Source of the DNA: Acidobacteriota bacterium
Lineage (GTDB): Bacteria; Acidobacteriota; Vicinamibacteria; Vicinamibacterales; 2-12-FULL-66-21
NCBI GenBank assembly: GCA_003222675.1
Contig: QHWT01000101.1
Location: 1 to 39,068 of the forward strand
Direction of reading: 5' to 3'
DNA: 39,068 bases
Part shown: one piece after another, positions 1 through 39,068 of the stretch
Layout: every line of letters begins with the position of its first letter
Position numbering within the stretch: position 1 is the first letter of the stretch
Program-made: the position numbers and the translations under genes
The notes under the pieces: model-generated
What the model was told of the DNA's origin: nothing
Database searches by the model: none
The model's input: only the letters and a program-made list of their open reading frames with translations

Positions 1-92
1 CCGATTCGTTGCCGCGCTCCCTTCGCATCGTCCTCGATCAACTCGACGCCGAAATCCAGAAACTCCACGCGGAGGCCGCGCTTGCTGCCTAA
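1..92 (+). CDS. C-terminal end of an unidentified protein (partial)
   Basis: An open frame enters from the left edge and stops with TAA at 90-92. About 29 residues are visible. They alternate Leu/Ile with Asp, Glu, Lys and Ala (for example VLDQLDAEIQKLHAEAALAA), which suggests an amphipathic or coiled-coil helix at the C-terminus. Transposases and regulators can end this way, but no family can be named from this stub. Confidence 0.45.
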   Translation, partial: DSLPRSLRIVLDQLDAEIQKLHAEAALAA

Positions 93-353
93 AAAACTTG
101 CTTCAACCCGTAAGATCTCATGCTTAGAAAGTGTCTAGTGTCGTGTTCGCCGAGCTCTCGTCCCCCTGAAACCAGAACCAGATTTCTGGTGAGTTCGTCA
201 CGTTCTCGCCCACGTCGCATTCGAACTGCGATTGAACTTCTGTGCGTGCTCCGTAGTGTGCGTCGGTACGTGTCGCTTGCGCTGTCGCCGCGTCATTCCT
301 GAGTAATGCTCGGATTCGCAGCCCAAAGGACGACGACTCAGCCGCTTTGTCGG

Positions 354-372
354 CGGCTGCCGTTGGCAGCCG
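354..372 (-). terminator. Hairpin downstream of the enoyl-CoA hydratase-like gene
   Basis: CGGCTGCC (354-361) and GGCAGCCG (365-372) form a perfect 8-bp stem with a 3-nt loop, 20 bp past the stop of the minus-strand gene ending at 392. A second pairing (CAGCCG with CGGCTG, just left of it) competes. There is no T-run, so it may be a transcript-end or processing hairpin instead of a classic terminator. I see no gene in the rest of 93-391. Confidence 0.35.
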
Positions 373-391
373 ACGCCCATCTATGTCTTCA

Positions 392-1240
392 TCAACGGCC
401 GACTAAATTACTCAGCATGTTGGGCAGCGCGATTTCACCGTCGTGAGTCTGAAAGCCGCGCGACATCGCGAGTGCGGTTCGGCGCTGTGTCTCTGGGTCG
501 CGCCCGCGCTCCAGAAAGAGATCCGAATCGCGGCGGAAATCATCGGCCTCCGCGAGGGAGATCGCATTGACTCGATCCTTCAGCGCAGTTCGGCCGACGG
601 CTGGGAAGTCTGCGATCCGATGCGCGAGCGATCGGACGAACTCGCCAAGTGACGCGGCGGGCAGCGCTCGGTTGATCCCGGCCAGCTCCGCGTCGTAGTC
701 GTCCGCACTCAGCATCACCTCGAGCGCTCGCGCGCGACCCATCAGACGCGTCAAGTGTTGAATGCCGCCTGCACCAGGGATCAGGCCAAACCCTTGTTCC
801 AGCTGACTGAAGATCGCTGACTCCCGTGCGGCAAAGCGCATGTCGCACGCGAGCGCGAACTCGCTGCCTGCGCCACGCACGCGTCCTTCGATCTGCGCGA
901 TGGTCACGAGCCGGCTTTTACTCAGGTAACGGAACAGTAGGCCGAGCGAGGCCTCGCCGGTCAGCTTCGCCGCCTGCTCCCGATACTCGCCGATCCGAGT
1001 CACGTCGACGTGCGAGATGAAGTAGTCCGGGTCTGCGCTCGCGAACACCAGCACTTGAAGCGCAGTGTCAGCCTCCGCCCGCTGCTCAGCGACACGAGAT
1101 CGCGAACCAGTTCGGGTCCCGAGAAGATTCATCGGCGGAGCCGCGATGTCCGCGAAGAGAACGGCCCCGTCCTGCCGGACATGAAGGGTCTCGAGCTCCA
1201 TGGTGTTTGCTGCCGATTTCCCGATAGGTCTGGCGGTCAT
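392..1240 (-). CDS. Enoyl-CoA hydratase/isomerase family protein
   Basis: Crotonase-fold protein of 282 residues. Family members act on acyl-CoA thioesters, holding the thioester carbonyl in an oxyanion hole. The core is clear: VLVFASADPDYFISHVD, then EGRVRGAGSEFALACDMRFA, and EQGFGLIPGAGGIQHLTRLMG, which carries the usual glycine-rich turns. The start is supported by an AGGGAG sequence about 10 nt upstream; an internal ATG (position 1201) is an alternative. Codons about 42-54 (about 1086-1118) read as an atypical Arg/Ser-rich stretch, while a neighbouring frame there reads PELVRDLVSL, as expected for the family. The gene therefore seems to carry two compensating single-base indels. It is the last gene of the catalase-SRPBCC unit, 24 bp downstream of the SRPBCC gene. 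The substrate is unknown. Confidence 0.85.
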   Translation of the reverse strand: MTARPIGKSAANTMELETLHVRQDGAVLFADIAAPPMNLLGTRTGSRSRVAEQRAEADTALQVLVFASADPDYFISHVDVTRIGEYREQAAKLTGEASLGLLFRYLSKSRLVTIAQIEGRVRGAGSEFALACDMRFAARESAIFSQLEQGFGLIPGAGGIQHLTRLMGRARALEVMLSADDYDAELAGINRALPAASLGEFVRSLAHRIADFPAVGRTALKDRVNAISLAEADDFRRDSDLFLERGRDPETQRRTALAMSRGFQTHDGEIALPNMLSNLVGR

Positions 1241-1264
1241 GGCAGCACTACTCCCTATGGCGCG

Positions 1265-1753
1265 CTATGTGGTGGGTCGGGCCGGCATTTGACTGCCGCC
1301 TTCGACCGAATCACTATTGCGTGCTTCGATGGCCTTGACGGTTTTTTGAAAGGCCGTCTCCAACACGCGCTTGCCGACCGTTCCCAGGACGAGCCCGAGC
1401 GCCCGCCCTTTGAGGTTCTTGCCGTCGCGCACTACGACGGCATCCACTTCGGTCTTTCCGTCGGGGCGGCGCGTGAAGGTGTAGGTGTGGCCGGATCTAC
1501 CACCCCACAAGTTGGAGTCAGTGGTCTTCATGACCACGCGGCCGCGATCGGACCAGTCGTAATGGAGGCGCTCCCAGACGCCGCCCGACCCTTCCGTGAC
1601 GTCCGCGTCAGAAGGGCCGCGGTGATGCACCTTGAGCTGCTCGTCGGCGCTGTTGCCAAAGATCTTCGAGCGGCCCGGTCCGAAGTCGATGAGCGCGGTG
1701 AGGAACTGCTCGGGCGTCGAAGTGGTAGTCTGGTGGAAATGAAGCGTAGACAT
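1265..1753 (-). CDS. SRPBCC (START-like) family protein
   Basis: About 162 residues from the ATG at 1753, which is preceded by AAGGAG at good spacing. A longer reading to 1825 has no such site and runs into the catalase gene. The pattern (an N-terminal strand, a helix with PEQFLTALIDFGPGR, then strands with RLHYDWSD and HTYTFTRRPDGKTEVDAVVVRDGKNLKGR) fits the polyketide-cyclase/START-like fold, a hydrophobic ligand-binding cup. There are no catalytic residues to read. It lies between the catalase-family and enoyl-CoA hydratase-like genes on the same strand, so a small-molecule binding role in the same response is an inference. Confidence 0.7.
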   Translation of the reverse strand: MSTLHFHQTTTSTPEQFLTALIDFGPGRSKIFGNSADEQLKVHHRGPSDADVTEGSGGVWERLHYDWSDRGRVVMKTTDSNLWGGRSGHTYTFTRRPDGKTEVDAVVVRDGKNLKGRALGLVLGTVGKRVLETAFQKTVKAIEARNSDSVEGGSQMPARPTT

Positions 1754-2763
1754 GTCCACTCCTTGGAGACCGTTGTCGCGGTCAGAATCGGCGGAGCGGT
1801 TGCGAGCTCTCCTCGCCGCTGCCATCCGCCAGTACGCTGGGCGAGTGACACCAGGTACGCGCCACGCCGCGCAGCAATGATTTGATCGTCAGGCGAGACC
1901 TCAATCCCGTCGGTGACCGCCGTGGGGTCGTGCATCATCTCCGGATCGCCATTCTCTACCTCAGTGATCGGGCGCAACAGTTCGAGCCGCCCGACGACCA
2001 CGCGTTCGCGACCGTTCGGCCAAATCGCCGACGGGTCATCGACCGGGTCCCCTTCCTGGGCGAGTTCCAGTTCGAGCCGAAACACGACGGGTCCACGGTG
2101 CAGGCGTCGTTCGAACTCGTCGTACAGGTAGTCGCGCGGCTGTTTCGCCAGCTCCTCTACCGGCTGGGAGGCGACGCCAGCTTCCGGTTCCCAGTGATAC
2201 CGCGCCCAGCGGCCAACGCCGGCGGCATTCACGAAGCGATAAGCATGAAGCGGGCGGTAGCTGACTTGCGCGAAGCTCACCACGGCTGGTTGCTTCTGCA
2301 TCAACAGGAGAAATCGGCCTCCATTCGGGTGCGCCGCCGCGAATGCCTTCAGCTTGGCGACATCGGGCTCGCCGGTCGCTGGATCGGCAGTGTGCGCGTC
2401 GGTAAACGCAAGGAATTCTTCCGGGGTGCGTGCGAAAAAGACCGGCAGCGTAATGCCGATCAAGTCCGTGACCGTACCGTCCGGCAGATAGAACTTCGTC
2501 GCCATGGCGACGACGTTCGAAGGCTCTTTCGTTGGGTCGCCGGACGCGCCAGAGAGCCGCGTCGTGACGGGAACCCGCGTACCCTGGAAGTGGGCCGCAC
2601 GCGAAAGCGTCTTCGCCACGGGCGTCGCGACGAACGTGCCCGCGTAGATCCGTCCGTATGCATGCGCGGCGCGAAAACCGGCAAAGATCCCGCCGGCGTC
2701 ACGATGGACGGCCGCGACCAGCGCGTCTGCCTTATAGAACTGTCCGTGATTCATTGTCGTCAC
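1528..2763 (-). CDS. Catalase-family (SrpA-like) heme protein, 3' end probably frameshifted
   Basis: The first about 330 residues fit small catalase-related proteins: HFQGTRVPVTTRLSGASGDP near residues 58-77, FYLPDGTVTDLIGITLPVFF, then the long domain and a C-terminal ARRGAYLVSLAQRTGGW containing the Tyr expected as axial heme ligand. Such proteins act as peroxidases or catalases on hydroperoxides or bind lipid-derived oxidants. The C-terminal about 80 residues after GGW are low-complexity Arg/Ser/Leu sequence and overlap the SRPBCC gene by about 226 bp in another frame. The natural end was probably near 1782, where the adjacent frame has a TGA, so a 1-nt shift near 1815-1830 is likely. It is the first intact gene after the truncated hydrolase. 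Confidence 0.85.
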   Translation of the reverse strand: MTTMNHGQFYKADALVAAVHRDAGGIFAGFRAAHAYGRIYAGTFVATPVAKTLSRAAHFQGTRVPVTTRLSGASGDPTKEPSNVVAMATKFYLPDGTVTDLIGITLPVFFARTPEEFLAFTDAHTADPATGEPDVAKLKAFAAAHPNGGRFLLLMQKQPAVVSFAQVSYRPLHAYRFVNAAGVGRWARYHWEPEAGVASQPVEELAKQPRDYLYDEFERRLHRGPVVFRLELELAQEGDPVDDPSAIWPNGRERVVVGRLELLRPITEVENGDPEMMHDPTAVTDGIEVSPDDQIIAARRGAYLVSLAQRTGGWQRRGELATAPPILTATTVSKEWTCLRFISTRLPLRRPSSSSPRSSTSDRAARRSLATAPTSSSRCITAALLTRTSRKGRAASGSASITTGPIAAAWS

Positions 2764-2793
2764 CTCGTTGCAACGTTCTGCGATCCTCTGATC

Positions 2794-3075
2794 TCAAGTG
2801 GCTCGGACAACCATCTCAGGGCGGACGACACTGCGTGGCACCTCGCCAGTCGAGCGCCCGACTCCGGCATTGTCGAACAGGAGGACTTCGCGTCCCGACG
2901 CGAGCGAATCGGTCACGGCGGGATCCCAGTTGTCCAGCGTTCCGGTGAAGTGTTGCAGACACAGCAATGGACGGCCGACGCCGTGACCAAAGCGCCGGTA
3001 GGCATAGGTCTCGTCTCCTGCCTTCAGGAACTGCGTGGGAGCGTTGATGGTGCTGGCGGTCGTCGTTGTCGACAT
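2794..3075 (-). pseudogene. Alpha/beta hydrolase, N-terminal fragment only
   Basis: From the ATG at 3075 only about 93 residues are open. They match the start of an alpha/beta hydrolase: ETYAYRRFG, LLCLQHFTGTLDNWDPAV with the first strand and oxyanion loop, and VLLFDNAGVGRSTGEVP. The frame stops at 2794, before the nucleophile elbow, and the catalase-family gene starts 30 bp later. About two-thirds of a normal about 280-residue protein is missing, including Ser, acid and His, so no hydrolase activity is expected. Upstream lies a copy of the island's 25-bp motif (3130-3154), so the promoter of this unit may still drive the downstream genes. Confidence 0.75.
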
Positions 3076-3129
3076 GTGGTCTCGCGTCGCTGTTTCCAAC
3101 GCGCTGATTGCACCATCAGTGCAAACGCA

Positions 3130-3154
3130 GGTCTATTAGACGATCGTGTCGATC
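3130..3154 (-). promoter_or_regulatory. 25-bp island motif, copy 1 (catalase unit)
   Basis: Read on the minus strand it ends in TAATAGAC, like the other copies, and matches the copy at 12801-12825 at 20 of 25 positions by hand count. It is the least canonical copy: the ATACCA block reads ACACGA here. It lies 54 bp upstream of the ATG at 3075 and points towards it. A palindrome-like CCTAAGTAGG at 3159-3168, similar to NarL/FixJ-type boxes, is next to it. Confidence 0.6.
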
Positions 3155-3202
3155 GGCACCTAAGTAGGGATTTGTGCGGTGAAAAGGGACGCGCGGCTGA
3201 GT

Positions 3203-3829
3203 TCAGTGCCTCGGCGTGGAGCGTAAGCCGAGGCGCGCAGCCATTGTCACGAGGTCAGGAAGCGAGTCGGCTTTCATTTTGCGCATCACCTGGCCTCGGT
3301 GCGCCTTCACGGTGATCTCGCTGATGCCGAGCTCGCCGCCGACCTGTTTGTTCAGCAGGCCAGCAACGACCAATGCCATGACTTCGCGTTCGCGCCCTGT
3401 CAGCGACTGATAGCAGCTCTTGATCGCCTGCATCTCCGCGCCGACACGGTGCGCGAGGCGACTCCGTTCGATGGCGCCGCGGATTGCGTCCAACAGCACA
3501 TCGTCCTTGAGCGGCTTCGTCAGGAATTCGATCGCTCCCGCCTTCATCGCCTGCACAGTCATCGGCACGTCTCCGTGGCCGGTGATGAAGATGATGGGCA
3601 TCTCTGTGCGCTCGACAAGCTGCCGCTGCACTTCGAGGCCGTTGAACCCCGGAAGCGTCACATCGAGCAGCAGACAGCAAGGGACAGCGGCGCGGGGATG
3701 AGCCAGGAAATCCTGTCCGGACGCAAATGTCTCGGGCTGCCACCCGGCGCTCTTGATCAGGAGTTCCAGCGATTCACGCACGGAGATGTCGTCGTCGACG
3801 ACGAACACGAGCGGCGTGGCGTCCGGCAT
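3203..3829 (-). CDS. FixJ/NarL-type response regulator (receiver + LuxR HTH)
   Basis: 208 residues from the ATG at 3829, chosen because AGGTG precedes it and the receiver begins at once. Receiver: acidic pocket DDD at 12-14, phospho-acceptor Asp56 in LLLDVTLPG, the T in FITGHGD, and the Lys of FLTKPL near 106. A GerE/LuxR helix-turn-helix follows (LTGREREVMALVVAG, ISEITVKAHRGQVMRKM). This layout is typical of FixJ, NodW and StyR-type activators. It is the last gene of the sensor unit, 88 bp after a stand-alone receiver. It is the only DNA-binding protein encoded in the 0.4-19.3 kb island, so it is the natural candidate to read the 25-bp motif; that link is inferred. Confidence 0.93.
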   Translation of the reverse strand: MPDATPLVFVVDDDISVRESLELLIKSAGWQPETFASGQDFLAHPRAAVPCCLLLDVTLPGFNGLEVQRQLVERTEMPIIFITGHGDVPMTVQAMKAGAIEFLTKPLKDDVLLDAIRGAIERSRLAHRVGAEMQAIKSCYQSLTGREREVMALVVAGLLNKQVGGELGISEITVKAHRGQVMRKMKADSLPDLVTMAARLGLRSTPRH

Positions 3830-3917
3830 GGTGAGCACCTGGGCGACCGAGCGGCGATCGCCCAAGGCACAGTATATGGCGCGCGTGTAACGTTTCTGGT
3901 GCCCATGGCCGGCGCAA

Positions 3918-4292
3918 CTAACCCATCCGCAGCGCGGCATTCAGCGCGTTGAGCAGAGCCGTCTCGCTGAACGGCTTGAAAAGGCACTCCACGGCGCCTT
4001 GCGCGAGGAGGCGCGAGCGGATCGCCTTGTCTCCACTGGCGGTAATGAAGACGATCGGCATCGTCTGTCGCCGATTCGCCAGTTCCCGTTGAAGATCCGG
4101 ACCCGACATGCCAGGCATCGCGATGTCGAGGATGAGGCAGGTCGTCTGATCGACAAATCCCGACGAGAGAAAAGCTTCCGCTGACGCGAAGGCCTCGGCA
4201 GCAAACCCGAATTGGCGCACCAAATCGGGCAGCGACTCGCGAACGGACTCGTCATCATCGACGATGGACACGAGCGAACGTGTGACGGTCAC
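3918..4292 (-). CDS. Stand-alone response regulator receiver domain
   Basis: 124 residues and no output domain. It shows the acidic pocket DDD (12-14), Asp56 in LILDIAMPGMSG, FITASGD, and Lys near 106 in CLFKPF. It is closely related in length and pattern to the receiver of the following FixJ-type gene. Single-domain receivers of this kind (FixJ/CheY-like) usually act in a phosphorelay, as a phosphate sink or as an allosteric partner. It lies between the kinase gene (stop at 4385) and the FixJ-type gene. A copy of the 25-bp motif is 43 bp upstream, so both regulators could be made separately from the kinase. Confidence 0.92.
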   Translation of the reverse strand: MTVTRSLVSIVDDDESVRESLPDLVRQFGFAAEAFASAEAFLSSGFVDQTTCLILDIAMPGMSGPDLQRELANRRQTMPIVFITASGDKAIRSRLLAQGAVECLFKPFSETALLNALNAALRMG

Positions 4293-4335
4293 CAGTTCAA
4301 TTCTCGCGCACAGGATGCGTCAGTGTAACGGGAAG

Positions 4336-4360
4336 CGTCTATTACACCTTGGTATGGGTT
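4336..4360 (-). promoter_or_regulatory. 25-bp island motif, copy 2 (receiver/FixJ genes)
   Basis: On the minus strand it has ATACCA, then AGGTGTA, then ATAGACG, 43 bp upstream of the receiver gene. It matches the copy at 10686-10710 at 21 of 25 positions by hand count. It lies in the 92-bp gap between the kinase stop and the receiver start, which suggests an internal, probably autoregulated, promoter for the two regulator genes. Confidence 0.7.
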
Positions 4361-4384
4361 GATGGCCGGATTTCCCGGCGCCAA

Positions 4385-7174
4385 TCAAGAGGTGTTCCTC
4401 GCGGGTATCCCATTCAGGACACCATCGACCTGTTGCGGAATTGAGAACGAGAACGTGGCTCCCGGACTGGCATCGTTCGGCTCGGCCCAAAGGCGACCGT
4501 GATGTCTCTCAATGATCGAGCGGCTGACGAACAAGCCGATGCCCATGCCGCCGCTCTTCGTGGTGTAGAACGCATCGAACAGTGAGTCCAGACTCTGCGG
4601 CGCGAGGCCCACGCCAGCATCCCGGACCGTCAAACGCACCCGACTACAATCCTCCCGTTCCGTTTTGATACCCAACTCGCGCGGTCGATCGTCCACACCG
4701 ACCATCGCGTCCGAGGCGTTCCGCAGCAGGTTCAGGATCACCTGCTGGAGTTGAACACGATCGCCACTGACGACCGGCAAATCCTCGGCGAGTTCCGAAT
4801 GCAGGACGATGCGATTCCTCTGAAGATCGGTGGACGTCACCGCGATGACCTCCCGGGTGGCCTCGTTCAAGTCCAGTGGCTCGAGCGTGAACTCCCTCTT
4901 GGTGAACAGCGCGCGCAACCGCGTAATCACATCCGAGGCACGGTTGCCATCGCGGATCGTGCGGCGCGCGGTTTCGCGCGCACCCTCGATGTTCGGGGGA
5001 GTCGCATCCAACATCCGAAGGCACGTACCGGCATTGGTAATGATGCCCGAGAGGGGTTGATTGATCTCATGGGCGATCGACGCCGTCAGCGCGCTCAAGG
5101 TCGTCATGCGTGATACATGAGCAAGCTCGGAGCGCGCCCTGTTGAGAGCCTCCGCGGCAAGCTCCCTCTCCGTCACGTCCTGAAGGGCACCGATGAACAT
5201 GGGCCTCCCGTCCATGTTTTTCATCACGTGAGCAACGGCGTGGAGATGCTTCACGTTCCCACTCGAGGTGATGATGCGGTAGGCGAGATTCACATCCATG
5301 CCCTCGATGGCGCGTTTGAACGCGGCTTCGAATACGGGCATGTCCTCGGGGTGAATAGCCTCCCGAATGGCCTGCAGTGTCACCTTCGTCGCGGGATCGA
5401 ACTCGAAGATGCGCAAGGCTTCTTCGGACCAATCGTGCGCGTCCGCCACCAAGTCGGTAATAAAACTCCCTGTCTTGCTTAGTCGTTGCGCTTCGGCGAG
5501 ACGACCGTACGCCTGGCGGAGCCCTCCCTCGGCTCGTTTTCGGTCGTCGATGTCGACGATCTGGCCGTACCAATACGCGATCCGGCCATCCGTGTCATGG
5601 AAGGGCTCGCCAACGGACTGAACCCATCGATACTGGCCGTCCGCGCGCCGGAGCTGGTAGACATCGTCGTAAGACGAGCCGGTTGTGGCCGAATGCAACC
5701 AACGTCGCACGGTCGCGTCCCGCTGATCGGGATGGACGAGTTCGAGCCACCGCCCACCTGCCAGACTCTCGGCGGTGTGGCCGAGATATTCGACAGCCCT
5801 CTGATTCAGGTAGTCGAGCTCGCCCCCAGGGGTACCGCACCAGACCAGTGCTGGAATCGTCTCGACCAGTAGGCGAAACTGACGCTCGCTCTTACGAAGC
5901 GCGTCTTCCGCGCCCTTTCGATCTTCGATGTCTGTGTTTATCCCGTACCACTTGGCGATGTTTCCTTTCTCGTCGCGCAGAGGATTCGTGCGGAAAAGAA
6001 ACCACCGATAGGCCCCGTCGTGCCGACGCAACCGTGCTTCGGCTTCCCCCGGCGCTTCGGAAGTCATGATGCGCTGCCACGCCGCGGCGAAGCCGTTCAA
6101 ATCGTCGGGATGAACGGCAACCGTCCACCCCCGGCCGCTCGCCTGTTCTGCCGAGAGGCCGATGAAGTCCAGATAGTGCTGGTTGAAAAAGTCCGCGCTT
6201 CCATCCGGGCGTGCCGACCAGGCCAGCGCCGGGATCGTGTCGGTGATCAGCTTGAGGTTCCGTTCGCTCGCGCGCAACGCGTCCTCGGCGTGCTTCCGGT
6301 CGTCGATGTCCGTGAGCAGCACGCACCACCGCGCGATCTGTCCATTCGTATCGCGGAGCGGAAAGCCGCTGTTCTGAATCCAGCGATAGACGCCATCTGT
6401 CCGCCGGAGGCGCTGCACAATTTCGTACGGAGTGCCGGACGTGATTGACCTTGTGAAGACCTCGACGACGTGAGGCAGATCCTCAGGATGAATGGTGCCG
6501 TTAGTCCCCCAGTGTCTCAGCTCGTCCAGCGTCTGACCGAAGTACTCCAGCAGCTGCCGATTGACGACTTCGACGTAGCCGGTCGCCGACAGCAGTGCGA
6601 CCAGCCCCGGGATGTTGTCCACAATCAACCGCGACTCGCGTTCGCTTTCGTTGGCACGCCGCGTTTGCTCGCCCAGCAGCCGCGCCTGCTGCAGCCCGAT
6701 GGCCGCCTCGTTCGCCGCGACATCCAGAAGGAGCCGTTCTGTTTCAGCTGGGAAATCGAGCCTTTCAGATCCCGCGGCGACGCCGCCGAGGTCACCGTCA
6801 AGTCCCAGACGGGCGGATGCAACCGAGAGTTCGACGTCGCCGATGGATACTTGTACGCGCGAGGGCCAGTTCCGCGGCGCATCGCCCATCGCCGAGTCGA
6901 TGCCGGCGCTGATTTCTCTCGCGCGCGCGGTTCCACCCCACGATTCAGACACCCGCACCATCTCAATGGAATGGCCGCCGTCAGGATCGTTCGACCGCAC
7001 GACTACGAACGCGAGGCGGAGCATCCCGACCAGTGCGTCCACCAGAGTGCCGACAATGTGACGGGGCTCGCCACCCGCCCAAAGGGCAGGCAGCGCCACG
7101 ACGCTGATCAAATCATTCAAGCAGGTGCGCAGTCGCGCCGCTTCATCAGCTGCAGATTCGAGTGACGTGTCCAC
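4385..7174 (-). CDS. Multi-PAS sensor histidine kinase
   Basis: About 929 residues. The GTG at 7174 is chosen: AGGGG lies 6 nt upstream and it follows the MEDS gene stop by one base; a GTG at 7219 would overlap that gene. An N-terminal region of about 180 residues (possibly GAF-like) is followed by four PAS/PAC units, three of them close repeats with IHPEDLP, VHPDDLN and LVHPDQRD and each ending in DI(D/E)DRK. The kinase core has SALTASIAHEINQPLSGI with the phospho-accepting His, ILNLLRNASDAM (N box), VRDAGVGLAP (G1) and GGMGIGLFVS (G2). No transmembrane segment is evident, so it is a cytoplasmic sensor. The HEINQPL signature is typical of FixL-type kinases. No heme or flavin ligand residue can be assigned with confidence. 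Confidence 0.93.
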   Translation of the reverse strand: MDTSLESAADEAARLRTCLNDLISVVALPALWAGGEPRHIVGTLVDALVGMLRLAFVVVRSNDPDGGHSIEMVRVSESWGGTARAREISAGIDSAMGDAPRNWPSRVQVSIGDVELSVASARLGLDGDLGGVAAGSERLDFPAETERLLLDVAANEAAIGLQQARLLGEQTRRANESERESRLIVDNIPGLVALLSATGYVEVVNRQLLEYFGQTLDELRHWGTNGTIHPEDLPHVVEVFTRSITSGTPYEIVQRLRRTDGVYRWIQNSGFPLRDTNGQIARWCVLLTDIDDRKHAEDALRASERNLKLITDTIPALAWSARPDGSADFFNQHYLDFIGLSAEQASGRGWTVAVHPDDLNGFAAAWQRIMTSEAPGEAEARLRRHDGAYRWFLFRTNPLRDEKGNIAKWYGINTDIEDRKGAEDALRKSERQFRLLVETIPALVWCGTPGGELDYLNQRAVEYLGHTAESLAGGRWLELVHPDQRDATVRRWLHSATTGSSYDDVYQLRRADGQYRWVQSVGEPFHDTDGRIAYWYGQIVDIDDRKRAEGGLRQAYGRLAEAQRLSKTGSFITDLVADAHDWSEEALRIFEFDPATKVTLQAIREAIHPEDMPVFEAAFKRAIEGMDVNLAYRIITSSGNVKHLHAVAHVMKNMDGRPMFIGALQDVTERELAAEALNRARSELAHVSRMTTLSALTASIAHEINQPLSGIITNAGTCLRMLDATPPNIEGARETARRTIRDGNRASDVITRLRALFTKREFTLEPLDLNEATREVIAVTSTDLQRNRIVLHSELAEDLPVVSGDRVQLQQVILNLLRNASDAMVGVDDRPRELGIKTEREDCSRVRLTVRDAGVGLAPQSLDSLFDAFYTTKSGGMGIGLFVSRSIIERHHGRLWAEPNDASPGATFSFSIPQQVDGVLNGIPARNTS

Positions 7175-7175
7175 G

Positions 7176-7829
7176 TCAAACCCCTGCCGCTCTGGACACC
7201 TGTTTCGCTCGGCGCTCACGAAGTTCAGGTAGAAGCTGCTGCGGAGGAAGGTAGAACGGGTTCCGCTGAAGGATGCCCCCGATGATCACCATCGGATGCG
7301 TACGGATGATGTCGATCACAGCGTCACCCGCGAATTGCGCTAGGTGGTAGGTACAGATTACCGCATCGTCGTGACGATGCCAGATGTCGTTGACGCGTGA
7401 CTCGAACTCGATCACGTCGTCCACGAACAATCGGCTGTCCGCTGCCCAGTCCATGCGGCAGACGATGCGGCTGCGAGGAAAACCGTGCTTCGCATTCCCG
7501 CTGGCGAGCTGCTCGAACATTTCCAGCATGCGATCCTGATCGAACTGCCCATCACGAAGGTAAGTGTCCGTGTTGCGCCGCAGCTCGAATTGGCCGCGCT
7601 CCTCGGCAGCAGCGGTGTCGATCCCCGAGGCGGCAAGGCGTTGCAAATGATCGAGGTGTTGATCTGGATGGACGACGTGGATCGCTTTGTCGCCGCAGTC
7701 GAACCCGTCCTTGATGAACGGCAGCAGCACGCGATACTCCTCGTCGTCGCTGTGGAAAAACGCGCACACGTGACGTGTGTCGCCCAGCCTGGAGCCGGCC
7801 AGAGAGATCGGTGGTGTGACGTTCGTCAT
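7176..7829 (-). CDS. MEDS (DcmR-type sensory) domain protein
   Basis: 217 residues. HVCAFFHSDDEEYRVLLPFIKDGFDCGDKAIHVV near the N-terminus, shown in part here as HVCAFF..DDEEY..LLPFIKDG, and the later DWA..S.......EFESRVN and ICTYHLAQFAGDAVIDIIRTHP are hallmarks of the MEDS domain, named for methanogen/methylotroph DcmR sensing. In other proteins it is fused to kinases or anti-sigma-factor regulators; here it is free-standing and directly precedes the PAS kinase, so it probably supplies a sensory input to it. The ligand is unknown; DcmR responds to dichloromethane. It is the first gene of the sensor unit, with a 135-bp gap upstream. Confidence 0.85.
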   Translation of the reverse strand: MTNVTPPISLAGSRLGDTRHVCAFFHSDDEEYRVLLPFIKDGFDCGDKAIHVVHPDQHLDHLQRLAASGIDTAAAEERGQFELRRNTDTYLRDGQFDQDRMLEMFEQLASGNAKHGFPRSRIVCRMDWAADSRLFVDDVIEFESRVNDIWHRHDDAVICTYHLAQFAGDAVIDIIRTHPMVIIGGILQRNPFYLPPQQLLPELRERRAKQVSRAAGV

Positions 7830-7964
7830 GGTGCACGCCCTCCCAGCCGGCGTGTCCTGAACCGGTCCCGCAGAGCGGATCGCATTGCGGCCCTCTGCGG
7901 TTGAGCGTCGTGTTTTAGGGAGTTTGTGCCGGCGGGCTTCCCGCGCGAAGCGGATCGTGGTGAG

Positions 7965-8561
7965 TCAGTCCTGTTGTGCGAAGACCTGCGCCTGCGTCTT
8001 TCCGTACGGATAAAATTTTGCCTTGTCGCCGTTCGCCCAGGCAGAGCGTTGCTCGGCACGGCTGATGTCCCAGTCCGGACGGCAGCGTTGCAGCACAGCG
8101 CGCAGATCGAGACGCAGTTCCTCCACCGTCGGTCGCCCGAAGAACCAATAGCCGTTATAGATCTTATAGATACGCAAGCCGGGCTCGAGCACCAGCGTGT
8201 GCGGAATCATCGGATTGTGATCGGGATCTGTGTACTCCGGGATGTCGAGGTCCTTCTGGAGTTTCCGACCGGGATCCGACAGAAAGATCCAGTTGGCGCC
8301 GACGCCAGACCGGAATTCGTTCGTCTCGATCAAGTTGTCGGTCGAGATCGTGACGAGGCGGCAATACCCTACTTGCATCTCCCGATGCAGCCGTACAAGT
8401 CCTTCGTGTTGTCTTCTTTCTTTTGGACAGAAACCTCCGCGGGAAAGCACCAGCACCAGCGGATCGGCTTCCTGCAATTCCGAAAGCGTGCGGTGCATGC
8501 CGCGGTGATCCGGCAGCTTGTAGTCGGGAAACACTGCGCCGGGAAGGATGTCTGGTCGCAT
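7965..8561 (-). CDS. Peroxiredoxin-like (AhpC/TSA, redoxin) protein
   Basis: 198 residues with a thioredoxin-fold peroxiredoxin pattern: PGAVFPDYKLPDHRG at the N-terminus, LVLVLSRGGFCPKERRQ holding a single candidate peroxidatic Cys45, then LVTISTDN and HTLVLEPGLRIYKIYNGYWFFGRPT. The usual TxxC motif is SRGGFC here, so it is an atypical subgroup. No resolving Cys is clear: the only other Cys are in GYCRL and LQRCRP. It starts 8 bp after the VOC gene and is the last gene of the flavoprotein-VOC-redoxin unit. Reduction of peroxides is the likely role; the electron donor could be the flavoprotein of the same operon, which is an inference. Confidence 0.85.
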   Translation of the reverse strand: MRPDILPGAVFPDYKLPDHRGMHRTLSELQEADPLVLVLSRGGFCPKERRQHEGLVRLHREMQVGYCRLVTISTDNLIETNEFRSGVGANWIFLSDPGRKLQKDLDIPEYTDPDHNPMIPHTLVLEPGLRIYKIYNGYWFFGRPTVEELRLDLRAVLQRCRPDWDISRAEQRSAWANGDKAKFYPYGKTQAQVFAQQD

Positions 8562-8569
8562 GACAGCGT

Positions 8570-9253
8570 CTATACCTGGGCGCGTTCGCGCGTACCTTCG
8601 ATGTGGCTCGTGGCGTCTCTGGCCGCGTCGTCAGCAGTCGCGCCGCGCTCGCGCGCGACGATGTAGGCGGCGTACCATCCCGACCAGTGGTGCTTCGGAG
8701 CGGTCGGCTCGTACGAGCCATGGCGCATCTCTGTCTCGCGCAGAAGCTCTGTCAGCGTCGACACGTCTAAGCTGACTCCTCGGCCGGGAAGCCGCGTCTT
8801 GATCTCTTGGAGCAGCCAGCGGTTGCCGTCTGGATCGCTGAACGTGGCAAACGAGCCGTAGCTGGCGTGACCGGGCGCAGGCCCGCTGACGCGACCATTC
8901 CTGCCGTCCGACTGGAACTGCGCGCCAGGCACGGCGGCGTGAAACACTTCGCTGACTTCCGCAGCATGAGCGGCGAGCTCGTCGCGTGCGGCTTCGATGT
9001 CGGAGACGACCAGGTACAGGCCCTCGGCCGAGCCGGGCGTAGCCGACGTTACGTGGGTCCCGAATTGGACTGAACACGGCGAGCCTGGCGGCGTGAACTG
9101 GACGATCCGGAAGTCGTTCTCGAAGCCGAAGTCGGCATCCAGCCGCCACCCGAGATTTCCGTAAAAGCGCTTCGCGCGATCGACGTCAGACACCGGAATG
9201 ACGACGACCTCGAGCTTGAGATCGTGTTCAACGTTCGACTGTGTACTGCTCAC
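8570..9253 (-). CDS. VOC (glyoxalase/bleomycin-resistance) superfamily protein
   Basis: 227 residues from a GTG at 9253 with AAGGAG 6 nt upstream. A TTG further up would need a long overlap with the preceding gene. The first about 150 residues form a VOC module: LEVVVIPVSDVDRAKRFYGNLGW, FRIVQFTPPGSPCSVQFG, GLYLVVSDIEAARDEL, and FATFSDPDGNRWLLQEI. The last about 65 residues, with HHWSGWYAAYIVARERG, are an added helical tail resembling tails of other stress-linked VOC proteins. VOC enzymes bind a metal and act on small electrophiles or antibiotics. Its ribosome-binding site lies inside the end of the flavoprotein gene (26-bp overlap), so translation is probably coupled. Confidence 0.85.
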   Translation of the reverse strand: MSSTQSNVEHDLKLEVVVIPVSDVDRAKRFYGNLGWRLDADFGFENDFRIVQFTPPGSPCSVQFGTHVTSATPGSAEGLYLVVSDIEAARDELAAHAAEVSEVFHAAVPGAQFQSDGRNGRVSGPAPGHASYGSFATFSDPDGNRWLLQEIKTRLPGRGVSLDVSTLTELLRETEMRHGSYEPTAPKHHWSGWYAAYIVARERGATADDAARDATSHIEGTRERAQV

Positions 9254-10652
9254 GGCGATCTCCTTGTCGCGCAACCTTCGCGGCAAGTCCCTCGAGGACT
9301 TGTCCAAGCACGCGGTTGAACGCGGGAAACGGGTGGATGACGTCGGCAAGTGTCTCGAGCGGAGTCGCGAGCTTTACAGCCAGCACGAGCTCGCCAAGGA
9401 TCTCGCCGGCACGCGGGGTGACGAGCGTCGCACCGATCAGCACGCCGCGCTGGCGGTCGGCGACCAGCTTCACCGCGCCGCGGTGAAAGTCGTGGATGTA
9501 GCCGCGCGCGGTCTCCGCGGGATCGGCGGTGGCGACCGCGACGTCGATGCCTCGCGCGCGTGCGGCCGCCTCAGATAGCCCGACCGATGCGACTTCCGGA
9601 TCGGTAAACGTCACGCGAGGAACCGCGGTGTGATCGGCCCGCGCATCGATGCCCCTCAGTCGCCGCGCGACGACCTGCCCGTGGTAATAAGCGAGATGAG
9701 TGAACCCACCCAGTCCCGTCACGTCGCCGGCGCCGAACACGCCGGGCCGCGCTTCGAGCGTCGATGGGTCCACCTTCAGCCAGCCGCGCTCTGTCTGTGC
9801 GAGTCCGGCTGCGCGCCACGCGTCCACGTTGGGGCGACGGCCGGTCGCCACCAGCAATCGGTCGGCGCGAACCGTTGCGCCCGACTTCAAATGGACGACC
9901 ACGCTCGAACGCTCGCGCGATGGGCCCATCATCGGCTGTTCGACGGCGACACATGGATCGCCGATCGTGAGCATGATGCCGTCCCCCTCGAGATGCGGCC
10001 GGAGCGCCGCGCCTGCCTCCGGCTCCTCGAGTCCGAGAAACGTCGGCCCGGCCTCGATCAGGGTGACCTTGCAACCGAGGCGCGCGAACGCCTGGCCGAG
10101 TTCGATGCCGATGGCGCCTCCGCCGAGGATCGCCAGCGACACCGGCAGTTCCGTCGGAATCGCCGCCTGACGGTTGGTCCAGAAATCGACGCTGTCCAGG
10201 CCAGGGATGGGCGGGATCGCTGCGGTGCTGCCATTGGCGACGACCACGGCGCGGCGCGCGAAGATCTGCTCGTTGCCAACCTCCACCGTCCGCTGATCGA
10301 TCAGTTTGCCTTCGCCTCTCACGAGCCTGGCTCCGGTCGCCTCCATCGCGGCGGCAGGACGGCTGTCGTCGAGGTTGCGCGCCATCCACAACACGCGTGT
10401 GGACACTTTCGGAAAGTCGACGGTCCAGTCCACGCGTGAGGCGGCAAGGACGCGGGCCCGATCGGCCTCGGTCAACGTTTCGCCCGAGCGAAGTAACGTC
10501 TTCGACGGCACGCAGCCCCAGTACGGGCACTCACCGCCGACCAGCTCGCGCTCGACAACGGCGAGCGTCAGGCCGCTGTCCTGAAGGCCGACGGCGATCG
10601 CCTCGCCGGCGACGCCGCCACCGAGACACACGACGTCGAATTCCTGCCGCAT
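9228..10652 (-). CDS. FAD-dependent pyridine nucleotide-disulfide oxidoreductase
   Basis: 474 residues of the glutathione reductase / lipoamide dehydrogenase / mercuric reductase family. FAD motif GGGVAGEAIA near residue 11, redox-active pair Cys42/Cys47 in GGECPYWGCVPSK, NAD(P)-binding LAILGGGAIGIELGQAFARLG, the second FAD motif GVFGAGDVTG, and a C-terminal dimerisation domain starting VPRVTFTDPEVASVGLSE. The C-terminal His-Glu of true disulfide reductases reads HPFPAFNR here, so His is present but Glu is replaced, and the disulfide substrate is uncertain. It lacks the N-terminal heavy-metal domain and the C-terminal Cys pair of MerA. It is the first gene of the flavoprotein-VOC-redoxin unit, with the 25-bp motif 33 bp upstream. 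Confidence 0.9.
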   Translation of the reverse strand: MRQEFDVVCLGGGVAGEAIAVGLQDSGLTLAVVERELVGGECPYWGCVPSKTLLRSGETLTEADRARVLAASRVDWTVDFPKVSTRVLWMARNLDDSRPAAAMEATGARLVRGEGKLIDQRTVEVGNEQIFARRAVVVANGSTAAIPPIPGLDSVDFWTNRQAAIPTELPVSLAILGGGAIGIELGQAFARLGCKVTLIEAGPTFLGLEEPEAGAALRPHLEGDGIMLTIGDPCVAVEQPMMGPSRERSSVVVHLKSGATVRADRLLVATGRRPNVDAWRAAGLAQTERGWLKVDPSTLEARPGVFGAGDVTGLGGFTHLAYYHGQVVARRLRGIDARADHTAVPRVTFTDPEVASVGLSEAAARARGIDVAVATADPAETARGYIHDFHRGAVKLVADRQRGVLIGATLVTPRAGEILGELVLAVKLATPLETLADVIHPFPAFNRVLGQVLEGLAAKVARQGDRREQYTVER

Positions 10653-10685
10653 CCCAGCACGAATAATGCGCGCGGCACGTGCGAT

Positions 10686-10710
10686 CGTCTATGAGACTTT
10701 GGTATCGGTT
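10686..10710 (-). promoter_or_regulatory. 25-bp island motif, copy 3 (flavoprotein unit)
   Basis: On the minus strand it carries ATACCA, then AAGTCTC, then ATAGACG, 33 bp before the flavoprotein start. It lies in the divergent gap of 147 bp shared with the epoxide hydrolase gene, so one site could serve both directions. It matches copy 2 at 21 of 25 positions by hand count. Confidence 0.7.
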
Positions 10711-10722
10711 CACAGGGCGATA

Positions 10723-10745
10723 CGAAGGTGTCGTCGATACCTTCG
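10723..10745. promoter_or_regulatory. Inverted repeat in the divergent promoter region
   Basis: CGAAGGT (10723-10729) and ACCTTCG (10739-10745) are perfect 7-bp arms around a 9-bp spacer. The repeat lies between the 25-bp motif and the epoxide hydrolase gene (start 10800), where a dimeric regulator site would be expected. It could also be a leader hairpin. No protein can be assigned. Confidence 0.35.
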
Positions 10746-10799
10746 TCTGATGGATCCACGGTCGCGCGTCTGATGTGATGCGTTCGAGGAGCTCACAAC

Positions 10800-12119
10800 A
10801 TGAATCGTGGCACAGGTCTTCGCGTTTCCTGTCTCGGTCTGGCTGCGGCGGCACTGCTGATCGGAGGAAAAATCATCGTGACTCACGCATCGATGGCTGG
10901 GAAGTCGGGTGGTGCCGATGTCATCAAGCCTTTCCGCGTCCATTTTCCGGACGAGGCGCTCGCAGACCTGAAGCACCGCGTCGCAGCCACGCGGTGGCCG
11001 GACAAGGAAATCGTCACCGATCAATCGCAAGGCGTGCAGCTGGCGACCGTTCAGAAGCTCGCGCGCTACTGGGCGACGGACTACAACTGGCGCAAGGTCG
11101 AGGCGAAGCTGAACGCCCTGCCGCAATTCACCACCGAGATCGATGGCGTCGACATTCACTTCATTCACGTGCGTTCGAAGCTTCCGAACGCGTTGCCGAT
11201 CATCGTCACGCACGGATGGCCCGGCTCGATCATCGAGCAGCTGAAAATCGTCGATCCGCTGACGAATCCCACGGCACATGGCGGGAGTGCATCGGACGCG
11301 TTCGATGTCGTGATTCCGTCGCTACCGGGGTACGGCTTTTCGGGCAGGCCCGCGAGCACCGGCTGGGATCCCATCCGCGTCGCACGTGCGTGGATCGTGC
11401 TGATGAAGCGCCTGGGATACACACGATATGTAGCGCAGGGCGGCGACTGGGGAAATGCCGTCACGGAACAGATGGCGCTGCTGGCACCTCCGGAATTGAT
11501 CGGCATTCACACCAACATGCCTGCCACCGTGCCGGACGACATCAACACGGCGGCTCTTGCCGGTGCGCCGGCGCCGTCCGGCCTCTCCGCCGAGGAACAG
11601 CACGCGTACGAACAGCTGGCCTATTTCTACAAGCACGGCCTGGGCTACGCCAACGAGATGGCGAATCGTCCGCAGACGCTGTACGCCATCGGAGATTCAC
11701 CGGTCGGCCTCGCCGCATGGATGCTCGATCACGACGCGCGGAGTCTGGCGCTCATCTCGCGCGTGTTCGACGGACAGTCAGAGGGCCTGACGCGGGACGA
11801 GGTCCTCGACAACGTCACGCTCTACTGGCTGACCAACACGGCGGTCTCCTCCGCCCGTTTGTATTGGGAAAGCAAGCTCGCGTTCTTCGCTCCGAAGAAC
11901 GTCCCCATCCCGGCTGCCGTGAGTGCTTTTCCAGAGGAGCTGTATCAGGCCCCGCGGAGTTGGACGCAGAAAGCCTATCCCAAGCTCATCTACTACAACA
12001 GGCTCGATAAAGGCGGGCACTTCGCGGCGTGGGAGCAACCGGAACTCTTTACGACCGAGCTCCGTGCCGCCTTCCGTTCACTCCGAGGCGCGAAGGCATC
12101 CTCCACTGGAGCGAGATGA
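10800..12119 (+). CDS. Exported epoxide hydrolase-like alpha/beta hydrolase
   Basis: 439 residues. A hydrophobic N-terminus (LRVSCLGLAAAALLIGG) indicates Sec export or anchoring. An epoxide-hydrolase N-terminal domain follows (PFRVHFPDEALADLKHRVAATRWP), then the alpha/beta fold: oxyanion loop THGWPGS near 137-143, LPGYGFSGRP, nucleophile Asp216 in QGGDWGN, and the C-terminal His of KGGHFAAWEQPELF. The lid includes YFYKHGLGYANEMANRPQTLYAIGDSPVGL, a family-typical stretch cited here in part (GLGYANEM, DSPVGLAAW). This matches microsomal-type/juvenile-hormone-type epoxide hydrolases of soil bacteria. GAGGAG precedes the ATG by 9 nt. It starts the plus-strand side of the island and ends 1 bp before the DipZ-C-like gene. 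The natural substrate is unknown; oxidised lipids or xenobiotic epoxides are possible. Confidence 0.9.
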   Translation: MNRGTGLRVSCLGLAAAALLIGGKIIVTHASMAGKSGGADVIKPFRVHFPDEALADLKHRVAATRWPDKEIVTDQSQGVQLATVQKLARYWATDYNWRKVEAKLNALPQFTTEIDGVDIHFIHVRSKLPNALPIIVTHGWPGSIIEQLKIVDPLTNPTAHGGSASDAFDVVIPSLPGYGFSGRPASTGWDPIRVARAWIVLMKRLGYTRYVAQGGDWGNAVTEQMALLAPPELIGIHTNMPATVPDDINTAALAGAPAPSGLSAEEQHAYEQLAYFYKHGLGYANEMANRPQTLYAIGDSPVGLAAWMLDHDARSLALISRVFDGQSEGLTRDEVLDNVTLYWLTNTAVSSARLYWESKLAFFAPKNVPIPAAVSAFPEELYQAPRSWTQKAYPKLIYYNRLDKGGHFAAWEQPELFTTELRAAFRSLRGAKASSTGAR

Positions 12120-12120
12120 A

Positions 12121-12766
12121 GTGGCCAATGACACGGACCACGATCGACGACGTTTTCTTAGTACGGCAGCGATGACGATCGCCGCCGCGCACGTCGCCAG
12201 ATCGGGCACCGCGCAGGCCGCTCCTCGCGAGCCGCGCGAGCTGGTGGCCCTCGGTCGTGCGGCAGAAGCAGGTGTGGCCGGCAGCAGCGAGACGCCGGTG
12301 TCGAACATCGAGGCCCGGGGTGTGGAAGCGCCGGCCGATTGGAGTGCCCTGCGATCACCGGAGAATTACGTCGGATACGAGCGAACGCAGAACTCGTCGC
12401 GTCTATTCGGCCCCCGCGCGATTGGCCCTCAATCAATGGGCGCTGGTCGGCGAGTGGACGATCGACCGTCAGGCCACCGTTCTTAGCACGCTTGACGGGC
12501 GCATGGTGTATCGCTTTCACGCGCGCGACCTTCACCTCGTGATGGGGCCGCCGCGTCAAGGAGTCTCGCTGCGCTTCCGTGTGTCGATCGACGGCCACCC
12601 GCCGGGGCCAGCTCACGGGATCGATGCGGACGAGGGCGGCAACGGCACGGTCGTCGAACAGCGCCTGTACCAACTGATCCGGCAGCCAGGACCGATCGTC
12701 GATCGACAGTTCGAGATCGAGTTCCTCGATCCTGGTGTCGAGGCGTTCGCGTTCACGTTCGGTTGA
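12121..12766 (+). pseudogene. Tat-exported DipZ C-terminal-domain-like protein, frameshifted
   Basis: A GTG at 12121, 9 nt after GGAG, opens a Tat leader (DRRRFLSTAAMTIAAAHVARS). The mature part reads DWSALRSPENYVGYERTQN, the start of the carbohydrate-binding-like domain at the C-terminus of DipZ-type thioredoxin proteins. Near 12392-12400 the match jumps by +1: the other frame continues RVYSAPARLALNQWALVGEW, then FHARDLHLVMGP, GNGTVVEQRLYQLIRQPGP, FEIEFLDPGVEAFAFTFG and a stop at 12766. A few residues expected between N and R (typically Phe-Ala-Ser-Pro-Gly-like) are missing. The thioredoxin and CcdA-like parts of DipZ are absent, so this was a stand-alone version of the domain. It follows the epoxide hydrolase with almost no gap. 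Confidence 0.75.
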
Positions 12767-12800
12767 CGCTCGCGGCACGTGAGTACACCGTGCCGGCGTC

Positions 12801-12825
12801 GATCAATACCATCGTCCAATAGACG
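12801..12825 (+). promoter_or_regulatory. 25-bp island motif, copy 4 (DUF3237/redox unit)
   Basis: On the plus strand: ATACCA, then TCGTCCA, then ATAGACG, ending 69 bp before the alpha/beta hydrolase ATG at 12895. It matches copy 3 at 18 of 25 positions and copy 1 at 20 of 25. It points towards the plus-strand genes, as the other copies point towards theirs. Confidence 0.7.
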
Positions 12826-12894
12826 CAGCTCCTCCGACTCTGTGTAATCGGACATGTAAGCAGGCCATCGAGCGTCGGCCGAAGGGTTCAACAC

Positions 12895-13932
12895 ATGTAT
12901 CAACAGATCGATGTCGATCGCCGGCGGTTCTTGAGCGCGGCTGCCGCCGCGATTGCCGCGGCGCGACTAGGCGCCGTTGGCGCAAGCGGCGCTCCATCCG
13001 CCGGCACGAACACATTTGGCGAGCTGAAGCAGATCGATGCCGGCGTCCTGAACGTTGGATATGCCGAACTCGGTCCTCCGCATGGCGGCGCAGTGGTCCT
13101 CCTTCATGGCTGGCCATACGACATTCACAGCTACGTCGATGTCGCGCCGCTGCTCGCATCGGCCGGATACCGAGTGATCGTGCCGTATTTGCGTGGCTAT
13201 GGGACGACGCGTTTTCTGTCCAGTGACGCCCTTCGAAACGGCCAGCAGTCAGCGTTGGCGGCCGACGTCGTCGCCCTGATGGATGCGCTCGCCATCGACC
13301 GGGCGATTGTCGCGGGTTTCGACTGGGGGGCGCGAACCGCGAACATTGTTGGGGCGTTGTGGCCAGACCGCTGCACAGGGATGGTGTCGGTGAGCGGCTA
13401 TCTGATCGGAAGCCGTGAGGCGAACAAGATCCCGTTGCCGCCGCAGGCAGAGCTCGAATGGTGGTACCAGTACTATTTCGCCACGGAACGCGGCCGCGCA
13501 GGCTACCAAAACTACCGCGACGAGTTTGCCAGGCTGATCTGGCGGACAGCCTCGCCACAGTGGCAATTCGACGATGCGACGTTCGATCGGACTGCGAAGG
13601 CGTTCAACAACCCGGATCACGTCACCCTGGTGATTCACAACTACCGCTGGCGGCTCGGGCTGGCCGAGGGTGAGTCGAAATACGACGAGCTCGAAACACG
13701 GCTTGCGGCGGGTCCGGTCATCACGGTCCCGACCGTTACTCTTGAAGGTGACGCCAATGGTGCGCCACATCCGGATCCGGCTTCATACGTAAAGAAGTTC
13801 GCCGGCAAGTACACGCATAGACTGCTGAAAGGCGGCATCGGTCACAACCTGCCGCAGGAAGCGCCACAGGCGTTTGCCACAGCAGTGATTGACGTCGACG
13901 CCTTGGCAGATGGAAGAAAAACCCACGGCTGA
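12895..13932 (+). CDS. Tat-exported alpha/beta hydrolase (haloalkane dehalogenase/epoxide hydrolase type)
   Basis: 345 residues. The twin-arginine leader has DRRRFLSAAAAAIAAARLG. The fold follows: LLHGWPYDIHSYVDVAPLL, VIVPYLRGYGTTRF, a nucleophile elbow GFDWGAR with Asp143 in place of Ser, a late acid candidate in LEGDANG, and His in GGIGHNLPQEAP. An Asp nucleophile with HGWP places it near epoxide hydrolases, dehalogenases and fluoroacetate dehalogenase-like enzymes, not Ser esterases. The Tat leader means it is exported folded. It starts 69 bp after the motif and is followed by the DUF3237 pair at 18 bp. The substrate is unknown. Confidence 0.9.
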   Translation: MYQQIDVDRRRFLSAAAAAIAAARLGAVGASGAPSAGTNTFGELKQIDAGVLNVGYAELGPPHGGAVVLLHGWPYDIHSYVDVAPLLASAGYRVIVPYLRGYGTTRFLSSDALRNGQQSALAADVVALMDALAIDRAIVAGFDWGARTANIVGALWPDRCTGMVSVSGYLIGSREANKIPLPPQAELEWWYQYYFATERGRAGYQNYRDEFARLIWRTASPQWQFDDATFDRTAKAFNNPDHVTLVIHNYRWRLGLAEGESKYDELETRLAAGPVITVPTVTLEGDANGAPHPDPASYVKKFAGKYTHRLLKGGIGHNLPQEAPQAFATAVIDVDALADGRKTHG

Positions 13933-13950
13933 TCCCCACGCGCAATCACG

Positions 13951-14400
13951 ATGAACACGCGTCTGCTGATGATGATGCACGTGAACGTCGCGACAGTGCT
14001 GAACGTCGGCGCCGTGCCGCATGGCATTCGCCGGACTGCGCCGCTGCGCGGCGGTACGTTCGAGGGTCCGCGTCTTCGCGGCACTATCTTGCCGGCCAGC
14101 GCGGACTGGCAGCTCCTTCGTTCCGACGGCGTACTGGAAATGGACCTTCGCTTCACGCTCCAGACCGATGACGGCGCGCTCATCTCGATGAGCTCGTTTG
14201 GCCTGCGCCACGGGCCGCCCGACGTCATCGCGGCGCTCGGACGCGGCGAAACAGTCGACCCATCAACCTACTATTTCCGGACCATGCCGCGCTTTCAAAC
14301 AGCGCACCCCGTGTACTCGTTCCTGAATCGCCTGATCGCGGTGGCGAGCGGCGATCGTCGTCCGGACGGCCCGATCTACACGATCCACGAGGTGCTCTGA
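13951..14400 (+). CDS. DUF3237 family protein (first of two)
   Basis: 149 residues. It has the DUF3237 pattern: an N-terminal strand, GGTFEGPRLRGTILPASADWQ, VLEMDLRFTLQTDDGALI, YYFRTMPRFQTAHPVYSFLNRLIAVASGDRR and a short acidic end. The family forms a beta-barrel-like fold of unknown function and often sits near oxidoreductase or hydrolase genes. No signal peptide. It is followed by a paralogue after 1 bp, so the pair may form a heteromer. It is slightly longer than its partner because of an insertion before the YYFR segment (GPPDVIAALGRGETVDPST). Confidence 0.85.
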   Translation: MNTRLLMMMHVNVATVLNVGAVPHGIRRTAPLRGGTFEGPRLRGTILPASADWQLLRSDGVLEMDLRFTLQTDDGALISMSSFGLRHGPPDVIAALGRGETVDPSTYYFRTMPRFQTAHPVYSFLNRLIAVASGDRRPDGPIYTIHEVL

Positions 14401-14401
14401 C

Positions 14402-14815
14402 ATGAGCCTCTCGATCAATTCTCGTCCGCTGATGATCCTGCGTCTCGCGACATCAGCGACCCATGACATTGGCTCGACGCCGCAGGGCACGCTCACGATC
14501 TTCCCGGTCACCGGCGGGTCGTTCGAAGGCGAGCGCCTCCGCGGCCAGGTGCTCGCCGGCGGTGGCGACTGGGTGACCGCTCACGAGAGCGGAACGCTCA
14601 CACTCGATCTGCGGGTCACGCTCGAGACCGACGACAGCGAGCTGATTCACATGACGTTTACCGGCGTGCGCGACGATGCGAACCACTACTTCCGCACGGT
14701 GCCGCGTTTCGAGACCGCCGCGCCGAAGTACGCGTTCCTCAATCGTCTGCTTGCAATCGGCACCGGCGATATTCGCCCTGACGGCCCGGTTCATATCATC
14801 GAGGAGATTCTCTGA
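14402..14815 (+). CDS. DUF3237 family protein (second of two)
   Basis: 137 residues, paralogous to the gene before it: GGSFEGERLRGQVLAGGGDW, TLTLDLRVTLETDDSELI, HYFRTVPRFETAAPKYAFLNRLLAIGTGDIR line up throughout. It lacks the extra segment before YFR. The ATG follows the preceding stop by one base, implying coupled translation. Function unknown; a shared role in handling a small molecule with the neighbouring hydrolases is a guess from context. Confidence 0.85.
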   Translation: MSLSINSRPLMILRLATSATHDIGSTPQGTLTIFPVTGGSFEGERLRGQVLAGGGDWVTAHESGTLTLDLRVTLETDDSELIHMTFTGVRDDANHYFRTVPRFETAAPKYAFLNRLLAIGTGDIRPDGPVHIIEEIL

Positions 14816-14856
14816 CGCGTGCGAGTGTCGGATGCGTCGACTGTGGCTGGTTACCC

Positions 14857-16539
14857 ATGGACACACTTGATCGCTCAGTGACGCCTCTGGCTGCGACCGT
14901 CTCTCGTCCTGATCGCGTCTTTCCGACGCTCACGCCGGCACAGATCAAACGCATCGCAGGCCATGGACGAAGGCGCGCGATCGCGTCCGGTGAGGTGCTC
15001 ATCGAGCTGGGACAACAGCCCGTGCCCTTCTTCGTCGTCCTGAGCGGCGAGATGCAGGTGCTGCGACCATCCGCGGGAGGCGAGACGCTAATCGTCACGC
15101 ACCGGGCCGGGCAATTCACCGGCGAGGGCACCATGCTGACGGGACGACGCGCACTGGCGCGGGCGCGAATGAGCGAGCCTGGCGAGGTCGTCGAGCTCGA
15201 TCGCGAACAGTTGCTCGGACTCGTCCAGACGGATCCAGAGCTGAGCGAAATGTTCATGCGGGCGTTCATCCTCCGCCGCATCGAGCTGATTGCCGCCGGG
15301 TATGGTGACGTCGTTCTGATTGGCTCGATGCATTGCGCCGGCACGCTGCGCGTCACGGAGTTCCTGACGCGCAATGGCCACCCGTTTCATTACATCGACC
15401 TCGATCGCGACGCCGACGCGCAGGATCTCCTCGATCGCTTTCATGTGACCGCCGCTGACGTACCCGTACTGATCTGCCGCGGCGACGCGGTGCTGCGGAA
15501 TCCAAGCAACCAGCAAATCGCTGATTGCCTGGGCTTCAACGATGCGATCGACCGCACGCACGTCCGCGACCTAGTGATCGTGGGCGCGGGGCCGGCAGGA
15601 CTTGCCGCTGCCGTGTACGGCGCGTCCGAAGGGTTGGATGTGCTCGTCCTCGAGTCTAACCTCCCCGGAGGGCAGGCCGGCTCGAGCTCCAGAATCGAGA
15701 ACTATCTGGGCTTTCCAACCGGCATTTCAGGCCTGGACCTCACGGGACGAGCGTACGCGCAGGCCCAGAAGTTTGGCGCGCAACTCATGGTGACGAAAGG
15801 AGCAGCGAAGCTCGCGTGCGCCCGACCGCTCTACACCATCCACCTTGATGACGGGGGACGCATCGATGCGCGTGCGCTGATCATCGCGTCGGGGGCGCAG
15901 TACCGCAAGCCCGCGATTGCCAACGTGTCGCAGTTCGAAGGCGCGGGCGTGTACTACGCGGCCTCGCGGATGGAGTCGCAGCTGTGCGCCGGCGAGGAGG
16001 TCGTGATCGTTGGCGGCGGCAACTCCGCGGGCCAGGCTGCCGTGTTCCTGGCGGAGACGGCCACGCACGTGCACCTCCTGGTTCGAAAGGATGGCCTGGC
16101 AGACACGATGTCGCGCTACCTGGTTCGACGAATCGAGGAGCATCCGGCGATCACGCTTCGGACGCGAACGGAACTCGTGGCGCTGGACGGCGACCGGCAT
16201 CTCGATCGCGTCCAGTGGCGCGATAGCCGGGGCGTCGTCGAGACGCATGACATCAGACACGTATTCATGATGGCCGGCGCCGTGCCGAATACCGGCTGGC
16301 TCGATGGCTGCGTCGCACTCGATGGGCGCGGGTTCATCAAAACCGGTCCGGACCTGTCGCCGGAGGACCTGACGACAGCCGGATGGCCGCTGGCGCGGTC
16401 GCCATATCTGTTGGAAACGAATCGTCCCGGCGTGTTCGCGGTCGGCGACGTGCGCGGCGGCAATATCAAGCGCGTCGCATCCGCTGTCGGCGAGGGATCG
16501 ATTGCGGTGGCCTTTGTTCACCAAGTGCGTCACCAGTAG
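14857..16539 (+). CDS. Cyclic nucleotide-binding / glutaredoxin-like / thioredoxin reductase-like fusion
   Basis: 560 residues in three parts. Residues about 25-145 form a cNMP-binding (CAP-like) beta-roll (FFVVLSGEMQVLRPSAGG, AGQFTGEGTMLTGRRALA). Residues about 151-225 look like a glutaredoxin/thioredoxin fold with a single Cys160 (VVLIGSMHCAGTLRVTEFL, HPFHYIDLDRD, VPVLICRG). From about 238 a thioredoxin reductase-like flavoprotein follows (VIVGAGPAGLAAAVYGAS, GGQAGSSSRIENYLGFP, VIVGGGNSAGQAAVFLAE, PGVFAVGDVRGG). The CxxC that normally precedes the NAD(P) motif is missing: the segment reads YYAASRMESQLC. It therefore cannot work as a classic TrxR. It is followed after 8 bp by a UBP zinc finger gene. 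A ligand-gated redox role is plausible but unproven. Confidence 0.9.
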   Translation: MDTLDRSVTPLAATVSRPDRVFPTLTPAQIKRIAGHGRRRAIASGEVLIELGQQPVPFFVVLSGEMQVLRPSAGGETLIVTHRAGQFTGEGTMLTGRRALARARMSEPGEVVELDREQLLGLVQTDPELSEMFMRAFILRRIELIAAGYGDVVLIGSMHCAGTLRVTEFLTRNGHPFHYIDLDRDADAQDLLDRFHVTAADVPVLICRGDAVLRNPSNQQIADCLGFNDAIDRTHVRDLVIVGAGPAGLAAAVYGASEGLDVLVLESNLPGGQAGSSSRIENYLGFPTGISGLDLTGRAYAQAQKFGAQLMVTKGAAKLACARPLYTIHLDDGGRIDARALIIASGAQYRKPAIANVSQFEGAGVYYAASRMESQLCAGEEVVIVGGGNSAGQAAVFLAETATHVHLLVRKDGLADTMSRYLVRRIEEHPAITLRTRTELVALDGDRHLDRVQWRDSRGVVETHDIRHVFMMAGAVPNTGWLDGCVALDGRGFIKTGPDLSPEDLTTAGWPLARSPYLLETNRPGVFAVGDVRGGNIKRVASAVGEGSIAVAFVHQVRHQ

Positions 16540-16547
16540 GGGGCCTA

Positions 16548-16817
16548 GTGTCGGCTCAGGCGTGCACTCATATCAGCGCAATCACCACTGTGAAACATCC
16601 CCAACGAAGGGAGTGCGAGGACTGCGTGAAAATCGGAGCGAGCTGGGTGCATCTGCGGACCTGCCAGGAGTGTGGCGCGACGCGGTGCTGTGACGACTCG
16701 CCCAACCGTCACGCGACCAAACACGCCCGCGCGACTGGTCATCCGGTGATCGCATCAGGTGAACCTGGCGAGCGCTGGCTGTACTGCTATCCGGACGACG
16801 AGTTTGTCGAATATTGA
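16548..16817 (+). CDS. UBP-type zinc finger protein
   Basis: 89 residues from a GTG at 16548, 8 bp after the flavoprotein stop. The Cys/His pattern is clear: ACTH near the N-terminus, RRECEDCVKIG, HLRTCQECGATRCCDDS, NRHATKHARATGHPVI, ending ERWLYCYPDD. This is the ZnF-UBP fold known from eukaryotic deubiquitinases, here as a small stand-alone bacterial protein. In eukaryotes it binds a C-terminal Gly-Gly tail; the bacterial role is unknown. It lies next to the cNMP/TrxR-like fusion, so it may be a partner of it. No ATG gives the full finger. Confidence 0.85.
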   Translation: MSAQACTHISAITTVKHPQRRECEDCVKIGASWVHLRTCQECGATRCCDDSPNRHATKHARATGHPVIASGEPGERWLYCYPDDEFVEY

Positions 16818-16900
16818 CACGCATTCCGCACACTCAGAACACGCGGGCCGATGACAATCAGCGGTGGTGACGCGAACGCAGGCAGCTGCGAGGAGGAGAC

Positions 16901-17494
16901 ATGATGAAGAGGACGCTTGACGCCGACGCAATCCTGAACCGGGCAAAGCCGCTGGTGCATCAACAGGCCAACGAGATCCAGCCGTATGGTCATCTCGTCA
17001 AACTACCGATTGCATTGTCGGAAGAGGCGTGCAAGGAGAGCGTCGAAAATCTCAACCAACTGCTCGCGGACACCATCACGCTGCGCGACCTGTATAAGAA
17101 GCACCACTGGCAGGTGGCGGGCCCGACCTTCTACCAGCTGCACCTCCTGTTCGACAAGCACTACGAGCAGCAGAACGAACTGGTTGACGCGATCGCCGAG
17201 CGGATTCAGTTGCTCGGCGGCGTCAGTGTCGCGATGGCTCACGACGTCGCCGAGACGACGATGATTCCGCGTCCGCCCAAGGGCCGGGAGGAAGTGCCGG
17301 TGCAGATCTCCCGGCTGCTGCATGCGCACGAGATCGTGTTGAAGGAAGCGCGCACGATGGCGAGGCGCGCGGCCGAAGGTGGCGACGATGGCACGAACGA
17401 CCTGATCGTCACCGACGTGATCCTCGGCAACGAGCTACAGGTCTGGTTCGTGGCCGAACACGTCGTCGAGATGCCGCTGGTACAGGCCGTCTGA
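16901..17494 (+). CDS. Dps-like ferritin protein
   Basis: 197 residues; the ATG at 16901 has GAGGAGGAG just upstream. The ferroxidase region of Dps is visible: TLRDLYKKHHWQVAGPTFYQLHLLFDKHYEQQNELVDAIAERI, here cited in pieces (KKHHWQVAGP, FDKHYEQQNELVD, AIAERIQLLGG). The family forms dodecamers that bind DNA and use hydrogen peroxide to oxidise iron, protecting DNA. The N-terminal about 45 residues are longer than in E. coli Dps and mildly basic. It lies in the redox unit between the zinc finger and MOSC genes, after an 83-bp gap, fitting an oxidative stress role. Confidence 0.92.
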   Translation: MMKRTLDADAILNRAKPLVHQQANEIQPYGHLVKLPIALSEEACKESVENLNQLLADTITLRDLYKKHHWQVAGPTFYQLHLLFDKHYEQQNELVDAIAERIQLLGGVSVAMAHDVAETTMIPRPPKGREEVPVQISRLLHAHEIVLKEARTMARRAAEGGDDGTNDLIVTDVILGNELQVWFVAEHVVEMPLVQAV

Positions 17495-17522
17495 GCAGAT
17501 CGTGATCTCGAACCAGGTCGGC

Positions 17523-19283
17523 ATGGCTCGACTCGTATCGGTGAACGTCGGACTTCCGCGCGATATCGAGTGGAGCGGTCGTACTGTGCACAGCGGCATC
17601 TGGAAGGAGTCGGTGCTTGGCCCGTGTCGGGTCAGGCGGTTGAACCTCGACGGAGACGGCCAAGGCGACGTGGCCGGACACGGGGGTGAGCAGCGCGCCG
17701 TCTTCGTCTACCAACTCGAGTCGTACCGCTATTGGCAGGAGCAGCTGAAGAGGAACGACTTCGTCCACGGCCAGTTCGGCGAGAACTTCACAGTGGAAGG
17801 CTTGCCCGACGATACCGTGTGCATAGGCGACCGCTATCGGATCGGCAGTGCGCTATTTGAGATCACTCAACCTCGCGTGACCTGCTATCGCGTTGGGATT
17901 CGGATGAACGAGTCGCGTATGCCGGCATTGCTGACGTCCAGCGGGCGACCAGGGTTCTACTTCCGCGTGCTTCAGGAAGGCGACGTGGGCGCCGGTGACG
18001 AGATCGTGAAGGTAGGAGAGGCGAAGGAGCGGATGACCGTCGCAGAGATCAACGCTCTTCTCTACTCGGCGAATCATGCGCGCGATCGGCTGGAGTCCGC
18101 ATTGCGCATTGAACCGCTTTCACCCGGATGGCGCTCGTCATTTGAGGCGCTGGTGCAGAGCCATAGGACCGCGACGAGTGATGGTAACGCCGGGCTGATG
18201 CCAGCCGCAGCGGCACATCCGGTCTCGCCGGGATTTCGGCCGGTCACGATCACAGCGATGGATTGGGAGGGCGAGGACGTCATCTCGCTGACGATGCAAG
18301 ACCCTGAGGGTCAGCCGCTGCGAACAGGGCTGCCAGGCCAGTACGTCGTCCTGCGCCTTCGACCGAGTGCTGGTGGCCCGCCACTCTTTCGCAGCTACTC
18401 GCTTTCGGGTCCTCCATCGGCCGAGCGCTATCGAATCAGCGTAAAGATCGAGCCGAATGGCGTCGCAGGAGCCCGCGTCCGAGAGTTGCGGGTGGGCGAC
18501 GTGTTCGACGTCAGCTTGCCACGCGGAAGCTTCACGCTGAGTGTCGAAGAACGCCCGATAGTGCTGCTCAGCGCTGGAATCGGAGCGACGCCTGTTCTGG
18601 CAATGCTCTATGCGCTGGCAGAATCCAGGTCGACGCGACAGATCTTGTGGCTCTATCAAGCTCGCGATGGGCAGCATCATCCGTTCGCCGCCGAGGTCCG
18701 CGGCCTGATGCTCGCGCTTACGCAGGGGCGCAGCTATGTGTGTTACAGCAGGCCGGGCGCGCTCGACAAGATGGGTGAGGACTTCGACAGCGCGGGTCAC
18801 CTGTCGCGATCCGTTTTCGACAAGATCGGCATCCCACGGGAAGCCGATGTCTGCCTCTGCGGGCCGACTCGCTTCATGGGAGACATGAAAGAGGTGCTCG
18901 CAACGATGGGCGTCGCGGCTGAGCGAATTTACGTCGAACTCTTCAACGGCAGCGAGTCGATGATGCCGGGTGTCGTCGGTGCGGTGACACGACCTCCTCA
19001 TGCGCCGGAGCACGACGACACCGCCGGCGCACTCGTGTCGTTTGCGCGGAGCGGGATCGCCGCACACTGGAACGCGTCAGCCTACCGGAGCCTGTTGGAG
19101 CTGGCCGAGGCCTGCGATGTCCCGGTCCGTTGGTCCTGCCGGACTGGTGTTTGTCACAATTGCGAGAGTGGTCTCGTGTCCGGATCAGTTGTCTACGAAC
19201 CGGAGCCACTCGACAAGCCCGCCGACGGCAATCTTCTTGTGTGCTGCTCGCAACCGAGTCGCGACGTTGTCATTGATTTGTGA
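17523..19283 (+). CDS. MOSC domain fused to flavin reductase and 2Fe-2S ferredoxin
   Basis: 586 residues from the ATG at 17523; a GTG at 17502 would add seven. Residues 1 to about 160 are a YiiM-type MOSC domain (GIWKESVLGPCRVRRLNLDG, GHGGEQRAVFVYQ, GQFGENFTVEGL, TQPRVTCYRVGIRM), with the Cys of VTCYR typical of molybdenum-cofactor sulfur handling. A helical linker follows, then a ferredoxin-reductase-like FAD/NAD module (FRSYSLSGPP, LLSAGIGATPVLAML, VCLCGPTRFM). The C-terminus is a plant-type 2Fe-2S domain with CRTGVCHNC and a distal Cys in LLVCCSQP. A self-contained electron chain from NAD(P)H to a MOSC site is implied; YiiM-like proteins reduce N-hydroxylated bases, which may be the role here. 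Confidence 0.92.
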   Translation: MARLVSVNVGLPRDIEWSGRTVHSGIWKESVLGPCRVRRLNLDGDGQGDVAGHGGEQRAVFVYQLESYRYWQEQLKRNDFVHGQFGENFTVEGLPDDTVCIGDRYRIGSALFEITQPRVTCYRVGIRMNESRMPALLTSSGRPGFYFRVLQEGDVGAGDEIVKVGEAKERMTVAEINALLYSANHARDRLESALRIEPLSPGWRSSFEALVQSHRTATSDGNAGLMPAAAAHPVSPGFRPVTITAMDWEGEDVISLTMQDPEGQPLRTGLPGQYVVLRLRPSAGGPPLFRSYSLSGPPSAERYRISVKIEPNGVAGARVRELRVGDVFDVSLPRGSFTLSVEERPIVLLSAGIGATPVLAMLYALAESRSTRQILWLYQARDGQHHPFAAEVRGLMLALTQGRSYVCYSRPGALDKMGEDFDSAGHLSRSVFDKIGIPREADVCLCGPTRFMGDMKEVLATMGVAAERIYVELFNGSESMMPGVVGAVTRPPHAPEHDDTAGALVSFARSGIAAHWNASAYRSLLELAEACDVPVRWSCRTGVCHNCESGLVSGSVVYEPEPLDKPADGNLLVCCSQPSRDVVIDL

Positions 19284-19359
19284 GGCCTGGCGTGCCTCCT
19301 GAGTGCCGTCATCGCCGGGGCGACACTGGCGCGGCTTCCGAGCGACGGCGGAGGATGGC

Positions 19360-19473
19360 CGCTATTCGCGGCATCGCGACCTGGCAACGGCCAGTCTCAT
19401 CGAGAATTGGATTGACGAGAGCGAACACCGCGTTTGGTTCCTGAACGAAACGACGCGCGCGCAGCGCGACTAA
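19360..19473 (+). pseudogene. C-terminal relic of a ferritin-like (Dps family) gene
   Basis: A short open stretch ending in TAA at 19471-19473 reads RDLATASLIENWIDESEHR and then VWFLNETTRAQRD. The spacing of Leu, Trp, Asp/Glu and the final WFL resembles the last helix of Dps-family ferritins. No start or upstream ferritin sequence is visible before 19360, so only the end remains. It lies just downstream of the island, with the intact Dps-like gene at 16901. The rest of 19284-19617 shows nothing I can name. Confidence 0.45.
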
Positions 19474-19617
19474 GGTCCGTCCGATTCGCAGCCGAGTATC
19501 GGCGCTCGGTTTGCCTTGACGCACGATTGATGGCAGCCATTGGTGCGAAGAGTTGCTGTTCACGAGCGGATGCCAGACTCGCCGGTTCAACTGCACGGAT
19601 CCAGCTCGAGCAGATCG

Positions 19618-19922
19618 CCGTAAGTAATCGCGGCACATTAAGAGGTCTGACACAATTCCCTGCGAACGGCCGTTCTCGTACGCCTCCACCCCTGAATGCA
19701 AACGAGATCGAACGAACGGCTCGGAAGTCGACGGCGTGTGCGATAATTGATGTCTGACCGCTCGCAAGTCGTTGATTCTAAACGGAGAGATGTCCGAGTG
19801 GTTGAAGGAGCACGCTTGGAAAACGATCTCGGCGAGCCTCGTGAAGCAACACGGAAACACTTCATCGCGCAATCAATTCAACGACTTGCCGCTCTGAAAT
19901 ACTGCTCGATGTGACGCCGTAA
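19618..19922 (+). repeat. 305-bp tRNA-half repeat, copy A
   Basis: Homologous to 30561-30869 in the same orientation. Both begin at CCGTAAGTAA and both end at CCGTAA. Shared blocks in order: CACAATT near the start, GGCGTGTGCGATAAT (promoter-like, GATAAT at 19742-19747), a stem arm, a 39-nt tRNA-Ser 5' half, a 55-56 nt variable stretch and the opposite arm. In copy A the arms GCAAGTCGTTGA (19764-19775) and TCAACGACTTGC (19878-19889) are perfectly complementary and enclose the tRNA half. The predicted +1 lies about 10 nt before the first arm, so a transcript would include the whole hairpin. From 19923 to 20126 I see nothing further. Confidence 0.75.
19784..19822 (+). pseudogene. 5' half of a tRNA-Ser(GGA) gene, copy A
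   Basis: Starts GGAGAGATGTCCGAGTGG, the acceptor strand, U8 and D-arm of bacterial tRNA-Ser. It runs through the anticodon stem and the loop with GGA (GCTTGGAAA). After the loop the sequence leaves tRNA: no anticodon 3' strand, variable arm, T-arm or CCTCTCTCC-type acceptor partner follows. It is identical over all 39 nt to the copy at 30731. It cannot make a complete tRNA. Confidence 0.75.
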
Positions 19923-20126
19923 ACGTGGGTGTTCGTCGGCGGTTTCGTGCTCACCTTACAGTTTCTACACAGTTCTGAGCGGCACTTATTCGCGTACTCC
20001 GCCTTGTTCTTTGGTACGAGTCGGACAACCTGAGCGAAGAGGTGAGTTCCTCTCTTCGCGGTTGTTGGTGACGTTAGCGGGTTGGCTGCAAATTCCGACT
20101 CTGGCGAATGTTGCCCGTGGTCATCG

Positions 20127-21014
20127 TCACGCCTCGGGAATCTGCCGGCCGAAGGTTTCCAAGGTAATGGCGTCTGGCTCCGGCCCGCCTCCGACACCAG
20201 TGTCGAGCGCGCCGATGGCGGTGATTTGGTCGCTTGAGAGCTCGAAGTCGAAGACATCGACGTTCTCTGCAATGCGAGCGGGTTTGGTGGACTTCGGGAT
20301 CGCGGAACGGCCCTCCTGCAGGTGCCACCGCAGCATCACTTGAGCGGTTGACTTGCCGTGCTCACGCGCAATCACCTGCAGCGCCGGGTCGTCGAATGTG
20401 CGCTTCTCACCACCACGATAGGAAGTGATCCCGCCGATCGGGGACCAGGCTTGCGTCAAAATGCGGTGCTCGGCGTGCAGACGCTGCAGCGTCTTCTGCT
20501 GGAAGTACGGATGTACTTCGATTTGGTTGACGGCAGGCACCACCGATGCCTGAGCGAGCAGCCGCTGAAGGTGGTCGGGCATGAAATTGCTCACGCCGAT
20601 TGCGCGCACCTTGCCGTCGGCGAGCAGCTTCTCGAGCGCGCGGTATGCGTCGAGTGTGAGATCGAAGCGGCTCGGTAGCGGCTGATGCAGGAGCAGCAGG
20701 TCGAGACGATCGACACCAAGCTTGCCGGCACTTTTGTCGAACGCGTGCAGCGTGGCCTCGTAGCCGTAATCGCTGATCCACACTTTGGTCTCGATGAACA
20801 TGTCATCGCGCGAAACGCCAGACTGACGCATCCCCTCTCCGACTTGCCCCTCATTGCCGTACGCCGCCGCCGTGTCGATGAGCCGATACCCCTGAGCAAT
20901 CGCGGATTCGACGGCGGTGCCCGTCTGTTCCGGCGGGCTCTGAAATACGCCGAGGCCGAGCGCGGGTATTTAAACGCCGTTGTTCAACGTGAGGAGTGGA
21001 CTCGTGCTCGTCAT
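20127..21014 (-). pseudogene. Aldo/keto reductase with in-frame nonsense codon
   Basis: From ATG 21014 the frame reads TLNNGV, then TAA at 20970-20972, then IPALGLGVFQSPPEQTGTAV without any shift. Elsewhere it is a full aldo/keto reductase: RLIDTAAAYGNEGQVGEG (with the Asp and Tyr of the catalytic set), TKVWISDYGY (Lys), DLLLLHQPLP (His), GVSNFMPDHLQRLL, VNQIEVHPYFQQ, IPKSTKPARIAENVDVFDF. Family enzymes reduce carbonyls with NADPH in a TIM barrel. The first in-frame ATG after the stop is at 20831, inside the barrel, and would lose the catalytic Asp/Tyr region. It is the last gene of the minus-strand operon starting at 26288. Either a real nonsense mutation (GAA or similar to TAA) or a base-call error. 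Confidence 0.85.
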
Positions 21015-21159
21015 TTGTGTTCTCCGTCCGCTAGTCCTGCCGCGGCTGTCGGATACTCCGCCAATGAGATCGTTGGTTGTCCTCGGCGCATCGGAGCCCG
21101 CCTACGATCCGTCACGGAGAGCCGCTGATAACCAGTACAGTCATGCGCCGCGTGCCCGA

Positions 21160-22212
21160 TCATTGCCGCGGGGTCGGATGTGTCGGTCTGCGGCGAATCT
21201 GCTCGGCCCAGAAATGCAAAGCGTTTCCGATCCATCCGTCCGCCGCGGTCCCGATGCCGAGGCCGAACCCGTGACCGACACCGCGGTACTTCCGATACTC
21301 GACTTCTGTACCTAACCTCCGCAGCGCTGCCACTCGCCGTTCCATGGCCGCTGGCGGTGCGATCCCGTCAGCGTCACCCACAACGACGAACGTTGGGGGT
21401 TCGGTTGAGGCGACGTCTGAATGACCGGTGTAGGCAAGCACGACGGCTGATGGCTTGGGCAACCCCAAAGTCCCAAAGCGCGCCGTGCCGTAGGAACCGA
21501 CGGCCGCCGCCATCCGTGCCCCCGCCGAGCTGCCCCATAGCGAATAGTCGGCAGTTGTGACGCGGAGGGCCGCTGCGTTCCTGAAGATGTACGTGAGCGC
21601 AGCGGCCAAATCCTGGGTGGCGATCGTGGCTCCGCTCCCGGCGCGGTACTTGAGCACGAAGGCGTTGTAGCCGCTCTCGTTGATCTCGACCGCGTACGGG
21701 AAGCCCTCGTGCAGTGAGCCGACGTACGCGAACCCGCCGCCCGGAGAAACGACCGCGAACGGAGCGCCAGCCTTGCCTCTAAAAAAGAAAAGGCCGGTGT
21801 CCTTTCGGGACGGCTCCGCCAGCTTCTCAGCGTCGGTGTAGATGTCGAAAAAGATCGTCTTCCCGCCGCTCGCGTCATCAATCATCCGATTGAGCGATGA
21901 CACCACGACTGCAGGATCCACGTGCGTGTGGTACGGGAGCAGCGACCCGATGTTCCTGAGTAGCATGTTCGGGTCATTGCGTCCGTCACCCCAGGGCAGG
22001 ATGAGATGACCGAACCCGGCGAATGCAGGATGGTTGAGGATGTCGTCAACGCGGTCGTCGACACCCAGGTGCGCCGCCCGTGTGGTGCTTGCCATCGTCC
22101 CGTAATTCGTTGCCACATCGACACCCGCAGAAGCGATGATCCACAAGCACGCCGCGCCCGCCGTTAGTGGAATCATCGACCGCCGCGTCCTCGGCCTGAC
22201 GCTCGGTATCAC
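21160..22212 (-). CDS. Exported alpha/beta hydrolase (esterase/lipase, BD-FAE-like)
   Basis: About 350 residues from a GTG at 22212 with AGGGG about 6 nt upstream; this start gives a basic n-region and a hydrophobic stretch (MIPLTAGAACLWIIASAG), a Sec signal peptide. An ATG at 22176 would still leave the hydrophobic part. Fold: APFAVVSPGGGFAYVGSLHEG (oxyanion HGGG-like loop), FVLKYRAG, the nucleophile in LWGSSAGARMAA, VVVGDADGIAPP (Asp) and GVGHGFG (His). The layout is that of carbohydrate or ferulic acid ester-type esterases. It follows the SMP-30-like gene by 13 bp in the same operon. Confidence 0.88.
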   Translation of the reverse strand: MIPSVRPRTRRSMIPLTAGAACLWIIASAGVDVATNYGTMASTTRAAHLGVDDRVDDILNHPAFAGFGHLILPWGDGRNDPNMLLRNIGSLLPYHTHVDPAVVVSSLNRMIDDASGGKTIFFDIYTDAEKLAEPSRKDTGLFFFRGKAGAPFAVVSPGGGFAYVGSLHEGFPYAVEINESGYNAFVLKYRAGSGATIATQDLAAALTYIFRNAAALRVTTADYSLWGSSAGARMAAAVGSYGTARFGTLGLPKPSAVVLAYTGHSDVASTEPPTFVVVGDADGIAPPAAMERRVAALRRLGTEVEYRKYRGVGHGFGLGIGTAADGWIGNALHFWAEQIRRRPTHPTPRQ

Positions 22213-22225
22213 CGGAACCCCTAGG

Positions 22226-23122
22226 TCACGGCCGGCGATATGGAACGACGACCGCCTTGGCGCGTTCGACGAGGACGAGTGCGGTCTCGCCGACGAGGGT
22301 GACACCGGTCGCACCTGACAGTCCGTCTTTCACCACGCGCACCTCCGCGCGATTGCCGTCGATCGTCAGTTCGGTGACGCGTCCCTGGCCCTCGGCCTGA
22401 ATCAGCATCTTCGGACCCACGGCTCGCAGCCCATCGGGCCGGCTCAGTGGCGTCGACGTCTCGATCTTCACCATGGTGCCAGCGCTACCGTCGGCGTTCA
22501 CGGGAATGCGGAAGATGTCGCCGGCGAAGAAGGTGTTGACGTACACGGCGCCGTCCGCGAGCACCGCGATGCCGTCGACACCAGCAAGCCGCGGATCCGC
22601 CGGCACCCACAGATCGAGCGCGGCGGCGCCGGGCTTCAGGCGATGGATCCGGTTGGAGAATGACTCGGTCGCGTACACCGTCCCATCGGGCGCGATCGCC
22701 ATGTCGTTGCACACACCGCCATTGCTCGGGAACGGATAGGTGCCCTTGGCCGCGCCGGCCTTCAAGTCGAAGGATCGCAATGCGGTCTGTCCGGTCACGG
22801 GCGCGCCGCCACGGCCGCCCGTCGAGTTCTGGCATACCCAAAGCGTGTTGGACTTGTCGTCCGCAAGCACGCCAAGCACGTTGGTGAGGCCGGCGGTCGA
22901 GGCCTGAATCCAGGGTTCGGCTTGCGAGGTGCCGGGCGCAGCACGGTAGATGGTGCCTTTCGCCGTGCTCCCGAAGTACACGGCGCCGTCCTGGCTTGAG
23001 GTCAGGTTCTCAGCCTGTACCCCGGTGTCGTTGATCGTGATCTCGGTTCGGGCTTGCGCTCGAACGAGCGCCGCGGACGCGGCGAAGACGACCACGACGC
23101 TGAAAGTTCTACTGACGCTCAT
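22226..23122 (-). CDS. Exported SMP-30/gluconolactonase-like beta-propeller protein
   Basis: 298 residues with a Sec signal peptide (SRTFSVVVVFAASAALVRAQA). It is a six-bladed propeller of the SMP-30/LRE type: DGAVYFGSTAKGTIYRA, LGVLADDKSNTLWVCQN, GGVCNDMAIAPDGTVYATES, VDGIAVLADGAVYVNTFF, LSRPDGLRAVGPKMLIQAEG. The N-D and D-G pairs at blade entrances fit metal-binding residues of lactonases. The likely role is hydrolysis of a sugar lactone in the periplasm. Its ATG overlaps the TGA of the preceding PQQ-dehydrogenase gene (ATGA), so the two are coupled. That neighbour would make the lactone if active. Confidence 0.85.
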   Translation of the reverse strand: MSVSRTFSVVVVFAASAALVRAQARTEITINDTGVQAENLTSSQDGAVYFGSTAKGTIYRAAPGTSQAEPWIQASTAGLTNVLGVLADDKSNTLWVCQNSTGGRGGAPVTGQTALRSFDLKAGAAKGTYPFPSNGGVCNDMAIAPDGTVYATESFSNRIHRLKPGAAALDLWVPADPRLAGVDGIAVLADGAVYVNTFFAGDIFRIPVNADGSAGTMVKIETSTPLSRPDGLRAVGPKMLIQAEGQGRVTELTIDGNRAEVRVVKDGLSGATGVTLVGETALVLVERAKAVVVPYRRP

Positions 23123-24283
23123 TTGCCACGTGCCGTGTAGCTGACGCGAATGAGACGATTGCCGGTGTCGTCGCTGATCAGGATCGATCCATCCGGCATT
23201 TGCAGCGCGTCGGCCGGGCGGCCGCTGGTGACGCCCATCCCACCGCGTCCGCCAAGTGCGGATCCCGAAGCAGGCAGGAAGCCGTCGAGGAACGGCTCAT
23301 ACGCCGTGACGCGGCGCCCATCGGTGAACGCCGCCATGACCCGATAGCCGCTCAGTGTCGAACGGTTCCACGACCCGTGCTCGGCGATGATCGCCGCGTT
23401 CTTGTAGCGCGCAGGAAACATGTTGCCGGTGTAGAACGTGAAGCCAATCGCGGCGACGTGCGCGCCGAGCTTTTGCACGGGTGGCTCGGTCGACGAGCAC
23501 GCACGCTGCGCGCCGAATTCGGGATCCGGGACGTCTCCCTGATGGCAGAACGGGAAGCCGAAGTGCAGGCCCGCCTTGTACGCCACGTTGAGCTCGTCGT
23601 TGGGCACGTCGTCACCAAGCATGTCGCGGCCGTTGTCGGTGAACCACAATTCGTGCGTCACCGGGTGCCACGCGAAGCCAACGCTGTTCCGGATGCCCTC
23701 GGCGTAGGTCTCGAGTCCGGTCCCGTCCGGCTTCATCCGCAGGATCGCTGCGGTCATCGCGGGCGGCGCACAAATGTGTACACGTCGACCCAATCGACGT
23801 GTACAGCATGTCGTCCGGTCCGAACGCGATGAACTTCCACGTGTGGCCCTGATCCGGGTTCGGAAGCTTGTCGTAGACGGTGACCGGCGCCGGCGGCGCG
23901 TCGAGGTGCTTCTCGATATCGTCGAAGCGGAGGATCTGACTGGTGGTCGCCACATACAGCGCGCCGTTGCGTATCGCGACGCCGTTCGGTTGACGGAGCC
24001 CCGTGGCAATCGTGACCACGCGCTCGGCTTTGTGGTCGCCGTCGCGATCGACGACGGCATAGACGTTGCCCGCGTACTGCGAACCGACGAACACGGTGCC
24101 TTGCGGGCCCAGCGCCATCATGCGCGCGTTGGCGACGTTCTCAGCGAAAACCTCGAACTTGAAACCCGCCGGAACAACCAGGGCTCCAAGCGGCCTCGCG
24201 GGCTGCTGCGCCAGGATGGTAAAGCCGGCGCCAAGGGCCGCGGCCGAAAGCGTAAGGACGAACCGCCGTGTGGATCGCTTCAT
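23119..24283 (-). pseudogene. PQQ-dependent sugar dehydrogenase (sorbosone dehydrogenase type), frameshifted
   Basis: Start at 24283 with a Tat/Sec-like leader (KRSTRRFVLTLSAAALGAG). The propeller begins GFKFEVFAENVANARMMALG, RQPNGVAIRNGALYVAT, DQGHTWKFIAFGPDDMLYTS. Near 23775-23782 the reading moves by one base: the first frame goes to THLCAARDD, while the next reads ICAPPAMTAAILRMKPDG, then SVGFAWHPVTHELWFTDNGR, DELNVAYKAGLHFGFPFCHQ and SILISDDTGNRLIRVSYTA. Family members oxidise sugars or aldehydes in the periplasm with PQQ. A perfect 12-bp inverted repeat sits exactly at the lesion. The operon is esterase, SDR, this gene, SMP-30-like, hydrolase, aldo/keto reductase. Confidence 0.88.
23777..23805. 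repeat. Perfect 12-bp inverted repeat at the PQQ-gene frameshift
   Basis: TGTACACGTCGA (23777-23788) and TCGACGTGTACA (23794-23805) are exact reverse complements around CCCAA. It lies inside coding sequence, at and just before the shift. In the gene's reading the segment gives LYTSIGSTCT, where relatives usually have an Ala/Cys/Asn-type ending before ICAPP. The pattern fits a template-switch event that perfected an imperfect palindrome and added a base. Confidence 0.6.
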
Positions 24284-24306
24284 GGTGTATCTCCGAACTG
24301 TGTTAA

Positions 24307-24369
24307 CCGAGGGGCGTTGCCCCTCGGACTCCCCAACACGCTCTCTCGCGCGCCGCTTCGCCGGCGCGC
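24307..24369. repeat. REP-like paired hairpins between SDR and PQQ genes
   Basis: CCGAGGGGC/GCCCCTCGG (24307-24327, loop GTT) is followed by GCGCGCCG/CGGCGCGC (24348-24369, loop CTTCGC), then more GCTCGC-rich repeats to about 24410. They lie in the 143-bp gap between two co-directional genes, with no T-run on either side. This looks like a repetitive extragenic palindrome type element that may set mRNA stability between operon genes. Terminator activity is possible but weakly supported. Confidence 0.5.
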
Positions 24370-24426
24370 TCCGTTCGCGTGGCTCGCTCGCGGCGCTCGC
24401 CTCGCACCGCTATTTTGAATTGGTCT

Positions 24427-25185
24427 TTAAAGTTCCTGGCGGGTCGGCCGGAACAGAATCTCGTTGATATCGACATCGTCGGGCTGACCGATCGCGAACG
24501 CCACCGCGCGCGCGAACGACTCTGCCGCGATCGCGTACTCCTCGTAGAACTGGCCGATGCCCTTCGCGACGTCCGCCTCGGTGATGCTGTTCGGCAACTC
24601 CGTCGCGACCGCGCCCGGCGAGATGATCGTCGTGCGCAGGTTCCACGGCTTGACCTCCTGCCGCAGTCCTTCGGAAATCACCCGCACCGCCGTCTTTGTC
24701 GCCGCATACACGGCATTGTTCTTTCCAACTTTGTGTCCGGCGACCGACGAGACGTTGATGATGTGCCCCGCCTTCTGCCGCTGCATGTGTGGCAACGCCG
24801 CGGCAATCCCGTACAAGACGCCCTTGATGTTGACGTCGATCGTGCGGTTCCAGTCCTCGATCTTCCGCCGCTCGAGCGGGGAATGCGGCATCAGGCCGGC
24901 GTTGTTGAGCATCACGTCGATGCGGCCGCACTGCTCGACCGCGGCGTCGACTAGCGTTTGAACCTGCGCGGGATCGGTGACGTCGGTGGCACGTGCGGAC
25001 GCCTTGCCGCCCGCTCGCGTGATCTCGTCGACCAGCGTCTTGAGGCGCTCCACGCGCCGCGCTCCCAGAACCACCGTTGCCCCGCGCTCGGCGAGATATC
25101 GTGCGGTCGCTTCGCCCAGGCCGCTGCTCGCGCCGGTGATGACAACGACCTTGCCCGTGATGTTCGTATCAGCTTCCGCGATCAC
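24427..25185 (-). CDS. Short-chain dehydrogenase/reductase (SDR)
   Basis: 252 residues from a GTG at 25185, which overlaps the esterase TGA in a GTGA and has GGAG 9 nt upstream. Classical [22 protein letters not shown] (TGxxxGxG), [22 protein letters not shown] (NNAG), [10 protein letters not shown] (Ser), YAATKTAV (YxxxK) and [14 protein letters not shown]. Family enzymes oxidise or reduce alcohols and carbonyls with NAD(P). The lack of an acidic residue after the second strand (GARRVERLK) favours NADP. It is cytoplasmic, while its operon neighbours are exported, so it probably acts on an imported product. Confidence 0.93.
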
Positions 25186-26288
25186 TTGGCCGCTCCGCTC
25201 CGCTTGCGGGCGTCCGCGTCGATCCACTTGAGAATCAGGTCGGCGATCTGCAGGTTGTTCTTGTCCTGCATGATCATGTGGCTGTTGCCGCGAATGCCGA
25301 GGTCCGGAGGGGCGAGCATGTCCGCCTGACCGCCAGCGCTCTTGATTCGGCCGATCAGGGCCTGACACATCTCGAAGCGGGCCTGCCATGTCGGCAGACT
25401 CGGGAGCCCGGTGGGATTGTCGCGGTGATCGCCGAACGCGACCAGAAGCGGCACGGTGGCCAACGCCTTGATCTCTTCAGCCGTGTAGGTCGCGGGACAG
25501 CTCCCCGGCTCGACGAGCACAAGCCCTTTCATCGCTTTCGGATTCAGCAGCGCCGCTTGCAGAGGAAATACTCCGGACTGCGAGTGCCCCATCACCACGG
25601 CGCCGTTCAACTGCGTAGCTAGTTCCGAGAGTGCCTTGATCGTGGATATGGATGTTGTTCCGCGAAACATGTCGGGCACACTCTGCTTCGAGAGTTCGTC
25701 CACTGCCGCCACCGGAAACTGGCTGTCGGCGAACGGCTGGCCGGCCGTCGCGCCCAGACGGAAATTGGGCCAGACGCCCTCGTCGCTGAATCGCAGCCAG
25801 ACGGGCAGCTCGGTCGCTGGCTTCGAGCCGGCACGCACGTCGTTCACGACCGCTTGGTTGAAACCCGAGCGGCCGCGTCCCACCTGATCGGGAACGTAGA
25901 CGGGATGGCCCTTGCGAACGAAGTACTCGTCCCACCCCATTCGTCCGTCCGGCGTCGTTTCCCACGACTTCCCCGTCAGTGTTGCGCCGTGCACCATCAC
26001 GACCGGGACGTTGCGATCACCGCGCTGCGGCACCATGTAGTGCACGTACATCTGGTTGATGGTGATGTGTCCGCCGGCACCGAGGTCGCCGAGCTCGCCG
26101 GCGGTCTGCTCGACCTTGTCGCCGCCGACGAAAAAGCTGCCTTGCGCCTTCAGCACCAGCGGCTTGTCCGGTGTCTTCACATCCTTCGGGGCCTGCGCGA
26201 TCACGCCTGTGGGTGCGCCGAGGAACGCGACGGCGATGGCGGTGAGGATGGCAGGTCGGCGTCGCTGAGAAAAAGACGGACGTTCCAC
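25182..26288 (-). CDS. Exported alpha/beta hydrolase (esterase)
   Basis: 368 residues from a GTG at 26288 with GGAGGAG 8 nt upstream. Signal peptide: [25 protein letters not shown]. Fold: [34 protein letters not shown], nucleophile Ser in [36 protein letters not shown] (Asp candidate) and [11 protein letters not shown] (His). The GSC segment and long lid resemble exported esterases found in many soil bacteria. It is the first gene of the minus operon and diverges from the AraC-type regulator, which probably controls it. The shared gap is about 220 bp. Confidence 0.9.
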
Positions 26289-26512
26289 GTGTGTGTGTCT
26301 CCTCCGATACCGGCCGCGTGACTGCAGACGAGCGTACCGGACGGGAACGAGCGTATCGTGCCTATTCCTCCGACGATTGGTCTCAAATCACGGTATGTTC
26401 GGGAGCTTTAGGCAAGAGCCGCATTCGCTGGGGTTGTACGATGCGATCCATGAAATCCACTGTGCGCCAGCCGCGGAGACGGCCGAGTGGCACTCGACGA
26501 GGGCGCCGGGAC

Positions 26513-27583
26513 ATGGAGCGCGGAAGCGAGCCCAACCGTTCCTCCCTGCCGTTACCCTCGGCGCCGGCGAGAGAGCTCAGCGCGGAAAGTCCCGGAGCGT
26601 TGGCGCTGCGGCGGCTCGCGAACCTGGTGGTGCGCTACGCGCCGCACGATGGTGCGTTTCCGCTGCGCTTGCCCGGGATCACCGTAGTCCGGCGCTCGCA
26701 GATGACGAGCGAGCCCACGTACTCCACGATGCGCCCTGCGGTCTGCATGGTCGCGCAAGGAGCCAAGGTCGTGATGCTCGGCCGCGACGTGCTCGAATAC
26801 GATCCGGCCCATGTGCTCGTCCTCGCGGTTGATCTCCCGATTTCCAGCCAGGTGGTTCGAGCTAGCCGGAAAGAGCCGTATCTCGGTTTCATCCTGGACC
26901 TGGATGCCGCACGCGTCGCCGAACTCGCCACACGGGTGTATCCACGCGGCGTGCCCAAGGCGTCTGACGCTCGCGGACTCTACGTTGGGCGCTCCACCGA
27001 CGGCATCGTCGATGCGGTGACACGGTTGCTCGAGCTGATGGCCGACCCCGAAGATGCGGACATGCTAGGACCAATCGTCGTCGATGAGATTGTGATTCGT
27101 CTGCTGCGTACGGCGGTTGGTCCGCGTGTGGCGCAGATGGGTCAGCCCAAGTCGGGCGTCCAGCGCGTCGGCGAGGCCGTGGGCTGGATACGCGCTCATT
27201 TTGCGCAGCCCATCACGGTCGATGAGATGGCGGCTTCAGTCCATATGAGCGCGTCGTCTTTTCACGAGCGCTTCAAGGCCGTGACCTCGCTAAGTCCGCT
27301 CCAATACCAGAAGGTCCTCCGCCTGCACGAGGCCCGGCGACTCATGCTGTTCCAGCAAATGGACGTCAACGAGGCGTGCCACCGCGTCGGCTACTTGAGC
27401 CCCTCGCAGTTCAGCCGGGAGTACGCCCGTTTCTTCGGCAGCGCCCCGAGCAGGGATATCGCGCGAGTGCGTGAAATGGGCTTCGCTCATACGGTTGCCG
27501 ATGTAGCGAGCGCGGCTCGTGAGGCGAGTAAGAACACACCATCGCAAAGTGAAAGCAGGGCTGAGGTATGCGGGCGCACATGA
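26513..27583 (+). CDS. AraC-family transcriptional regulator
   Basis: About 356 residues from the ATG at 26513; an ATG at 26441 would add 24 and has weak upstream signals too, so the start is open. The N-terminal AraC-type effector domain has YSTMRPAVCMVAQGAKVVMLG and VLVLAVDLPISSQV. The C-terminal pair of HTH motifs is plain: ITVDEMAASVHMSASSFHERFKAVTSLSPLQYQKVLRLHEAR and MDVNEACHRVGYLSPSQFSREYARFFG, quoted in part as HMSASSFHERFK and SPSQFSREYARFFG. It belongs to the group often placed beside reductase or hydrolase genes. Its stop overlaps the carboxylesterase ATG (ATGA), so it is co-translated with that gene. Confidence 0.9.
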   Translation: MERGSEPNRSSLPLPSAPARELSAESPGALALRRLANLVVRYAPHDGAFPLRLPGITVVRRSQMTSEPTYSTMRPAVCMVAQGAKVVMLGRDVLEYDPAHVLVLAVDLPISSQVVRASRKEPYLGFILDLDAARVAELATRVYPRGVPKASDARGLYVGRSTDGIVDAVTRLLELMADPEDADMLGPIVVDEIVIRLLRTAVGPRVAQMGQPKSGVQRVGEAVGWIRAHFAQPITVDEMAASVHMSASSFHERFKAVTSLSPLQYQKVLRLHEARRLMLFQQMDVNEACHRVGYLSPSQFSREYARFFGSAPSRDIARVREMGFAHTVADVASAAREASKNTPSQSESRAEVCGRT

Positions 27584-29214
27584 ACAAGCGGTTATTGGCC
27601 TCGTTGGCAGTATTCGCGATGGCGATGGGCGTTGGCGCCGCCGCCCTGTCGCAGTCGCCTCCTCCCATCGTGAAGATCGCGAGCGGCGAACTGCAAGGCG
27701 TTCTCGCTGACGGGGTCGCGTCCTTCAAGGGAATTCCCTTTGCGGCGCCGCCCATCGGTGAGTTGCGATGGCGGCCGCCGCAGCCCGCCGGCAAATGGAC
27801 GGGCGTGCGTCAGGCGTCGGAATTCGGGGCCGACTGTATGCAGGGCCGGTTCGGACCGCCCCCAGCCGCCGTCGCGGGTGCGCCTGCGCCTCGAGTGCCG
27901 TCAGAAGATTGCCTGTACCTGAACGTCTGGCGTCCGGCGGATCCGGCCGCTCGCAATCTGCCCGTGATGGTTTGGATCTACGGAGGCGGGTTCACGGGTG
28001 GCTCAAGCGCGTCACCGAACACGTCCGGCGCGGGGTTCGCCAAGGATGGCGTCGTCCTTGTCGCCATGAACTACCGTGTCGGCCGCTTCGGCTTCTTCGC
28101 CTTTCCCGCCCTGCGCAGCGAACATCCAGACGAGACCAAAGGGAACTACGCGTACATGGACCAGATCGCCGCCTTGCAATGGGTGAAGCGGAACATCGCC
28201 GGCTTCGGGGGCAATCCGGACAACGTCACCATCTTCGGGTTTTCCGCGGGCGGCGTTTCGGTTCACAGCATGCTGGCGTCGCCGATGGCCCGTGGATTGT
28301 TCCAGAAAGCTATCGTCGAATCGGGCGGCTCCAGGGATAGCGTGCTCAGCGCGCGGCCGATGCGTGCGGACGGCGTTGATCCGAATTACCCAGTGTCAGC
28401 CGAAACGATTGGAATCAACTTCGCGAAGTCGCTGGGAATAGACGGCACGGACCAGGCCGCGCTGGCCAAGTTACGCGGCCTCAGCGCCGACGATGTTCTT
28501 CGGGGCGCTCCGACGCAGCCGGGCGCTGGTGGTCCGCCTGTCGAGACAACGCCGATTCTTGACGGCAAGCTGATCACGGAAACGGCCGAAACCGCCTACA
28601 AGGCCGGCCACCAGCCCCGCGTACCGTTGATGCTTGGCAGCAACAGCGCGGATACCGCAGGCAGCCGCGTGCGCGCTCGCAGCAAGGAGGAGTTCTTCGC
28701 GCGGTACGGCCAATGGAGCGCCGACGCGAAGGCGGCCTACGACCCTGACGGCACGACCGATTTAGCCACACTCGTATCGCGCGCCAATGACGACTTTGGT
28801 CAGGCCGAGCCAGCGCGCTTTGCCGCGGACGCATTCGCCGCCAAAGGATCGCCTGTTTACCTGTACCGGTTTTCCTATGTTCAGACGTCGATGCGGGAAC
28901 AGTTGCGAGCAGGGGCCCCGCACGGCGGCGAGATCGCCTATGTGTTCGGCACGCTTTCGCCAGGCCGCGGAGGTGCGCCAACGCCCGAGGATCTAGCAGT
29001 GTCCCGCATGGCGCACAGCTACTGGGTCAACTTCGCCAAGAACGGCGACCCGAACGGCGCCGGCCTCCCAACGTGGCCACGTCACGCCGCCGGCAAGGAC
29101 CAAATCTTTGATTTCCGCCCGGACGGGACAGCGGGCGCCGGTCCCGATCCCCGCAAAGCACGACTTGACGTGACGCGGAAGGCGACCGACTCTGGCAAGC
29201 GTGCTGATTTTTGA
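27580..29214 (+). CDS. Exported type B carboxylesterase
   Basis: 544 residues from the ATG at 27580, which overlaps the regulator's stop. Signal peptide: RLLASLAVFAMAMGVGAAALS. Type B carboxylesterase features: FKGIPFAAPPIGELRWRPP, SEDCLYLNVWRP, VMVWIYGGGFTGGSS (oxyanion loop), the nucleophile in IFGFSAGGVSVH, a Glu/Asp region near LGSNSADTAG and His in GAPHGGEIAYVFG. Length is normal. These enzymes split carboxyl esters in the periplasm. It is followed after 18 bp by the cupin-CMD gene. Confidence 0.93.
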   Translation: MNKRLLASLAVFAMAMGVGAAALSQSPPPIVKIASGELQGVLADGVASFKGIPFAAPPIGELRWRPPQPAGKWTGVRQASEFGADCMQGRFGPPPAAVAGAPAPRVPSEDCLYLNVWRPADPAARNLPVMVWIYGGGFTGGSSASPNTSGAGFAKDGVVLVAMNYRVGRFGFFAFPALRSEHPDETKGNYAYMDQIAALQWVKRNIAGFGGNPDNVTIFGFSAGGVSVHSMLASPMARGLFQKAIVESGGSRDSVLSARPMRADGVDPNYPVSAETIGINFAKSLGIDGTDQAALAKLRGLSADDVLRGAPTQPGAGGPPVETTPILDGKLITETAETAYKAGHQPRVPLMLGSNSADTAGSRVRARSKEEFFARYGQWSADAKAAYDPDGTTDLATLVSRANDDFGQAEPARFAADAFAAKGSPVYLYRFSYVQTSMREQLRAGAPHGGEIAYVFGTLSPGRGGAPTPEDLAVSRMAHSYWVNFAKNGDPNGAGLPTWPRHAAGKDQIFDFRPDGTAGAGPDPRKARLDVTRKATDSGKRADF

Positions 29215-29232
29215 GAACGACGGAGGCAAGGC

Positions 29233-30483
29233 ATGGTCCGGTTCACGGCGTTGCTCATGGTGCTGGTTCTGGCAGCATCTGCGTTAGCCGGGGCTCAGTC
29301 TACCGGGACTCCGACGCTGGTAATCAAGCGCGCCGGCTCTCGCGCCATTGAGCGGGCGCCGGAGGCGAATTTCACGGGCGACGTTCGCGTCGAGCGACTG
29401 TACGACGCGATCGACCCTTCACATGCCAGTGGCGGATTCGTGACGTTCGCGCCCGGCGCCCGCACCGCCTGGCACTCGCATCCCGGTGGTCAGATCTTGC
29501 TTGTCACCGCCGGCACCGGCCGTGTTCAGCTCTGGGATCAGGCTATTCAGGAGATCGGGCCGGGCGACGTCGTCACGATCCCAGCGTGGACCAAGCATTG
29601 GCACGGAGCGTCGCCGCGCGCGTCCATGACACACCTGGGAATCACCGAACAGCGCGACGGCACGGCAGTGCAATGGATGGAAAAGGTGAGCGACGAACAA
29701 TATAACGGCGTGTTGTCGAGTCCGCAGCAACAGCCGCACACGCCAGCACAAGCGGTCCAAGCGGAGCAGACCGCTCCGGCCTCCAACCGCCAGCAGGGCA
29801 CTACCAGACCGTCGGGAGAACTCCAGCCACGGATCGCGCCCGGGCTGGCGACCCTGACCGACGACGTACTCTACGGTGATGTGTGGACGCGGCCAGAGTT
29901 GTCGCCGCGCGACCGGAGCCTGGTAACGGTCTCGGTGTTGATCGCCACCGGAAGAACGGCACAACTTGCTGGCCACTTGGGTCGAGCCCTAACCAACGGT
30001 GTCAAGCCGAGCGAGGCCTCGGGTGTTCTGGCACATCTCGCGATCTATTGCGGCTGGCCGAGCGCGGTGTCCGCTCTCGAGGTGTACGATCAGGTCTACA
30101 AAGCGCGGACCGTCGACACCGCCAGTCTCGGCGCGGTGAGCCCCCGTCTTCCCGCTCCCGGCTCAGAGGCGGAACGCGCAAGAGCAACCCGCGCGGAATT
30201 GGAAGCCGTCGCACCGAAGTTCGTCCAGCTCACCAACGACGTCGTCTTCGATGATCTCTGGCGTCGCCCCGATCTCAGTGCGCGCGACCGCAGCCTGGTG
30301 ACTATCGCGGCCCTCGCCGCGATGGGCGACGACGACCAGCTCGATGTGTACCTGCGCCGCGGAGTGGAGAGCGGTCTGACCCGCGCGCAGATCGCCGAGG
30401 CGTTGACGCATCTGGGTTTCTACGCGGGCTGGCCCAAGGCAACGACGGCGTTGGCGGCGGTCACCAAGACACTCGGCAAATAG
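29233..30483 (+). CDS. Exported cupin - carboxymuconolactone decarboxylase-like (x2) fusion
   Basis: 416 residues with a Sec leader (FTALLMVLVLAASALAGAQ). Residues about 45-140 are a cupin with TAWHSHPGGQILLVTAG and KHWHGASPR supplying metal-binding His. A Gln/Pro-rich linker (about 160-195) follows, then two carboxymuconolactone-decarboxylase-like (AhpD fold) repeats: DVWTRPELSPRDRSLVTVSVL with HLAIYCGWPSAVSAL, and DLWRRPDLSARDRSLVTIAAL with HLGFYAGWPKATTAL. The AhpD CxxC is absent in both, so the CMD parts are not disulfide reductants. This fusion would bind and convert a ring or lactone compound outside the cytoplasm; the substrate is unknown. Confidence 0.9.
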   Translation: MVRFTALLMVLVLAASALAGAQSTGTPTLVIKRAGSRAIERAPEANFTGDVRVERLYDAIDPSHASGGFVTFAPGARTAWHSHPGGQILLVTAGTGRVQLWDQAIQEIGPGDVVTIPAWTKHWHGASPRASMTHLGITEQRDGTAVQWMEKVSDEQYNGVLSSPQQQPHTPAQAVQAEQTAPASNRQQGTTRPSGELQPRIAPGLATLTDDVLYGDVWTRPELSPRDRSLVTVSVLIATGRTAQLAGHLGRALTNGVKPSEASGVLAHLAIYCGWPSAVSALEVYDQVYKARTVDTASLGAVSPRLPAPGSEAERARATRAELEAVAPKFVQLTNDVVFDDLWRRPDLSARDRSLVTIAALAAMGDDDQLDVYLRRGVESGLTRAQIAEALTHLGFYAGWPKATTALAAVTKTLGK

Positions 30484-30560
30484 CAGAGCGGGTGCGTTCG
30501 TAGTCAAATCGCGCCCGGACCGCGCGAGCCGCACTCAGATCTTCGGGAAGTTCCGCGTGC

Positions 30561-30869
30561 CCGTAAGTAAGCGGGCGACGTTCGCAGGTCTTACACAATT
30601 CATCTCGACGGTTCCCGTCGGTAGGCGCCAAACCACTGAAGACAAAAAGGATCGAACTCAGCGCGCGCATCGTCGGCGGCGTGTGCGATAATACGTCGGT
30701 CATCGCGCGCAAGTTGTTGATTCTACAGACGGAGAGATGTCCGAGTGGTTGAAGGAGCACGCTTGGAAAGCGACTCCGCAGACCGATGTAGAGACGCACC
30801 GAAGCACCTTTTCTGCTGCCGCTCCAACGACTTACCTCCCAGACAATGTTCCTCGGTGTTTCCCCGTAA
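30561..30869 (+). repeat. 309-bp tRNA-half repeat, copy B
   Basis: Homologous to 19618-19922, same orientation, 10.9 kb away. Same order of blocks: CCGTAAGTAA, CACAATT, GGCGTGTGCGATAAT (GATAAT at 30687-30692), arm AAGTTGTTG (30711-30719), tRNA-Ser half, variable stretch and arm CAACGACTT (30825-30833). The arms pair with one G-U type mismatch where copy A has a perfect pair, so pairing is kept although the bases differ. Identity is total in the tRNA half and the promoter box and clearly lower elsewhere. From 30870 to 31096 I see no gene; GGGCACAAT occurs twice at about 30903-30922. Confidence 0.75.
30731..30772 (+). pseudogene. 5' half of a tRNA-Ser(GGA) gene, copy B
   Basis: Begins GGAGAGATGTCCGAGTGG and reaches the anticodon loop (GCTTGGAAA). 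Here three more bases (GCG) can pair with the start of the anticodon stem before the match ends. No variable arm, T-arm or 3' acceptor strand follows. Identical to copy A over 39 nt, so no full tRNA can form. Confidence 0.75.
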
Positions 30870-31096
30870 GAGACGGCATTTCTCCGGGGTAGACACTCGT
30901 TAGGGCACAATCCGGGGCACAATTTTCGTCGACGCGATGAACCCTCGCTACAAAGGCGAATCGCCGCGCAATGGTTCCAGCACGTGCCCGAAACCGCCGA
31001 CCATGACTTTCGCCCCGGTTCTGCGGTCGCGCTGAGGCGCTGAACCGCGGATCAGAATGAACTGATTGTGACCCCACGGTTCCTTCGGTGAGCTAT

Positions 31097-31480
31097 CTAT
31101 GGTTGCACTCGCCTGAGCTCGTCTCGGATGCCTCGTAAGGAATCCTGCAGCCTCCTTGCAACCGAAAGGAGACCGGGCTGGTCGTACAATGGGAACAGCT
31201 TGCCGATTGAGTCGGTCTCAAACTCGACTTGACGAATAGTTTGCCCAATCAGTAGACGCTGCGCCCTCCCAACTTCGGTCCGATCTTCCGCGCATTTCAT
31301 CGCGTGCCGTAGGCCATCTAGGACCAGGATCGGGCCCAATTCATCCACGATCTTCATGGCGGTCGTCATCAGATCACGCGTTTCGTTCGCGGCGTCAGAT
31401 TGCCCACTGTCCCGGTACCCTTGCTGGAGTCCGTTGAGTTCACCTGCGATCCGCAGGAGCGATTCGGATAGACGCTCCAT
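31097..31480 (-). CDS. Hypothetical helical protein
   Basis: About 127 residues from ATG 31480; the same frame is open further up to 31549. The protein is largely helical and charged (ERLSESLLRIAGELNGLQQG, SDAANETRDLMTTAMKIVDEL, AQRLLIGQTIRQVEFETDSIG). No known domain is recognised. A strong GGAGG lies at about 31514, but the ATG it would serve (31506) is in another frame, next to an A6 run, so an upstream frameshift may have cut the original N-terminus. It is isolated between repeat B and the small-protein gene. Confidence 0.5.
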   Translation of the reverse strand: MERLSESLLRIAGELNGLQQGYRDSGQSDAANETRDLMTTAMKIVDELGPILVLDGLRHAMKCAEDRTEVGRAQRLLIGQTIRQVEFETDSIGKLFPLYDQPGLLSVARRLQDSLRGIRDELRRVQP

Positions 31481-31713
31481 GTCGGTAGACGACACCGGCT
31501 TGTCATTTTTTACCCTCCAAGGCACTTTGGTTATCGACGCGCAGAACAAGCGACCAGAGCGATTTGACCCTTCCGAACTGGCGATTTGATTTCAACGCGA
31601 ATCAATTCGACAGAAACGCCGCAAAGAGATTCGCCAAGAATCGCGGATTTCATTCGAGCGCCGAACGCGATCAGCGCATTTCAACGGCGGGCAAGCTCAT
31701 CGGACGAAACATC

Positions 31714-31743
31714 TTGACATGCGGAGGGTGTCGCGTGTAAATT
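31714..31743 (+). promoter_or_regulatory. Sigma-70-like promoter for the 49-residue protein gene
   Basis: TTGACA at 31714-31719 is a perfect -35 box. TAAATT at 31738-31743 follows after 18 bp and is a fair -10 box. The predicted start would be near 31750, giving a leader of about 67 nt to the ATG at 31817. It is the best consensus promoter in the window. From 31550 to 31713 I see nothing else. Confidence 0.6.
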
Positions 31744-31816
31744 TATGGGTTCTGTCACGCTGGCCATGGGCTGGCTCTCGCGAGCAGACGACAACAGCCC
31801 GAAGGAGAGCAGAACG

Positions 31817-31966
31817 ATGACCAGCAAAGAGACCAAAGTGTTAGTCGCGCAACTCGAGGCCGTCATACAACGACTGCGTCAGATTGACGAAGACACGCGC
31901 GCGCGGAGCCGCGAAGCTCAGCGACGGTGGTTGGCCGAGAATCGGAACCGGAGGCGCCGGCGTTAG
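31817..31966 (+). CDS. Small basic coiled-coil protein (49 residues)
   Basis: ATG at 31817 with GGAG 9 nt upstream. The protein starts MTSKETKVLVAQLEAVIQRL with a heptad-like Leu/Val pattern, then a charged helix and an Arg-rich tail (NRNRRRRR). The tail suggests nucleic-acid or membrane-phosphate binding. I recognise no family. The good ribosome-binding site and the TTGACA promoter make it a probable real gene. From 31967 to 32160 nothing else is seen. Confidence 0.6.
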   Translation: MTSKETKVLVAQLEAVIQRLRQIDEDTRARSREAQRRWLAENRNRRRRR

Positions 31967-32160
31967 ACTGCATCGTGATGCCTGCCGAGGGCACACGTAG
32001 GACGGAACACGCGGATCGGTTTGCGCGATGCGGGTGTTCCTATAAATCTCGCAGCACCGTCAGTGAGGAAGAAGAGGAACCATCGTCTGCGTGGGCGCCG
32101 TCCTCCTCACGGTCACCATCGAACAGCGTCCGCTGATACATTGATTCCGCCCCCCACTGG

Positions 32161-32744
32161 ATGACGCTTTTTGCGCGTCGCCGACAATTCCGCTTGCAGG
32201 AGCTCGCGACGGGGGCCTTTCTGGAGACGGCGACCAACGTGCTCGCCTTCGGGTTACCGGGCGTCGGCAAGAGTCATGGGCTGTGTGCGGTGGGGCACGC
32301 GCTCGTCGAGGCCGGCCACAGCGTGCTCTTCACACCGGCCTATGCCCTCGTCCAAGAGCTGCTCAGCGCCAAGCGCGATCTGCAGCTCCCGCGCGCGCTG
32401 CGGAAATTGGATCTGTTCGAGGTGATCCTGCTCGATGACCTGCGGTACGTGCAACAGAGTCCTGACGAAGCCGAAGTGCTCTTTACGCTCCTCGCCGAAC
32501 GGTACGAACGCCGCTCGGTGATGGTGACGAGTAATTTGGTTTCAGTCAGTGGGATCGGATCTTTCGCGACCAGATGGCCACGGCGGCCGCGATCGATCGC
32601 CTCGTCCACCACGCGGTGATTCTTGAATTCGACGTCCCGAGCTATCGCACGGATCGCTCGCGGCCGACGCCGCCGGCGCCCGTGCCATCGCCGCCAGGGC
32701 GTCGGCGAGCACCAGGGCCCTTGGTGACCAAACGTCGCCAGTGA
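32161..32744 (+). pseudogene. istB: IS21-family helper ATPase IstB, truncated and frameshifted
   Basis: AAA+ helper of IS21 transposition. Visible: GAFLETATNVLAFGLPGVGKSH with the Walker A (GLPGVGKS), FTPAYALVQELLSAKRDLQLPRAL, Walker B LFEVILLDDLRYVQQS, and ERYERRSVMVTSNLV. After NLV, at about 32539-32543, one T is lacking: the next frame reads SQWDRIFRDQMATAAAIDRL, then HHAVILEFDVPSYRTD and a stop at 32744. The N-terminal about 60 residues of a normal about 250-residue IstB are missing, as is the partner transposase IstA. A copy of the three-way-junction element follows about 150 bp downstream. Confidence 0.85.
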
Positions 32745-32890
32745 CCAGCCGGTGCGCGATCCGACCGCACAGTCCTCGAACGCCGACGACGCAGGAGGCG
32801 CCAGGAGCCACGATCGGAAACCGGGTAAGGGTACCGCCTCCCCCGGATTCCAGTCTCGATCGCGTCGGCGACGACGAAGACGACGAAGAC

Positions 32891-32987
32891 GGCTGTGGAA
32901 ATGACGTCTCTATGGAAACCACAAAACGGTTTCCACAGAGACTTGGAAATCTCGCACAGAACGCGAGATTCCCACATTCCCACAGCC
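32891..32987. repeat. Three-way-junction element, copy 1
   Basis: A 97-bp segment folding as P1 GGCTGTGG/CCACAGCC at the ends, P2 GTCTCT..GGAAACC with GGTTTCC..AGAGAC, and P3 ATCTCGC/GCGAGAT. It is 148 bp past the istB relic. A homologue at 37479-37575 keeps all three stems with paired base changes. The remainder of 32745-33141 holds no gene that I can support. Confidence 0.65.
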
Positions 32988-33141
32988 GATCCTCATGACT
33001 CAGAAAGGAGAAGACGAAGAACGAAGACGAATCGGAGCAACCGGTCATCAGATTAACAGGCCGCAGGATCGGCGCATCCTCGGCCACATTCAGGACCGGC
33101 CAGAATAATTGTCGCGAACCGGCAAAAGTAGTTGACGTCGA

Positions 33142-33534
33142 TCAGACTTTGTTGGCGCCTCGTCGACGACGCCAGAGCCAATACACTAGGGCGCCGAACG
33201 GGACGAGCTGAACGAATCGGATGAACGGCCCCAATAACCAGTCAGGTAGAGGTAATAGCGGCCACGACGTGATGAAGAGCCCTACCGGCACTGCGGAGAG
33301 GACAAAGAGAACGCGCTTTCGCCAGAGAAAGAACGTTGAAAAGAAAAATGCAACGGGAGAAATCCAGAGGATGCCAAAGAAGGCGATATTCATACCGTAA
33401 CCTTCGAGCGCGCTGGGTTTCATTATCCTTTCGGCCAGCGCCAGGCCCGCCGCGACCGACCCTCCCCACAGGACGAGCCAGCAGGCAATCGCACCGATAT
33501 TGACGAGGACACGTCGAGCCGGTGTCGCCGTCAT
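33142..33534 (-). CDS. Small integral membrane protein, unknown function
   Basis: 130 residues with about four hydrophobic segments: NIGAIACWLVLWGGSVAAGLA, MNIAFFGILWISPVAFFFSTFF (split here as NIAFFGILWISPVAFFF), VLFVLSAVPVGLFITSW and FVQLVPFGALVYWLW, ending in a basic RRRRGANKV. No family is recognised. Its ATG overlaps the stop of the 53-residue gene (ATGA), so the two are co-translated and probably function together. Confidence 0.65.
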   Translation of the reverse strand: MTATPARRVLVNIGAIACWLVLWGGSVAAGLALAERIMKPSALEGYGMNIAFFGILWISPVAFFFSTFFLWRKRVLFVLSAVPVGLFITSWPLLPLPDWLLGPFIRFVQLVPFGALVYWLWRRRRGANKV

Positions 33535-33692
33535 CGCTTCTTCGCCGCCTTCCGCTTCGTCCCCTTCCGCGCCTTCGGCTTCTCCTTCCGGCTTCCCGGC
33601 GTCCTCCCTGGCGGCGGAGGCGTCTGGAGCAACGCCTTGACGGTCGTCTCGAAATCGAGGGGGTTCCTGAGTAGGTGGTCACGCTTCGCCAT
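33531..33692 (-). CDS. 53-residue Lys/Arg-rich small protein
   Basis: ATG at 33692, TGA at 33531-33533. The N-terminal half reads AKRDHLLRNPLDFETTVKAL, followed by LLQTPPPPGR and a very basic tail (SRKEKPKARK, GTKRKAAKKR). The LLxTPPPP turn and basic end are reminiscent of small DNA-associated or toxin-antitoxin-linked proteins; no firm family. It overlaps the membrane protein gene by 4 bp, strong evidence that it is translated. It lies back to back with the P63C gene (55-bp gap). Confidence 0.6.
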   Translation of the reverse strand: MAKRDHLLRNPLDFETTVKALLQTPPPPGRTPGSRKEKPKARKGTKRKAAKKR

Positions 33693-33710
33693 ATAGCCTC
33701 AAGAAAATGC

Positions 33711-33739
33711 TTGCCTGCAAGCAGGCTTGATCATATGCT
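33711..33739 (+). promoter_or_regulatory. Promoter of the P63C gene with overlapping palindrome; probably leaderless
   Basis: TTGCCT (33711-33716) and TATGCT (33734-33739) are 17 bp apart. The start point would then be close to 33747, which is the A of the ATG chosen for the P63C gene. No Shine-Dalgarno precedes that ATG, so the mRNA may be leaderless. The palindrome GCCTGC-AA-GCAGGC (33713-33726) overlaps the -35 box and spacer, a likely operator. TGCTTGCC occurs twice (33708-33715 and 33736-33743). Confidence 0.5.
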
Positions 33740-33746
33740 TGCCGCC

Positions 33747-34787
33747 ATGCATGACAAGCCTTCGCTGCTGGACATCGCTGCTAAGGGCGGGAAAGCTCGT
33801 GCCAAGCGACTGACTAAGCAACAGCGATCCGAGATTGCCAGAACCGCCGCGACTGCGCGATGGGCGGAGTCCACGCCGCGCGCAACCCACTCTGGCGAGT
33901 TGAAACTGGGGAACGCCACTATTCCATGCGCCGTGCTGGAGGACGGAACCCGAGTCCTGACTCAGGTGGAATTTATGATGGCGCTCGGCCGAAATCCGCG
34001 CCCCATGAGCGCTCGGGGCAGCGAATTCGAGCATGTCCCTTCTATTCTGCGCGGAAAGGCCATTAACCCATTCATCCCTCAGGACTTGCTGGATTCGAGC
34101 CGCCCGATAAAATTCATCACACCTAGCGGAAATTCGGCGCTCGGGTTTCGGGCGGAGATTCTCCCGAAGGTGTGCGACGTTTATTTGAAAGCGCGCGAAG
34201 CTGGCGCGCTGCCGCCGAACCAGCAGCACATCGCCGCCCAAGCCGAAATCCTCGTTCGAGCGCTGGCGCATCTCGGCATCCTCGCGCTCGTCGATGAGGC
34301 CACGGGCTTTCAAGACGCCAGAGCACGCGATGCGCTCGCCAAGATCCTGGAAGAGTTTGTCGCCAAGGAACTGCGAAAGTGGGTCAGCACCTTTCCGGCT
34401 GACTATTACAAAGAACTCTTTCGGTTGCGCAGATGGCGATTCCCAGACCTGCCTCGTGACCAACAAAAGCGCCCGGTTATGGCAGGCAAGATCACCAATG
34501 ACGTTGTGTACGCTCGGCTCGCTCCAGGCGTTCGCGCCGAACTGCATCGGCTCACGCCACGCGATGAGAAAGGCCGACTGAAACACAAGTTGTTTCAGCG
34601 CCTCACTGAGAACGTCGGCCATCCCAAGTTGCGCGAGCACCTGTCGGCCGTTGTCGTTGTAATGAAGTTGTCTTCGGATTGGGATTCCTTCATGCGGAAT
34701 CTCGACCATGTTCTCCCGAAATACGCCGACATGCCGTTGTTCGATGACCTTCCACCGATTGAGGCTGACGTGACGCCAGCGCTGTAG
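33747..34787 (+). CDS. P63C domain-containing protein
   Basis: 346 residues from the ATG at 33747; ATGs at 33735 and further up are possible. The N-terminus is a basic helix-rich stretch (AAKGGKARAKRLTKQQRSEI, repeated small/Lys pattern), followed by GELKLGNATIPCAVLEDGTRVLTQ, FMMALGRNPRP, KFITPSGNSALGFRAEILPKV and the C-terminal P63C-like part with KELRKWVSTFPADYYKELFRL, ITNDVVYARLAPGV and LHRLTPRDEKGRLKHKLFQ, quoted in part. P63C proteins are common in phages, plasmids and accessory regions; function unknown. It lies in a mobile-element-rich stretch, consistent with lateral transfer. Confidence 0.85.
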   Translation: MHDKPSLLDIAAKGGKARAKRLTKQQRSEIARTAATARWAESTPRATHSGELKLGNATIPCAVLEDGTRVLTQVEFMMALGRNPRPMSARGSEFEHVPSILRGKAINPFIPQDLLDSSRPIKFITPSGNSALGFRAEILPKVCDVYLKAREAGALPPNQQHIAAQAEILVRALAHLGILALVDEATGFQDARARDALAKILEEFVAKELRKWVSTFPADYYKELFRLRRWRFPDLPRDQQKRPVMAGKITNDVVYARLAPGVRAELHRLTPRDEKGRLKHKLFQRLTENVGHPKLREHLSAVVVVMKLSSDWDSFMRNLDHVLPKYADMPLFDDLPPIEADVTPAL

Positions 34788-34797
34788 GTCGCCACCA

Positions 34798-34955
34798 CTA
34801 CTCAGGCTTGCCAAACGGCAAGGGGAACCGAGAACCGGTAGTTCGCCGCCCAGCCCGACGCCAGCGAATCTCACAGCGCACGTCCTCGGCTTCACGCCTC
34901 CACTGATTGCTCACCCACGCCTGAATCATCTCGAATGGCGGTTTAGCTCCCTTGA
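34798..34955 (-). CDS. Fragment of an unidentified protein, N-terminus cut
   Basis: On the minus strand a frame reads QFKGAKPPFEMIQAWVSNQW, then RREAEDVRCEIRWRRAGRRT and FPLPFGKPE to a TAG at 34798. The composition looks coding, with Trp, Phe and charged residues well mixed. At the other end it meets the serine recombinase relic, so the N-terminus is lost. I do not recognise the family. It is convergent with the P63C gene, with a 10-bp gap. Confidence 0.35.
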
Positions 34956-34956
34956 A

Positions 34957-35133
34957 TTGCGCAGCCGCAACCTGCGAAACCTCGTTACAACATTAGAGGA
35001 GCTGCAAGGGCTCGGCATCGCGTTCGTTTCGCTCGGAGGGGGAATCGATTTCACGACACCTGCGGGCAAGCTCCAGCTGCACATCCTAGCGGCCCTGGCC
35101 GAACTCGAGCGAGAGCGCATCCGTGAGCGCGTC
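34957..35133 (+). pseudogene. Serine recombinase (resolvase) fragment
   Basis: 59 residues matching the middle of the catalytic domain: RNLRNLVTTLEELQGLGIAF, VSLGGGIDFTTPAGKLQLHI and LAALAELERERIRERV. The N-terminal part with the catalytic Ser and the C-terminal HTH are absent. After RERV it diverges into sequence shared with the 3' end of the lipoprotein gene on the other strand. It resembles, but is not the same copy as, the recombinase relic at 37672. Confidence 0.7.
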
Positions 35134-35140
35134 CCAGAGG

Positions 35141-35509
35141 CTATTTCTCTTTATGAACGGAGCAGTCACCTTCCCAGCGGTACGCTAAGATTCGACCTGC
35201 TGCATCGGTGGTCCAGTCGAAGCGGCAAATCGGCGTCTCTGCCGAGGCTGTTCCGACTTCCAAGCGTGGGAAGTAATAGGAACGCACTTGTGTGTCGCCT
35301 TGATAGAGCCACGAGTACACCTTTCCACCACCCGTCGGCATCTCAAATACCGAGCTTGGCGGACCCCATCTGGCAATGAGAGTGCTAATGCCCTGACCGA
35401 CCCACGGATCAAGCGCGACCCGAATCTGGGCAGGAGACGAGGCGCAGGCCGAAGTCGCGCCGCTACAGAGCATCAGGAGTAGTAGACGCCGACGGAAATC
35501 GATTCCCAC
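35141..35509 (-). CDS. Putative lipoprotein
   Basis: 122 residues from a GTG at 35509 with GGGAGG just upstream. The N-terminus is a lipoprotein-type signal (RRRLLLLMLCSGATSACASS) with a candidate lipobox Cys in TSAC. The mature part has GQGISTLIARWGPPSSVFEM, GGGKVYSWLYQGD and a C-terminal CRFDWTTDAAGRILAYRWEG. The WGPP plus VYSWLY pattern resembles small outer-membrane-type (SmpA/OmlA-like) proteins, though the identity is not firm. It is flanked by IS relics on both sides and could itself have moved with them. Confidence 0.7.
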   Translation of the reverse strand: MGIDFRRRLLLLMLCSGATSACASSPAQIRVALDPWVGQGISTLIARWGPPSSVFEMPTGGGKVYSWLYQGDTQVRSYYFPRLEVGTASAETPICRFDWTTDAAGRILAYRWEGDCSVHKEK

Positions 35510-35537
35510 TCGTCCTCCCTTCCTGCGGCCACGCGGT

Positions 35538-36550
35538 CTAGACGAAGAGCCAGTCCACCTTTGCGAGGCCGCGCAACTTCACCTTGCGGATCCAGGCAAT
35601 CGTCTTCAACCACCCAAAGGCCGGCTCGATGCGCGGCCGCGCGTGCTGGCTCATCGCGGAGCCCTCGTGCCTTGTCGTCCGTCTATCGATGGCCCTGCCC
35701 CCTGGCCGCGCGAGATTCTGCGTGACGTGGGGCGTCGTGCCCAGCTCACGCGCGAGATCGACAAACTCCTGCACGTCATACCCTTTGTCGGCGCCCACCG
35801 TGCGGCGACGGCGCGGTGCGCGCTGCCACTGCGCGTGCAGCATCAGCAGGCCGGCTTCGCGTTCGGCATACCCATCGGCCTGCGTCGCCATGGCATCGGC
35901 AATGAGGCCGTGCCGATTGTCGATCAACAAATGTCCGAGATACGCCAACCGCGACTCGGCGTTGTTCGACCGTCGATACAGCCGTGCGTCGGGATCCGTC
36001 TTGGAGGCGTGCGTGTCGTTCTTGCGCTCCTGTCCTCGAAAGTTGCGCCCGTCGCCGTCGGTGCCGCCATCCTTCCGCTGAAAACTTTTTTGGCTCGCCC
36101 ACGCGTCGATGAGCGTGCCATCCCCCGTGAAGTGCTCGTCGGACATCAGGTCCTTCGCCCGCGCCACGACATGGTGGAAGAAGCTGCGCGCGATGTCTTG
36201 ATTGAGCAGCCGGTCGCGATTCTTCGTGAACACCGTCGCGTCCTAGATCGGCTCGTCGATCTCGATGCCGACGAACCACCGAAACAACAGGTTGTAATCC
36301 AGCTGCTCCATCAACAGCCGCTCGCTGCGGATCGAGTAGAAGACCTGCAGCAACTGCGCTCGCAGCAGACGCTCGGGCGGGATCGACGGCCGACCGACCC
36401 GCGCATACAAGCCATCGAACTCCCGCGACATGGCGCGGAGCACATCGCTACCAACGCGCGGATCGCCCGGAGCGGGTGATCCTGCGGCACGCGCTGCTCG
36501 GCCGACACGTAACTAAACATCGAATCGGGCTCGCGGTGATCTCCTCGCAT
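35538..36550 (-). pseudogene. IS5-family-like transposase with several lesions
   Basis: From ATG 36550: MRGDHREPDSMFSYVSAEQR, HPLRAIRALV; then a 1-nt lesion near 36452 moves the reading to VLRAMSREFDGLYARVGRP, PERLLRAQLLQVFYSIRSER and LDYNLLFRWFVGIEIDEPI. A TAG at 36243-36245 replaces the expected Trp codon, after which DATVFTKNRDRLL continues in frame. Later come FTGDGTLIDAWAS, GADKGYDVQEFV and IEPAFGWLKTIAW, the DDE-type pieces. The C-terminus stops at VDWLFV, about 20 residues short. It cannot make a working transposase unless readthrough and shifts are repaired. Confidence 0.85.
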
Positions 36551-36599
36551 GCCCGGCATAGTAGTACGGGATCAGCGATCTGTCGATCCCTAAAATGAA

Positions 36600-36622
36600 G
36601 AGTTTTTCAGCAAGCTCTTAGG
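36600..36622 (-). repeat. Likely terminal repeat of the IS5-like element
   Basis: GAGTTTTTCAGCAAGCTC (36600-36617) reads on the minus strand as GAGCTTGCTGAAAAACTC, a common end pattern of IS5-family elements. It lies about 50 bp upstream of the transposase ATG, as expected for the left end. No matching end is found past the truncated 3' end near 35538. Confidence 0.5.
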
Positions 36623-37064
36623 GGTAACGCGCCAGGCGACCGTCTCCAAAATGGAGACGTGGTCCAGATTATCTGTGACCGACAAAATGAATAGGCGACC
36701 CGCCTCCCGCCGCCGGGAGTCCGTACGCGTCATCATGGTCCGTCGTGACCGAAGAGATGTTTGGTGGGCAACACCGTCACTGACATGGTGAGAGATTTCG
36801 AGCGTTGAGGCGTGGACACCCTGGAACGCTCATCCATCGCGGCACGGCCGCCTCCGCCGACTCCGGGCTTGTGAGAGTCGGCTCCGGCGGCCTGAACGGA
36901 GATGGTGTGTCTTGACACCGCCGACGTCGTTAGAGATGTCTCCACGCCGCTGATCGACGGCGGTGCTGACGCGACACGAGGAGAACCGGCAGCATCATCG
37001 GAATTCGATTGCTTGCGTAGGCATGGGCCGATTGTCGCACACGTCGACGCGTCATTCAGCGGAG
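36623..37064. other. Gene-free stretch with palindromes, possibly relic IS ends
   Basis: No supported gene. It begins GTAACGCGCCAGGCGACCGT, which resembles an IS66-type terminal end, though that is only a pattern memory. CGTCTCC/GGAGACG (36641-36659) is a perfect 7-bp hairpin with AAAAT loop. An imperfect palindrome with GACTC/GAGTCGG arms lies at about 36847-36892. It may be remains of several elements inserted into each other. Confidence 0.35.
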
Positions 37065-37235
37065 CGGCGATTTGAAACTAGACCACTACCCATTGTTGCG
37101 GACCAAACTGGCACCGGACGCCATCCCAACGCGTGATGGCTCGCAACGTTCCTCATCCGCCGGGGAATGCGTTGCGTTGTTGCGCACCAAGGAGGGACGC
37201 GGGCATGGCATCGCGCACCGGCGCGCGCAGGCACG

Positions 37236-37358
37236 GTGTTTGCCGGCGACGAAAAGCTGACGACGGCGTTGCTCGATCGGCTCGCCCATCATGCGACCGT
37301 GATCACCACTAAGGGGAAAAGCTATCGCATGCGAAAACGGCGCGGCGGCGGCTCATGA
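37236..37358 (+). pseudogene. istB: C-terminal relic of istB
   Basis: Forty residues: VFAGDEKLTTALLDRLAHHA then TVITTKGKSYRMRKRRGGGS and a stop at 37358. It matches the end of IstB-type ATPases (GDEKLTTALLDRL, TTKGKSYRMRKR). The Walker motifs and most of the protein are missing. It is a different subgroup from the istB relic at 32161, which ends with DVPSYRTD-type sequence. The three-way-junction element follows 121 bp later. Confidence 0.75.
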
Positions 37359-37478
37359 CAGGGCACGATGCGAAAACCAACCGCGTAGGATGCCCCAGGA
37401 ACGACGATCAGTGCGCCGCCCAGGGTCTGCTATCCCCCGATTTCGAGGGCTGAGGAGGTGATGACGAAAATCGCACGC

Positions 37479-37575
37479 GGCTGTGGAAATGCCGCTCCTA
37501 TGGAAATCACAGAACGATTTCCACAGGAGCTTGGAATCTCGCAGAGAACGCGAGATTCCCACATTCCCACAAGCC
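37479..37575. repeat. Three-way-junction element, copy 2
   Basis: Homologous to 32891-32987. P1 GGCTGTGG with CCACAAGCC (one bulged A), P2 GCTCCT..GGAAATC with GATTTCC..AGGAGC, P3 GGAATCTCGC with GCGAGATTCC. Compared with copy 1, P2 changed GTCTCT to GCTCCT on one side and AGAGAC to AGGAGC on the other, keeping pairing. A 50-codon frame from ATG 37461 (AGGAGG upstream) to 37613 spans it, but copy 1 breaks that frame. Confidence 0.65.
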
Positions 37576-37671
37576 GATTCCTCTTCATTGTCACGGAGAA
37601 GAACGTAGAATAAACTGCCCTCACGGTGGATCACTTTCCGAGCGGCGTACTGGTCTACTTTCCGAGCGGCG

Positions 37672-38279
37672 CCTCCAGTTGCAATCTACGCGAGGGTCAG
37701 CACGCACCAGCAAACAAGCGAGAACCAGCTCCTTGAGCTGCGCCGCTACATAACCGCTCGCGGCTGGACCGCTACAGAGTACGTCGATCAGGGTGTATCA
37801 GGCGCGAAGGACAGGCGACCTGCGCTTGATCGGATGGTGCAGGCGATTCGCAGGCATCAGGTGCAGGCGGTCGTCTGCTGGAAGCTGGATCGCCTCGGGC
37901 GCAACCTGCGGCATTTGGTGTTGTTCCTCGATGATCTGCACGCGAGGGGGATCGCATTTGTGACGCTCGGAGAGGGGATCGATACCAGCACGCCAGCAGG
38001 ACGCCTCGTCGCGGGGGTGCTCGCCTCAATCGCGGAGTTCGAGCGTGCCCGCGTGCAGGAGCGGATACACGCCGGACTCGCGCGGGCCAGGGCACAAGGG
38101 CGGAAGCTCGGGAGGCCGAAACAGGATGCCCCTGTGGAGCGCCTACAGGCTGTTCACGGGCTTTCTGTGAGGGCGGCAGCGCGACGGCTTGAGGTCGTCC
38201 CTCGACAGTCCAGCGCTGGCGTAGCGCCTCTCAGCAGGCATCCAGCTCCGAATTTTGTACCGGTAATCCCTCTCGTTAG
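37672..38279 (+). pseudogene. Serine recombinase (resolvase/invertase) with lost start and frameshift
   Basis: The frame begins PPVAIYARVSTHQQTSENQL, with the catalytic Ser in RVS, then EYVDQGVSGAKDRRPALDRM, CWKLDRLGRNLRHLVLFLDD, EGIDTSTPAGRL and AEFERARVQERIHAGLARAR, and GRKLGRPKQ. No start codon remains because the IS21-type end stops exactly before the first codon. Near 38196-38200 one base is missing in the HTH: the present frame goes to VVPRQSSAG, while another reads PSTVQRWRSASQQ and stops at 38277-38279. Both ends are therefore damaged. It was a full-length small resolvase of about 200 residues. Confidence 0.82.
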
Positions 38280-38684
38280 CCTCGACAGCTTTCGCCTCAA
38301 TTCACTCCCAAATAGACGCCTCCGCCGACGAGCGGGGGCGTGCCTCTTATCAAGACTTTCATCGTCACACTGTCTGCGTGTGTCGAGGCTCCGATCTCGC
38401 GGGACGGTCACCCGTGACGCTCTCGTAACGGCTTTCTGCGAACGGCCTTACCTAGTCGCCCATCTCGGGCCCGCCTGAAGCCACTACGAAACAATTTTGA
38501 AAACCGTGCGCCTCTTCCGGCGCTGACAGGAACGACAGCGGGCATCAGCAAGGGCCGGGGGGAGTCACGTATGGGACGCGAACCACCTGCGCAGAGTGGC
38601 GGTTGACCGGATGATGGGGCGCACATACCATCGCGCTGCCAAGCCCGGCGAATCGTTCGCTCCGGCGTCATTTCGGGAGGCACC
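38280..38684. other. Intergenic stretch with no recognised feature
   Basis: No supported gene, RNA or repeat. Open frames on either strand have skewed composition (Arg/Ser/Pro-rich) and no ribosome-binding sites. AAATAGACGCC at about 38305-38315 shares the end of the island motif but lacks its ATACCA block. The promoter of the gene at 38685 must lie here; I cannot pick it out. Confidence 0.4.
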
Positions 38685-39068
38685 ATGAAACGCTCTTCGA
38701 TCTCGTGGGTTGCGGGGGCGGCGGTGTTCGCGGTAGTCGCCCTTCGGGCACCTGTTTTCGGCCAGACGGCCTCGCCGTCAAATCAAGACACGCTCGCCGC
38801 GCTGCTCGTGGAAGTTCGCGGACTGCGTGCCGCCATGGAGCAAATGGCGTCTGCCGGACCGCGAGTGCAACTTGCGTTCGGACGGCTGCAGATGCAAGAG
38901 CAGCGCGTCAATGCGCTCGTGAGGCGAGCGGAGGGATTACGCACGCAGATCGCCCAAGCGGAGAGCGCACTGATCGAGTTGCGTAGCCAGCTGGCTGACT
39001 TTCAGCGCCGACTCGAAGATCCGATGAACCCTGACGAGACGCTGATGCTGCAAGGCCAGGTCACCGTT
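38685..39068 (+). CDS. Exported coiled-coil protein, 5' part (runs off the window)
   Basis: ATG at 38685 with GGGAGG just upstream; the frame is open to the right edge (128 codons). Signal peptide: KRSSISWVAGAAVFAVVALR then APVFGQT. The mature part is helical and heptad-like (TLAALLVEVRGLRAAMEQMA, FGRLQMQEQRVNALVRRAEG, SALIELRSQLADFQRRLEDP), ending near DETLMLQGQVTV. This looks like a periplasmic coiled-coil protein of unknown function. The C-terminal part is not visible. Confidence 0.75.
   Translation, partial: MKRSSISWVAGAAVFAVVALRAPVFGQTASPSNQDTLAALLVEVRGLRAAMEQMASAGPRVQLAFGRLQMQEQRVNALVRRAEGLRTQIAQAESALIELRSQLADFQRRLEDPMNPDETLMLQGQVTV

Follow-up and report, generated by a model that had tools for sequence, protein, structure and literature searches.

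The 25-bp motif that recurs in the window, a stretch of 39,068 nucleotides that makes up an entire contig from what is probably an Acidobacteriota genome, is very likely the operator through which a dedicated two-component system controls an autoregulated detoxification/redox regulon by class II activation of sigma70 promoters. The motif, its positions, the geometry of the promoters and its co-occurrence with a regulator are computational observations. As judged from sequence, the regulator encoded at 3203–3829, or its relative in other carriers, very probably binds the box. The features of the window are collected in Table 1; a second island, on contig C22, contains five further sites, and in both islands the motif precedes genes for detoxification-type enzymes.

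Table 1. Boxes, associated promoter elements and genes in the window
Feature	Position	Strand	Remarks
Catalase-like gene	1528–2763	−	likely downstream of box 1; Pfam
Box 1, enzyme type	3130–3154	−	upstream of an alpha/beta-hydrolase-like N-terminal fragment (2794–3075) and the catalase-like gene
Box 1 promoter	−35-like TAGACC 3130–3135; −10-like TGCAAT 3107–3112	−	spacer 17 bp
FixJ/StyR-type response regulator	3203–3829	−	proposed binder; Pfam: receiver + GerE
Single-domain receiver	3918–4292	−	signalling-cassette member; Pfam and comparison loci
Box 2, kinase type	4336–4360	−	directed at the receiver + FixJ unit; 17-bp position without −10
Multi-PAS histidine kinase	4385–7174	−	start codon uncertain; Pfam
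MEDS-domain protein	7176–7829	−	probable box 3 target unit; Pfam
AhpC/TSA-like protein	7965–8561	−	probable box 3 target unit; Pfam
Glyoxalase/VOC-like protein	8570–9253	−	probable box 3 target unit; Pfam
Pyridine nucleotide-disulphide oxidoreductase	9228–10652	−	first gene past box 3; Pfam
Box 3, kinase type	10686–10710	−	heads the gene run from the pyridine nucleotide oxidoreductase to the histidine kinase
Box 3 promoter	−10-like CATTAT 10663–10668	−	
Box 5	10732–10756	+	divergent from box 3, directed at the epoxide hydrolase gene (10800)
Box 5 promoter	−10-like TGTGAT 10774–10779	+	
Epoxide hydrolase (EHN) family protein	10800–12119	+	first gene past box 5; Pfam
Box 4, enzyme type	12801–12825	+	directed at the alpha/beta hydrolase and the genes after it
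Box 4 promoter	−35-like TAGACG 12820–12825; −10-like TGTAAT 12843–12848	+	
Alpha/beta hydrolase	12895–13932	+	first gene past box 4; Pfam
Two DUF3237 genes	13951–14400, 14402–14815	+	after the alpha/beta hydrolase

The initial annotation had listed four copies (boxes 1 to 4), and all four 25-mers were found in the sequence where, and on the strands on which, it had placed them. Its hand counts for three pairs (21, 18 and 20 identities of 25) agreed with our recount, and the remaining three pairs share 16, 17 and 18 of 25 positions. GT and ATAGAC, two of the blocks said to be common to all copies, are indeed present in all four, whereas the third, ATACCA, reads ACACGA in box 1. The number of sites was underestimated, as box 5 and the five sites on C22 had been missed. 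The copies had also been described as lying 30–70 bp upstream of a gene and pointing towards it, which holds because the gaps to the start codons are 54, 43, 33 and 69 bp, counted with starts of our own choosing (3075, 4292, 10652 and 12895). Each of the four sites scored 25.4–29.1 bits with a matrix built from the other three, ranking right behind them in the window, and the best non-site position in the window reached 15.9 bits with the four-site matrix. Boxes 1, 3 and 4 overlap open reading frames in a mechanical list; the overlapping frame that was scanned (1882–3315, + strand) had no Pfam match. A palindrome, GTCTA-N-TAGAC, considered as a TetR-type operator, was dropped; it is perfect in box 1 only.

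Across the 7.16-Mb genome the motif does not occur at random density. The ten own sites took the top ranks when scored with a model derived from them, and all lie within the two islands (150 of 3612 first-look candidates were scored). When up to three mismatches to the 25-base pattern were allowed, 15 matches were obtained genome-wide compared to 5 for the reversed pattern, and all 6 matches with up to two mismatches were on the window's contig or C22. Three weak three-mismatch candidates, C37, C43 and C144, scored 24.1, 20.3 and 15.8 with a seven-site matrix, which placed C37 above the own sites C22 1472 (23.6), 10732 (18.6) and C22 7460 (16.4). We retained the latter three because they lie within the islands and are followed by a −10 element. 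GG replaces the invariant GT in C37, and in the list from the ten-site model (E ≤5, the same 150 candidates scored) C43 appears at E 3.87 while C37 and C144 are absent. A few scattered true sites may lie outside the two islands.

The profile of 216 sites, CRAYACCWWNGTNYAATNGAY, describes an imperfect dyad, RATAC-N4-GT, that abuts a poor −35 (TAGAYN). At 100 of these sites a −10-like hexamer (at least 4 of 6 matches to TATAAT) is positioned exactly 18 nt past the 22-mer, compared to a mean of 3.9 sites for other offsets; the mean match at the expected offset is 2.93 of 6, and the highest shuffled maximum was 1.61. This spacing puts the centre of the dyad near −43 relative to the inferred start of transcription. 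ATAGAC, which had been likened to a −10 element, is instead located at the −35 of a sigma70-type promoter with a 17-bp spacer. At enzyme promoters there is often another copy of the box 17 bp upstream, a feature that kinase-type promoters lack; the −10 of the latter is also weaker (2.02 of 6 vs 3.40). For boxes 4336 and C22 7509 the expected place contains no −10.

A class II activator site that overlaps the −35, like the STY2 site of StyR, is the reading that suits the box best. That the FixJ-type regulator binds the box yet represses transcription by covering the −35 seems unlikely, even though the two overlap and StyR, when bound at other sites, can also repress. The −35 is itself poor, and a box centred at about −43 occupies the classical place of a class II activator. 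StyR activates from STY2 at about −40 (accessible part of PMC2442086). An activator site near −40 that adjoins the −35 is a feature of StyR and TodT, and the dyad here, with its inferred centre near −43, shares it.

In each island a PAS histidine kinase is encoded together with a lone receiver and a FixJ-type regulator, and the two regulators are paralogs with 77% identity. The regulator of the window matched Response_reg (1.5e-25) and GerE (1.8e-20) in Pfam, as did its C22 paralog. By sequence reading, it retains the acidic cluster at Asp12–14 and the predicted phospho-acceptor Asp56 (LLLDVTLPG).

In relatives, too, the motif is found ahead of comparable units. A matrix of the ten own sites identified 188 sites of at least 20 bits in 79 loci (1.3 Mb) around FixJ orthologs, compared to a mean of 0.4 (highest 1) for ten column-permuted matrices and 0 for the reversed matrix. 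Taxa with sites near orthologous regulators include Acidobacteria, rhizobia, Burkholderiales and Nitrospira, among others. Of the 90 loci whose FixJ ortholog is at least 60% identical (the two own loci included), 78 contained a site, compared to 1 of 26 loci below this value, although the latter are shorter on the whole (160 kb in 26 loci) and thus had a lower chance of containing one, and some genomes contributed two loci. The 12 close-ortholog loci without a site at 18 bits include some short contigs. A model based on the ten own sites only was also run against 297 genomes of the phylum. Matches were found in 7 genomes, which comprise all 5 whose best FixJ is at least 64% identical (own genome included) and 2 of the 292 others. 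In G125 and G126 a site is present and FixJ gave no match at E 1e-50, and G102, with a FixJ of 61% identity, had no match to this model.

A second model was trained partly on sites from genomes that were later searched (L063 is apparently G083 and L100 apparently G091), so that only the own-site matrix and model constitute independent tests. Of its matches in twelve genomes, 48 of 59 were within 50 kb of a FixJ gene, a descriptive figure given that nine of the twelve had supplied training sites; in the other three (L108, L114 and L118), 10 of 10 matches fell inside the same distance from the FixJ gene. Among eight annotated plasmid loci, five contained boxes. None of these 19 boxes was within an annotated gene, and 11 were 58–68 bp ahead of a start codon. 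Genes downstream of the 216 sites were classified with a small home-made reference set in 133 cases, including 27 ambiguous 'REC' calls. By eye, some of the 83 unclassified genes are presumably RidA-like, DJ-1/PfpI-like, cytochrome P460-like or YceI-like.

On the regulator tree the motif label requires 12 changes compared to a shuffled mean of 31.5, and it is therefore clustered, though not confined to one clade; a single-clade test of all regulators of at least 60% identity gave p-AU 0.104, a value that neither rejects nor establishes such a clade. The triplet K175-A176-G179 of the recognition helix, which the window regulator carries, is found in 71 of 79 motif-positive regulators vs 8 of 37 motif-negative ones. 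Together, the co-occurrence and the recognition-helix residues lend strong computational support to the earlier proposal of a FixJ-type regulator in an autoregulated circuit. These data also bear on the possibility that the true binder is a different regulator (LysR, AraC or TetR) that merely travels with the FixJ cassette. LysR, TetR, MarR or AraC regulators are present at some loci, LysR genes are close to the cassette in some rhizobial plasmids, and the window contains an AraC-type gene at 26291–27583. However, the proteins scanned from the two motif-bearing stretches included no second DNA-binding regulator, and the motif tracks both FixJ identity, with a sharp fall at 60%, and the recognition-helix residues. 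We consider binding by such a protein somewhat less probable still than repression by FixJ.

The initial annotation had raised a promoter of an alternative sigma factor as the rival idea. In the form considered here, for instance for an ECF factor, ATACCA would be the −35 and ATAGAC the −10. The orientation of the motif and its position 30–70 bp ahead of start codons would fit such a promoter. We reject this reading, which is very improbable, because the two blocks are seven bases apart, too short for a −35/−10 pair (ECF-type blocks are about 16–18 bp apart), and because a clear sigma70-like −10 peak was found 17 bp past the TAGACG block. In addition, the blocks form an imperfect dyad, commonly with a tandem upstream copy, and the proteins scanned from the two islands included no sigma factor; weak Sigma70_r4 matches correspond to the helix-turn-helix of FixJ and fall under the curated cut-off. 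It is hardly credible that the copies are relics of a duplicated promoter without a regulatory role: shared flanks suggest that 3130 and C22 1720, which is preceded by a FixJ C-terminal remnant, are paralogous, as are 10732 and C22 7460, but most other own pairs retain the box while their flanks are near chance (1–9 of 20 upstream), and conservation of the box reaches across phyla, with its occurrence following that of FixJ.

The operator proposed for the FixJ-type regulator was compared with known systems. The closest solved structure to the window regulator is 1yio/1zn2 (E 8e-58), and we take the 1yio entry to be StyR. StyR, of Pseudomonas styrene catabolism, TodT, TmoT and TutB likewise pair a FixJ/NarL-type regulator with a PAS kinase. 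Unlike in the StyR-type system, the kinase here lacks a receiver, which instead occurs as a protein of its own, and in place of one aromatic catabolic operon the regulator would control epoxide and alpha/beta hydrolases, SDRs and oxidoreductases. The accessible part of PMC5874301 gives ATAAAC-N4-GTTTAT as the consensus for StyR-like regulators and proposes K175, V176 and H179 of StyR as DNA-contact residues. Compared with what that part reports, the box shares only the AC-N4-GT core and the dyad form, its outer half-site being RATAC instead of ATAAAC, and two of the three contact residues differ (V176 to A, H179 to G) while K175 is kept. Rhizobial FixJ, of the FixL/FixJ system, has the same receiver + GerE architecture, but its solved structure (5xso) is a weaker match (E 3.8e-42) than 1yio, and its targets and gene neighbourhood differ. 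NodW of Bradyrhizobium is also a FixJ-type regulator that depends on a kinase, NodV, and a relative from Rhizobium etli that carries the annotation nodW shows 54% identity. In the accessible part of PMC5793154, however, NodW is described through nod boxes and the genistein response, and no box was found in three loci with relatives of about 54% identity (L125–L127). Our literature search, to which subscription papers were mostly closed, returned no earlier description of the motif or regulon. The matches listed included no StyR paper, by title, for a StyR box sequence, and the motif strings matched a virus paper alone, which its title and the start of its abstract mark as a chance hit.

From these data we infer binding, activation, dependence on phosphorylation and a signal as follows. 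The multi-PAS histidine kinase, alongside the lone receiver, would phosphorylate the FixJ/StyR-type regulator and its C22 paralog. A phosphorylated dimer may then occupy the dyad about 43 bp ahead of the start, abutting the poor −35, and recruit ordinary sigma70 RNA polymerase. At enzyme promoters a weaker second dyad upstream would often be available, and the single, slightly different box of kinase-type promoters would provide autoregulation. Predicted targets comprise epoxide and alpha/beta hydrolases, SDRs, glyoxalase-like proteins, and quinone and pyridine-nucleotide oxidoreductases, suggesting a detoxification or redox function. This defines the proposed operator and its promoter geometry, and names a candidate regulator, for a detoxification-type regulon that occurs in many soil- and plant-associated bacteria, rhizobial plasmids included, and that is now predictable from sequence in any genome with the regulator. 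In the rhizobial plasmid records examined, the genes are annotated merely as 'response regulator' or 'epoxide hydrolase'.

We see about an even chance that the kinase, the lone receiver, the FixJ-type regulator with its K-A-G helix residues and the box form a self-contained, horizontally portable module with its own recognition code, in which a shared hydrolase/redox gene set would answer an electrophile, possibly plant- or soil-derived, and residue 176 would read motif position 11. The promoters would have kept their geometry on rhizobial plasmids as well as in Acidobacteria, Burkholderiales and further soil lineages. The relation between Ala or Thr at residue 176 and motif position 11 offers a test case for DNA choice by FixJ-type helices. 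In four loci whose regulator has Thr176, 8 of 11 sites have T at position 11, vs 1 of 205 elsewhere, a post hoc observation drawn from one group of related Acidobacteria.

All four copies of the 25-bp motif described in the initial annotation (boxes 1-4) were present at their positions by sequence check, and its three hand counts of shared bases (21, 18 and 20 of 25) were exact on recount. ATACCA was not common to all four, as box 1 has ACACGA instead. In leave-one-out tests within the window, a three-site matrix ranked the fourth site directly after its own three (25.4-29.1 bits), and the best non-site place in the four-site matrix scored 15.9 bits. A genome-wide pattern search (7.16 Mb, 152 contigs) gave six matches with at most two mismatches, every one on C147, the contig that the window spans in full, or on C22, the contig of a second island. 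Adding C22 7509 (three mismatches) gave a seven-site set, whose matrix, applied to the window and to C22 up to 20 kb, found three more sites: window 10732 (box 5), C22 1472 and C22 7460. A place on contig C37 scored higher than these three (24.1) and was rejected; it is without the GT and absent from the list of the later R1 model. R1, a sequence-only model of the ten sites, placed exactly those ten at the top of the genome list (E 0.0014-0.14; next E 0.49; 150 of 3612 first-look candidates scored), a ranking that is partly by construction, though the search that found the other six started from the first four. In most pairs of own sites the box was kept but the flanks agreed about as often as by chance (1-9 of 20 upstream); in 3130/C22 1720 (12 of 20) and 10732/C22 7460 (14 of 20) the flanks are shared as well, and these sites look paralogous.

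Boxes and genes of the two islands, with related features
Feature	Position	Strand	Remark
Box 1	window 3130	-	
Box 2	window 4336	-	
Box 3	window 10686	-	signalling-type form, yet first gene an oxidoreductase
Box 4	window 12801	+	
Box 5	window 10732	+	
C22 sites	1472, 1720, 5430, 7460, 7509		
Window island, one strand			alpha/beta-hydrolase-like fragment, catalase, FixJ-type regulator, lone receiver, multi-PAS kinase, MEDS, AhpC/TSA, VOC, pyridine nucleotide oxidoreductase
Window island, opposite strand			EHN epoxide hydrolase; after box 4, alpha/beta hydrolase, two DUF3237, cNMP-binding TrxB-like protein
C22 island			alpha/beta hydrolases, BON, metallo-beta-lactamase fold, SDR, two DUF3237, multi-PAS kinase, lone receiver, FixJ
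Hydrolase-like fragment	window 2794-3075		first gene after box 1, N-terminal part only (named by eye), no Pfam match; then catalase-like gene
Window FixJ	window 3203-3829	-	proposed box binder
Lone receiver	window 3918-4292	-	
cNMP-TrxB fusion	window 14857-16539		after box 4 genes
AraC-type gene	window 26291-27583		farther away
Alpha/beta hydrolase	C22 (L016) 410-1443		behind a box
FixJ remnant	C22 (L016) 1522-1620		33 C-terminal residues, 73% identity, ~100 bp before site 1720
BON	C22 (L016) 1783-2420		behind a box
Variovorax boxes	G313 C65:9509-15948		three good boxes

Conservation was examined in the best 79 loci of 458 confirmed relatives of the window FixJ (63-80% identical), found by a search of genome contigs. 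Their records bear the labels Acidobacteria, Nitrospira, alpha-, beta- and gammaproteobacteria, Gemmatimonadetes, Verrucomicrobiota and Chloroflexi, among others; many are metagenome bins, for which such labels may be wrong. Across these loci (1.316 Mb) 188 places reached 20 bits with the ten-site matrix; ten column-permuted matrices averaged 0.4 and the reversed matrix found none. At 18 bits there were 222 places, 216 once repeated contexts were removed, in 66 of the 79 loci, and 31 of the 216 fell inside an ORF of at least 300 codons, compared with 52% of random positions. FixJ relatives at E 1e-40 occurred in 508 plasmid records, eight of which were examined with annotation. Five carry boxes (Sinorhizobium fredii, Mesorhizobium ciceri, Rhizobium indicum, R. 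leguminosarum WSM1325 and Caballeronia insecticola; the R. indicum and WSM1325 loci are near copies). None of their 19 boxes lies within an annotated gene, the gene tables being incomplete, and 11 stand 58-68 bp ahead of an epoxide hydrolase, PAS kinase or VOC start codon. The three plasmid loci with more distant regulators (~54%) contained no boxes. Two of these regulators (L125 and L127, Mesorhizobium and Rhizobium etli plasmids) sit directly behind a ~6-kb AAA-ATPase gene and, as no box copy is found there, probably use a different operator; another ~54% R. etli regulator is annotated nodW.

Presence of the motif followed identity of the regulator. Among 116 loci with a near full-length match, our two included, a site of at least 18 bits was found in 78 of 90 at 60% identity or more and in 1 of 26 below, the latter loci being shorter than the rest. 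Of 297 genomes sampled from the phylum, 21 contained a FixJ match with E no higher than 1e-50, and seven were matched by R1 at E 0.1 or better, comprising all five whose best FixJ was at least 64% identical (our own, G172, G091, G083 and G108) plus G125 and G126; G102 (61%) had no R1 match. This co-occurrence (5/5 versus 2/292) gave P = 1e-9 by Fisher's exact test, or 5e-8 with our genome left out. R2, a model trained partly on sites of genomes searched here (two of the seven appear to be among its training loci), singled out an identical set at E 0.03. Of its 59 matches in twelve named genomes, 48 had a close FixJ gene no more than 50 kb away, and all exceptions were in G312, G313 and G316. 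The G313 contig with three good boxes (Variovorax genome of L076) has no FixJ match at E 1e-65. In G091, distant sites are followed by a quinone-oxidoreductase-like gene and, where two of them diverge, by a metallo-hydrolase-like gene; in G126 a thioredoxin-reductase-like gene follows the site (names by eye). The predicted regulon can therefore extend past the island. A -10-like hexamer is in place at these G091 and G126 sites and absent from the G125 site. The regulon first proposed from four sites is supported by relatives' loci and the 297-genome sample, and reaches far beyond this genome.

The 216 sites gave the profile C2 R3 A4 Y5 A6 C7 C8 W9 W10 n11 G12 T13 n14 Y15 A16 A17 T18 n19 G20 A21 Y22 (22-mer numbering), with an imperfect dyad, AYAC-N4-GT, as core. 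A -10-like hexamer peaked exactly 18 nt past the 22-mer. There the ten own sites averaged 3.4/6 versus 2.05 for the mean of the shuffled maxima (none of 2000 shuffles reached 3.4), and the 216 sites 2.93 versus a top shuffled maximum of 1.61 (300 shuffles); 100 of the 216 scored at least 4/6, other offsets averaging 3.9 sites. Positions 18-23 (TAGACG, TAGATT) would accordingly form the -35, with a 17-bp spacer to the -10. This geometry speaks against both the earlier reading of ATAGAC as -10-like and the rival of an alternative sigma promoter. The dyad centre would fall at about -43 if transcription starts 7 nt after the -10. As a group, sites with C at position 11 (n = 117) carry a second copy, AATAC.AAGGTAT, 17 bp upstream, scoring above 6 bits in 32% when read directly and in 44% as reverse complement. 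It is absent from the consensus of sites with [A/T]A[A/G] at positions 9-11 (n = 64), whose mean -10 score is 2.02/6 versus 3.40/6, and which account, among the variants listed, for 13 or more of the 16 sites followed by a gene classed as PAS kinase. These differences define two putative promoter forms, one mainly before enzymes and one mainly before signalling genes.

The closest solved structure to the window FixJ was 1yio/1zn2 (E 8e-58), which we take to be StyR, with FixJ 5xso behind (3.8e-42); alignment to 1yio has no net shift at the contact residues. Lys175, Val176 and His179 of StyR have been named as likely contacts, and ATAAAC-N4-GTTTAT as the consensus for StyR-like regulators (PMC5874301), whereas the window protein has Lys175, Ala176 and Gly179. 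Among motif-positive regulators 71 of 79 have this triplet, among motif-negative ones 8 of 37; 7 of those 8 are themselves at least 60% identical. We regard the system as a predicted regulon of FixJ/StyR type that has an operator code of its own. In the four loci whose regulator has Thr176 (L053, L103, L113, L118), motif position 11 is T in 8 of 11 sites versus 1 of 205 elsewhere. This link is no more than suggestive, as it was noticed post hoc in related Acidobacteria with partly orthologous sites.

The window FixJ had 97 matches in its genome, itself included; the sole other close one was the C22 copy (77% identity, E 4.6e-102), and the next was the lone receiver (E 8.1e-24). No further DNA-binding regulators were seen among proteins scanned in both box-bearing stretches. 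We infer that a kinase-controlled FixJ-type activator would bind the dyad beside a poor -35 and recruit sigma70 polymerase, much as StyR is described as activating from STY2 at about -40 (PMC2442086). It would also control its own kinase and receiver-FixJ units; boxes of the signalling form precede such genes, and the autoregulation suggested initially is supported. The lone receiver, which carries the LILDIAMPG Asp, occurs in each of the two islands and in six of eight annotated plasmid loci; it may act in phosphotransfer as phosphate sink or relay. The predicted targets point to electrophiles or redox stress as signal.

Nearest regulators were mostly from Acidobacteriota bins, one ground for assigning the genome to that phylum. 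No FixJ at E 1e-60 was found in 11 other genomes of the family, so the islands look accessory in the source genome; added to the plasmid loci and the presence of the system in several phyla, this points to horizontal transfer. The FixJ remnant before C22 1720 parallels the intact FixJ just past site 3130, and the unit was probably duplicated, then partly lost. The hydrolase and BON genes behind two C22 boxes each appear to shift reading frame, apparently through decay or assembly error. As with the cNMP-TrxB fusion after the box 4 genes of the window, a TrxB-like gene lies behind the lone box of G126 (L162).
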